A stretch of DNA of 64,000 bases from Diphasiastrum complanatum (lineage: Eukaryota; Streptophyta; Lycopodiopsida; Lycopodiales; Lycopodiaceae): contig CM055093.1 in the NCBI GenBank assembly GCA_029204225.1, forward strand, positions 20,434,595 to 20,498,594, given 5' to 3'. This document shows, piece after piece, positions 1-64,000 of the stretch. The position numbers were made by a program, and so were the translations under genes. The notes under the pieces are model-generated. The model had not been told where the DNA came from. It saw only the letters and a program-made list of their open reading frames with translations, and searched no databases. The stretch's first letter is position 1. Every line of letters begins with the position of its first letter.

Positions 1-246
1 GCTTTTCAATGACACCCAACATGACCCAGTTCCGAGCTACGATGAAGAAGTTATGGCCAGTCAAAGTTTTGGTTGGTCAACACTTGGTCAACCCGATATT
101 TCTTTCAAGCGCAAATGACCGGTTTGATCGGGCTACGCTTGAAAGAGATATCGGGTTGACCAAGTGTTGACCCATCAAATCTTTGATTGGCCATAACTTC
201 TTCATCGTAGTTCGGAACTGGGTCATGTTGGATGTCATTGAAAAGC
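1..246. repeat. Near-perfect palindrome (fold-back), about 111-bp arms
   Basis: Bases 1-111 are the reverse complement of 136-246 with only a few mismatches, leaving a 24-base loop. The arms start and end with gcttttcaatgac / gtcattgaaaagc. No frame of note lies inside. The left arm begins at the first base of the window, so the repeat may extend further out. It could be a fold-back MITE or the inner part of a longer inverted repeat. Confidence 0.9.
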
Positions 247-593
247 TCTCGTCAAAGGCTTTCTAATGGCACCGTAATCGTCTCAATTCGAGTTGTTGCT
301 CAAAAGTTACACTGTTTTTCTGTTGAGTTGCATACTATACTACAAATAAAATGGCTTATTTACGAGTTGCCCCCGACGCAAAATTACAGTTCTTTTAAAA
401 AGAAAAGAAAATCAATTTGAATGAGCTATGCTACGTAGATTTCAAATTTGAGTGTTTTGATTGGACCATGTGGAAGAAACTTTTGAGAAAAAAAATAAAA
501 GGTATATTTTTGAAAGGCCTCTTTTGTGCTCAAATTTTCTCTAATGTCTTATGCTCCTATGATGTACCTCAAAACTCTTTTCCCTAGCTTCCA
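247..593. other. Non-coding stretch with a dispersed repeat
   Basis: No convincing gene. Bases 412-545 resemble 13683-13810: both contain tacgtagatttcaaat, then gattgg, then an A-rich run followed by a T-rich run. Both lie next to copia remnants, so this may be a piece of an older element. Confidence 0.4.
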
Positions 594-1345
594 ATGTTAT
601 TCACTAGGATCTTGCATAAATTGGCTTAATCTACCAACACAATAGCTTAGATCTGATCTTGTGATGGTTAGATAGATGAGTGAGCCAACTAGCTTTCTAT
701 AGAGAGTAATGTCCTCAAAGGATCTTTCATTACCTCTTATAGCTAGCTTTACATCTGAATCCATAGGTGTATCACAAGACTTTGCATCTACCATATGAAA
801 TCTTTTTAGAATAGAATTAGCATACTTCTATTGACAAATGAAAGTAGATTGAGAATATCTAATTACTTCTATTCCTAAAATGTAATGCAAATGACCAAGA
901 TCATGCACCTCAAACTCCATCTTAAGAGCAATCTTGATCTCATCAACATCTTGATTGTTTCCACCACTTAAGATAATATCATCCACGTAGATTAGCAAGA
1001 TGGTAACATCATTTCCAATAGACCTATAATAAAGTGAATTATCATACTCACTCATAGCAAACCTTTGATAGAGTAAAAATGTGTTAAGCTTAGCATACCA
1101 ACTCCTTGGTGCTTGCTTAAGGCCATACAAACTCTTTTGTAGAAGACACACATGATTTGGCTTTGTAGATTAGATGTAGCTCTTGGGTTGTCCTCAAGAT
1201 CACCATAAAAAATGCATTTGTAATGTCCAATTGCCAGAGATCCCATCCAAAAAGAGTAGCAAGAGATATAATGACCCGAATACTCACCATCTTTGCCAAT
1301 GGGTGCAAAGGTTCTCCAAAAAGCGATAGTGTCGGCTTTTCCCAA
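594..1345 (-). pseudogene. Ty1/copia reverse transcriptase remnant
   Basis: Minus-strand frames give consecutive pieces of a copia RT. A decayed 'FAPIGK' region (about 1300) is followed by KSLYGLKQAPRSWYAKL, the catalytic LLIYVDDIILSG and LGHLHYILGIEV (828-1151), then DTPMDSDVK and LTITRSDLSYCVGRLSQFMQ (597-794), the start of the connection to RNase H. The pieces sit in different frames with stops between them, and integrase, gag and LTRs are missing. The YVDD active site is still readable. This is a 5'- and 3'-truncated fossil. Confidence 0.85.
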
Positions 1346-1685
1346 AAAGCGACACTTCAGTATAGTTCACAAATTTAAGTTTTTGTGAGAGTGTCGATTT
1401 TTTTGCATTTCCTCAAAATGCAATAGTGTCGGCTTTTTGCGACATTGTCACTTTTTTCCAAAAAGCGACACTTGCCTTAAACTTCTTCCTTTCAGCTATT
1501 TTGAAGGAGTTAAACTATTTTAAAGACACTGTCATTTTTTTTAAGAGCACCGTCAACTTTTTAAGAAAAATGTTGTCTTTTTAAGGGCACCATCGGCTTT
1601 TTAAGGACAATGTCATCTTTTTAAAGACATCGTTGACTTTTTAAGGATAGTGTCGCCTTTTTAAGAGCACTGTCGACTTTTTTGC
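1313..1685. repeat. Degenerate minisatellite with hairpin units
   Basis: Roughly 20-27-base units of the form ctttttaagg(r)ca(y)(y)gtcg are repeated about eight times from 1521 to 1685. Upstream, 1325-1480 carries related units, including agtgtcggcttttcccaaaaagcgacact, which folds on itself. No coding potential is seen. Confidence 0.6.
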
Positions 1686-2540
1686 AAAATATTGAAGAGA
1701 AAAAAAAATCCGACAATCATCTATTTTCAACGAGGAACGTATTTAACGACTTCCCAAAAATAGGAAGTGAGAGAAAGCCACTTCACATAAAAAAAGTGAG
1801 AGCTCTATTTGCAACGTCCTCATCACTGTCAACATTCTCTGATTCGTTGACCGTACATACTATGTATAGTTGTCACAAAAAGCCAAATCTTTCCAAGTAC
1901 AACAGCTTACCTAATTAGTTGACAAACATTTACTGTAATGAATATGTGGATGAATTGTATAAATGGATCATACAGGCACACTCTACGTGATGCTCCATCC
2001 ATGAGACGTATAATTTGAGCCTCCCAGTTACGCCGCCATTTTGGTTGTAATTGCTATTTTATTGTGCTTCACTGTAATATAGCAGCAGCACGCTTTCCTA
2101 TATGTGTATAACGTAGATGAATGCTTGTTGTGATTGAATGCACTTTATCTTTGTTCGATCGTGCTTGTTTACTCACTCTGATCAGAACACGGACATCTAC
2201 GACTCCTTCGCTTCTGATGATGGCTGTCTTTGACGATTGAGGAACTCGCGATATCATACTTCTCTTTCCCTCTATTTCAGAACTAAACTTCATATTGAAT
2301 CTGATTTCTAGTGATACCACACATGCAAATCATTTCTAATCTCTTCAGTGGACTGTACTCTCATTTTTGTGAGTATGAACTAATTTTTAAGATCCTGGTG
2401 GGCAACTGGAACACTAGCATAAGCTTCCTATTAGACTGTTCATCTAGCAGCTGATTGTAACGGGAGAGCTATTCCGCAATATTCTTGCTCTCTTCTTCGT
2501 TCACGTTCTTCTATCTCCCTATCATCAAAATGCAGTCAAT
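1686..2540. other. No recognisable gene
   Basis: Only short frames lie here (for example 1682-1918 plus and 2069-2320 minus), with no family resemblance. No LTR boundary or structural repeat was recognised. Confidence 0.4.
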
Positions 2541-3135
2541 CAGGACTTTGATTCGTTAGCAACCACTAAAGACCTCGAAATGCACCAAATGGATGTCAAG
2601 ACAGTAGTTCTCAACGAACAATGTCGAAGAGGAGCTGTACGCCTTCCAACCGAAAGGATGTGAAGTCAAAGACCAAGAGCACAAAGTGTGCAAGCTGCAT
2701 AAAACAATCTACGATCTAAAACATGCCACAAGAGCATGGTTCAATAGAATCAACTCTTATCTTATGCAAAGTGGAATTTGCAAACAATTCAGTTGAATGT
2801 AATGTTTATTCAAAGCACATAGGCACCAATTTAGTTCACATAGCTCTTTACGTAGATGATGCATTTATTTTGTCTAATGCTACTTCTCTTCTACACACTA
2901 TTTTGCATGGATCCTCTATTTATAAAACTGTTATTGATAACTCTACACATGCCTTGACTGTCCCAAACCTGGTACTAACTCCATTTAGTGTGATTTGGGC
3001 CTCACAAAAAATATTAGTTACTTTCAAGTCACGTCCAATATGGCATAACATAACTAATAGTCTTGATTTATTGGAGTACCGTGTATCCAAAACTAGGAGC
3101 ATACTAAATCCTATGTACTGGTCATGGACATGACA
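2541..3135 (+). pseudogene. Decayed Ty1/copia reverse transcriptase fragment
   Basis: Across shifted frames the plus strand reads like a copia RT. An 'HQMDVKT' segment near 2583 is followed by 'AFQPKG' near 2645, 'KLHKTIYDLKHATRAWFNRI' near 2694, and HIALYVDDAFILS at 2838-2876 carrying the catalytic YVDD. At least three frameshifts or stops interrupt it. After about 2880 the match is lost. It belongs to a different, older copy than the remnant at 594-1345 and lies in the opposite orientation. Confidence 0.7.
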
Positions 3136-3604
3136 ACCCTGACTCCCAATCATGTGGTGATCATGTGGTTCCTAGCCTAGAAGGTAGCTTATAAGATTAG
3201 AAGATAGCTTAAATGCGGGGAGTTGTAGTACGCTACATTGCAAGAAGCCATGGAAGATGTCATCAAGGAAGAAGAAGAAGGATCAGATGATGATTCAAGC
3301 CATAACTATCTAACAGTCCATCATCTAACTCCCTCAGTAGCAACGCCTACAATATTGCAAATGATCTGTTGATGGATAAGATTACAAAACTCCACAAACA
3401 ATAGATGAAAAAATTGACAACCCAGTTTGATAAAAAACTGAAGGCTTCCCAAAGTATTGTAGCATCATCTTCCAATGCGCCCTACCAAGATTGAGTGCCA
3501 TTATTAGATTTGACATAAGGTCATGAAATCTAATAATCTAGGCCGAAATCAGTCCTCTAAACTTGTTTTACAAGTCTTGAAAGTACATCAAAAAAGTGTA
3601 AGGG
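3136..3604. other. No recognisable gene
   Basis: An A-rich stretch with short broken frames and a local GAA-rich run near 3263. No domain or repeat boundary was identified. Confidence 0.35.
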
Positions 3605-3897
3605 AGATTTATAACTTTGTGAGGGAGTGTTAGAACTGAGATTATAAGTCTATTTGTTGGATTAGAAATCTAATTTGAGTGAAACACTACAAGAAAGAGA
3701 CCTTAGTGAGTGTCTAGAGACAATCAAATCCATTTCTTGGCAAGATTTGTTTGAAAGTAGTTTTCACTTCATTCTAGCTTTGTGAGGGAGTGATAGAACT
3801 ATTTTTATAAGTCCATTTGTTAAACTAGAAATCAAATTTGAGTGAAACACTGCAAGTGTGAGACCTTTGTGAGTTTCAAGTCAATCAAATCTATTTC
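3605..3897. repeat. Tandem direct repeat in a copia leader, about 165-base period
   Basis: The blocks at about 3605-3755 and 3770-3897 share 'ctttgtgagggagtg.tagaact', 'ataagtc.atttgtt', 'agaaatc.aatttgagtgaaacact.caag' and 'caatcaaatc.atttcttg'. The second block runs straight into the gag start. It probably represents duplicated leader or LTR-end sequence of the gag-bearing element. Confidence 0.6.
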
Positions 3898-4545
3898 TTG
3901 CTTGTAGAAATCACTAGTAAGATGGGATCTGCTGGAGCATACCTTCTAGAAGCTAGTGAGAGATTGAATTCTACAAATTATGTTATTTGGAAGGTTAGGA
4001 TGGAGTCGCTCTTGGTGCTCCAAGACCTTCATGAGTTCTTGATTGAAGATGAAGATGAACCTCTAGGTGCACATGAGTTAGATAGATACAAGAAGAGATC
4101 TAGGCTTGCACTTCATTATGTGAAGATGAATGTGAGCAATGATTTGTTGAGAGAAATATCAACATGTACTAGTGCTAAAGAGGCTTGGGAGTCTTTAGAA
4201 TCAATCTAAGAATTTAGTAACACTTCAAGAGTACTCATGCTTAGAAATCAGATTTTGCAAAGCACGAGGAGAAGTGAGAGAGTGCACATGATTATGTACT
4301 CAGAATCAAGTCTCTGAATAGGGAGTTGGTTCCATTGGAGAGAAGATTCATGATGGAGAGCTTGTACAAATTGTCCTTAATGGTCTAGAAGATGAATTTG
4401 CAACTTTGGTCCAAAGTTTTGCCATCCAAGACACTTTGCCAACTATAGAAAACCTTCACAGTGTATTAGTGGCTAAAGAGTGTAGGATGCTCCACACCAA
4501 GGCAAGAATGCATTAGAGGAATTCTCAATATCAAAAAGACTTCTT
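3898..4545 (+). pseudogene. Ty1/copia gag remnant
   Basis: The first 103 codons (3898-4206) read as a clean copia gag N-terminus: ASERLNSTNYVIWKVRMESLL (the DUF4219-like start), then RSRLALHYVKMNVSNDLLREI and SAKEAWESLESI (UBN2-like). A stop at 4207 breaks the frame. The rest of the capsid region can still be followed in other frames to about 4500 (residues like LRNQILQS, 'ALQSVLV'-type text). No zinc knuckle or pol follows. It resembles the gag at 17531 and 63129 but is more diverged. Confidence 0.8.
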
Positions 4546-5093
4546 AAGGAATGCCATGTAGGATATACAAAAATATCAAAATAAATAAAACAATGTTGTT
4601 TATTTGCTTGCCCACACCACTCCCAAGGCCTCCCCAACTCCCAATGATCTAACCACAGTGTCTATAGTCATAGTTAAGAACTGTTAACAGTTCACAGTAT
4701 AACTTGACTAAATTCAAAAATATTCCCTCCATTGGTTACAAAAAGGGAATATTTTCACTGGATCTAGAATATGACCGCCATCCCCAAATTCGAATCAGAA
4801 AAAATTGCAAAATGTTTACATATGCATTCCTTCCACGAGAATGGAAATATGAGCGCCAACTACCTATTGGAATGAAAAAAATGAGCAAAATTTCCAAATT
4901 TGAATCAAGCATACAAGCATGGAGATTGGATTGATCGTACATAGTATATAATTTAATCAAAGATGAGTATTTTGTTCTGCTTCATAGAATCTGGTCATAG
5001 TACTTTGATGCAACTGATTACTCTATTATTATTTTGATGATGACATTATATCATCTACATGTGGATATCCCTGCTGATTTGGCACCTTTGTAG
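4546..5093. other. Intergenic, left edge of the 5.1-13.4 kb cassette
   Basis: No gene recognised. Short frames at 4704-4934 (plus) and 4736-4960 (minus) have no family resemblance. A small palindromic motif, gaactgttaacagttc, lies at about 4678-4693. I looked for a terminal inverted repeat matching 13.36-13.7 kb and found only weak GTAACTGT/ACAGTTAC-type similarity. Confidence 0.35.
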
Positions 5094-7567
5094 AGAAGAG
5101 GAGGCAAAGGAGTTCAAATATCTGCTAAAGATCGTTCTCGTTACAGGGCAGAAGGAAAGAAAAACGTGGATTTGTGGACAGATAGAACATTATATCCACA
5201 AGATCCAAGCACTTTGACACATCCCACATTCTCTTCAATAACTCATTTAGTTACATGGATATGCAATGGACATAGTGGATTACTAGGATATTGTGAAAGA
5301 TTGCAAAACCATGGAAAACAACTTTATATGAATAAAGTTCACTTTTTAGAAGGTGAGTTAATTCGGATATCCTCTTATTGTCAAAATAGAGATTGTCATC
5401 TCCAAAAGACATTAGAAGAAAATGAACAACTTAAAAAAAATAATGAATCATTACAGAAGATAGCAATCAATATCAAATTAGAACTAGAGCAAATGCAATC
5501 AGTCTTACAGTCTGTTCGTATTGAAAACTTACAATTACTGAAGGATGTGGATTTGGTAAAGAAGAAGGCTGAAAGTAAGAAGCGAAAGCGACAAAGTTGA
5601 AAGGATATTCAAACGCTTTCAAAAGGAGGTTATCGAAATAGAAGGATTTGTGCATTCAAGTAAGCATATTCTAAATTTTGTAAGTTTTTCAATGACATTT
5701 GGATTTAATTTCAGCTATGGTGATATTCTGTTAACTATCTATTTTTTTTGCAGATCTGCATTAGTAGCTCCTCGGAATATTAAAGACAACGCTTCACTAG
5801 GAATGTCATTGGGCACAATATTGACTTGCAAATTCACTGAGCGTATCATGATGAACAATAGGATCTCAAATGTAAAGTGTAAAATAGCAGAATCTTTGAT
5901 GGTGGACATTCAAAATATTTTAGATAAGACTAAAGTTCAGGGTGCTTGTGATTTTGCAGGTATTAGTAGGGAAGCATATGCAACAATATTTAAACTAACT
6001 AGAGAAGCTTTTAAGCAAGTTCAAATTAGAAAAGTCCCAATCCCTAGGACATACCAATTGAAGAAAGAGAGGGATACATTAAACATAGGTATGCGTAAGA
6101 TCACTGGAACTTCATTTCATATTGAGGAGGTGTATGAAACTGATGGAAGATTGATATTCTATAATTCATCAAACAATTTATTTGTTGATCTAAATTACTT
6201 GCTGAGATACATCGTCACATTCTATGATATAACCTATGAAAAGGTGAATGGCAGAATAATCATAGTACTTAAGTTAGATGAGTCAGAAATTGTGAAAGGG
6301 CAACAGATGGAAAGGGTTAGTATAACTCTCATGAATGGTGCTCTATCCCAAACAGAGAACCAAGAAGATTTCAAATTCAATGTCCAGTCAGAAAATGATA
6401 TATATGGTGGCTGGCAGCGTTTCAGGTAACTAGCCTCATTATTACATTACATTAATTGAATAGTATTAATACATTGTAAACTAAGTATGATTAATTCTTT
6501 GGACAGGTGCTGAAAGAGGATCATGATATATTATCATGGATATTCTCAAGGACATCTTATCCTAGGATCATCAAGGACCATATGGATGGAGGATTTCTCA
6601 ATGTTCCAGGAGTTGGAGACTTCAATGTTGAATGGCACTTAGCAGGTGATTTGAAAACATTGAAATGTATGTATAATGTCTCTCACGGTGCTACATCAAA
6701 ACACCCTTGTTTGTACTGCATGAAAAAGGCAAAAGATGTAACTAGGAGTACAAGAATTACTAGAAAATATGCAGATCCAAACTGGAAGCCTGTGTTGTCT
6801 ATCCCCTTAAAAAATGTGCATGTTTGCACTCTTTATGCAAAAGTTAGATTAATAGAAAAGATCATTTATCTTCATATAGTTTTTGCTTTGTCAAAATTCA
6901 AAAAGATGAAAAGCTTTCAGGAAAGAATGGGAACATGCCAACTAAGCCAACCATAGGAGGAGCAAAAGCACGTCATTTTCTATCAAATCATTCTGGTAAG
7001 GCTTCTAATATTCAACACTCATTCTTGACAGATATTATTGCTGCCACTCAGGACTTCGAGAAAGACGGCAAAACCAGAGTACTAAAAGTTGATGTATGGA
7101 AAAAGCTTGATAGTATGATTGTTATTTTAAGAAAAGAAAAATACTCTGATATTGATAAGAAAGCTATCCAAAGGACTTGTGTCGAGTTTGTTAATGCAAT
7201 ATCAAAAGCATGGGGAGAAGATCACATCACTCATTACATGGTTAGTATAAAATTTTCAAAATGCTTTCAAATTTTCATATATATATAGATCTAAACATAA
7301 GACTAACATTATGATTTTGACATATGTAGCACATACTAAGAGATCATAAAATATTTTTTGCAAATACATATGGAAGCTTGAGTGTATGGTCATCACAAGG
7401 GATAGAGAAGTCACACTGGCTAGCACGAGCAGCATTTCATTGAAATACACAACATGGAGGAACCAATGAAATACGAAACTACATTTGTCAATTGTTTCAG
7501 TGGTTCTACCGTAGAGTTCAGATTCGACATATAACAAAGTCCACACAATACAACAAGTTTAGATAAG
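5094..7567 (+). pseudogene. DDE transposase-like gene, multi-exon, broken
   Basis: I see five coding blocks. 5094-5600 is basic, with a long coiled coil (LEENEQLKKNNESLQK onward) and a KKRKRQ tail. 5754-6425 follows ttttttttgcag and ends at a gtaact donor. 6507-6840 follows ttggacag. About 6930-7239 ends at atg/gttagt. About 7330-7567 follows catatgtag. Possible catalytic acids are D in VLKLDESEI, D in WHLAGDLKTLKCMYN and E in SSQGIEKSH. The second is followed by GATSKHPCLYC, a C-x2-C pattern I associate with uncharacterised RNase-H-fold transposase-like proteins. Exon phases do not join cleanly, there is a frameshift before 6930, and a TGA stop interrupts the last block at about 7439. The family assignment is inference; a dead transposase fits best. 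Confidence 0.5.
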
Positions 7568-7714
7568 CATGCAAGTTCATACAGGAACAGAAAATTAGAT
7601 AATTGCTGAGTAGAAAATCATCATGACATGTTCAAAATTGCTTTGCAAATTCATTGAACAAGAGAGGAGCAATACCCAATGTAGATGTATTGATTGTATT
7701 TTACAAAGTGTCAA
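7568..7714. other. Short gap between convergent genes
   Basis: About 150 bases between the end of the transposase-like gene and the 3' end of the minus-strand gene. A shared 3' untranslated or terminator zone is plausible, but no specific signal was recognised. Confidence 0.3.
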
Positions 7715-9227
7715 CTATTCATCATCAGATCTTGTATCAGATTCTATGGTAGTATTGTCATGAAGAAATTCTCTGCTAGCATATGCATCTAATAGATGTG
7801 CATTATCCTTATTTACACTAAGCTCAATATAAGTGGAATACAATGAATAATGGGAGCTCCTTAAAGGAACATTCCCATCAGTAAAGCCTAAAATGTTCAA
7901 AACATAAGATCTTTTGACAAAAATGATCTTACTTGTCTTAACAAATTTATGTCCTCCTGAATAAAATGATAAAGCTTTAACTGCCATTATAAGACTCTCC
8001 TCGACTGGGCTTAGTTTGGAATGAGCAATACAGATCTCACTCTTCAAAAAATGCAGAAGACAGTGGCCTAGTCCACTGTCCCTCTGAAACGAGAATGCGT
8101 GTTGTCTGAAACCACCTCGTCTTGCAAGCAAAATCATCTATTATGAGAGCATCCTGCAATAGGAAATATGTTAGCAAAAACACATTCAGTGATTGAAAAT
8201 ATTCAAATACAAAGAAGATTAAACAATTACACATTCTTCATCATCAGCAACAACCAGATCAAGATGATCAATATAATGACCACGTACTGAAGTGGAATCA
8301 TCAGTGAAATGCATTAATGATGGACGAGGGAAGCCCATCTGGGATTGAAATGCCGTGAATTCTTCATCAGATGGTCTGCCTTGCCCATCCTCAGCTATAT
8401 TTGATAAAGTCTTATTCAAGCATTCTTCACCGGTCATAAGACCCTCCTCATCATCAAATCAATACCAGCAACAATGTCATATGTCTCAAAATCTACAAAG
8501 TCGGAGAATTCGGAAATTGTGCCGGATAATAAGCATAGAACCTCGTCCTCACGATAGTCAAAAAATTCATAAATTAGCAGTAGTAAAATATACATCATCA
8601 TTAATATAATATACAGGCAAATTGAAAAGACATTTCGAATCCTCCATAGATTTGGATTCATCATCAGATGTATTTTGGCCAATGAAAGAATCTCGGAGAA
8701 CATCAGTATTTAAATCAATGAAGTCACTTTTTTTATCAGGAGTGACGATAAGAAAGTGACTAATACTTAATGGCTGACTGAACAGAGGAGGGTGCAAAAG
8801 GAGGGTCAACAACAGGAAACTCATCATCATCTGGGATCTGAACTAAAAGAAAAAGTACGAAACCACTGTAATATTCAACCAATCGACATTTCTTGTTGCA
8901 ATACGGACACATAGAACTACTTTTGAAAAGATCAAACAATTTGGTGAACATTCTATTCAGTCTATGTCTAAAAGCTGGGAAGAAATGAACAAGATCAGTA
9001 TAATGCATGTACTGGAGTTGACCTATGGAGAAAACAAGCTTGCTAAGTATATCTCTGAATCTGACATAATCTTCATAAAATACGTCAAAATTTGGTTGTG
9101 CACTCTTGAAAACATGTAGATAAGACCTGAATAGGCTGTGGAAGTAGTCCAGATTTTCAGTAATCCCAACTTCACTCAGAAATGAACTCAAGCCTGATTC
9201 TCGTGAGGATGATAAGGAAGAGGCCAT
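7715..9227 (-). pseudogene. Unknown acidic protein gene, frameshifted
   Basis: The frame starts at the ATG at 9227 (MASSLSSSRESGLSSFLSEV) and runs 156 codons to about 8760. It includes a possible zinc-binding MCPYCNKKCR. The coding look continues downstream in other frames: 8570-8760 (acidic, TSDDESKSMEDS), 8437-8570 and 8219-8437 (VVADDEECV). A probable intron follows; its acceptor cctattgcag precedes an exon that starts at 8153. A final 140-codon frame (8137-7715) ends in IESDTRSDDE. Three or four frameshifts are needed to join everything, so the gene is probably dead. I recognise no family. Its promoter side faces the H3-Ulp1 gene across an 830-bp divergent region. Confidence 0.45.
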
Positions 9228-10059
9228 GGCAGTAGCGTGAATATCGCACTTGTGCGCGCGAGAGAACTGAACCAAAACTAACAATCAAAATGGCGCAGAA
9301 GATGGATATGTACGACAGACAGATACAGAATATCTCACTTGTGCGTGAGTAGGTATACTTGCAAGCAAACAGACAGAAATGGGCGTGCACAAAAGCGATA
9401 TGTCGCAAATTTCGAGAACGCAAAAGGTAAAAAATTATTCCATTTCCGTGTCATTTATACTAAATTTTTGCACGTGTGGTCAACGGACTTATGACACGTG
9501 TCTACTTTCAATTCGACAACAGGCGTAGGCACGTGTGAGATGACACCTGCACATGTGTGAAATGACACCTAAACACGTGTCGTGTGTTCATTTGAGTGCT
9601 TATAAACACGTGTCGCTCTCGCATTCGGTCGTACAAATCTCACACATGTAGTGTGATAGAGTGACACATGTTGCACTCGCATTTGTCCGTACAACTCCCA
9701 CATGTGTGACAGGACGTTCTTTCACACGTGCGAACCCTGATATAAAATCACAAATTTTGATGAATTTTTTTCACTTTTTTTTTCGCTCCGCATATCGCAT
9801 TTGTGCGCGCCCTTCACGATCAAAATTCCTCCTACTACCTTCCATGCGCACAGGTCCGATACGTCTTCCTACATGTCACCCCATATCGCACTTGTGCGTC
9901 TTTCCTCAAATCTAATCGTTCTCTCTGATAATCGGCTCGCATAGGTCCGATATAACATACATTCTATTCGTACATAGCAGTCCTCTGCGAGTTCTTTATC
10001 ATCCCTTCCTTCTCATCCTAACCTTCATGCACAAGTCCGCTATCACATAGTTCACGCCC
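9228..10059. promoter_or_regulatory. Divergent promoter region rich in CACGTG palindromes
   Basis: This stretch separates two divergent genes. It holds six CACGTG G-box cores (9471, 9495, 9530, 9574, 9607, 9725) plus CACATGTG variants at about 9550, 9650, 9667 and 9700. A second motif, gcacttgtgcg or close to it, occurs at about 9246, 9793 and 9888, and 'aggtccgatayg' occurs near 9852 and 9943. G-boxes bind bHLH/bZIP factors in plants. Their density here is far above chance for this AT-rich region. Similar CACACGTGTG boxes occur in the copia LTRs of this window. Confidence 0.6.
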
Positions 10060-11789
10060 ATGGATAAGAGAAAGCAAACAAGGAGAGACTTCTTCTCTCC
10101 TGGCTCATCCTCATCTCCTGCGGTTGCCATCACACCCCCTGCTAGACCTAGAATGCTCAACCACAGCAGGTGGCTCTCTGAGATACGCAAGTATCAGAGG
10201 TCAACAGCTCTGTTGATCCCAAGAGCTCCATTCTACCGTGTTGTCCGGAACATAACAAGAAATGATCTCGGACAACACGTTAGATTCGCAGCGAGTGCTC
10301 TTCAGTGCCTTCAGGAGGTTGCTGAAGATTATATTAGCCTTTTTTTTGAGAATTCATTTTTGTTTGCCATCCATACCAAGAGGGTTACCATAATGCCCAA
10401 GAATTTTCAGCTTCTGATCAGAATGAGGGATAGGTACTGTAGGTTACATGTATCTCAGCCTACTGCTCCTAGACCAACTCCTGTAGATAGGACTCATCTT
10501 CTTACGAAGCGTCCTAGGAAGCAGACAGCCCCCAAGCGTGCTCCTAAGAAAGTGAAGCCTATTCCAGAATCCATTGTAGATAATGCTGCTGTTGATAATG
10601 CTATAAATATAGCTACCTCTGTTTTGGATACTCCTAATATTGCTGTAGATACTACACTTCCACCTCCTCCTCCTCCTCCCAATTTCTATACATATATAAA
10701 TTCGGATGATTATCTTAAATTTGAGAAAGACATATCGGATGCTATAGATGCAATTGGTACTCCTTTTTGTTTTAGACTAGAAGAACTTGATTTTAGTATT
10801 AATTTTAGAGTTCTAGATTGCCTGGATCTCAAAGACAGACGGGCTTCTATGAGTGATCCTATGATGGAGTCCGGGCTGACACTCTTGCAATTTAACATTG
10901 CAAGAGATTCATCAAACGAGTTGTTGGTGCTGAGTAACTTTCTGCTCCAGGCTTTCAAGGAGAATATTGACACATTGTCACAGTGTCTGACAAGTGGATT
11001 CACACCAGCAACAAAGTATCTGGTCATTCCTTATCATACCAAGTAAGATATATTAAGTGCTTCTTCTTGTTTTATGCATTAACATTGACATTTTCAATTT
11101 AAATAGTTCTCAGAATTGCCGCTAAAGTACTTTCAATCTTATTTTGCAGTGACCACTGGAGTTTAAACCTGATCTCTATTAAGAGATCTGTAAATAATAT
11201 TATTAAATGCTCTTGTGTCAAGATGAATTCAGCGAGAAATACGCATAAGGATGTAGATATATTCATTCCATATCTAAGTAAATATATTCCTATAGACGTT
11301 CCCCATTCTGTAGACTGGCAGATCGTCAGCTTGGAGGTAAACTCTTCTTTCTTAATAGCATTTTGAAATCAATTTTCCAATGAAATATTTTCAGTCTAAT
11401 TCATTCTGTTTCATAATTGATTTCTTGTGTGCTGAATTATTTTGCAGTCACCCCAGCAAAATAATTCATTTAGCTGTGGGTGGTACACATTTTACAATGC
11501 CAAGCTATTTTTTGAGTGGTTCATCCTTCAACAAGATGTTGATATTTCTAAGGTAATAAATTCTGTTTATTCTTATTTTGAAATCATGATTAGTTTTCTA
11601 TTCTGGTGATGTTATTGGCCATTATTAATACATGAATGTTCTATTTTGCAGTTTACACTTCTTGAGTACACATCAAGCCAGGTGTACAGATTTAGACAAG
11701 AAATTATCCTGAGTATACTGGCTCGGGCAAGGCTTCAACCTCCCGTTATTGATGATGGTGCAAAGGATGATGTAGTTGTACTAAATTAA
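10060..11789 (+). CDS. Histone H3-fold / Ulp1-type (C48) cysteine protease fusion
   Basis: Four exons (10060-11042, 11150-11336, 11448-11552, 11652-11789) have GT..AG borders and splice in frame to 470 residues. Residues about 30-126 match histone H3 throughout: EIRKYQRSTALLI, APFYRVVRNI, LQCLQEVAEDY, FAIHTKRVTIMPKNFQL. Loop 1 between the 'RNI' and 'RF' anchors is one residue longer than in canonical H3, as in CENH3. A basic linker (KRPRKQTAPKRAPKK, 150-164) and a run of seven prolines (201-207) follow. The C-terminal half reads as an Ulp1 protease: YLVIPYHTNDHWSLNLI with H330, and SPQQNNSFSCGWYTF with Q394 and C400 at the expected six-residue spacing. The usual catalytic Asp (about 17 residues after His) is not evident; the aligned stretch is IIKCSC. 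Ulp1-like proteases are known passengers of plant DNA transposons. Joined to an H3 fold the protein could act on chromatin or centromeric SUMO targets, but that is inference. Confidence 0.88.
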
Positions 11790-12114
11790 GATCAGAAAAA
11801 ATATAGATAGCATAAGAACAAAAATACATGTATAGACTTCATAGAAAAATATACATTGATATATCAAATGCTGCTCTAGTTTATGAATTTGGGAGCACAA
11901 AATACATGTATAGATGCCCAACTTGGGCTTTCATTTATTGAATGAAAGGGTGTATACACAGATTTTTACTAAAGTTTATTTGAAACTATTGTTCTCCCAC
12001 AATGGTGATTGTTGTAGGTAGATCTTTGCAGCACGTTATCAGCTCCTGTCTTTTTCGCATCCGTGACATGGCAAATATTAGTGAATGTGCAATTGTAAAT
12101 GATGACATTTTCTA
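11790..12114. other. Gap between convergent genes, small hairpin
   Basis: No coding sequence. The hairpin ctttcatttattgaatgaaag at about 11928-11948 lies in the 3' region of the H3-Ulp1 gene. Its role is unknown. Confidence 0.4.
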
Positions 12115-13355
12115 TTATTTTGTTCTATTTTGAAATGGCAATAAACGTAAAGTATTTACGAGTCTTCCATTGATGATAAATCTGAAATATGTTGGTAGAT
12201 TGGTTTGTAATAACATGAGCTCTGTTCTGATAAAATCAAGCTTCCAGTGCTCTTCCACCTCAACCATAGTCAAATATTCCTCATTGTAGATAATGCTTAT
12301 CTCCATTCGGTTTGTGTGACCATTTAGTTCAAAGTCTTGATCCAGTGGTAGCCATGTACCTTCAATTTTCTTGTATCTCTGGTAGCTAAATGTGAGACTG
12401 AGCATTTGCTTTTCGATATGATAACGAAAGATCATTGAAGACTTTTTAATCCTGCATTCTATGTCATTATTTGTTTTACTATTCTAGCCTTGATCCATGA
12501 GATCTGACAAAGTCTCATCTGATAAATCCTTGCAAACAAATAAAGTTGGTGTCCTACGAACACTAGCACTCGAGAAAAAATCAACAAACGTATGCAATGA
12601 GATAAACCAACTTAGGTGAACAATTTTGGAGCCTGTGCTAATCTTCATAGCATTTTTAATATCAATGAGTAGCTTGCATCTCAAGGATTCAGAAACAATG
12701 CTGTCAGGAGTAGGCCGGCCACTTTGAAAACTAGGCAATGGAATTGCTTCGAGCTTGTCAAAACCTCCATCTGTTTGCGGCATATATAAAGATTCATAAA
12801 AATAGATAACACAATCTGCAAGCTCCTTTGGACTTCTTCCTTTGTATTGTAGCTTTCCAACATCAGAGTGAATCACGTCTAATATTCCTACAAGTGATTG
12901 TGCGGGCTCCCATTCACTTATGCATGATGGATATAAATCTGAAAGAAAAAAACAATGTTGAAGCATTTAAATCATAATCTGAAGAGCATCAATAAAGGAA
13001 ATCACCTATGATTGTTGTAGAGTGCATATGTTTTGATATACTTACAATGACATTTTTGATGATCATGAGGATTGATATCATGTACTTTGATTTCTGAATG
13101 CATATATGCATGTTGCACTAAGATTTCTGATATCGATTGATCTCCCGGGGTAGTCTTAAACTCCAAAATTTTTGCTTTCCAATAAGATTTGTAAGTCATT
13201 TTTGCTCTTTTCTTTTGTCGAAAATTGCCCTTTGATGATGGATGCAGCAATACCCATGAGTTCTTCGTATATTTTGTTGGCTTCCAGTTATTAGCTTCAT
13301 CTTTCTCATTGTAAAGAATCACAAAATCGATTGTAGATCTGGGTCTTCTCGCCAT
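12115..13355 (-). CDS. Unknown cassette protein, 377 codons with one in-frame stop
   Basis: Exon 1 (13355-13046) starts ATG, MARRPRSTIDFVILYNEK. A 107-base intron (13045-12939; gtaagt donor, ttctttcag acceptor) joins in phase to exon 2, YPSCISEWEPAQSLVGIL onward. A TAG at 12484-12486 ends the frame after 254 codons. The same frame then stays open for 122 more codons to 12115, including EGTWLPLDQDFELNGHTNR and YNEEYLTMVEVEEHWKLD. The relatives at 15813-16070, 36965-37222 and 49090-49330 keep that second part, so it was once coding. TAG may be a point mutation, a true stop before a second cistron, or read through. No known domain recognised. The gene converges on the H3-Ulp1 gene, and its five occurrences in the window point to a mobile family. 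Confidence 0.6.
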
Positions 13356-13791
13356 TGCTATTTTCAAAGCTTGGGCGCCAAAAATCTCTCTGATATGTTA
13401 CTTGATTTTAATTTTTCGTATCACATTTAATCTAATGTGAATGCCAACATAGTCACAGTTACTGCGTATACCATATTTTATGTAACTGTACATACTATAT
13501 TTCTATAATTGTAACTAGTATAGTTAGAAATTTTCATTATATTAACCAGCATAGTAAAGTAAATTTAACTTGAGATATTGACGTCAGACAGATTAGCACA
13601 TGTCGGGCAGGAAAAAGAAACCAATGGGATATGTCCATGCTGCCCAGACACAAATTTCAAAGTTTTCTATATTTTATTTTTTAGTTAATTTGAACTAAGT
13701 TACGTAGATTTCAAATCTGTGCATTTTGATTGGGCCTGGTGACGGTCAAAACTAAAGAAAAAAAATAAAAGTATCTTTACAAAGGGTCTTT
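13356..13791. other. Intergenic, right edge of the cassette
   Basis: AT-rich, no gene. It may contain the right end of the cassette, but no clear terminal repeat pairs with 4.6-5.1 kb. Bases 13683-13810 repeat the element fragment seen at 412-545. Confidence 0.35.
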
Positions 13792-15381
13792 TTGATATTG
13801 CAAACTCCTCTAATGAGTTCATTGTCTTTGAAGGATGGAGATGAGAAAGACAATTTCTCATTCAAGGGAAAAAAGAATACCAATGGAAAGAAAAAGCATC
13901 CCAACGAGGCCAAAGAAGAGGATGATGCATCAAGCTCAAAGGACAAGTCAAAGCAAAAATGCTTCTTTTGTGGAAAGAAGGGGCATTATGCATTCGAATG
14001 CTACAAGAGGCTAAGAGCAGAAGAGGAGGAGGACAAACAAGGGAACCTTGCATATGAAGAGATGGAGATGAGGAGATCTCATCTTTGATGGCATTTACAT
14101 CCACTCCAACAAGCAAAGGCAACTGAAAGGACACTTGGTGGATTGATAGTGGGGTTAGCTCCCACATGGCTTTCCAAAAGGACACATTCTCAACCTTACA
14201 CTCATTCAATGATGCTAAAAAGTTTGTTTTTACTGCAAGTGATGGAGAGTGTCGAATAGATGGTGTTGGTAACATATCTTTATATCTAGAATCCTCAATA
14301 AGTATGGATCTAGAAAATGTCCTTTATGTACCATCAATCACCAAGAATATGCTTAGTGTTGGTCAACTCTTAGAAAGTGGTTTGAATGTCCACTTTAATC
14401 TTGGTGTTTGTTTCATCTTGAAGAATGATGTTTGCATTGCAAAGGGATTTAAACATGGAAGATTGTTTAAGTTGGAAGCTAGTGTTGCTTTTGAAAGAAT
14501 GAGCTTGGCAAAGGAGGAGATCACTCAAGAGCAGATGTTGGCAATGTGTGATCTTGCTTGCATTAAGGAGGAGCATCAAAAGAAGGAAGATCTTGAGGAT
14601 CAGTCTCAAAGCATGAGAGTTCCAAGGGAGTCCTCAATGACAATGGCCGAGTCATCAAATTGCATGCAAATTGTCCATTTAAGTGTGCATCTTGCAAGGA
14701 TGGTGAACATTGGAGAGTCTACTATATTTGAATACTTTTTGGATAGTATCAGTAAACATGGAGTGACTTGTTGCTTATCTTTAAGATCTATGATGTTTAG
14801 TACTTTGTATGACAAGACAATGAAAATTGATGTTTTCAAATCTCCATTTGTTGTTGATAAAGCAATTTCATTTGATAGCTATTTTTGTAATTAGTATGAA
14901 TAGTGTCATAAAAGATGAAACATCATTTGTATTGGAAATATTTGGGTCCACATGCTTTGAGCATGATCATTCCAACGTAAGGACCAAAGATTATCCTGTT
15001 TCAATGATAGAAATAATGGTAGTGTTTTGCTCTTCAAGTAGAGATTGTAGAATCGACTTGTTGTCCACCAAAGAATTTGTCAATGGTGGCAATGTGATCT
15101 TTCAAGAGTGGAAGATTTATAAACTTGAAGAATCATGTTTGGATCGACACCTTATTCAATTCATTGATGGTTTGAGGTCAAGTCAAGTGGAGGAGCAAGC
15201 TCAAGACCCGAGGACTCCAAGAAGAACCATGAGTATCAAGATGGAGCCATCAGGGCTCAATCATGTGGATCAAGCAAGACAAGTTGTCTTTGGCAACATT
15301 GTGTATGCACTTAATTTTTTAATTGATGTATCTTCAAGTGCACAAAATGCCTTGGAATCCATGGCTTGGCACGATGTTTAG
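13792..15381 (+). pseudogene. Internally deleted Ty1/copia: gag end, protease, pol hinge
   Basis: 13792-14085 holds the gag C-terminus with a CCHC zinc knuckle (KCFFCGKKGHYAFECYK). A stop precedes a frame from 14166 that matches the protease region downstream of a decayed 'WWIDSGVSSHM' (about 14130): KNMLSVGQLLESGLNVHF. There is no integrase core. From about 15090 the frame jumps to the region between integrase and RT: EEQAQDPRTPRRTMSIKMEPSGL, then NALESMAWHDV, where a functional element would continue into RT. RT, RNase H and LTRs are absent. This shares the deletion style of A1 and A2 but is a separate copy. Confidence 0.75.
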
Positions 15382-15812
15382 TTTTGAAGTGTGCTACATG
15401 TATATAGACACATTTATGGAACATCTTGTAAGGGATCCTTTAAGAGGTGCGGAAAGATCCTTCATGGCATAAGTGCATACTACAAATAGCATAAAAACAA
15501 CTTCAGATTACTTTAAGAATAGGTGTATCCATCTGCTACTTCATGTCAGAGCAGAACAATGATTGAATGATATTTAGTTCTCTTAGATCTAGAAACTCAT
15601 ACGGCAGTAAGAACCAAGTATAGAACAATACAATCACATTCATCTCATATGTACAGTACAAGGCAACCATTTGAGAATCAAATAGACTGGCACCATCAAC
15701 GACAATGAAAGGAACATGCTGCACAATGTTCTTGACAAAATCATTCATAAGGAAACATAGTTAAGAGTACATGTATCTTGGATTTGCCACAAAGTTCAAA
15801 TAAACTAGACCT
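15382..15812. other. Unidentified stretch
   Basis: A 70-codon minus frame (15748-15536; YKxx-free, hydrophobic VALYCTYEMNVIVLFYTWF) is the only open stretch. I do not recognise it. It lies beside a cassette-gene fragment and could be another piece of that cassette family. Confidence 0.3.
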
Positions 15813-16070
15813 CTACTTCCTACAAACAGAGCAAAAGTCTGCATAGTTAATGAATGAATAGAATTTGAAGTACTCAGGTAAAAGATCTTTGTATATTAGG
15901 ACAAGCTTTGTTCTACCATAATTTAGGCTCCGATGTTCTTCCACTTTAATCATAGTTAGAACCTCTTTATTGTATATAATGTGCACCTCTTTTCTATTTG
16001 TGTGACTGTCCAATTCAAGATCTTGATCTATTGGTGTCCAAGTCCCACTTATTTTTTTCATCTATGGTAA
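15813..16070 (-). pseudogene. Fragment of the 12.1-13.4 kb cassette gene
   Basis: Minus frame GTWTPIDQDLELDSHTNRKE, YNKEVLTMIKVEEHRSLNY matches the second part of the 377-codon gene (GTWLPLDQDFELNGHTNRME). It ends where the truncated LTR of A1 begins. The fragment breakpoint (catctatggta) is shared with the copies at 37.0 and 49.3 kb. Confidence 0.75.
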
Positions 16071-16771
16071 GGAAGAATTTCATAGAATTTCGTAGTCAAG
16101 CATTTAGGTGTAGGATGTTGATAGGGTCAAATTTGGCATAGATGACAAATTATCCATTTCCACTTGTAATGCCACTATTGAGACAAAATAGAGTAGGAGG
16201 CCAAACTTGTGCCAATTAGAGTGTAGACAAGTGTAATGCTTTTGTTTGATGAAGTTTAAGAGGTCCAATAGGATTTAGAGGTGGAACCATGAGTGGTCTA
16301 ATAGAATTTGAGGTTTGCTTGAAAATGGTCTAGTAGAATTTGGAGGTGCATGGATCAATGGTCCAATAGGATTAAGAGGTGGAAAAGTGTGGTCCAATAA
16401 TAGTTAAGCATAGTGGTAGCTCGTGGATCTACTAGTATCATTGTACTCCTCATTTGGATCTAATTGATTTTGGAGATTGAGTGGATTTTGAATGTTATTG
16501 GATTTCTAGCTTTCTCTCTCTACCGAGAGCTCATGATGATTTTATCTCTCTACCCGAGGAGAACAACTTGTTTTCACTTAGAATAATTTTTTAATACTTC
16601 CCACACGTGTGAGTGAGAGTTGGAAGTGATTGAATGCATGTAGTAGTGTGTTGTTGCCATAGAATCAAAGATAGATCTTGAATCTCAATCTAGTCTTGAT
16701 CTTGGTGCATCTACACACCTTAGGAGATCACAAGGACATGTTGTGGACAGTCCACACATGTGAAATCAACA
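16071..16771 (+). repeat. 5' LTR of A1 (5'-truncated)
   Basis: Matches 25860-26490 and 61700-62379. Ends gtgaaatcaaca followed directly by the tRNA-iMet primer site. It carries a CACACGTGTG box at about 16601 and paired 'tctctctctacc.gag' motifs. The first 135 bases of the family LTR are absent, so the target duplication cannot be checked. Confidence 0.88.
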
Positions 16772-16784
16772 TGGTATCAGAGCC
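16772..16784 (+). promoter_or_regulatory. Primer binding site, tRNA-iMet type
   Basis: TGGTATCAGAGCC follows the LTR end with no gap. It is complementary to the 3' end of plant initiator tRNA-Met, the usual copia primer. The same site sits at 34557, 41360 and 62380 (plus strand) and, on the minus strand, next to 23911, 51379 and 60320. Confidence 0.9.
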
Positions 16785-17530
16785 TACCTAAGGTTACCAT
16801 GCATTTTAATATATTTATGTGAAAACTATTCATCAATCTTGAGCTAGAAATTGTGAAGATCCATTTTCCTAGCTATCTTGTCCACTTTTGGAGCAAAAGA
16901 GATCAAAAGGACATTGATTGGGTCTGACCTGGTACTGTACAAAATCAGGTGCTCAGACACGTGTGAGGAAGATCCAATTTCAGTTTGGGAGTTCTCTCTC
17001 ATGCTTGATCCATTTATCTTGCTTGATAGCTTGTTTTGAAGCTATTTTTGTCTAGTTTCTGTTGCAATCAGTTTCATTCCATTTGGTTGAGCCAATCAAA
17101 AGTTATAAGCTTTTGAAGAGGGTTAGGTAGGGCACCTAGACCTGGGTGGACACATTTGGTTTGGTCAAGAGATTTCTTGTTTGATCCAAAATCACAGTTG
17201 AATGCTTACCAATCTCATCTATATGTGATCTAGGCACTGTTTTGAGATCTTAGCCATTTTGTTTCATGCAATATCATTGTATTTGAGTCAAATTTGGTTT
17301 CTTAGTGTATTTCACACGTGAAAAGAGTGTTTGATCCTAACTTTGCCCATACTCCATCATTTGATGTGAAGTAGATCTAGTTTTGGAGAGATTGAGATAG
17401 CTAGTGAGAATCATCTCACAGTTTGTTGCAAGATCTTGCATAGGAGAGATGGTAGCACACCATTATTGGATCCTATAGTGAGAGAGAAGCAACATTATTT
17501 GTTCATCACTTTTATTTATCTCCACTTTAC

Positions 17531-19018
17531 ATGACTTCAATGAGTTCATACTTGTTGCAACCAAGTGAGAGATTGTCTACTTCCAATTATTCAATATGGA
17601 AGTTGAGGATGGAGTCCATCTTGATACTCCAAGATGTGATGGACATTGTACTTGGGATTGAGGAGGAGCCTCAAGTCCTTCAAGAAGTACAAAAATACAA
17701 GAAGAGAGCTAGGATGGCTCTCCACTACATTAAGATGACTGTCTCTAATCAGATATTGAGGGAGATTGGTGATTGTTCTACATCCAAGGAAGCTTGGGAT
17801 TGTCTCAAGTCCATCTATGAGGCTAAGAACACATCTAGGCTCCTCACTCTTAGAAATAAAATCTTCCAAAGTAGTCAAAAGAGTGATGAGAGTGCATCTA
17901 ATCATGTTTTGAGAGTCAAGGATATTCATAGGGAGCTTGCATGTATTGGTGACTCAATCAATCAAAGTGAGCTAGTCCAAGTCATTCTCAATGGCTTGAG
18001 AGATGAATATGACAACCTTGTCCAATCCTATGCCATTAAGGAGGAGCTACCAAGTTTGGAGGCCCTTCAAAGTGTGCTTATTTCTGAAGAATCAAGACAA
18101 GAGTACAAACTCAAGCTATCACTCAATCATGATGATGGCAAAGTTCCCTTGTCTAATGACAAAGATAAAGACCAAGATGGAGAGGAGGAGGAGGATACCT
18201 CTCATGCTTCTACTTCAAATCTCAAGAAGAAGAAGATCAAGTTCTTTTATTGTGGCAAGCCTAGGCCATTATGCCACCAATTGGTTCAAGAAGAAGAATC
18301 AACTCAATCAAGCCAACATCACCAATGAGAAAGAAGACTATATTGCAAGTGATGGAGAAGGCTCTCTTATGGCATCAAGATTCTCCTCTTACACCTTCAA
18401 CAAGGATGATTCATGGTATATTGATAGTGGAGCATCTTCACATATGTGTGGCTCCAAGCACTCGTTTTCATCCATTATGCCTTATGATGCAGTCAAGAAG
18501 ACCATATACATTGCAAGTAAGCATGAATGCAGTATTGAAGGAGTAGGGATTATTCTCTTGAAGCTTGTATCTTCCAAAGATCTCTTTCTCAACAATGTTC
18601 TTTTTGTCCCAAAGCTTACAAATAACATCTTAAGTGTTGGCCAACTTCTTGATAGTGGCTTTGATGTCAATTTCAATATTGACAATTGTGTGATCAGGAA
18701 GGATGGTGAGATCCTTGCATATGGATCAAGATTTGAAGGCATCTACAAATTGGATCCAAGTGAGAGTGCAAACTCTCTTGATGTTTCTTATATGTCCAAT
18801 ATTTCAGAGGATGATCATACAAGATGCACATATCTTCTCTCTTCAAGTATTATGGTGTATGATTATTCCCTATTATTCAAAGCACATGTTGAGAAGAAAT
18901 TCTCACTTGAAGGAATAGCATCATATGAAGTTTTATTCAAGATGAAGCCTAAGGTTGATCACCTTAGTGAACTTGGTAGTGCTTGCTTTGCGCATATTCC
19001 CTTGGAAACAAGGAAATA
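17531..19018 (+). pseudogene. A1 gag-protease frames with integrase core deleted
   Basis: 17531-18328 encodes a copia gag (SERLSTSNYSIWKLRMESIL, RARMALHYIKMTVSNQILREI, SLEALQSVLISEESRQEYK). The zinc knuckle is destroyed by a frameshift near 18260 (KFFYCGKPR, then frame change). The other frame continues from about 18270 with WYIDSGASSHMCGSKHSFSS, the aspartic protease with its catalytic DSGAS, and NNILSVGQLLDSGFDV. After 18900 it jumps directly to SYEVLFKMKPKVDHLSELG and AHIPLETRK, the text that lies after the integrase core in a complete element (compare N2 TPYEILYGKKPNLYHL). The zinc HHCC and DDE core of integrase are missing. Residues are lost at 19018 next to N1. Confidence 0.85.
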
Positions 19019-19070
19019 GAGATGTCAAGTTGCATGAAGATTCAATCTTGGAAGTGGCCGAGATCAAGGC

Positions 19071-19933
19071 TGTGAAATTTCAGAGAAATAAAGACCAAGA
19101 ATGGATCTACATCAGATCCTCAAGAGGTTTTGGAAGCTAGATTACATGATCTACTAATCAACCAATGATTAGATCTAGAATTAGATCAATTCCCCATCAA
19201 AAATCTAGCAAGAACAACAAGCAAATGATTAAACTTGAGACCTACTGCCTTCACACGTGTGAAGAACAGTACCTGTACGGAATTACAGCAGAGAGTGAAG
19301 TACACAAGTTTTAGAAAGCAATAGAACCATAAAATCACAACACAAATATGAGAATACTCAAGATATGCCTCCAAAACCAAGATCTTGCCTCATTGATCTC
19401 AAAGTGGATCCATCATGGATTAAATACAAAAATAATCATACTCTCTCTCTAAGACACTTCCAGCACGTGTGAGACAGGTCATAGTGCTTATCCATATCCA
19501 CTTTGGCTAAGATTCCATTAATTTGCCACATCATCATTGGTGGCTAGTGTTGACCTTCTAGATTCCTACAAATTAGGAGATAGGTCCTACAATCTAGGAG
19601 ATTTGACTTTTGACATGTATGAAATCTATATACAATGGATCTGAACTTTCTATATGATATTTCACACGTGGGAGACCACTCCTACCCATGTGATATAGCA
19701 TTTTCTACCACTAGAATGGTGCCAAGTGTCATAATACTACTAAACTAGTTTTTGGCCAATTTAGCCACTAGTTTCCAATTTAAATGATATGTACAACATT
19801 TATGATCTATCTAAATGACTTAGGCATAGATTTCACACGTGGGAACAGGCTCCACACATGTCTAATGATGATAGGTACAAGTCATTATGGTATTTACAAG
19901 ATTTAACCAAGTTAGCTTTTGCCAATTTTAACA
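19071..19933 (-). repeat. 3' LTR of N1
   Basis: 863 bases with TG..CA ends. Carries several CACACGTGTG/CACGTG boxes (about 19254, 19464, 19664, 19836). The PPT gaggaggag lies next to its inner edge on the minus strand. Confidence 0.95.
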
Positions 19934-20050
19934 CTCCTCCTCAAAACTAACTTGATACATCTATGGTACATCTATTTACAACACTTAAGGCTGATCATTG
20001 CAGGTTCATAGGTGTGAAGATCAGCCAATGAGTTTGATGAAGATCCAAGA

Positions 20051-21889
20051 TCACCATATCCATGATAGTGCCTCCTTGATGTTGACTTCTTTGATGAACT
20101 TGAGAGCTTTGCACCACTTGATCACTTTTTCCATTGATTTGTTCCATCCTTGAAACATATGGTTGATCCAAAAGCTCAAAAATAGCTGAAATTCCATGAG
20201 AAAATAAAGAGTCCTTCTTGACTCATAAGGATCACAAAGATCCAACATCATGTTACCAAGATCTCGAGAATTTGGCTCATCAACATTGGCAAGACTATGC
20301 ATGCTATAATAACCAAGAGTTCGCATCATATGTTCATGCTTGATTTCCATTCTAATCTCAGATCTAATGAGGCTAAATACTTTATTATGGAGATAAGTGT
20401 CCTTAGAGGATGATTCACTTACTCTCATAAAGAGTTTACAATTTGCCTCAATACATGAAAAAAGACAAATTTTCATACTATGAATGAGCAAATCACTCTT
20501 GCTCTTGCAAGATTCAAGAGCATACATTTGATGAAATAACCATTTGCTTTCTAATTGATCTAAAATCAATTTGAAATCATTAAGAACATCAACTATGTTC
20601 TCAAGAGAGACACCATACTCAACTAGTATTGCTTTACTCCAACTTTGAGTTGCAAAAGTCTCACCAAAGCAAATTGATTCACCAAATGACATATGAGAAG
20701 AAAGCATAAGATCTATACCACTTGAAATGTGCTCCTCTTTCCCTTGAAATGTGAGCCATATGAGCTCAACCATGTCTCTTGATATTCTTCTTGGAATCAT
20801 AACTTGAGAAGGACTCTCCTCCTCAATCCTTGGCACACTTGAACCTTGAGATGACTCCTTAAGATCAACTTCTTGGTGCTCCTCCTTGATGAAAATCCGA
20901 GACCTCCATGTCTCATAATGATCACAATAAACATGACCATACATTGTGCACTTTCTATGATCAACAATATTACTTATGCTAGAACCATAAGTCCAAAAAT
21001 CACCACAACTTGACATGATTTTTCTAATATTGAAATCAAGAACTATTTCCATCTCAATAAGGCTAACTACTTGCTTATGGATATAAGTGTCCACTTTGGA
21101 TGCTTCACTTATTCTCATAAGAAGTTTACAACTTGCCTTTAAAATTGAAAATTTACAACTTTCAACATTATGAATGAACACATCATTCATGATCTTATTG
21201 AAACCAAAAGAAAATACATCATGAAGACATTTCCATTTCCTTGTCTTTATACTCAATGTAAGTTTACAAGGAAAACATGCTTTGCTATCTATTAAGGCAT
21301 CACACTCAACTAGTATTGCCTTAATCCACATTTGAGATACAAAAATCTCTTCAAAGCAAAATAGTTCTTCAAAAGATGTCATGAGAGCATAAATGGAACT
21401 ATTTTCATTTTGTGATTGCTCCTCCTTAATTTTGCTTGGTTTCTCTTGGATCATAACAATAACTTTGAACTTATCCAAAGTTCCAAACAAAATGCTTTCC
21501 AAGAACATGAAATAAATCCAAGTGACATTCATGAAAGAAACATCTTTCTTTGCATCTTGAACCAAACAATGCACTTCCAAATGAAAAACTTCTAGAGGTT
21601 TGAAATGTGTGGTGATGGATTTTTGAAGACAACTCTTGTAAGTCCTTGTGAGACTCCAAGCCTCATGCATCTTTCCACAAAGGAAACACATTTCCTTAGA
21701 TTTGTCCTTCTTGCCTTTGCATTTTGCACTTGAATCTCCATCCTTCACCTCGGCCCCCTTGCTTTGGTTCTCCTTGGATGGATTGGTCTTCATTTTGTAG
21801 CATCTTGAGACAAAATGATCTCTCTTGCCACAAAGGTTGCATTTAGGATCCTTACTTGCCTCCAATAGGTTGCCACCTATTGATGCCAT
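20051..21889 (-). CDS. N1 long open frame: CCHC zinc knuckle plus drifted pol-derived tail
   Basis: The start at 21889 (MASIGGNLLEASKDPK) is chosen because the sister copy at 43035 keeps MASIGG; the frame is open further up to 22066. It encodes 612 residues from this ATG. A CCHC knuckle (CNLCGKRDHFVSRC) lies 17-30 residues in, with a second degenerate CFLCGKMHEAW. Two later modules resemble each other: IKAILVECDALID and SKAILVEYGVSLE, then RISEASKVDTYI and RVSESSSKDTYL. By eye these align with the copia region before RT (YKAMLDEYDALIE) and with the RNase H end (HARSKHIEI), but without the integrase, YVDD or RNase H catalytic residues. It ends EALSWIW, shared with the A1/A2 tails. No stop interrupts it. 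It may encode a Gag-like RNA-binding protein; that is inference. Confidence 0.75.
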   Translation of the reverse strand: MASIGGNLLEASKDPKCNLCGKRDHFVSRCYKMKTNPSKENQSKGAEVKDGDSSAKCKGKKDKSKEMCFLCGKMHEAWSLTRTYKSCLQKSITTHFKPLEVFHLEVHCLVQDAKKDVSFMNVTWIYFMFLESILFGTLDKFKVIVMIQEKPSKIKEEQSQNENSSIYALMTSFEELFCFEEIFVSQMWIKAILVECDALIDSKACFPCKLTLSIKTRKWKCLHDVFSFGFNKIMNDVFIHNVESCKFSILKASCKLLMRISEASKVDTYIHKQVVSLIEMEIVLDFNIRKIMSSCGDFWTYGSSISNIVDHRKCTMYGHVYCDHYETWRSRIFIKEEHQEVDLKESSQGSSVPRIEEESPSQVMIPRRISRDMVELIWLTFQGKEEHISSGIDLMLSSHMSFGESICFGETFATQSWSKAILVEYGVSLENIVDVLNDFKLILDQLESKWLFHQMYALESCKSKSDLLIHSMKICLFSCIEANCKLFMRVSESSSKDTYLHNKVFSLIRSEIRMEIKHEHMMRTLGYYSMHSLANVDEPNSRDLGNMMLDLCDPYESRRTLYFLMEFQLFLSFWINHMFQGWNKSMEKVIKWCKALKFIKEVNIKEALSWIW

Positions 21890-22066
21890 GATGAGGAAGT
21901 AAAACTTTGTGATATGACTTTTCAAAATGTAATTTGTGACTCTCAAGAAACTAGATTTGAACACATTCAACAATCTAGAAGGATCTACACAAGACAAATT
22001 TTGAATCATATCTCTTTTCAACCTAGTCAATTGGAAACTAATTTTTGCTTTGATCACTAAGACCAA

Positions 22067-23897
22067 GGCACTCTATCAAATCACAAAAATCAGATTCAAA
22101 CACCCCTATTGGACTCAACAAACACCAATGACTCTTTCTTTTGAGAGTTGGAATGGATTTGAAAAGATTTGACTCCTAGATTTTTCTTTTCTCTTGACTA
22201 GTTCACTCAACTTTTGATATTCTTGAACAAAGGATGGGTTTTGTTTCAAATACTTGAAAATCAAACTCAATCACTTCTTTTGGACTCACTCTTGACCCAA
22301 ATAATCTCACTCTTAAGATTTTGATTGAATTTGATTTGATTCGACAACAAATTAAACCACTAACTTTCACAAAAAAAAAATGATCTACACTAGATCACAT
22401 AAACTTGACATGTATACTTGATTCAAACACACAAAGATCAGATCCAATCACGCCTTTTGGAATCCTCTTGACCCAAATAATCTCACTCTTGAGATTTGGA
22501 ATGGACATGAAATGGTTTGATAACAATCTATGTCAATAATTTTTCACCAAGCTTAAAAATTAGACATCTAGAGATTCACAAAGATCCCAACCATGTATGA
22601 ACACTCAAATATGGACTCCTCCTTGTTCTATACTCCCAATGGGATCACAACTTGACCCTCACCCTCTCACAAAGAAAGTTGAATTAGAACTTATTTGAGT
22701 TTCATACATACAATGTCAAATTGTGCTCAAAAATTGAATTCATTCACCCCTATTGGACTCCACCAAGTACCAATGACTCTACCTCTTTAGAGTTGGAATG
22801 AAATTCAAAAATGTGATACTTCTCTCTCACTAAGATATGTGCTTACAAAGAGCTAATGCCACTTAGCAAGATTTGATCACAATGAAGGAGACAATTTTTC
22901 CACCAAAGTCAAGAAATGAGTTACTAGAACTTGCCCTCTACAAAGGAAGGAACTCTTAGGATTTTTGGATCAAACACTACACATGTGACTTACACACCTC
23001 TATGACTCTCTTTCAAGCCAAACAAAACTCAACTCTTTGAGTAGGAGTGGAACAATGTGACTTAGATCTCAAAAATCACTTCTAGAACTCTCCAACAATG
23101 CTTATCACTTGTATTGGTAGATTTTGCCTTTATGAGTGTTTGTGCTCTAGAAATTCACTTAAGATTTCACTTGGAGGACTTATCCAAGGCTGACTTCTAG
23201 CACTTAGATGCTTCTAGTCTCAACCCTTTCACTCTTGAACACATCTAGAGTGAAGATACAATGGATTTCAATCTCTTCCCTTGCAAATCACTCCTTAATC
23301 TATGGTTTTTGGCAATCTTTCACTCTCAACTTTAATGCACACCCAAAGCATATGAAGATCAGCTTTAATGTACTGTAATAAAGATTCAAATCATCTATAT
23401 GATTGATCTATACCAAGAACAAATCAAAGGAATAGAAACAATGCATTACAAAGCTTGAAAAATGCACTAGATTGACTAGTTTTGGGTGTATGAGGCATTA
23501 AATGCACCAAAACTGAATTTTATTGCTCATAACAGGTTATGTAAGGCCTCACACGTGTGGTAAGTACACATGAAGCCCACAAAAATATTTGGTACAAATA
23601 TAATGATTCTATCTATCTATTCAAACTCGCTACCTCAAGATTAGCTAGTTTCCAAAAAACCTGCTAGTTTGGGTGTATGAGTAAGATATAGCATCAAACT
23701 GAAAAATATAGCTCCAAAACTGGTACTGTACGTCCTCACACGTGTGAAGAGTAACCCTGCATCCCACAACCAAGTTTGATGCACAAATATCAAGGCTAAC
23801 TAACTCTTCAAACTCGCCCACTCAAGATTAGTGAGTTTTCTCAAAAAACTTGCCAATCTGGGTGTTGTTTAGATCAATGCTTTAATCTCTTGTACTT
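22067..23897 (-). other. Long leader of N1
   Basis: About 1.8 kb between the primer site and the long frame, with no substantial frame. It carries repeated 'ttggactc.....caaata.tctcactctt.agatttgga' type blocks (about 22130, 22290, 22460, 22750). A related leader with the same blocks in reverse orientation lies at 41375-42950. Confidence 0.7.
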
Positions 23898-23910
23898 GGC
23901 TCTGATACCA

Positions 23911-24773
23911 TGTGAAATTTCAGAGAAATAAAGACCAAGAATGGATCTACATCAGATCCTCAAGAGGTTTTGGAAGCTAGATTACATGATCTACTAATCA
24001 ACCAATGATTAGATCTAGAATTAGATCAATTCCCCATCAAAAATCTAGCAAGAACAACAAGCAAATGATTAAACTTGAGACCTACTGCCTTCACACGTGT
24101 GAAGAACAGTACCTGTACGGAATTACAGCAGAGAGTGAAGTACACAAGTGTTAGAAAGCAATAGAACCATAAAATCACAACACAAATATGAGAATACTCA
24201 AGATATGCCTCCAAAACCAAGATCTTGCCTCATTGATCTCAAAGTGGATCCATCATGGATTAAATACAAAAATCATCATACTCTCTCTCTAAGACACTTC
24301 CAGCACGTGTGAGACAGGTCATAGTGCTTATCCATATCCACTTTGGCTAAGATTCCATTAATTTGCCACATCATCATTGGTGGCTAGTGTTGACCTTCTA
24401 GATTCCTACAAATTAGGAGATAGGTCCTACAATCTAGGAGATTTGACTTTTGACATGTATGAAATCTATATACAATGGATCTGAACTTTCTATATGATAT
24501 TTCACACGTGGGAGACCACTCCTACCCATGTGATATAGCATTTTCTACCACTAGAATGGTGCCAAGTGTCATAATACTACTAAACTAGTTTTTGGCCAAT
24601 TTAGCCACTAGTTTCCAATTTAAATGATATGTACAACATTTATGATCTATCTAAATGACTTAGGCATAGATTTCACACGTGGGAACAGGCTCCACACATG
24701 TCTAATGATGATAGGTACAAGTCATTATGGTATTTACAAGATTTAACCAAGTTAGCTTTTGCCAATTTTAACA
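23911..24773 (-). repeat. 5' LTR of N1
   Basis: 863 bases, nearly identical to 19071-19933. On the minus strand it is followed at once by the tRNA-iMet primer site. The flanking base block AAGGC at 24774 is the right half of the target duplication. Confidence 0.95.
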
Positions 24774-25636
24774 AAGGCTTCTCAAGAAGCATCACAAGTT
24801 ATCTTTTTTGAAGGTATTCAAGTTATGATAAGGCCAAGGTGTGAGGAGGAGTTTCTTCTTCATATGATCTCAAAAAGATCTTCAAGATGCATGGCCGAGT
24901 CTTTATGGCTCACCTTACATGGCAAAGAGGGGCATCTTTCATTTTGTATCTACTACAACACATTCATATATGCTTCTCTTCCTTTGCTTGAAATGCTATC
25001 TTGTTTCATTGAATTTTTTGGATCTCAAAGTTCAGAAAAAGCTATACTAGTTTTGTATGATGCTTATGGTATGAACATGTTTCTTGTCATTATTGACTTA
25101 GATATGTTTCCAATACTTTTTGATAGCAAGATATTATATTGTCAAAAGTATGCTCTTGGTTCTAGTAAGAACAAGATTGAGCTTGGTACTCACTTTTTTG
25201 AAGATCATGTTTTCACATGTTTTGAGGCAATTGTAAACTCCTCTTGAGATTAAGTGAAGCATCCAAAGTGGACACTTACATCCTTGAGAGAGTAACTAGC
25301 CTAAAAAAGATCAAGATAGTCCTTGATATCAAGATTAGATCCATCATGGATATAGTTCATTGTATGTGGACTAGTCAAGCTAGAAAGCATAATCTTGATA
25401 GTCATCATTGTTTCACATCTTATGATCTTGATCTCCATGATCCTTATGAGGCTTGGAAGCCTCAGATTTCTCTATTTATGGTACATCCATCATGCAAGTG
25501 GAACTTTCAAGGCAAAGATCATCATCAAGCATGGAGGAAGCCCATGATAATAGTGGCATATTGGTGGAGCACTCTTCAAAGGCATTGGCAAGAGATCTCT
25601 ACCAAAGAGATCTTATCATGGATATGGTGAGGGTGC
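24774..25636 (+). pseudogene. A1 3' frame: drifted copia pol tail
   Basis: Two abutting frames (to 25244, then 25244-25630) continue the A1 polyprotein after N1. Hinge text 'SKRSSRCMAESLWLTLHGKEG' is followed by AILVLYDAYGMN, then RLSEASKVDTYILERVTSLKK and DLDLHDPYEAWKP, ending EILSWIW. RT is absent. SEASKVDTYI and the following helix align loosely with the copia RNase H end. One frameshift at about 25244 separates the halves. The same module recurs at 61044-61437 (almost identical), in N1, and in broken form at 44836-45850. Confidence 0.7.
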
Positions 25637-25753
25637 TGCTATGATGGATCCCTTGGCTGATCTTCACTTCTTATGCATACCAAAGGATCCACTCAAAAGG
25701 ATTTACAAACTTCTCAAGTGATCTAGTACCTTTCCAAGCTATTTTTTGAGGAG

Positions 25754-26490
25754 TGTGAGAAATTGGCAAAAATCTAGCTTGGTATTTTTTATGATAGAAG
25801 TTTGTAAGTGAATCTCACATGTGTGGAGGATGTTCCCACATGTGGAGAATTGTAAAGGTGTAGGATGTTGATAGGGTCAAATTTGGCATAGATGGCAAAT
25901 TATCCATTTCCACTTGTAATGCCACTATTGAGACAAAATAGAGCAGGAGGCCAAACTCGTGCCAATTAGAGTGTAGACAAGTGTAATGCTTTTGTTTGAT
26001 GAAGTTTAAGAGGTCCAATAGGATTTAGAGGTGGAACCATGAGTGGTCCAATAGAATTTAGAGGTGCATGGATCAATGGTCCAATAGGATTAAGAGGTGG
26101 CAAAGTGTGGTCCAATCATAGTTAAGCATAGTGGTAGCTCGTGGATCTACTAGTATCATTGTACTCCTCATTTGGATCTAATTGATTTTGGAGATTGAGT
26201 GGATTTTGAGTGTTATTGGATTTCTAGCTTTCTCTCTCTACCCGAGCGCTCATGATGATTTTCTCTCTTTACCCAAGGAGAGCAGCTTGCTTTTATTTAG
26301 AATAATTTTTGAATACTTTCCACACGTGTGAGTGAGAGTTGGAAGTGATTGAATGCATGTAGTAGTGTGGTTTTGCCATATAATCAAAGATAGATCTTAA
26401 ATCTCAATCTAGTCTTGATCTTCGTGCATCTACACACCTTAGGAGATCACAAGTACATGTTGTGGACAGTCCACACGTGTGAAATCAACA
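25754..26490 (+). repeat. 3' LTR of A1
   Basis: Starts TGTGAGAAATTGGC after a purine-rich ttgaggag and ends GTGAAATCAACA. Compared with the 819-base LTR at 61561 it lacks about 55 bases after gagaattgtaaa. Carries CACACGTGTG at about 26322 and 26474. Confidence 0.92.
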
Positions 26491-26760
26491 AAAGGAACCA
26501 ACTGAATCAAATGGCTTTTGCCTAGTACTTACTTTCATTCAATTTTTCACATCTAATATTAATTTTGACACAATACTATTAGGAGTAAGCCATTCATCAC
26601 CACCAAAAGTTCACAATGGAATCTCTTCAAGCTTTCCTAAACTACCATGCATATCCAGAATGTATTTGAATTAATAGAAAAATATATATTGTAAAACATC
26701 AATAATGTCTTTTGCATTCATGGTGGGTGCCTTCACTTAAATAAGCTTTATGAGATTTTA
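26491..26760 (-). pseudogene. Cassette-gene fragment (middle part)
   Basis: On the minus strand the text LGKLEEIPL and TPNSIVSKLILDVKN can be read. It corresponds to FDKLEAIPLPSFQ and TPDSIVSESLRCKLLIDIKN of the 12.1-13.4 kb gene. Stops and indels are present. Confidence 0.6.
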
Positions 26761-27059
26761 GAAGATGATTATGAGAGCATTCCCATTATGTAACATAGCT
26801 CATTTAAAATAAAAAATAGAAATAGATTTTCAAATTGCCAGTTTACAACATGAAAGCATTACATCAGTTGGATTTGCCTATGTTGAACATGCCAATCTGT
26901 AGATGGTATTATCTCAAGTTAAAATAATGCAAAACTAATAACTATACTGGTTCAGGTCACAGTTTGACAATAAGAAAAGTAACTGTATGTTGTTATTGTG
27001 ATCCTATCACCTAGTTACATTTGATAAGACTGATGGAACTTTGAATCTAGAACTACACA

Positions 27060-27320
27060 AATTTGAGAATTTGGTGCTCAGCTTATGGCAATCACTATGG
27101 CAAGAAGACCTAAGTCCAAAATTGAATTTGTGATTTTTCAAAATGAGAAAAATGAAGCTGGCATTTGGATATTTTATTCTTAGATATTTATATCCATCAA
27201 GCATAAGTGAATGGGAGGCTATACAACCGCTTGCATTCATTCAGATATTGGAAAATTGCAATATAGGGGAAGAACTTCGAAAGAGCTTGTAGATCATCGC
27301 ATTTGAATCCTAGCAAAAAA
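27060..27320 (+). pseudogene. Cassette-gene fragment (N-terminal part), inverted
   Basis: The plus strand reads MARRPKSKIEFVIFQNEKNEA (start near 27098), then HSDIGKLQYRGRTSKELVDH. This matches MARRPRSTIDFVILYNEK and HSDVGKLQYKGRSPKELADC of the 12.1-13.4 kb gene. It points opposite to the neighbouring fragment at 26491-26760, so this copy was rearranged after it moved. Confidence 0.75.
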
Positions 27321-28029
27321 AAAAAAACAAAGACTGTATTTCTAACGATTAATAATTGGAGAAATAAACCAACTCATTCTAATGCTCAAGCTCACCCCAA
27401 AATTAGTGATATGTCATTTTTTAACGAATCATCACAATAGCTTATTGTATCACGACAAATTAAAAAGAAAAAATTAGATTGACTTGAGCCTAACTAAAGC
27501 CTAGAGTTTCACAAAGTTACATAAAAGGGCAAATGTTATGCCAAGAAGCTTCTCAAAAAATTTCTCATAAATTGTTATAATGCTTAAAACAAGTGCCATT
27601 AAGACAAAAGTGGGGAAGTGTTGAAGTGCATTGATGTTGGTCACCAAGTAAAAGAGAGATAGAAAAAAATCACACGAATCTTACAAAGGGTAAGGCCTAG
27701 AGTCTCTCAAACTTTTTGCCCTTTCCTTTAGAGTACTTGTCGAGGGGAAGATCAAAAAGCCTTCAATGCTAGGCTTTACAATGTACATATATTTCAATCT
27801 AGTGGAAAAAACCTAAGGGATTGTGTTGGCATTTCACTTCATATGTTTGAAGTGATTTTAATCAAGCAAAGGACTTCATTCCTTTGGAAATCATGGTTTC
27901 CGCTTTGTGCATGGATTATTTTATGGAAATAAATACCATGAGCATCATCAATAGAATACAATATACTTACAAACCAACTAAATTATTCTGGGAAGGGATA
28001 TTGAGCATATCTGCCTGTCACAAGGTTTC
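27321..28029. other. No recognisable gene
   Basis: AT-rich stretch with a run of 12 A at about 27317. No repeat or frame of note was recognised. Confidence 0.35.
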
Positions 28030-28610
28030 TGACTAGAAAATTTCAAGCAAACTCAAGGATAGTTAGAATTGTAGTAATATATTAAACTCTTTTTTAAAAT
28101 CTTCAAATCTATAAAGGTAATTTCTAAGTAGAACAAGTTCCAGCAGACTCAAGGAAAGTGAGAAACTCTTTTTTAAAATATTCAAATCTATAAAGGTAAT
28201 TTCTAAGTAGAACAAGTTCAAGCATACTCAAGCAAAGTGAGAAACTCTTTTTTAAAATATTCAAATCTATAAAGGTAATTTCTAAGTAGAACAAGTTCAA
28301 GCAGACTCAAGCAAAGTGAGAAACTCTTTTTTAAAATATTCAAATCTATAAAGGTAATTTCTAAGTAGAACAAGTTCAAGCAGACTCAAGGATGGTGAGA
28401 ATTGAAGCAGTCGACCATTCTACTTTAATTTTGCTAGAATTTTCAAATTTTTGTCAAGGTTTTCTGATCATGAGTAACTAACGTTCGGGCAGACTCAAAG
28501 GACAGTAGGAATTGCAGTGATGTATTATACTTTTGCCAAAATTTTCAAATTTGTGAAGGTTTCCGAGTAGAAAAAGCTGAAGCACACTGAAAGATAGTGA
28601 TAATTGGGTA
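28030..28610. repeat. Tandem array of about 79-base units
   Basis: Four almost identical units lie at about 28083-28161, 28162-28240, 28241-28319 and 28320-28400. Each holds aaactcttttttaaaat(a/c)ttc, taaaggtaatttctaagtag and caagttc(a/c)agca(g/t)actcaag. More diverged units flank them on both sides. The array ends about 180 bases past the 3' end of the gene at 28788-29543. Confidence 0.85.
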
Positions 28611-28787
28611 AGCGTTTTTCTCATCACTACAAAGCCAGGGTCCTAGAGTCATCAGATCACAAAAATGGTAATTACACTGATGTAATTTTACATCATCAGA
28701 GTAGTCGACATAGGCAGCAGACGGAAATTAAGATGATCAAAGCAACCTGGAATACATGACACAAGCTTCTATCATGAGGTTGCCGAA

Positions 28788-29543
28788 TTAGGGTCTAGAG
28801 TATTTTCTCCGACCAAAGGCCGGTAGACAACAGAAAAGTTTGTCAGCAAAGTGTTGCCTAGTTGCCACGGTTTCCTCAGCCTCATTTTCGGCGTCATCCA
28901 TGCAAGTATTTAGACAAAAACCAGGATAATTTCTCTTCAAAGGTTGTGAGAATTCATTCTCCGGGCACGGGTGCTCTTCAATAGAGCATAATTTGGGCTT
29001 ACCCGGCATGTCCTCGACCCGCTTGAATAAGACTATATCTGAGGAATTCGATATAGAGATAGAAATTCCAGACGCCGATTTCGTTCTTCGTAGCTCGAAA
29101 TGATCACTAAATGGCCGTGGCTTGAGGTGCAAGTACTTGTAGCCTGTAGCTGATCCAGAACTGGGCATCTGTATGTTGGGCTGAAAGAAAACTTTGCAAC
29201 TGTTGTCATTTGCCACTGCATGTACGTAGGGCTGCTCCGATTCATCGGACTTCAGAACGAGATTACACGAGTTGCAGATATCCGGAGGCGCATGATCCAG
29301 CATAGAAAAATTATCGTTTCCATCTTCCTGTCTCATGACCTGCAATGTCGTTTGAGGTTGACTGTCTTCATGAGGGGGATCAGCGTGCATATGCTTAGGA
29401 GCTATAATTTGAGCCGAAGTAACTAGAGGTCTGCTGCTGAAGCATGATCTGTAGGTAGGCAGGTACGACGAATATATTGCTGCATCACGGCGTTGATGTT
29501 CATCTGCTGCAATTCGGGAAGCAGCAGCACAATGGCGCTCCAT
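28788..29543 (-). CDS. Uncharacterised plant protein, single exon
   Basis: A clean 251-codon frame from the ATG at 29543 (MERHCAAASRIAADEHQRRD). It is open 37 codons further to 29654, but a TATA-like gtataaaaatt at 29604-29614 favours the inner start. Composition differs from the transposons: higher GC, mixed codons. Visible features are a CNSCNLVL pair of cysteines near residue 90, a Ser-rich SASGISISISNSSDIV segment, KPRPFSD and a C-terminal LFCCLPAFGRRKYSRP that could be a membrane or lipid-anchor tail. No known domain recognised. It has no second copy in the window. It is the best candidate for an ordinary host gene, perhaps truncated. Confidence 0.65.
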   Translation of the reverse strand: MERHCAAASRIAADEHQRRDAAIYSSYLPTYRSCFSSRPLVTSAQIIAPKHMHADPPHEDSQPQTTLQVMRQEDGNDNFSMLDHAPPDICNSCNLVLKSDESEQPYVHAVANDNSCKVFFQPNIQMPSSGSATGYKYLHLKPRPFSDHFELRRTKSASGISISISNSSDIVLFKRVEDMPGKPKLCSIEEHPCPENEFSQPLKRNYPGFCLNTCMDDAENEAEETVATRQHFADKLFCCLPAFGRRKYSRP

Positions 29544-29603
29544 CGATGATCGTGGACACCAGCAAAAACGATGATGAAAAGCAAGAAAGAGGGAATTAAG
29601 CAG

Positions 29604-29614
29604 AATTTTTATAC
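29604..29614 (-). promoter_or_regulatory. TATA-like box of the 28.8-29.5 kb gene
   Basis: gtataaaaatt on the minus strand, about 60 bases upstream of the ATG at 29543. The spacing allows a short 5' untranslated region. Confidence 0.5.
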
Positions 29615-29654
29615 CCTTCACAGCGTAGCCTTTGGGAGTAATAAAATCATGCAT

Positions 29655-30370
29655 GAAAAAAGCAAAAGCAAAAGCAAAAGAGGATCTGCATGTGTGTCAT
29701 GGTCTCTCTACACCAAACACAAGCCCATGTGTTTGGCCTTGCCTCAGTTAGCCTGTATTGTACTGAAAATCTTTAGGTCCTCTTAAGGGGTGGAAGGTCA
29801 TGTCCCCAAGGCCTTTCACCCTATGAGGTGGACGTATGAGTTAGGCGGACATACCAAGGGGTATGGCCTTACGGTGCCATAATGGAAAGTGCAATTTTAG
29901 CTTTAATTTGTTAATTAGTTTCCTTCTTGTAGAGAATTTTGTTGTTGTCGATAGAATATGAGTGTGAGTAGCTAGTGATGGCTTGTCAAATGGCACGTGG
30001 GTATTGGACATGAGGCTAAAAGCCTCATGTAATATAAATGGGTTTGTTCAAGCATCGATCTACGCATATGTCAGATTTAGATTTAATGTTTAAATTTCTT
30101 ACAAATGTTGACAATTAATATTAGTCGCGAACTCTTATTGTCATTGATTTACTTTTTACAATTTCTTTAGTATTACTTGAACATGTTTAATATACAGATT
30201 TTGATTATGAGATGGAGGATCCCTCTTCCCCCCTCACCCTTGGCTGTTTTGTCGTCCCCTTTCCACTGTACCCTATCGCGTGAACAAACCTCGACCTTTC
30301 GTGTCTCTTAATTTGCCATGTCCGAACCCTTCTTTCCCTTTGGATCCCCCCACCCCCATATCGAGAATAT

Positions 30371-30375
<5 letters not shown>
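29655..30375. other. Upstream flank, no gene seen
   Basis: No frame or repeat recognised. A GC-richer patch (about 29760-29890) has the look of old transposon or genic flank but matches nothing else in the window. Confidence 0.35.

Positions 30376-30455
<80 letters not shown>
30376..30455. repeat. (CT)n microsatellite, about 80 bases
   Basis: Pure CT dinucleotide run flanked by ttcca and gccca. Open frames of SLSLSL or ERERER here are artefacts of the repeat. Confidence 0.97.
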
Positions 30456-30458
<3 letters not shown>

Positions 30459-31311
30459 CATGTGTGCATCCCCATCCTCTTGAAAAAGCCACAAAACAAA
30501 TCTATTTTAAGATTTCAAAATGTTCTTTTTACAATTTGAGTTTTTTTCATGTGCACATGAATGATTTGCCAAAGTAATTGACAAAAAAAGTATCCCATCA
30601 AATTTCAATTTTTCTGACATTTTTTTTTCATGAACCAATATTTCATGGAATCCAAATTGAATAAATTTTCTGACAACCCCTTTCATTTTCAGATTTCTAT
30701 AATTAGCTTTGTAACATTCACATCTTTCTTATTTTACCTCAGAATTCAGTGTGGTTTAAAGCAAAAATGATTAATTTGATGAGTTTAACATTAACCAATT
30801 ATTTGTAGACTAGTAATCATTATCCAATCTAAAAAACAAAAAATTCAACTCTGTCAAAATTGCTATATTTATATTTTCTATTCTTTTTTTAAAAAATTTC
30901 ATATCTTCTTCATTTGAGTTTGGATCTCAATGCAGTACAAAGCAAAATTCTCAACTCAATAAGCTTGATGTTGTAGGGTTTTTAAAAGTTGTAATCTTTG
31001 AACTCTTAAAATAGGACAAACACCTAAATCATTGTCTTGAAAGTCTACATTTCCATAAGATTTTAAGATAATTTGAAATAGAGTAATCGAAGAATCCTTG
31101 ATACTTTACAGACTATCGACATATATTTCTTTTGACCCAACTAGGATAGAACATGCTCAATTCTTTGCACAAGTTTTTTCTACATGCCAATGACATGAAT
31201 ATGGAGTAAAGCCAAAAACTTCAAGACTACTCCATCCCTTACCCAAAATAGATGCTTCTCGGGAACATATTGCAAAGGAAATGAAATGATTTGGGAAATT
31301 CTTGATAGGTC
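30456..31311. other. Flank before the inverted duplication
   Basis: AT-rich, no gene. It has no counterpart at the outer edge of the right arm, so the duplication starts after it. Confidence 0.4.
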
Positions 31312-31564
31312 CTAGTAAGCAAGCATAATCCTTTCCATGTATAAAGAAAAAGGGACTTGATGCCACATGCTTATACATTTAGGACGACGTCTTTAAGTTA
31401 CATGTGGCTTCCAAGTGTATTGTATCAGGATGCTAGATTTATTAATGACTTTTGAAGAGCTATGTTTGATATTTTAGGCACGACTTTGAAATAGGCTTCC
31501 TCTTTCCACCTTCAAACAAAGTGAATTGACCAATCAAAGCAAGGGATTGAAAATAAACTTCTAT

Positions 31565-31815
31565 GGGAAGAATTCCTTCCTATTGCAAAATTTCCTTGTG
31601 ACAAAATTGTGAATGCTGTTTTTGGTAAACCCAAATTACCATCTATGGTTATGTTTAAAGAATTTCTGTTTTTCCTATGGAATTTGATCATGATAACAAA
31701 TAATCTTATGGCATATTACGGTTGCAATATCTTGAGCACAAATAAAAACCAAAAGAAGCATGCAAGTTTGTGTCAGAGGGTGATAAACTACCAAGAAGGG
31801 ATTGTGTTCTCTTGA
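31565..31815 (+). pseudogene. Uncharacterised exon-like remnant, left-arm copy
   Basis: Frame with WEEFLPIAKFPCDKIVNAVFG, then KPKLPSMVMFKEFLFFLWN, NLMAYYGCNILSTNKNQKK and SLCQRVINYQEG. The right-arm copy (54311-54610, minus) keeps the same residues plus CVLLKLGKK. Conservation of the amino-acid text suggests a once-coding exon. No family recognised. Confidence 0.5.
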
Positions 31816-32523
31816 AACTTGGCAAGAAGCGGCTAAGAAAGAAAAAAGGTAAGCTCGTTGGCTATGACATTTTTTTGATGCTTTTCAAATTAAAAAAATC
31901 TCACTTGTGAAGAGGTACTTGTAGAATAAAATATCCATGACAAGTTCCATATGATCTTGTTGAAGAAGTATGTTGGACTAGTACAACACAAGTTCCTCAA
32001 GACCGGTGACATGTCTATTGTATACATCTCTTAGCTTATATTGCCCAATCTCAAGATTGGTGATATGTATATAGTAGAGCCATTGCATGCTCATGTTTTA
32101 AATTTTCAACTTTAGCTCACAATTGATGTACTCAACTTCAATCTACGCAATAGATCGGTTGTTTGCTCCTTATATTGGACTGTTTTAGTCTGAGGAATTA
32201 CTTTTGAATCTCCCACCTCAAATGGAAAGTTGACCATGCTATCATGGCCATTCACCCCCAATCCACCTCTATTAAACTGTACAATTTAAATAGTCCCAAT
32301 AATTAAAATATATCTTGGCAATCTAATCAGTAAGCTTGGAAATATTCAACTTGACCGTAGTCCATTGAGTGTAAAAATAATAATGATCAAGATTAATAAG
32401 GGTACTATGTGATTGTGTGTGGATTATTGACCTCGCAATAAGCTCACAAGAAAAAAAGAATCCATTACCACATATGGATGATGTTTTAGATCAATTAAAC
32501 GAAATTGTAAAAATGACTTGATC

Positions 32524-32615
32524 ATAAACCCTAACCCTAAACCTCAAACCATGAACCCTAAACCCTAAACAATGTGCTACCTTTTTTAGATTGCTACCCT
32601 AAATCCTAAACTCAC
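32524..32615. repeat. Interstitial telomere-like repeats (CCCTAAA)
   Basis: Degenerate copies of accctaaacc, including aaccctaaccctaaacc and gaaccctaaaccctaaac. This is the Arabidopsis-type plant telomere motif. The right arm has the inverse at 53371-53450. Confidence 0.75.
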
Positions 32616-34454
32616 TAAACTTGCAAATAACTTACTCATAGATTTCCAAGGCCCTTTGCTTTCTTGCTTCTATACATATCCAATTGATATATTACTAGTT
32701 TATCTTATTCTACAACCCCATGTTCGTACCTCTCCACAATAGTCATCCACTTGGCATCAACATCCACATTGAAAATCGTGAACACATGCCTAAACCCTAA
32801 ACTCAAAACCATTCCGAATGCAGCAGAATGCAGTAGCAGCAATGCGTAATGCATCATCTTCCATCTAGCAAGACAAAAACCGTAAAACAATTATACTTGA
32901 GAGGAATCAAAAGTAGTGCATGACCTCACTCAATCAGTCATTTGATCCATCAATTTATACACAAATCAATCAAAGGCTCCTACTATCAATATCGCATCAA
33001 TTCAATAGCTAAATAATCATATTACCACTCACAAATCTAAAAGCAGCATAAAAAAGCACTTGAATAGATCAAATAACAATTCATTGATAATTGTAGGAAA
33101 TCATAATATGCTTAGAGAGGAGCATATGCATCATAGAAATTGGTAAAGAGAACTATGTCTACATTTGCTAAAGCAATTGTCTAAAATAAGTCTTGTCCAT
33201 TGCATCACAATGTGTGGGTGGAGTTGTTGACCATACTCGAAACCTAGCCACTACGTAGCGACATCTTGGGAGCTTGCTTCTCGCTTAATGTTGCCCAGAT
33301 GGCATTGCTAGACTGTATATGTCGTGTATAGCCTACTAATTGTGTAACTCAATATGAAAAAAAAAGGACTCTGAATTAAGTTAATATTAAATAGCTATTA
33401 ATTACTCGTAATATGAAAATGTAGTTTTGTAGCATATAATAAATTGTCTTTGATAAATTTTGTATATAAAAAAATATTCTTTTTAAAACGGTATCGTATA
33501 TATGTTTTGTTCATTTGAAGAAATTTTTTTTTCCAATGTTCATGACATATGATAATGGAAGTTATTACTAGTTGAATAATGGGCTTTCAATTGGAGACCT
33601 TGATAAAATCATGTGTCTAATCATGGCTATGACACCAATTATTGATCTTGATGGACCTCATTTGTCAAGATCTATGAACCAAAGCAATCTCATGAATATG
33701 TCCACATGCACACTGTTACAAACTCAAATACACGTAAAAATCATATGTTGAAACATGGATTTTGACGAACAACGTTCGTCAAGATCCATGAATGAGAGCT
33801 CTTTCTATCTCTCTCTCAGTTTTAATATAAATTAAAATGATTATCATATTAAAGAATGTTGCAAAAATCCAAAGTATGTCTTATAAGATGGTTTTAATAG
33901 ATAACAATTAAATTTTGTTACAATTTATAAAGCTACTTAAAATTTTATAAATCTTGAACTTCATAAAATGATTTATTAATCCATAGAAATAAGAGTATTG
34001 ATATATATTTTTAGTTTTTAAAAAACTTAAAAAATAGGTGGTTTTTAAAATGACATGCACAAAAAAAAGGGTTTTTCAAAAGTGGGTGCATTTTTAGGAG
34101 TTTTCACAAAAAATCTTAAATACCTTAGGAGAACCTCGCAAACTTTCTCACTCAACTCGCAACAGTATTTTGTGGAGAAACTAATATCTAGCACACATCA
34201 AGGACCATTTGTCCAAAAAGAAACAACTTTGAGACTCTAAGAGTCCTGGTTACAATTGTTAGTAACCATTATTATAATTATCAGACTTGTAATCATGTAC
34301 TTGATACATACTTTTGTAATATTTTGTAGATATTACAATGACCATCATGATCAATCATGATGCTTTTGATCTCAAAAGCGATCTTCATCAATGTACAAAT
34401 GCACGTTCAGTCTGTTGGAATATCAATCCACACTCTAGAGAGAACTATCAAATA

Positions 34455-34527
34455 GGGTGGATAGCTCAGTGGTAGAGCATCTCATTCAGTATGAGGGAGG
34501 TCCTGGGTTCGAATCCTAGTCTGTCCA
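34455..34527 (+). tRNA. tRNA-like sequence in the TRIM 5' LTR
   Basis: Folds as a 73-base cloverleaf: acceptor GGGTGGA/TCTGTCC (with G-U pairs), D arm GCTC/GAGC, anticodon arm TCTCA/TGAGG with loop TTCAGTA (CAG in anticodon position), T arm CTGGG/CCTAG with loop TTCGAAT. A box TAGCTCAGTGG and B box GGTTCGAATCC fit Pol III consensus. There is no long variable arm, so a working tRNA-Leu is unlikely. Confidence 0.75.
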
Positions 34528-34714
34528 TCCAAATTATGATTTGTGAATTTCTAACATGGTATCAGAGCCAAGTTAGACCTAACAGTTCATGGTGTCAAAG
34601 CCATGGTTAGGTGGCCCAAGTTGTGGGGCATGTGACAGTTAGGACCCCAACTAAGTGTGGCTTGAGGGGGGGTGTTGGAATATCAATCCACACTCTAGAG
34701 AGAACTATCAAACA

Positions 34715-34787
34715 GGGCAGATAGCTCAGTGGTAGAGCATCCCATCCGATATGAGGGAGGTCCTGGGTTCGAATCCTAGTCTGTCCA
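34715..34787 (+). tRNA. tRNA-like sequence in the TRIM 3' LTR
   Basis: Same fold with acceptor GGGCAGA/TCTGTCC, A box TAGCTCAGTGG and B box GGTTCGAATCC. The anticodon loop is TCCGATA, with C instead of the universal T33 and one mismatch in the stem. This favours a promoter role over decoding. Confidence 0.75.
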
Positions 34788-34979
34788 TCCATATTATGAT
34801 TTATGGATTTCTAACATAATTTAATAAAGTATGTTCTACAATAATGTCCCAGTATCATTCAAAGTTTGGTTGTGATCTGAATAAGTACTATAGTTGTTGA
34901 GGCACATCTTATCGCAATGTGAAATTTATGTATTTTCGCAATATCAATTGGATTTATTATATTGATTGTATGTTATCTC

Positions 34980-35166
<187 letters not shown>

Positions 35167-36199
35167 CCTCCCTATGCCTCTACCCTTGCGTCCTCCCTGT
35201 GCACTCCCTTTGCGATATTAGCAGAGTAGGAGTACCATATGGGGAGAGTAGGAGTGTCATATGGGGGGAGTAGGAGTGACATAACGAAAGAAAGAGAGGA
35301 GAGTGGTGAACAGGTTTGGATTTTGAATCCTTCCCAACCCTTTACACTTGATTTTCCATTCATAAAAATGCATTTTTATTTTAACCTTTCCAGTAGAAAG
35401 TATGTTAATTTAAAAGATCTTCAGAGTGCCCTTAAAATTTAGTGAGATATTTGATAATGAAAGTCCGTTTTGTTTAATACCTTTCACCATGAAAGTATAT
35501 ACTTACACTTTGTCATATATACTTATACCAAATTGATGCATACTATGTCATGCACCCTACTCCATGCATAAAAGATTCCATTCCACATTTTTGAACTAAA
35601 AGATGTTCATGTAGGAGGATGCACCCATGCCACCATGCATGCATCCTCCTATCCCATGCATAGGCATAATTGTCACACACAAATAAAACCATGACAAAAT
35701 AATCCTCAAACATATAGATTGGTTTTTAGCTTTATTTAGCTTTTTTTCTCTCTCTCTCTGTGACGTTTTATGTCAGCAAAGCATGACATTTTTGTCAGCA
35801 CACACACAAGGTCACACAAATAGTTTTTTACTATATAGATTTGTGTGTTGGTATCAAATTATTCTGAGTTTGGTCTTGACCTGAACAATTATTATTACAA
35901 TCGTTATTTTAGAAAATCTTATTGCGAACTATGTGAATGTATATGAACTCGGTGCAGGAATGTTTGGATTCAATGTAATTGTATATTAGCTCAATTGTTT
36001 ATTAGTTGTTGCACAAAAAGAAGTCATTAATCAATCTCAAAATGATTGTAGTTATTTTGAAACATCTATTTGTTTAATGATTGATATCAGCTTGCACTAT
36101 AACCGAAGAAAAACTTTGACTTTTAGTTATTCTTCAAAAGGGGGGCCTTTGGATGGCATTTTCAAAAAAAAGTCCAAAAAAAATGGAAAAGTCATAATC

Positions 36200-36956
36200 A
36201 CTTGATCCAGTGTTACTTTAGATCAACAACAGATTGATAATCAAGATCAATGTCAAGATCTAAGGCAAAAACACAAATCTACATGCATACATTCATCACC
36301 TAAGTATTTTCACACGTGTGGAAAGTACTCATGAAAAAAACTAAGTATGAAAATCAGTTGCTCTCGGGTAGAGAGAGAAAGTGCCCATCAAGCCTCGAGT
36401 AGAGAGAGAAAGTAAAATAGTCGCAATTTTCCAAATCTCCATTAACTCTCAAAAACTCAATACAAGAATCCATCTACATGTAGTATATCGAGGTAGTCCA
36501 AGCTCAATTCCTATTGGACCCCTTTTCTAGCACCCCTCTAATCCTATTGGATGAGTGATTCATCATCTCTTGATCTTGATTGGACCCATCTAACAAATCT
36601 TTCACTTATGATTGGACCCTTGACTCTTTGCCAACACATTGACTTTGATCACTCATCAAATCTAACTTTGACACTTGTAAACAACCTAACTAGCTCGAGG
36701 TACATCATAATTGACTTTTGGCCTAATGATGATAATACATGTGTACTTGACTATTTGACCTCTAAAGCCAAAATTGGTGCTATCAACTAGCTACATCAAG
36801 ATGCTTAACTACAAAACTTTGTGACACCCCTAAATTCAACATGATTAATCTAATTTGACTATTTTTCACATGTGGGAACATGCTCCACATGTGTGAGATT
36901 TACTCACAAATAAGGATTGCAAAATAATAAAGCTATATTTTGCCATATTTTTCACA
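36200..36956 (-). repeat. Copia LTR, left-arm copy
   Basis: On the minus strand it starts TGTGAAAAATATGGC at 36956 and carries paired LTR landmarks (cacacgtgtg at 36311, 'ctctctacccgag' inverted near 36370). No primer site or PPT is adjacent. The inverse copy is at 49339-50090. Confidence 0.7.
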
Positions 36957-36964
36957 ATATTTAC

Positions 36965-37222
36965 CATAGATGAGAAAAATTAAGTGGGACTTGGATTCCA
37001 CTAGATCAAGATCTTGAAATGGAGAGTCGCACAAATAAAAAAGAGGTGCACATCATATACAATAAAGAGGTTATAACTATGATTGAAGTGGAAGAACATT
37101 GGAGCCTAAATTATAGCAGAACAAAGCTTGTCCTAATATACAAAGATCTTTTACCTGAGTACTTAAAATTCATCATAAATAAAAAATTTGATAATAATTC
37201 ATTGCTTATTAGTTTCTACTAA
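36965..37222 (+). pseudogene. Cassette-gene fragment, left-arm copy
   Basis: Reads ESRTNKKEVHIIYNKEV and EVEEHWSLNYSRTKLVLIYK, matching the second part of the 12.1-13.4 kb gene. It abuts the start of the LTR at 36956. Confidence 0.75.
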
Positions 37223-40002
<2,780 letters not shown>

Positions 40003-40530
40003 ACGCTCTCGGGCCCTATATGAGTATCAGGCCTGTTTTTGGGCCCTAAATGAGCTTGTTTGAAATCCAGAAGAGTCTAGATTGTGTAGCAACTGGTTTC
40101 AAATCAATTGGATCTTCCAATCAAAAGTTATAGCCAATTGAATCAAGGTGGGTAGGGCACCCAACCAGGTTGGGCACATCTATCTTTGTCTCTATCTTGT
40201 TTATTTGATTCAAAAAATCAAAAAAGGCTTGCCAATCCCGTCTATTTGATACATAGTCATCTTTTTGAGGTCATAGCCACAATGTTTCCTACAATTGCAT
40301 TGTATTTGAATGATTTGTGGATTATTTGAGTGTTTCACATGTGCCAAAGGTAGTTTGACCCAAAATTTGCCTATACTCCATCAATAGATGAGAGGTTGAT
40401 CTAGTTTGGGAGAGATTAGTAGAGTTATTGGGATCTATCTCACATTTTGTTGCAAGATCTTGCATAGGAGTTGGTAGTACACCTTTATTTGATCCTATAG
40501 TGAGAGAGAAACAACATTTTATTGTCTCAT
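40003..40530 (+). repeat. Copia leader fragment, left-arm copy
   Basis: Matches the A1 leader 17080-17500: caatcaaaagttata, gggtagggcacc, tactccatca, ttgttgcaagatcttgcataggag, gatcctatagtgagagaga. It stops at the insertion point of the next element (gtctcat). The inverse copy is 46725-47225. Confidence 0.8.
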
Positions 40531-43500
40531 TGTGAAAAATGCAAAAATAAGCTTGGTAGAGGCCAAAAATCTTGTATAGATAAACACACATGTGTGGAGC
40601 CTGTTCCCACATGTGAAACTAGTGTACTTGTCATGTACCATAATCATATAGGATGTACATATGATTTAATTCAAGTTCTAGTGGCTAAAAAGGCCAAAAA
40701 CTAGTTTTCTAGACATATGACACATGGCATCAATCTATTGATTGCATGAGCCACATCCTTTGGTTAGGTGTCATATCCCATGTGTAGACGATAGCTCACA
40801 CATGTGGAATAAGCTGAAGTAGGCTAATTTTGAGTTCTAGAAGATTTCCAAGTAGATCTCCATATAGAAGGAAAATAGACCAAAAGTGCTCAAAATAGAA
40901 GGTTTTGTCCAAGTGTCAGTTTTGCATGATGAATCATCATATGACAAAGCACCTTCACACATGTGGGATCAGAGGGATGATCAGTACCACGAGCTCCCAC
41001 TTATTGTATATATAGAGCCACATTTGGCCATAATTATTGAGAGACACCAATCTTGGTTTTGGAAGCAATTTTAAGTGACTCTCTCCATTTGTCTACATTT
41101 GTTTTGATTGTTTTGAGGTTCTATCAATGTGTACTTGATTTTCAGGTTGGATTTTGTACTCAGACAGTGTTTCACATGTGTGAAACCAGAAAGTACACCT
41201 ACCTTCAATTAATGATTGTTCTTGTTAGGATTTTGTGTCTAGAATTGATCTAAATTATCTTAATCGGAGGTAGATTGATAGATCAAGTAATCTGACAACC
41301 AATCCCTCTTGAGGATCAGATTAGGATCCACTCTTGGTCCTTTTTGTACTTTTTCCACATGGTATCAGAGCCTAGTACAAGAGGTTTTGTTGAAATTGAT
41401 AGGGTTAATCCAAATCAAAGCCAAAATTAGCAATTTTTTGGAAACTAGTCAAATTTTGTGTAGCGAGTTGGATTTGATAGCTATCCTCAAAATTTTTGGT
41501 CCAAATCTTGTTGTGGGCTGTAGGAACCTTTTTCACACGTGTGAGGCCGTACATCCCCTGTTTTGACTAATAAATTTCAAAAATTTGTAGAATTTGACTC
41601 ATATACCCAATTTGAGTGATTTTTGGTGCAAAATCAAGCATTTTCTATAGAGAATCTAATCCCTTGATTAGTTCTTGGATTAGATCAGCCAAAAAATTAA
41701 AATTGAAGCTTGAAATAGGTGCATTAATTGATCTTCTCTGATTTTTTGAGTGTATGTTGAAGTTAAGAGAAATTTTGCTGAAAATCATAGATGAAGGAGT
41801 GATATGCAAGGTGAGAGGTTGAAATCCATTGTACCATCACTCTATATTTGTTCAAGAGTGATAGGGTAAAGTTTAGAAGCATCAATTTGCTAGAAAACAT
41901 CCTTGGATCTGTCCTCCAAGTGAAACCTTTGAGAGTTTCTAGTGCATATAGAGCATCTATGCAGATCTTTTGTAGAATTTGACATAGATTGGCTTCAATT
42001 GAAAGTTCTAGAAAAGAGATTGAGATCCAAGTCACATTATTCAATCCTACTCAATTTGTTTGAGTGTTTGTGAGGTTTGAAAAGAGTCATTAAGGTGTTT
42101 ATGGCAAATGTGTAGAGAGAGATCCAATTTTCTAAGAGTTCCTTCCTTTGTAGAAGGCAAGATCTAGAAGCTCATTTTGTGTTGTTATTGGTGGAGAATT
42201 TGTATTCTCCTAGGTGAACAAATCTTTCTAAGTGGCATTAGCTCTTTGAAGCACAATCTTAGTGAGAAAAATCACAACTTTTGATTTTGAATTTCATTCC
42301 AAGTCTTAAAAGGTAGAGTAATTGGTGGGATCCAATAGGAGTGATTGAATTCAATTTGTTGAGCAAAAATTGACATAGTATGTATGAAACTCAAATTAGT
42401 TCTATTCAACTTTCTTTGTGAAAGTGTGAGGGTCAATTTGTGATCCCATTGGATGTCTAGAATGAGGAGGAGTCCATATTTGAGTATTCATGCATGGTTG
42501 AGATCTTTGTGAATCTCTAGTTGTCTAAATTTTTAAGCTTTGTGAAAAATTGGTGGTATAGTTTGTTGTCAAATCAAATCAAATTCATTCTAAATCTCAA
42601 GTGTGAGATTATTTGGGTCAAGAGTGAGTCCAAAAGAAGTGATTAAGTTTTATTTTCATGTATTTGAAACAAAACCCATCTTTTGTTCAAGAATCTCAAG
42701 TGTTGAGAGAACTAGTCAAGTGAAAAGGAAAATCTAGGTGTCAAATCTTTTTCATATCCATTTCAACTTTCAAAAGAAAGAGTCATTGGTATTTGATGAG
42801 TCCAATAGGAGATTGGATCTGATTTCTTTAGTGATTCGATTCAAAGATTGTGTGCTTTTTTCTTAGTGATCAAAGCAAAGTTTCCAAGTGACTAGTCATT
42901 ACTGTGAAGATTGATTCTTAGGTTTGTGAGCTAGATCTTTTGTAGATCCTTCTAGATTGTTGAAGATGTTCAAATCTAGTCTCTTGAAAGTCACAAATTA
43001 CATTTGTAGAATCATATCACAGGTTTTTATTCACATGGCATCAATAGGTGGCATCCTATTGAAGGAAAGAAAGGATATTGAGTGCAACCTTTGTGGCAAG
43101 GGAGGATATTTTTTCTCAAGATGCTACAAAAAGAAGACCAGTTCATCCAAGGAGAACCAAAGCGAGGGGGCCGAGGTGAAGGATGGAACTTCAAGTTCAA
43201 AATGCAAATACAAGAAGGACAAGTCCAAGGAAAGGTGTTTTCTTTGTGGAAAGGTGAATGAGGCTTGGAGTCTCACAAGGACTTGCAAGATTTGTCTTCA
43301 AGAATCCATTACATCACATGTCAAATATTTTGAAATTTTTCATTTGGAAGTGCATTGTTTGGTTCAAGATGCAAAGATAGATGTCACTTTCATGAAAGTA
43401 ACTTGGATTTATTTTATGTCCTTGGAAAGTATTTTGCTTGGAACTTTGGACAAGTTCAAGCTTATTGTTATTATCCAAGAGAAATCATTCAAGAATAAGG

Positions 43501-43572
43501 AGCAATCACAAAATGAAAATAGTTTCATTTATGCTCTCATGTCAACTTATGAAGAACCATTTTGCTTTGAAG
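40531..43572 (+). mobile_element. Truncated N1-family element (plus orientation)
   Basis: 5' LTR 40531-41359 (TGTGAAAAATGC..TTTTTCCACA), primer site TGGTATCAGAGCC at 41360, a leader of about 1.6 kb, and the first part of an N1-like frame. Inside the frame the sequence switches at about 43572 to CACTA sequence, so the 3' half and 3' LTR are gone. It inserted in the copia leader after gtctcat. Confidence 0.85.
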
Positions 43573-43575
43573 GTG
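43035..43575 (+). pseudogene. N1-like frame, 5' part only
   Basis: From MASIGGILLKERKDIECNLC it matches N1 residue for residue over long stretches: KENQSEGAEVKDG, ERCFLCGKVNEAWSLTRTC, LEVHCLVQDAKIDVTFM. The knuckle is altered: CNLCGKGGYFFSRC lacks the zinc-binding His, replaced by Tyr. The match ends at FCFE, where the CACTA piece begins. Confidence 0.85.
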
Positions 43576-44752
43576 CCATTCACATCACATGATCGCGAGG
43601 GGGACATGGATGACATGATGGATGCATTCTTCACAAACGCACCCGAGGCCACATTAACAAGAGAAGAAGAGATGATGTGTGGCTTGGCATCCACTCCTTT
43701 GTACGAGGGTGGACAAATGTCAAAGTTGCGAGCTTGTTTGCTACTTTTGAACTTGCAAACTAAGTATGGGTGGTCAGATGAGAGCGTCACAGATTTGTTT
43801 GGGTAAGCTTGCTAGCTTCATGTGTGTTATAGACAAATTGCTCTAATCTCTAATGATGACGTTGAGCATGATGCATCATCATCAGATGGTTCGATGACAC
43901 ATGACACGCCTTCTCAATCTCACTCGTTGTCACCGTCACCATTAGCTTTTGAAGATCATCTTATTAATGATGAAGCTATAGGAGATATTTGGGTAGAATT
44001 AGAGATAGACTCATTTGGTTTGGTGGATTTGTCGCATGATGATGCGGCAAATGATAATGATGAACCACCAAATGAATAAGTGAGACCAAACAATGTATTT
44101 CAACTCATTGTAATATTAATCATATTGCTCACAGATGCAATTACACTTTAATAATTGACTACTTGACATCGAACAAGAAGTTGATGCATGTGAGTACAGA
44201 ATTTGTGATCATCATTTTTTTGTGATACATAAATTTCTTTATTCACTTGTGCATATGGCAACCAATGTTGATAAAAAAATGGAATTCAATGTATTGATAG
44301 GTAACAGATTCTAAAAGTGAGATCCATTTACATTTTGTTTTATACTATGGTTTTATACCAAGGGGCCTTTTTTTTCATTAGTCTCGGTATTACCCTCAGT
44401 TAGCAGAGTGTCCTGAATGCCTCTGGCCACCTGGACCCTCTTTATAACCCTCTCTATAAATGTCTCAAAAACAATTGGTAGGCTTATACCAACGTCAGCC
44501 TCGGTATACTCCTCAAATTAGCTTCAGTATTTTGATGTATGTTCCAAGACCCTCTAGTGAATTTATAACCCTCTCTATATCTCTCTCTATAAATGTTTCA
44601 AAACCAAGTCCAAATTTGGTAGGCTTATTCCGAGGCCAAACACCGGACCCCAAGCTCGAGATTCCACTCCCCCCCGCGACTCATTTTAAAAACTATCTTT
44701 CAAAGAAATGCTAAAAAAAAGCCTTGGTAGTCGCCCGTCCTCTTGTAGTGTT
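43573..44752 (+). mobile_element. CACTA (En/Spm) transposon 3' fragment
   Basis: 43600-43806 encodes EATLTREEEMMCGLASTPLYEG, SKLRACLLLLNLQTKYGWSDES, the N-terminal hallmark of TNP2-type CACTA transposases (PLY.G...SKL..L..L.L...GWS..S). A donor-like gtaagc follows. A second frame (43822-44076) is acidic and ends DEPPNE. The right end, gtcgcccgtcctcttgtagtg, is the inverse of a CACTACAAGA terminus. The rest of the transposase and the left end are missing. The right end sits inside the LTR remnant of the next element. Confidence 0.8.
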
Positions 44753-46720
44753 TGACTATTTTTCACAACGTGTGAGATTTACTCACAAACTAGGATTGCA
44801 AAATAATAAAGTTAGATTTTGCAATATTTTTTACACTCCCCAAAAACTAGCTTGATAAGGTACTAGATCAATCAAGGAGTTTGTGAAACTTGTTGAGTGG
44901 TTCCTTTGGTATGCATATGAAGTGAAGATCAGTCAAGGGATAGATCATAGTAGAAACCTCACCATATCCATGATAAGATTTCTTTGATATAAATCATTTG
45001 CCAATACCTTTGAAGATCATTCCACCAATTTGTCACTATATCCATGTGCTTCATCCATGCTTGATGATGATCTTTGATCTGAAAGATCCACTTGCATGAA
45101 GATGGTTGCATTATGTGAAAGATTCAACTAGTTTCATCACATTTTGCAATATTTCCATATTTGGCATATTGAGGCCAAAACTTGTTTTAGACTTAGAGGT
45201 TGACTTTTCAAAGTTTATTAGTCTAAATTTCATTTGAATAAACACTTTTTGAAAGTGTGGGAAAGATAGAATGCGAGTTTGAGTAGATTCAATTTGAATA
45301 AGTTGGGTACATTGAATCTAGACCCAGAATTGGTAGGGTTAGCATTTTGGTGGGAAAGCCAAGTGGCCAAATAGGGTTTGGACCTGCTATAAAAGGATGT
45401 AACTCGTGGAGAGAGTCATCTTCTCTCTTCTCTATCTCATTTCATGCTTATACATGGTTCTCTTGGGTTCTACTATCCATTGGTGCAATATCTTGGTGAT
45501 TGCTTGCAATTCTATGTGTAGAATGATCTATATTTGCTATTTTTGGATCCACACGTGTGAAATACAGTAGCTTGCTGGTTTTTTATGGACGGTAACAGTA
45601 CATAATCATTTCATTCAAGTTTGATCAAGTTCTATTAGTGTTTGCATCTCAAATTGTGTGTAGATGCTGATTTTTCTACATTGGTGAAACTGGTAGTGTA
45701 TTTCTCTTTCTAACCAAAGATCATTCAAGTAGATTGGATCTTAAGGATCTGAAATCTTTCACACATTATACATAGAGAATTCTGAGGCTTCCATGCCTCA
45801 TAAAGATCACAAAGAGATAAAGATCAAGATCATAAGATGAGCAAATGAGATGATTATCAAGATTATGCATTCTTGATCACACAAGTATCAATATGGAATT
45901 CCACATCAAGGCCACTATCAAGAAGTTGGCCACCACTTATAAGGTCCTTTGTAAGCTTTGGAACAAAAATAACCTTGTTGAGAGAGAGAACTTTAGAAGG
46001 TGCAAGCTTCAAGGGAATACTCCCTACTCCTTCAATCTTGCACTCACGATAACTTGAAATGTATATGGACTTCTTGACTCCTTCATAAGGCATAATAGAT
46101 GAGAAAGAGTGCTTGGAGCACACATATGAGATGAGGCTCCACTATCAATATACCATGAGTCATCCTTCTTGAAGGGGGAAGAGGAGAAACTTGATGCCAT
46201 AAGAGAGCCTTTTCCATCACTTGCAATATAATGTTCTTTCTCATTAGAGATGTTGGCTTGCTTGAATTGGTTCTTCTTCTTGAAAATTTGTGGGATAATG
46301 GCCTTTCTTGCCATAAAAGAAGCACTTAACATTCTTTTTCTTCAACCTTGAAGTAGAAGCATGAGAGGTGGCCTCCTCCTCTTAGAGTGAGGAGCCTAGA
46401 GGTATTCTTGGCCTTGTAGATAGCTTTGAGTGAATCCCAAGCTTCTTTGGCCGAGTTGCAATCACCAATCTCTCTCCAAATCTCATTAAACACATTCATC
46501 TGGATATAATGTAGAGCCATTCTAGCTCTCTTCTTATATCATTGAACTTCTTGGAGCACTTGAGGCTCCTCCTCAAGTCCAAGAACAATGTCCATCACAT
46601 CTTGGAGTATCAAGATTGACTCCATTCTAACCTTCCAAATAGAATAATTGGAGGCAGATAGCCTTTCACTAGATTCCAATAGGAAGGAACCCATAGAAGC
46701 CATGAAATAGTGAAGACGCC
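44753..46720 (-). mobile_element. Copia deletion derivative (minus), containing a solo LTR
   Basis: Minus-strand order: gag start near 46700 (LESSERLSASNYSIWKVRMES-like), 46520-46326 (MALHYIQMNVFNEIWREIGDC), zinc-knuckle debris, protease at about 46170 (WYIDSGASSHMC) and 46123-45863 (LTKDLISGGQLLDSGLDV). It then jumps straight to the A-family tail (SSYDLDLY near 45820) without integrase or RT. The solo LTR 45114-45763 interrupts the tail, which resumes at 45113-44836. A truncated 3' LTR (44835-44753, TGTAAAAAATATTGC) is cut by the CACTA end. Confidence 0.75.
45114..45763 (+). repeat. Solo LTR with intact target duplication
   Basis: 650 bases with ends TGTGAAAGATTCAA..TTTCACA, flanked by CATTA on both sides (45109-45113 and 45764-45768). 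TATA-like ctataaaagg lies at about 45398. No internal region remains, as after LTR-LTR recombination. The host reading frame can be followed on both sides. Confidence 0.85.
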
Positions 46721-46724
46721 TTGT

Positions 46725-47225
46725 AATGAGACAATAAAATGTTGCTTCTCTCTCACTATAGGATCAAATAAAGGTGTACTACCAACTCCTATGCAAGATC
46801 TTGCAACAAAATGTGAGAAGGATCCCACTAACTCTACCAATCTCTCTCAAACTAGATCAACCTCTCATCTATTGATGGAGTATAGGCAAATTTTGGGTAC
46901 CTTTGGCACGTGTGAAACACTCAAATAATCCACAAATCACTCAAATACAATGCAATTGTAGGAAACATTGTGGCTATGACCTAAAAAAGATGACTATATC
47001 TGAAATGGATGGATTTGGCAAGCCTTTTCTTGAATTTTTGAAACAAATAAACAAGATAAAGACAAAGATAGATGTGCCTAACCACCTCAATTCAATTGGC
47101 TATAACTTTTGGTTGGAAGATCCAATTGATTTGAAACCAATTGCTACACAATCTAGACTCTTCTAGCTTTCCAACAAGCTCATTTAGGGCCCAAAAACAT
47201 GTCTGATACTCATATAGGGCCCGAG
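46725..47225 (-). repeat. Copia leader fragment, right-arm copy
   Basis: Inverse of 40003-40530. Here it runs on without interruption into the minus-strand gag at 46720, so this arm shows the state before the N1-family insertion in the other arm. Confidence 0.8.
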
Positions 47226-49089
47226 AGCGTTCTAAGTAATTGTTTGACCTTTCTAAGTGGCTAAGAAATTGTTTCGAAGTGTTGATTCCCTTTTACTTAA
47301 GGATGCAATTGTTCTTCTTAGTTGTAGTTGCATTTTAAACAATCTAGTAGGTATTATAGAAGTAGTAAAGTTTTTCAGTTCATCTTGTACTTTAGAAAAA
47401 AAAAACCAACCTATGCTTCCCTGAACCTATGACTTCAAGACACTTTACACTAAAATTAATCTAGAAGATTTAAAGTTTCATGTTGATAAGCTAATTCACT
47501 TTTGTACATCTATTGCATTTAAAGTCCATAGCTTTGAGTTCTTAGGTCTCTGGGGGCCTTGGGGATTCAAACCTGTTGACCTTTGGAGCAACTTTGGAGT
47601 GACCTAAGAGCAATCTTTTCACTAATTGATTAGAGTTATAACAATGTTAGGAGCGCATCTTGTATCATCAAGTTTATATGGCCAAATAAAACTAGCAGAT
47701 GGTCTGTACTCTTGTAGGCCACAATGATTCTTTCCATTCTAAAACTCCCCTGATAACTCTTTTTTATATGAGAGTTATTAGGATGAAGAGAATCACATTT
47801 TCCTACATGAGAAATGATTGACCATTTGCTATTTGTATCTGATGGTATAATCTTGATGCTACAAGATGTGCTCATGACATTCTTATAGTCTCACTAGGAA
47901 AAAGCAAAACACATATAAAATGTTTCATGAAGATAGTTTTTCTGAAAGCTTAAGATCCTTAATATTTAAAACATATAATGCTTTGGCACTGTTCTTTCAA
48001 AAATTCCCCTAAATTAATATGTTCATCTCCACATTTTGTTTATCATGAGAAAGAGAGAGAGAGAGTACATTTTTGCACGCTCACCACATGTTGAATTTTT
48101 GAGTCAATGGCTTAGAAATGATATACTTGTTTTCATTTGATCTGTTTTTGAATTTCTATCACTTTCCTTGGTTGCTTGTAGTAATTTTTCACTCCTTCTA
48201 TCCATTATGTCTCGTAACACATCCCCTAGTAAGAGATTGTGCCATAGTCAGCGGTCATGCCATTTTTCTTCCATGAATTACTCAATTACATGGATCAGTT
48301 GTCTTCCTTGCAACAAGAGAGACTCATCGAGAGTCTCTCATCGAGGCTCCCACTGAGGTGGCGTACATGTACGTGTACAGCCACAATATGAAAGCATTAC
48401 TTGAGTTATTGGAGAGACAACGAGTGAGGATAAATTATGATGCTGCTTTTGAAGTATGGCAAGTTTAAAATAATTTTTTTCTACATCAATCTCTTGCAAT
48501 TTTGGTGGTTATATAGTGAGATTCGTACAGACAGGTACAATATCATATGATAGCTAAGTGTTTAATGACAGGTTCTTGTTGACTTTTCATCTTCTATGTG
48601 TAGTTGATGCATGATTTTTACATTGGTAGTGAAGCTAGATGTGATCTCCAAATTAGCTAAAGATCAAAGGGCATAATTAGGTCATTTGGATCTAAATTTT
48701 TTCGCATACTCTCTCTAAGGCCTTCTAAACTAGATTATGTACATATTCAAACAAAGATGGATAATTTGAAAATACCTAAGCTGAATAGATAGATAGATAC
48801 ACAAATATAGAGAAATATAGATACATACAAAATATAAAAAAGTTATTCATATAGTTATACTAAATCCCAAGTTTGGGTGATCTTTTATTAATTAAATATA
48901 TGAGTTTGTACAATTAATTGCAAGCAATTTCATTATTCTTCTACTACATTGATTGTTGCAAGAAGATTGTTGCAGTTTGTTATTAGATCATGTCTTTTTT
49001 GTACATGTATGAAAACCAGTGTGTTAGTCTAAATATTCATTGCATAGGTCTATATTTTTTATGACTCAAAATTAGTAGAAACTAATAAG

Positions 49090-49330
49090 CAATGAGTTAT
49101 TATTAAATTTTTTTATTTATGATGAATTTTAAGTACTCATGTAAAAGATCTTTGTATATTAGGACAAGCTTTGTTCTGCTATAATTTAGGCTTCAATGTT
49201 CTTCCACTTCAATCATAGTTATAACCTCTTTATTGTATATAATGTGCACCTCTTTTTTATTTGTGCGACTTTCCATTTCAAGATCTTGATGTAGTGGAAT
49301 CCAAGTCCCACTTAATTTTTCTCATCTATG
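49090..49330 (-). pseudogene. Cassette-gene fragment, right-arm copy
   Basis: Inverse of 36965-37222, with the same frame (NKEVITMIEVEEHWSL region) and the same junction catctatggtaaatat next to the LTR start. Confidence 0.72.
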
Positions 49331-49338
49331 GTAAATAT

Positions 49339-50090
49339 TGTGAAAAATATGGCAAAATATAACTTTATTATTTTGCAATCCTTATTTGTGAGTAAATCTC
49401 ACACGTGTGGAGCATGTTCCCACATGTGAAAAATAGTCAAATTAGATTTAATCATGTTGAATTTAGGGGTGTCACAAAGTTTTGTAGTCAAGCATCTTGA
49501 TGTAGCTAGTTGATAGCACCAATTTTGGCTTTAGAGGTCAAATAGTCAAGTACACATGTATTATCATCATTAGGCCAAAAGTCAATTATGATGTACCTCG
49601 AGCTAGTTAGGTTGTTTACAAGTGTCAGAGTTAGATTTGATGAGTGATCAAAGTCAATCTGTTGGCAAAGAGTCAAGGGTTCCAATCATAAGTGAAAGAT
49701 TTGTTAGATGGGTCCAATCAAGATCAAGAGATGATGAATCACTCATCCAATACGATTAGAGGGGTGCTAGAAAAGGGGTCCAATAGGAATTGAGCTTGGA
49801 CCACCTCGAGATACTACATATAGATGGACTCTTGTATTGAGTTTTTGAGAGTTAATGGAGATTTGGCAAATTGTGACTATCTTACTTTCTCTCTCTACCC
49901 GAGGCTTGATGGGTACTTTCTCTCTCTACTCGAGAGCAACTGATTTTCATACTTAGTTTTTTTCATGAGTACTTTCCACATGTGTGAAAATACTTTGGTG
50001 ATGAATATATGCATGTAGATTTGTGTTTTTGCCTTAGATTTTGACATTAATCTTGATTATCATTTTGTTGTTGATCTAAAGTAACATTGG
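49339..50090 (+). repeat. Copia LTR, right-arm copy
   Basis: Starts TGTGAAAAATATGGC at 49339. Carries cacacgtgtgg (49401) and 'ctctctacccgagg' (49893), as in the A-family LTRs. The 3' end is not a clean CA followed by a primer site, so it is truncated. Confidence 0.7.
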
Positions 50091-50695
50091 ATCAAGTAAT
50101 TTTGGACTTTTCCATTTTTTTTGGACTATTTTTTGAAAATGCCAGCCAAAGCCTTTTCAAAGAATAACTAAAAGTCAATGTTTTTCTTCGGTTATAGTGC
50201 AAGCTGATATTAATCGTTAAACAAATAGATGTTTCAAAATAACTACGATCATTTTGAAATCGATTAATGACTTCTTTTTGTACAACAACTAATATACAAT
50301 TGAGCTGATATACAATTACCCCAAAACTTTCATGGTGAAAGGTGTTAAAAAAAGTGTAAGTATATACTTTCATGGTGAAAGGTATTAAACAAAACGGACT
50401 TTCATTATCAAATATCTCACTAAATTTTAAGGGCACTCTGAAGATCTTTTAGATTAACATACTTTCTACTGGAAAGGTTAAAATACAAATGCATTTTTAT
50501 GAATGGAAAATTAAGTGTAAAGGGTCGGGAAGGCTTCAAAATCCAGACCTGTTCACCACTCTCCTCTCTTTCTTTCCTTATGTCACTCCTACTCCCCCCA
50601 TATGACACTCCTACTCTCCCCATATGGCACTCCTACTCTGCTACTATCACAAAGGGAGTGCATAGGGAGGACGCAAGGGTAGGGGTGTAGGGAGG

Positions 50696-50809
<114 letters not shown>

Positions 50810-51147
50810 GCGCCGCGTGGCACACACACACCATTGGCAGCCCACCATTGGGAAGCACACTTCACTAGTGAGCTTTTAAATAAAACTTCAAAGTTGGTCA
50901 AAAGAGACTAAGAAGCTTTTTGAAAATGGTATAGGGTTTAGGATAGTGATTTGTTGAGATAACATACAATCAATATAATAAATCCAATTGATACTGCGAA
51001 AATATATAAATTTCACATTGCGATAAGATATGCCTCAACAACTACAGTACTTATTCAGATCACAACCAAACTTTGAATGAGACTGGAACATTGTTGTAGA
51101 ACATACTTTATTAAATTGTGTTAGAAATCCATAAACCATAACATGGA

Positions 51148-51220
51148 TGGACAGACTAGGATTCGAACCCAGGACCTCCCTCATACCGGATGGGATGCTC
51201 TATCACTGAGCTATCTGCCC
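51148..51220 (-). tRNA. tRNA-like sequence in the TRIM LTR (3' LTR)
   Basis: 73 bases, acceptor GGGCAGA/TCTGTCC, B box GGTTCGAATCC. The A box has one change (TAGCTCAGTGA). The anticodon loop is TCCGGTA. Confidence 0.75.
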
Positions 51221-51407
51221 TGTTTGATAGTTCTCTCTAGAGTGTGGATTGATATTCCAACACCCCCCCTCAAGCCACACTTGGTTGGAGTCCTAACTGT
51301 CACATGCACCACAACTTGGGCCACCTAACCATGGCTTTGACACCATTAACTGTTAGATCTAACGTGGCTCTGATACCATGTTAGAAATCCATAAATCATA
51401 ATATGGA

Positions 51408-51480
51408 TGGACAGACTAGGATTCGAACCCAGGACCTCTCTCATACTGGATGAGATGCTCTACCACTGAGCTATCCGCCC
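51408..51480 (-). tRNA. tRNA-like sequence in the TRIM LTR (5' LTR)
   Basis: 73 bases, acceptor GGGCGGA/TCTGTCC, perfect anticodon stem TCTCA/TGAGA with loop TCCAGTA, A box TAGCTCAGTGG and B box GGTTCGAATCC. It is the best-preserved anticodon arm of the four. Confidence 0.78.
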
Positions 51481-53370
51481 TATTTGATAGTTCTCTCTAG
51501 AGTGTGGATTGATATTCCAACAAATTGAACGTGCATTTGTACATTGATGAAGATCGCTTTTGGGATCAAAAGCATCATGATTGATCATGATGGTCATTGT
51601 AATATCTACAAAATATTACAAAAGTATGTATCAAGTACATGATTACAAGTCCTATAATTATAATGGTTATTAACAATTGTAACCAGGACTCTTAGAGTCT
51701 CAAAGTTGTAGCTAATTCCTATTCTGAATCAATATCAGCTACACTTTCTTTGGTTGCTTTGGACAAATGGTCCTTGATGTGTGCTAGATATTAGTTTCTC
51801 CACAAAACACTGTTGCGAGTTGAGTGAGAAAGTTTGTGAGGTTCTCTAAGGTATTTAAGATTTTTTGTGAAAACTCCTAAAAATGCACCCACTTTTAAAA
51901 AATCCCTTTTCTTGTGCATGTCATTTTAAGAACCACCTATTTTTTTATTTTTTTAAAAACTAAAAATTATATATCAATATACTTATTTCTTAAGTTGTGT
52001 AATTCTATGGATTAATAAATCATTTTATGAAGTTCAAGATTTATAAAATTTTAAGGAGCTTTATAAATTGTAACAAAATTTAATTGTTATCTATTAAAAC
52101 CATCTTATTAGACATACTTTGGATTTTTGCAACATTCTTTAATATCATAATCATTTTAATTTATATTAAAATTGAGAGAGAGATAGAAAAAGCTCTCATT
52201 CATGAACCTTGACGAACGTTGTTCGTCAAAATCCATGTTTCAACATATGATTTTTATGTGTATTTGAGTTTGTAACAGTGTGCATGTGGACATATTTATG
52301 AGATTGCTTTGGTTCATAGATCTTGACAAACGAGGTCCATCAAGATCAATAATTGGTGTCATAGCCATGATTAGACAAATGATTTTATCAAGGCCTCCAA
52401 TTGAAAGCCCATTATTCAACTAGTAATAACTTCCATCATCATATGTCATGAACATTGGAAAAAAATATTTCTTCAATGAACAAAACATATATACGATACC
52501 GTTTTGCAAAGAAAATTTTAATATATACAAAATTTATCAAAGACAATTTATTATATGCTACACAACTACATTTTCATAATATGAGTAATTAATGGCTATT
52601 TAATATTAACTTAATTTAGAGACCTTTTTTTTTATATTGAGTTACACAATTAGTAGGCTATACACGACATATACACTCTAGCAATGCCATCTGGGCAACG
52701 TCAAGCGAGGAGCAAGCTCCCAAGATGTCGCTACGTAGTGGCTAGGTTTCGAGTATGGTCAACAACTCCGACCACACAATGGACAAGACTTATTTTAGAC
52801 AATTGCTTTAGCAAATGTAGACATAGTTCTCTTTACCAATTTCTATGATGCATATGCTCCTCTCTAAGCATATTATGATTTCCTACAATTATCAATGAAT
52901 TGTTATTTGATCTATTCAATTGCTTTTTTATGCTGCTTTTAGATTTGTGAGTGGTAATATGATTATTTAGCTATTGAATTGATGTGATAGTGATAGTAGG
53001 AGCCTTTGATTGCTTTGTGTATAAATTGATGGATCGAATGACCGATTGAGTGAGGTCATGCACTACTTTTGATTCCTCTCAAGTATAATTGTTCTATGGT
53101 TTTTGTCTTGCTAGATGGAAGATGATGCATTACGCATTGCTGCTACTGCATTCTGCTACATTCGGAATGGTTTTGAGTTTAGGTTTTAGGCATGTGTTTA
53201 TGATTTTTTCAATGTGGATGTTGATGCCAAGTGGATGACTATTGTGGAGAGGTACAAACATGGGGTTGTAGAACAAAATAAACTAGTAATATATCAATTG
53301 GATAAGTATAGAAGCAAGAACAGAAAGGGCCTTGAAAATCTATGAATAATTTATTTCCATGTTTAGTGAG

Positions 53371-53450
53371 TTTAGGGTTTAGGGTAGCAGTCCAAAAAAG
53401 GTAGCACATTGTTTAGGGTTTAGGGTTCATGGTTTAGAGATTAGGATTAG
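53371..53450. repeat. Interstitial telomere-like repeats (TTTAGGG)
   Basis: gtttagggtttagggttc and gagtttagggtttaggg lie here, inverse to 32524-32615. Confidence 0.75.
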
Positions 53451-53489
53451 AATTTATGATCAAGTCATTTTTACTTTCTCGTCTAATTG

Positions 53490-53850
53490 ATCTGAAACAT
53501 CATCCATATGTAATAATGGATTCTTTTTTCCTTGTGAGCTTATTGCGAGGTCAATAATCCACACACAATCACATAGTACCATTATTATTGATCATTATTA
53601 TTTTTACACTCAATGGACTATGGCCAAGCTGAATATTTCCAAGCTTACTGATTAGATTGCCAAGATATATCTGAAACATCATCCATATGTGGTAATGGAT
53701 TCTTTTTTTCTTGTGAGCTTATTGCGAGGTCAATAATCCACACACAATCACATAGTACCATTATTAATCTTGATCATTATTATTTTTACACTCAATGGAC
53801 TATGGCCAAGTTGAATATTTCCAAGCTTACTGATTAGATTGCCAAGATAT
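53490..53850. repeat. About 180-base tandem duplication in the right arm
   Basis: Two copies of tctgaaacatcatccatatg..gattgccaagatatat. The left arm has one copy (about 32330-32490), so it arose after the inverted duplication. Confidence 0.8.
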
Positions 53851-54310
53851 ATTTGAATTATTGGGACTATTTAAATTGTAGTTTTTAAGAGAGGTGGATT
53901 GGAGGTGAATGGCCATGATAGCATGGTCAACTTTCCATTTGAGGTGGAAGTTTCAAAAGTAATTCCTCAGACCTAAAACAGTCCAATATAAGGAGCAAAC
54001 AACCAATCTATTGCGTAGATTGAAGTTGAGTACATCAATTGTGAGCTAAAGTTGAAAATTCAAAACATGAGCATGCAATTGCTCTACTATATACATATCA
54101 CCGATCTTGAGATTGGGCAATATAAGCTAAGAGATGTATACAATAGACATGTCACCGATCTTGAGGAACTTGTGTTGTACTAGTCCAACATACTTCTTCA
54201 ACAAGATCATATGGAACTTGTCATGGATATTTTATTCTACAAGTACCTCTTCACGAGTGAGATTTTTTTAACTTGAAAAGCATCAAAAAAATGTCATAGC
54301 CAGCTTGGAA

Positions 54311-54610
54311 TCAAAGCTCGCCTAACCTTTTTTTCTTTCTTAGCTGCTTCTTGCCAAGTTTCAAGAGAACACAATCCCCTTCTTGGTAGTTTATCACCCT
54401 CTGACACAAACTTGCATGCTTCTTTTGGTTTTTATTTGTGCTCAAGATATTGCAACCGTAATATGCCATAAGATTATTTGTTATCATGAACGAATTCCAT
54501 AGGAGAAACAAAAATTCTTTAAACATAACCATAGACGGTAATTTGGGTTTACCAAAAAAAGCATTCACAATTTTGTCACAAGAAAATTTTGCAATAGGAA
54601 GGAATTCTTC
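54311..54610 (-). pseudogene. Uncharacterised exon-like remnant, right-arm copy
   Basis: Minus-frame counterpart of 31565-31815: KPKLPSMVMFKEFLFLLWN, then CQRVINYQEGDCVLLKLGKK. Slightly longer open frame than the left copy. Confidence 0.5.
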
Positions 54611-54861
54611 CCATAGAAGTTTATTTTCAATCCCTTGCTTTGATTGGCCAATTCACTTTGTTTGAAGGTGGAAAGAGGAAGCCTATTTCAAAGTCGTGCC
54701 TAAAATATCAAACATAGCTCTTCAGAAGTCATTAGTAAATCTAGCGTCCTGATACAATACACTCAGAAGCCACACATAACTTAAAGATGTTGTCCTAAAT
54801 GTATAAGCATGGGGCATCAAGTCCTCTTTATATTTTGAAAGGAATATGCTTGCTTACTAGG

Positions 54862-55192
54862 ACGATGATGATGCGGCAAATGATTACGATGAACCACCAA
54901 ATGAATAAGTGAGACCAAACGATGTATTTCAACTCATTGTATTATTAATCATATTGCTCACAGATGCAATTACACTTTATTAATTGACTACTTGACATCG
55001 AACAAGAAGTCAATGCATGTGAGTACACAATTTGTGATCATCATTTTTTTGTGATACATAAATTTCTTTATTCCCTTGTGCATATGGCAACCAATATTGA
55101 TAAAAAATGGGATTCAATGTATTGATAGGTAACAAATTCCAAAAGTGAAATCCATTTACATTCTGTGATATACCGTGGTTTATACCGAGGGG
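54862..55192 (+). mobile_element. Second CACTA scrap at the arm boundary
   Basis: gatgatgatgcggcaaatgattacgatgaacc and what follows match 44034-44365 in the same orientation. It starts at the outer end of the right arm and stops at cgaggggcttgg. Confidence 0.85.
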
Positions 55193-55727
<535 letters not shown>

Positions 55728-56612
55728 AGGCATCTACAAATTGGATCCAAGTGAGAGTGCAAACTCTCTTGATGTTTCTTATATTTCCAATATTTCAAAG
55801 GAGGAGGATTACAAAAGATGCACATATCTTCTCTCTTCAAGTATTATGGTGTATGATTATTCCTTAATTCAAAGCATATGTTGAGAAGAAATTCTCATTG
55901 AAGATCAAAGCTTTGAGGAGTATTGGAGCTCTTGAAAGAATAGCACCATATGAAGTTTTATTCAAGATGAAGCCTAAGGTTGATCACCTTAGTGAACTTG
56001 GTAGTGCTTGCTTTGCACATATTCCCTTGGAAACAAGAAGGAAGGATGATCCAAGCTCATGGATCATGATTGGATACTCATCCATCAAAGAGGCCTTTAG
56101 TGTCTTTACACTCTCTATTTCAAATATGATCGTGAATAGAGATGTCATATTGCATGAAGATTCAATCTTGGAAGTGGCCGAGATCAAGGCTTCTCAAGAA
56201 GCATCACAAGTTATCCTTTTTGAAGGTATTCAAGTTATGATGGGGCCAATGTGTGAGGAGGAGTTTCTTCTTCATATGATTTCAAGAAGATCTTCAAGAT
56301 GCATGGCCGAGTCTTTATGGCTCACCTTACATGGCAAAGAGGGGCATCTTTCATGTTGTATCTACTAGAACACATTCAAATATGCTTCTCTTCCTTTGCT
56401 TGAAATGCTATCTTGCTTCATTGAATTTTTTGGATCTCAAAGTTCAAGAAAAGCTATACTAGTTTTGTATGATGCTTATGGTATGGACATGTTTCTTGTC
56501 ATTATTGACTTAGATGTGTTTCCAATACTTTTTGAAAGCAAGATATTGTATTGTCAAAAGTATGCTCTTGGTTCTAGTAAGAACAAGATTGAGCTTGGTA
56601 CTCACTTTTTTG
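55728..56612 (+). pseudogene. Copia copy A2, frame part before N2
   Basis: Starts mid-element at the position equivalent to 18737 in A1 (aggcatctacaaattggatcc). Frame 55898-56368: PYEVLFKMKPKVDHLSELG, AHIPLETRRKDDPSS, MIVNRDVILHEDSILEVAE, RRSSRCMAESLWLTLHGKEG. A stop follows, then 56396-56612. It matches A1 with the N1 insertion absent and shows text A1 has lost. Integrase core and RT are absent. LTR and gag are missing on the left, where the duplicated scraps begin. Confidence 0.85.
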
Positions 56613-57294
56613 TGTAAAAATTACAGCAAATAAGGATCCTAAAACACTTGAAATGATGAGGAAAACAATAGATTATGATTTCATAAGATTAGCACAAGTT
56701 GAACCATCAAAATCCATCAAAAACCTGTGCTTGAACCTCACTAAATGGCCCAAATCCTTGAAGAAGGCTTCACACGTGTGAAAGTACGGCCTCCCACAGT
56801 CTGAGTACTGTACACCAGACCTAAATTCAATCCTATAATCATTAGTAATCACAAGTACTCAAACAATTATGAACATAGAGAGCAATTGCACCATTATGAG
56901 AGAAAAAACATGAAATTGCTTGATTGATTTTGGTGAGATATCATCACCTATATATACATGATCCATCACGGTTTTGGGCAGGTATGAGTAGCCCTAAACC
57001 TATCCCTAATGCTAATTTTGGTGGATCTTTCATCCCTACCAAGTTAGGGTTGGAATCTTGGAGATTCCTCAACAATGCAAAAACTACCAAAAATAGCTCC
57101 TATTTTTTCTCCCTTGTATCTAAGCATAATTTGGACTCATTCCAAAGGTTCTAACACTTAGGTCTACTTGAGAACATCCTTATGAATGGAATCCTATGCT
57201 ATTTGGCACGTGTGACAAGCCACATCATGACCATCTAACTATTTACAAGTCATATGACCAAAACTAGTCAAGCTAGAATTGTGAATTTTTAACA
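56613..57294 (-). repeat. 3' LTR of N2
   Basis: 682 bases. Carries ttcacacgtgtgaaag at about 56769. Next to the PPT on the minus strand. Confidence 0.95.
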
Positions 57295-57308
57295 CTCCTC
57301 CTCACTAT

Positions 57309-59575
57309 CTAGCTTGGTTCAATCATTGCTTTACTAATCACTCCAAGTGATGATCTGAACTTCATAAAAGGTGTCTTTTGAAGTGGTTTAGTAAGTAGAT
57401 CAGCTACACATTCATTGCTTGGAACATGCTCCAAAGCAATCTCCTTGGCTTGCACCATTTCTCTCACAAAGTGATGGCATATCTCAATGTGCTTAGATCT
57501 TGCATGGAAGATTGGGTTAGATGCAAGGTGTTGGGCTGATATATTGTCATTGTATATGATTGGTGCCTCCTCTGAATCCATGATCTTTAGTTCCACCAAT
57601 AATCTCTTGATCCAAAGTACCTCCTTTGTAGTGGTTGTCAAAGCTTTGTACTCGGCCTCAGTTGAAGATAGAGATATAGTTTCTTGCTTTTTTGAAAGCC
57701 ATGAAACCACACCTTCTCCTATGAAAGTTGAATAGGCACTTGTTGATTTCCTATCCCTCTTGTCCCCTGCAAAATCTGAATCACTAAATGCATGAAGGTT
57801 AATCACATCTCCTCTATATAGAATCCCAAAATCCAATGTACCCGAGATGTATCTTAGAATCCTCTTAGCCTTTTTCCAATGGATATTCAATGGCTTTTGC
57901 ATGGATTGGCTCAACCTACATACACTAAAGCTAAGATCTGGTCTAGTTATAGTGATCCACATTAAGGAACCTATAAGTTGCCTAAACAAAGTGATGTCCA
58001 TGAAGGATCTTTCATCATCTTCATTTGGCACTTTTACATCTTGCTCCATTGGTGTGTCAACACTTTTGCATACTTCCATCTTAAACTTCTTCAAAAGACT
58101 TTGAGCATAGTTTACTTGACTTATAAAGATAAAATCAGACCCTCTAAGTACTTCTATGCCTAAGATGAAGTGAAGACACCCTAGATCTACCATCTTGAAC
58201 TCTAAGGATAGATCTATCTTGATTTTTTCAATACCATCAACACTATTTCCACTAATGATGATGTCATCTACATAAATGAGTAAAAGTACAATACCAACAT
58301 CATCAAACTTAATGTAAAGAGTGGGATCATATTCACTTTGAACAAAAGAAAGTGAAATAAGATAGCAATGTAGTCTTGAATTCCAAGATCTTGAGGCTTG
58401 CTTCAAGCCATAGATGCTTCTTTGGAGATGGCATACTTTGTTCTCCATTCCATGCTTGATGAACCCTTGTGGCTGCTCCATATAGATATCCTCTTCCAAA
58501 AAACCATTCAAGAAATCATTAGAGACATCCATTTGACATAGAATCCATCCAAAATGTGATGCAAGTGCAATGATTAGTCTTATTGTGACCATCTTGGCCA
58601 CGGGTGCAAAAGTTTCCTCATAGTCTATCCCTCTCTCTTGAGCATAACCTTTTGCAACTAATCTTGCTTTATGTTTGTTAACACTCCCATTTGCATTCAA
58701 CTTAAGCTTGAAGACCCACTTGCATCCTATTACATTCCTTTGAGGTCTCTCAACAAGCAACCAAGTTTCATTCTCAATCAAGGCATCATACTCATCCAAC
58801 ATAGCTTTATACCATTCTTTGGAGTTCAATGCATCTTCAACATTAGACGGTTCTTCAAAACTAGATAAAGCATAAGAAGTGGATGAGATACCCTCAACTT
58901 GCTGTCCTTTGCCTTGATATGTGAGCCTTGATGGCTCCACTTTTGCCCTTGAAGATCTCCTTGGTGTGATAGGTGGGTTTGGTGCTTGCTCCTCCATGAG
59001 CTCCTCCTCAAAACCAAGATCTTGCTCCTCGGCCATCTTCTTCTTGATTGTTGGAGCACTTGAGCCTTCTTCAAGCATATGCATATGATGTTCATCAAAG
59101 ATGACATCCCTTGAAACAACAAATTTGTTCAAGGATGGAAGATAGACTTTGTAGCCCTTGCTTGAGCTTGCATATCCAAGCATGATCCCTCTTGTGGAAG
59201 ATGGATCCTCCTTGGTTCTTGTTTCCAATGGCACATGCACATAACATATACACCCAAAAACTTTCAAGTGATAAAGATTGGGTTTCTTTCCATACAAGAT
59301 CTCATAAGGAGTTTTGCCTTCAATGGCTTTGCAAGACACCCTATTCATCAAGTAGTTTGCACATACAAGAGACTCACCCCAAAAGGATTTGGGCAAACAA
59401 GCATCTAATCTTAAAGCCTTAGAACATTCACATAATGTTCTATTCCTTCTTTCAGCAACTCCATTTTGTTGAGGAGTGTAAGGACAAGAAGTCTCTTTCT
59501 TGATCCCTTCCTCCTCACAAAAGGCCTTGAACTCATTGGAGAGGTTACTTCTATTGATTTGATTGAAGGTCTACC
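57309..59575 (-). CDS. N2 pol: integrase C-part, reverse transcriptase, RNase H
   Basis: One frame of about 755 codons without a stop. It starts inside integrase: SNEFKAFCEEEGIKKE, SCPYTPQQNGVAERRNRTL (59560-59430, near the third catalytic acid), then WGESLVCANYLMNRV and TPYEILYGKKPN. RT follows: NVIGCKWVFKLKLNANGSV, FAPVAKMVTIRLIIALA, QMDVSNDFLNGFLEEDIYM, YGLKQASRSW, catalytic LLLIYVDDIIISGN and LGCLHFILGIEV. RNase H: DSDFAGDKRDRKSTSAY, SSTEAEYKAL, NPIFHARSKHIEI. It ends KAMIEPS, 14 bases before the 3' LTR. The frame is truncated at its 5' end (no HHCC or first two integrase acids), with no start codon in a normal context. RT and RNase H look intact and could serve other copies in trans only if expressed, which is unproven. 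Confidence 0.92.
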
Positions 59576-60306
59576 TTATCCCACTTCTTAGGGACCTGAA
59601 AAGATCAGTAATAGACTTCCTATAAAGATCTAAGAATGATCTCTAACAAAATCAAATCATAGAATACTAGAAACAATGCACTTGCTTGATTGAAGTAGAC
59701 AATACTAGTAGAATTGCCCCTCTTTCTATAAAGAACATTAAAGCTTCCAAATGATCTGATAAAGAGTGAATTTCAGCAACCTAATATACTTCCAAAATCA
59801 CTTGTAAAAGATCTAAATGGAACTTAATGAGGATGCAACACAATCTACTATCCAATCACAAGCAAAAAATGATCAAAATTGATGAAAAATTGGTCTAATT
59901 TGGTGCATAAGTCAAGCAATGGTTGGACTGAACCTAAATCACTTTAGGAGGTGCCTACTACACCTTAGAACAGCCTTGAAGAGTCCCCAAAACTCTGACC
60001 TTCCCTCTCCTTGAATGCTAGAAAGCCTTCTCTATGAAATCACCTCCAAAACTCGCTTAGAAATCAATGCTTGGAGCAAGCAAAACTTGCTATCTTGGTA
60101 ATGTGAATTGAATTCAACTTTGCCACTGGTTTTAGACACCTAAACACCTGCAAATGAAGTCACACAACACCAATCTCCAATGTATTTGACTCACTTTGAG
60201 TTCTAGAATCAATACTAGATGCTAAGATCCAATCTACACAAGATTTAGATCAAAAATTGTGATAAAATTGAATGCAAACCAAGGATTTAGCTCATTTCAG
60301 CCTTTA
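59576..60306 (-). other. N2 leader, non-coding
   Basis: Between the primer site and the truncated pol frame. No gag-like frame. The jump into integrase at about 59575 marks the internal deletion. Confidence 0.65.
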
Positions 60307-60319
60307 GGCTCTGATACCA

Positions 60320-61001
60320 TGTAAAAATTACAGCAAATAAGGATCCTAAAACACTTGAAATGATGAGGAAAACAATAGATTATGATTTCATAAGATTAGC
60401 ACAAGTTGAACCATCAAAATCCATCAAAAACCTATGCTTGAACCTCACTAAATGGCCCAAATCCTTGAAGAAGGCTTCACACGTGTGAAAGTACGGCCTC
60501 CCACAGTCTGAGTACTGTACACCAGACCTAAATTCAATCCTATAATCATTAGTAATCACAAGTACTCAAACAATTATGAACATAGAGAGCAATTGCACCA
60601 TTATGAGAGAAAAAACATGAAATTGCTTGATTGATTTTGGTGAGATATCATCACCTATATATACATGATCCATCACGGTTTTGGGAAGGTATGAGTAGCC
60701 CTAAACCTATCCCTAATGCTAATTTTGGTGGATCTTTCATCCCTACCAAGTTAGGGTTGGAATCTTGGAGATTCCTCAACAATGCAAAAACTACCAAAAA
60801 AAGCTCCTATTTTTTCTCCCTTGTATCTAAGCATAATTTGGACTCATTCCAAAGGTTCTAACACTTAGGTCTACTTGAGAACATCCTTATGAATGGAATC
60901 CTATGCTATTTGGCACGTGTGACAAGCCACATCATGACCATCTAACTATTTACAAGTCATATGACCAAAACTAGTCAAGCTAGAATTGTGAATTTTTAAC
61001 A
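60320..61001 (-). repeat. 5' LTR of N2
   Basis: 682 bases, nearly identical to 56613-57294. Followed on the minus strand by the tRNA-iMet primer site. Confidence 0.95.
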
Positions 61002-61440
61002 TTTTGAAAATCATGTTTTCACATGTTTTGAGGCAAATTGTAAACTCCTCTTGAGATTAAGTGAAGCATCCAAAGTGGACACTTACATCCTTGAGAGAGT
61101 AACTAGCCTAAAAAAGATCAAGATAGTCTTTGATATCAAGATTAGATCCATCATAAATATAGTTCATTGTATGTGGACTAGTCAAGCTAGAAATCATAAT
61201 CTTGATAATCATCATTGTTTCACATCTTATGATCTTGATCTCCATGATCCTTATGAGGCTTGGAAGCCTCAGATTTCTCTATTTATGGTGCATCCATCAT
61301 GCAAGTGGAACTTTCAAGGCAAAGATCATCATCAAGCATGGAGGAAGCCCATGATAATAGTGGCATATTGGTGGAGCACTCTTCAAAGGCATTGGCAAGA
61401 GATCTCTACCAAAGAGATCTTATCATGGATATGGTGAGGG
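61002..61440 (+). pseudogene. Copia copy A2, drifted tail after N2
   Basis: Continues the A2 frame after the target duplication: 61051-61437 RLSEASKVDTYILERVTSLKK, DLDLHDPYEAWKPQISLF, EILSWIW. It is almost identical to 25244-25630. The reading frame is intact over 128 codons despite lacking any catalytic residue. Confidence 0.75.
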
Positions 61441-61560
61441 TGCTGCTATGATGGATCCCTTGGCTGATCTTCACTTCTTATGCATACCAAAGGATCCACT
61501 CAAAAAGATTTACAAACTTCTCAAGTGATCTAGTACCTTTCCAAGCTATTTTTTGAGGAG

Positions 61561-62379
61561 TGTGAGAAATTGGCAAAAATCTAGCTTGGTATTTTTTATG
61601 ATAGAAGTTTGTAAGTGAATCTCACATTGTGGAGGATGTTCCCATGTGTGGAGAATTGTAAAGTAAATCAAAATGTTTGATTTAGGGGTCTCATAGAATT
61701 TCATAGTCAAGCATTTAGGTGTAGGATGTTGATAGGGTCAAATTTGGCATAGATGGCAAATTATCCATTTCCACTTGTAATGCCAATATTGAGCCAAAAT
61801 AGAGCCAAACTTGTGCCAATTAGAGTGTAGAAAAGTGTCATGCTTTTGTTTGATGAAGCTTAAGAGGTCCAATAGGATTTAGAGGTGGAACCTTGTGAGG
61901 TCCAATAGAAAATTGAGGTGTGCTTGAATATAGTCCAATAGAATTTAGAGGTGCATGGATCAATGGTCCAATAGGATTAAGAGGTGGCAAAGTGTGATCC
62001 AATCATAGTTAAGCATAGTGGTAGCTCATGAATCTATTAGTATCATTGTACTCCTCCTTTTGGATCTAATTGATTTTGAGATTGAGTGGATTTTGAGTGT
62101 CATTGAATTTCTAGCTTTCTCTCTTTACCCGAGAGCTCATGATGGTTTTTCTCTCTCTACCCAAAGAGAGAAGCTTGTTTTTACTTAGAATACTTTTGGA
62201 ACACTTCCCACACGTGTGAGTGAGAGTTGGAAGTGATTGAATGCATGTAGTAGTGTGTTTTTGCCATAGAATCAAAGATAGATCTTGAATCTCAATCTAG
62301 TCTTGATCTTGGTGCATCTACACACCTTAGGAGATCACAAGTACATGTAGTGGACAATCCACACATGTGAAATTCAACA
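61561..62379 (+). repeat. Full-length LTR shared by two head-to-tail copia elements
   Basis: 819 bases, TGTGAGAAATTGGC..GAAATTCAACA. On the left it follows the A2 tail and purine tract ttgaggag, as a 3' LTR does. On the right it is followed at once by the primer site at 62380 and a leader, as a 5' LTR is. CACACGTGTG at about 62211. Confidence 0.92.
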
Positions 62380-62392
62380 TGGTATCAGAGCC
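62380..62392 (+). promoter_or_regulatory. Primer binding site of the last copia element
   Basis: TGGTATCAGAGCC directly after the LTR end at 62379. Confidence 0.9.
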
Positions 62393-63128
62393 TACCTAAG
62401 GTTACCATGCATTTTGATCCATCTAAGTGAAAAATTTTCATCAATCTTGAGCTAGAAGTTGTCAAAGCCCATTTTCCTAGCTATCTTGTTCAATCTTGGA
62501 TCAAAAGAGATCAAAAGGACATTGATTGGGTCTGACCTGGTACTGTACGGAATCAGGTGCTCAGACACGTGTGAGGAACATCCAATTTCAGTTTGGAAAT
62601 TCTCTCTCATGTTTGATCCATTTATCTTGCTTGATAGCTTGTTTTGAAGCTATTTTTGTCTAGTTTCTGTTGCAATCAGTTTCATTCCATTTGGTTGAGC
62701 CAATCAAAAGTTATAATCTTTTGAAGAGGGTTAGGTAGGGCACCTAGACCTGGGTGGACACATTTGGTCTGGTCAAGAGATTGCTTGGTTGATCCAAAAT
62801 CACAGTTGTATGCTTGCCAATCTCATCTATATGTGATCTAGGCACTGTTTTGAGATCTAAGCCAAATTTGAGATGTATCAACACTGTTTTGAGATGTATT
62901 TGAGTCAAATTTGGTTTCTTAGTGTATTTCACACGTGCAAAGAGTGTTTGATCCTAACTTTGCCCATACTCCATCATTTGATGTGAAGTAGATCTAGTTT
63001 TGGAGAGATTGAGATAACTAGTGAGAATCAATTCACAAATTGTTGCAAGATCTTTCATAGGAGGAGATCTACAATTGGAAGTGTGTAACAACATTTATTG
63101 TTTATCATTTGAGTTTTCTTCACTTCAA
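62393..63128 (+). other. Leader of the last copia element
   Basis: Collinear with the A1 leader 16785-17530 (gggtctgacctggtactgta, gggtagggcacctagacctggg, tactccatcatttgatgtg). A small internal change near 62860-62890 repeats 'cactgttttgagat'. Confidence 0.8.
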
Positions 63129-64000
63129 ATGTCTTCAATGGGTTCATCCTTGTTGGAACCAAGTGAAAGATTGACCACTTCAAATTATTCAATTTGGAAA
63201 ATGAGGATGGAGTCCATCTTGATCCTTCAAGACATGATGGACATAGTTCTTGGCCTTGAAGAAGAACCACAAGTTCTTCAAGAGGTTCAAAAATACAAAA
63301 AGAGAGCTAGGATGGCTCTCCACTACATTAAGATGAATGTCTCTAATGAGATATTGAGGGAGATAGGTACTTGTACAATAGCCAAAGAAGCTTGGGATTG
63401 TCTCAAGACTATCTATGAGGCTAAGAATACCTCTAGGCTTCTCACTCTTAGGAATCAAATCTTTCAAAGTAGCCAAAAGAGTGATGAGAGTGCATCTAGT
63501 TATGTTTTGAGAGTAAAAGATATTCATAGAGAGCTTGCTTGCATTGGTGATTCCATCAATCAAAATGAGCTAGTTCAAGTCATTCTCAATGGCTTGAGAA
63601 GTGAATTTGATAACCTTGTCCAATCCTATGCCATTAAGCAGGAGCTACCAAGTTTGGAGGCTCTCCAAAGTGTGCTAATTTCAGAAGAATCAAGACAAGA
63701 GTACAAGCTCTTGAGGATGGACAAGCTTTCTCTCACTCACAATGATGGCAAAGCTCTCTTTGCCAAGGATAAGCACAAAGAGAGGAGCAAGAACCAACAT
63801 CAACAATTCTCAAGCAAGGACAAAGTCAAATCCAAAGACAAAGATGAGGAGGAAGATGATTCCTCTAATGCTTCATCATCCAAGCTCAAGAAGAAGAAGA
63901 TCAAGTGCTTTTATTGTGGCAAGAAAGGTCATTATGCCACCAATTGCTTCAAAAAGAAGAATCAACTCAAGCAAGCCAATATTACCAATGAGAAGGAAGA
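63129..64000 (+). CDS. Ty1/copia gag, intact, runs off the window
   Basis: Open from ATG 63129 to the window edge (290 codons). SERLTTSNYSIWKMRMESIL opens the capsid region; RARMALHYIKMNVSNEILREI, AKEAWDCLKTIYEAKNTSRLL and SLEALQSVLISEESRQEYK follow. A basic, lysine-rich stretch then leads to the complete CCHC knuckle CFYCGKKGHYATNC near residue 260-275. A1 has the same protein with a broken knuckle, and the minus-strand copy at 46.5 kb a more decayed one. Gag packages element RNA in cytoplasmic particles. This is the only intact gag in the window and a plausible source of particles for the gag-less copies, if its pol lies beyond the edge. Confidence 0.9.
   Translation, partial: MSSMGSSLLEPSERLTTSNYSIWKMRMESILILQDMMDIVLGLEEEPQVLQEVQKYKKRARMALHYIKMNVSNEILREIGTCTIAKEAWDCLKTIYEAKNTSRLLTLRNQIFQSSQKSDESASSYVLRVKDIHRELACIGDSINQNELVQVILNGLRSEFDNLVQSYAIKQELPSLEALQSVLISEESRQEYKLLRMDKLSLTHNDGKALFAKDKHKERSKNQHQQFSSKDKVKSKDKDEEEDDSSNASSSKLKKKKIKCFYCGKKGHYATNCFKKKNQLKQANITNEKE

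Follow-up and report, generated by a model that had tools for sequence, protein, structure and literature searches.

Ulp1 domains in transposons are already known. In Ginger1 and in the Mutator transposases with Ulp1, a DNA transposon carries the domain (PF02902), which in Ginger1 sits on the transposase (both as described in a portion of PMC2836005). According to part of a 2026 review (PMC13317346), VANC proteins are the answer of VANDAL transposons to silencing, some VANC genes (KIU) have captured an Ulp1 domain, and the precise function of Ulp1 domains in transposons is unknown. For Arabidopsis, a portion of PMC10398659 describes how CMT2 and CMT3 place DNA methylation where H3K9 is methylated.

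We describe here a gene of Diphasiastrum complanatum, H3-C48, whose predicted protein joins a histone H3 fold to an Ulp1-type (C48) protease. Like KIU, at least as the review portion presents it (PMC13317346), this is a non-transposase transposon gene that combines Ulp1 with a putative chromatin-acting part; it differs in having an H3 fold where KIU has its VANC part. VANDALs are non-TIR MULEs, whereas the H3-C48 element has terminal inverted repeats, and the transposase-like product of its gene A lacks a MULE match. Unlike the transposase-borne Ulp1 of Ginger1, the one found here is on an H3 protein encoded by a separate gene (Ginger1 as described in that portion of PMC2836005). A literature search lying largely outside subscription journals and bioRxiv returned, among its best-ranked titles, none that dealt with an H3 carried by a transposon or fused to Ulp1.

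The gene lies in a stretch of 64 kb, hereafter the window. Four exons join in phase into 470 codons and a stop (1413 nt) spanning 10060-11789 of the + strand, as the original prediction had proposed, and are separated by GT-AG introns of 107, 111 and 99 nt:

10060..11042, + strand, exon 1: H3-like tail, H3 fold, linker and start of the C48 region
11150..11336, + strand, exon 2: DHWSL, the catalytic His motif (H330), and KMNS (N354)
11448..11552, + strand, exon 3: PQQ (Q394) and SCGWY (C400)
11652..11789, + strand, exon 4: C-terminal end and stop

Both domains proposed from the sequence are recovered by Pfam in the one 470-residue protein. The Histone profile (PF00125) matches residues 25-123 with 94.2 bits (E 8.7e-27; curated cut-off 26.4), and Peptidase_C48 (PF02902) matches residues 316-443 with 39.9 bits (E 5.4e-10; curated cut-off 20.7) and the genomic copy L018 with 42.2 bits. 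Solved structures agree: histone H3 is the best solved relative of the first part (E 1.4e-20), and DHWSL, PQQ and SCGWY align to Ulp1-like structures. We considered whether two neighbouring genes had been mis-joined. This is unlikely, because exon 1 spans both parts, its open frame starting in the H3 tail and continuing via the linker to just upstream of the catalytic His motif, and because other genomic copies repeat the frame and the splice sites. Among 4432 candidates that share words with the protein and have 0.55-1.75 times its length, none matched it at E <= 1e-3.

H3-C48 is among the genes of a DNA transposon that is present in many copies. The element, which encodes at least four genes (A, B, H3-C48 and D), and its surroundings are laid out as follows:

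350..546, no strand, right end of another, diverged copy of the element (65% identity to 13623-13815)
3901..4510, + strand, copia gag, left flank; the frame stops at the element edge
4511..13815, no strand, family I DNA transposon copy of 9305 bases with end repeats, splitting the copia gag frame
4511..4540, + strand, left terminal inverted repeat, 30 nt
5094..7570, + strand, gene A, transposase-like, broken in the window copy (from ORF frames and relatives)
8434..9227, - strand, gene B (from ORFs; first exon 8763-9227)
9238..10059, no strand, intergenic region between gene B and H3-C48, with an imperfect palindrome and CACGTGT motifs
12118..13355, - strand, gene D, three ORF pieces, with relatives also in family II
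13786..13815, - strand, right terminal inverted repeat, 30 nt
13816..15381, + strand, copia gag, right flank, with zinc knuckle and protease region; the frame resumes at the element edge

The terminal inverted repeats fit a cut-and-paste DNA transposon. The repeat CATTAGAGGAnTTnnCAATATCAAAAAGAC has two matches in the window and none in 100 shuffles, and in the intact relative L018 all 35 of 35 end bases are complementary. When the two copia flanks are joined, they match, by eye, the residue spacing of the window's intact gag copies. A target-site duplication was found neither in the window copy nor in L018, the two copies read at both ends.

Gene A has 47 relatives at E <= 0.1 (best 5.0e-126), one of them from the fern Adiantum nelumboides; KLDE and GDLKTLK are invariant across 19 relatives (alignment A1; window 5560-7570). 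The family has no Pfam or PDB match, and none of the 19 relatives matches a MULE transposase (Pfam, E 0.1). Genes A, B and D have no Pfam match over cut-off. For gene D we rejected two candidate identities: TnsA scores 18.5 bits against a cut-off of 26.5 and is absent from two family II relatives, and a BAH domain was an impression by eye to which profiles give no support. Gene B has relatives in 6 of the 20 loci fetched in the histone-profile search described below.

Gene B and H3-C48 diverge around 9238-10059. This region holds nine CACGTGT motifs on the two strands together (shuffle mean 0.29, maximum 3, 300 shuffles), and seven to 11 are found at the equivalent place in L018, L027, L026 and L028; the window has 43 further occurrences elsewhere. 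Aligned to its reverse complement, the segment 9289-9903 is 58% identical. The region may serve as a two-way promoter, as a binding array or as the target of a protein of the element.

Gene D-related fragments also occur at 15861-16058, 26515-27303, 36962-37216 and 49106-49333, which points to further remnants of this element group in the window. Separately, the window contains a long inverted duplication (31333-39176 and 47245-54844; arms of about 7.8 kb, spacer of about 8 kb, pieces 83-99% complementary) and a tandem repeat with a 79-nt unit at 28005-28478.

To place the gene among its relatives we searched the D. complanatum genome (1.74 Gb, 5176 contigs). PF00125 gave 153 matches. Thirteen score 163.7-165 bits, and the eight of these that were extracted are all canonical H3; the remaining matches, among those listed, score 82.8-109.5 bits. 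Twenty loci fetched from this lower group, in which the match is stop-free and the frames are 297-417 residues long, fall into family I, to which the window copy belongs (six), family I' (one) and family II (13). Three additional loci comprise another family II copy and two intron-bearing H3 genes, which we take to be H3.3. Searching with exon 1 gave at least 122 matches, 81-92% identical excluding the window copy, and searching with the family I' exon gave at least 134, 72-90% identical excluding the query copy; both counts are lower bounds because only the best candidates are scored.

The H3 parts of families I and I' are about half identical. C48 exon sequence was found in two of the four family I' loci read (L044, L045, L046 and L028). 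In L044 it lies behind the H3 exon and includes HWSL and a QQ...C motif, with a stop close to the Cys; L046 has the start of exon 2 after the H3 exon, followed by an interruption; L045 and L028 carry a gene truncated before it reaches the C48 exons. Since family I' loci also have C48 exon sequence, the H3-C48 fusion probably predates the split between I and I'. Family II (L009-L013, L016, L019-L025 and L031) encodes a protein with an MARTKQTAR tail (Asp or Gly at the K9 position), a long poly-Pro linker and a C-terminal H3 fold. TBLASTN found no C48 match in 13 of its loci, a search that a diverged C48 could escape. Family II shares gene D with family I, and in some loci transposase relatives as well. 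Three D. complanatum database records (P0077-P0079), annotated as hypothetical proteins, contain family II-type H3-fold pieces.

The protease part resembles SUMO proteases in its motifs. Its closest solved relatives are the Ulp1-like SUMO protease 6dg4 (E 7.6e-4) and yeast Ulp1 (1euv, E 1.3e-3), with which it shares His, Gln and Cys motifs in like order and at similar spacing; the overall similarity is weak (E about 1e-3), and in the PDB alignments no Asp of the C48 part aligns to the Ulp1 triad Asp, although a conserved Asn lies near its place. Exons 2-4 are present in 18 family I copies. All 18 retain the catalytic His, one Asn and the second Gln of PQQ, and 14 retain the catalytic Cys. SUMO is a plausible substrate.

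We surveyed residues of the histone part in 37 loci (19 of family I, four of I', 14 of II). Compared with the H3 and H3.3 of the host, the transposon proteins share the fold and many contact residues, and in families I' and II the tail start, but at position 9 not one locus has Lys (Asp in 29, Ala in four, Gly in three, Asn in one); families I and I' further differ in their C-terminal protease. At position 4, 35 of the loci have Lys. The tails read MDRRKQTRRD (I), MARTKSTA(R/H)A (I') and MARTKQTARD (II), or near variants.

Our preferred reading, offered tentatively and at somewhat less than even confidence, is that H3-C48 is a transposon chromatin or anti-silencing factor that enters nucleosomes or their assembly pathway, in the manner of an Ulp1-bearing VANC protein such as KIU. 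The H3 part would pair with host H4 and join nucleosomes, or the pathway that assembles them. It would thus be an H3 variant supplied by the transposon, with a tail on which K9 methylation would be impossible. The Ulp1-type protease, carried into chromatin with it, might there free proteins of silencing or repair from SUMO or a related modifier. Element chromatin would then stay open, or transposition would be completed. The K9-less H3 might itself be the shield. For family II, whose H3 likewise lacks K9 and for which no C48 turned up, only this shielding role would fit. Because K9, the residue of the silencing mark, is missing, the H3 may help the element to live in host chromatin, and the analogy with KIU suggests that a histone could here replace a sequence-specific binder in bringing an Ulp1-type protease to chromatin. 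Expression, nucleosome entry, protease activity, a SUMO substrate and an effect on silencing are all steps that we infer. The original prediction had raised, as an alternative, a transposon protein that targets chromatin: the end repeats and genomic copies establish its transposon part, and for the chromatin part the scheme above is our interpretation.

Another use of the same parts would be that the H3 fold directs integration by anchoring proteins of the element on nucleosomes or histone chaperones, with the protease acting on repair or transposition factors and silencing uninvolved. The transposon setting and the keeping of the H3 fold suit this, and a role for Ulp1 in the transposition process has been suggested (in a portion of PMC2836005). 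We nevertheless hold it to be unlikely: the H3 part is not on the transposase but in a separate gene, and this use leaves unexplained why none of the 37 loci has K9.

It may also be asked whether the fold still works as a histone, or is a plain domain for binding DNA, H4 or dimers, without a part in nucleosomes and with a relic for a tail. This bears on positions R63, R72, R83, H113, K115, R116, T118 and D123 of H3, which we take to be DNA or H3-H3 contacts. Two of them are altered in many loci, R63 being Pro in 35 of 37 and R72 remaining Arg in only 12, and the family I tail is degenerate, with KQTxR alone remaining of the H3 tail and its register depending solely on that match; all three observations favour the plain domain and count against an anti-silencing role. 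On the other side, R83 and R116 are each kept in 36 of the 37 loci, H113, K115 and T118 in all 37, and D123 in 34 (it is Asn in the window copy), and most loci of families I' and II retain the ARTK tail start. With so many contacts and tails kept, we find a domain of this kind quite doubtful.

A further objection is that H3-C48 is a functionless captured passenger that hitch-hikes with the element. We read 19 family I copies across the gene, 12 of them chosen for a stop-free exon 1. Eleven are broken by stops, frame changes or missing exons, which this objection would expect and which counts against the anti-silencing reading; the fused frame is open in the other eight (window, L018, L032, L033, L034, L037, L040 and L041), with Tyr replacing the catalytic Cys in L034 and the stop codon missing from its usual position in L041. 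The fused frame and the three introns persist in several diverged copies. Pooled dN/dS over seven open copies is 0.43 for the tail, 0.35 for H3, 0.80 for the linker and 0.27 for C48, values in which shared branches are counted repeatedly and which the picking of copies with an open exon 1 lowers. In the five pairs of open copies printed, dN is below dS in all five for C48 and in three for the H3 part; the case for constraint is accordingly stronger for C48 than for H3. The two exceptions, window-L018 and L037-L018, have H3 dN above dS with few changes; they too favour a passenger and weigh against an anti-silencing role. The C48 part, and the H3 part on deeper comparisons, are nonetheless slow-changing for their silent-site divergence. 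A passenger is improbable given pooled ratios below 0.4 in both domains against that of the linker, the H3 folds of three families and the retained catalytic residues.

The original prediction had also entertained a centromere-directed deSUMOylase, on the ground that loop 1 is one residue longer than in canonical H3. Comparison with solved H3 confirms this length for the window protein, and the extra residue is general to family I; loop 1 has the canonical length in families I' and II. A second likeness is the motif LIPRAPF, where the host H3 has LIRKLPF: LIPxAPF is presumably a CENH3-like trait, being present in plant CENH3 sequences. The four transposon sequences scored all give better alignments with canonical H3 than with plant CENH3 or human CENP-A. 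A tree built from 17 rows and 95 columns, three of the rows being provisional plant CENH3 sequences, unites families I and I' (99/98) and places no family with CENH3, its forks for family II and for the origin (H3 or CENH3) being open. Chromosome-placed copies (86 of the 122 in family I, 89 of the 134 in family I') are not clearly more clumped within chromosomes than uniform points, which were equally narrow in 0.145 (I) and 0.150 (I') of 2000 simulations. A host CENH3 was not found, the fetched PF00125 matches, among those listed, being canonical H3, H3.3 and transposon copies. With canonical loops in two families, H3-like scores, no grouping in a tree with open forks and no clear clumping, a centromere-directed deSUMOylase is very improbable.

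Returning to the anti-silencing reading, we count in its favour that this is a many-copy transposon gene with its fused frame open in eight of 19 copies, the pooled dN/dS, the kept catalytic and H3 positions, the C48 exons of family I', the keeping of K4 with the loss of K9, and the precedents of KIU and of CMT2 and CMT3; the unmatched triad Asp stands on the other side, beside the points noted above. In its most general form, which we regard as unlikely, transposon families would make their own H3 variants, with the nucleosome fold and the K4 end kept and K9 lost. Element chromatin could then accept active marks while being closed to H3K9 methylation, and two of the families would add a SUMO-type protease that strips silencing complexes from within the nucleosome. 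If the histone enters nucleosomes, the element would be rewriting the very substrate of silencing, which would offer a direct test of the role of H3K9 in transposon silencing in an early-diverging plant lineage and would give a reason for transposons retaining SUMO-type proteases.
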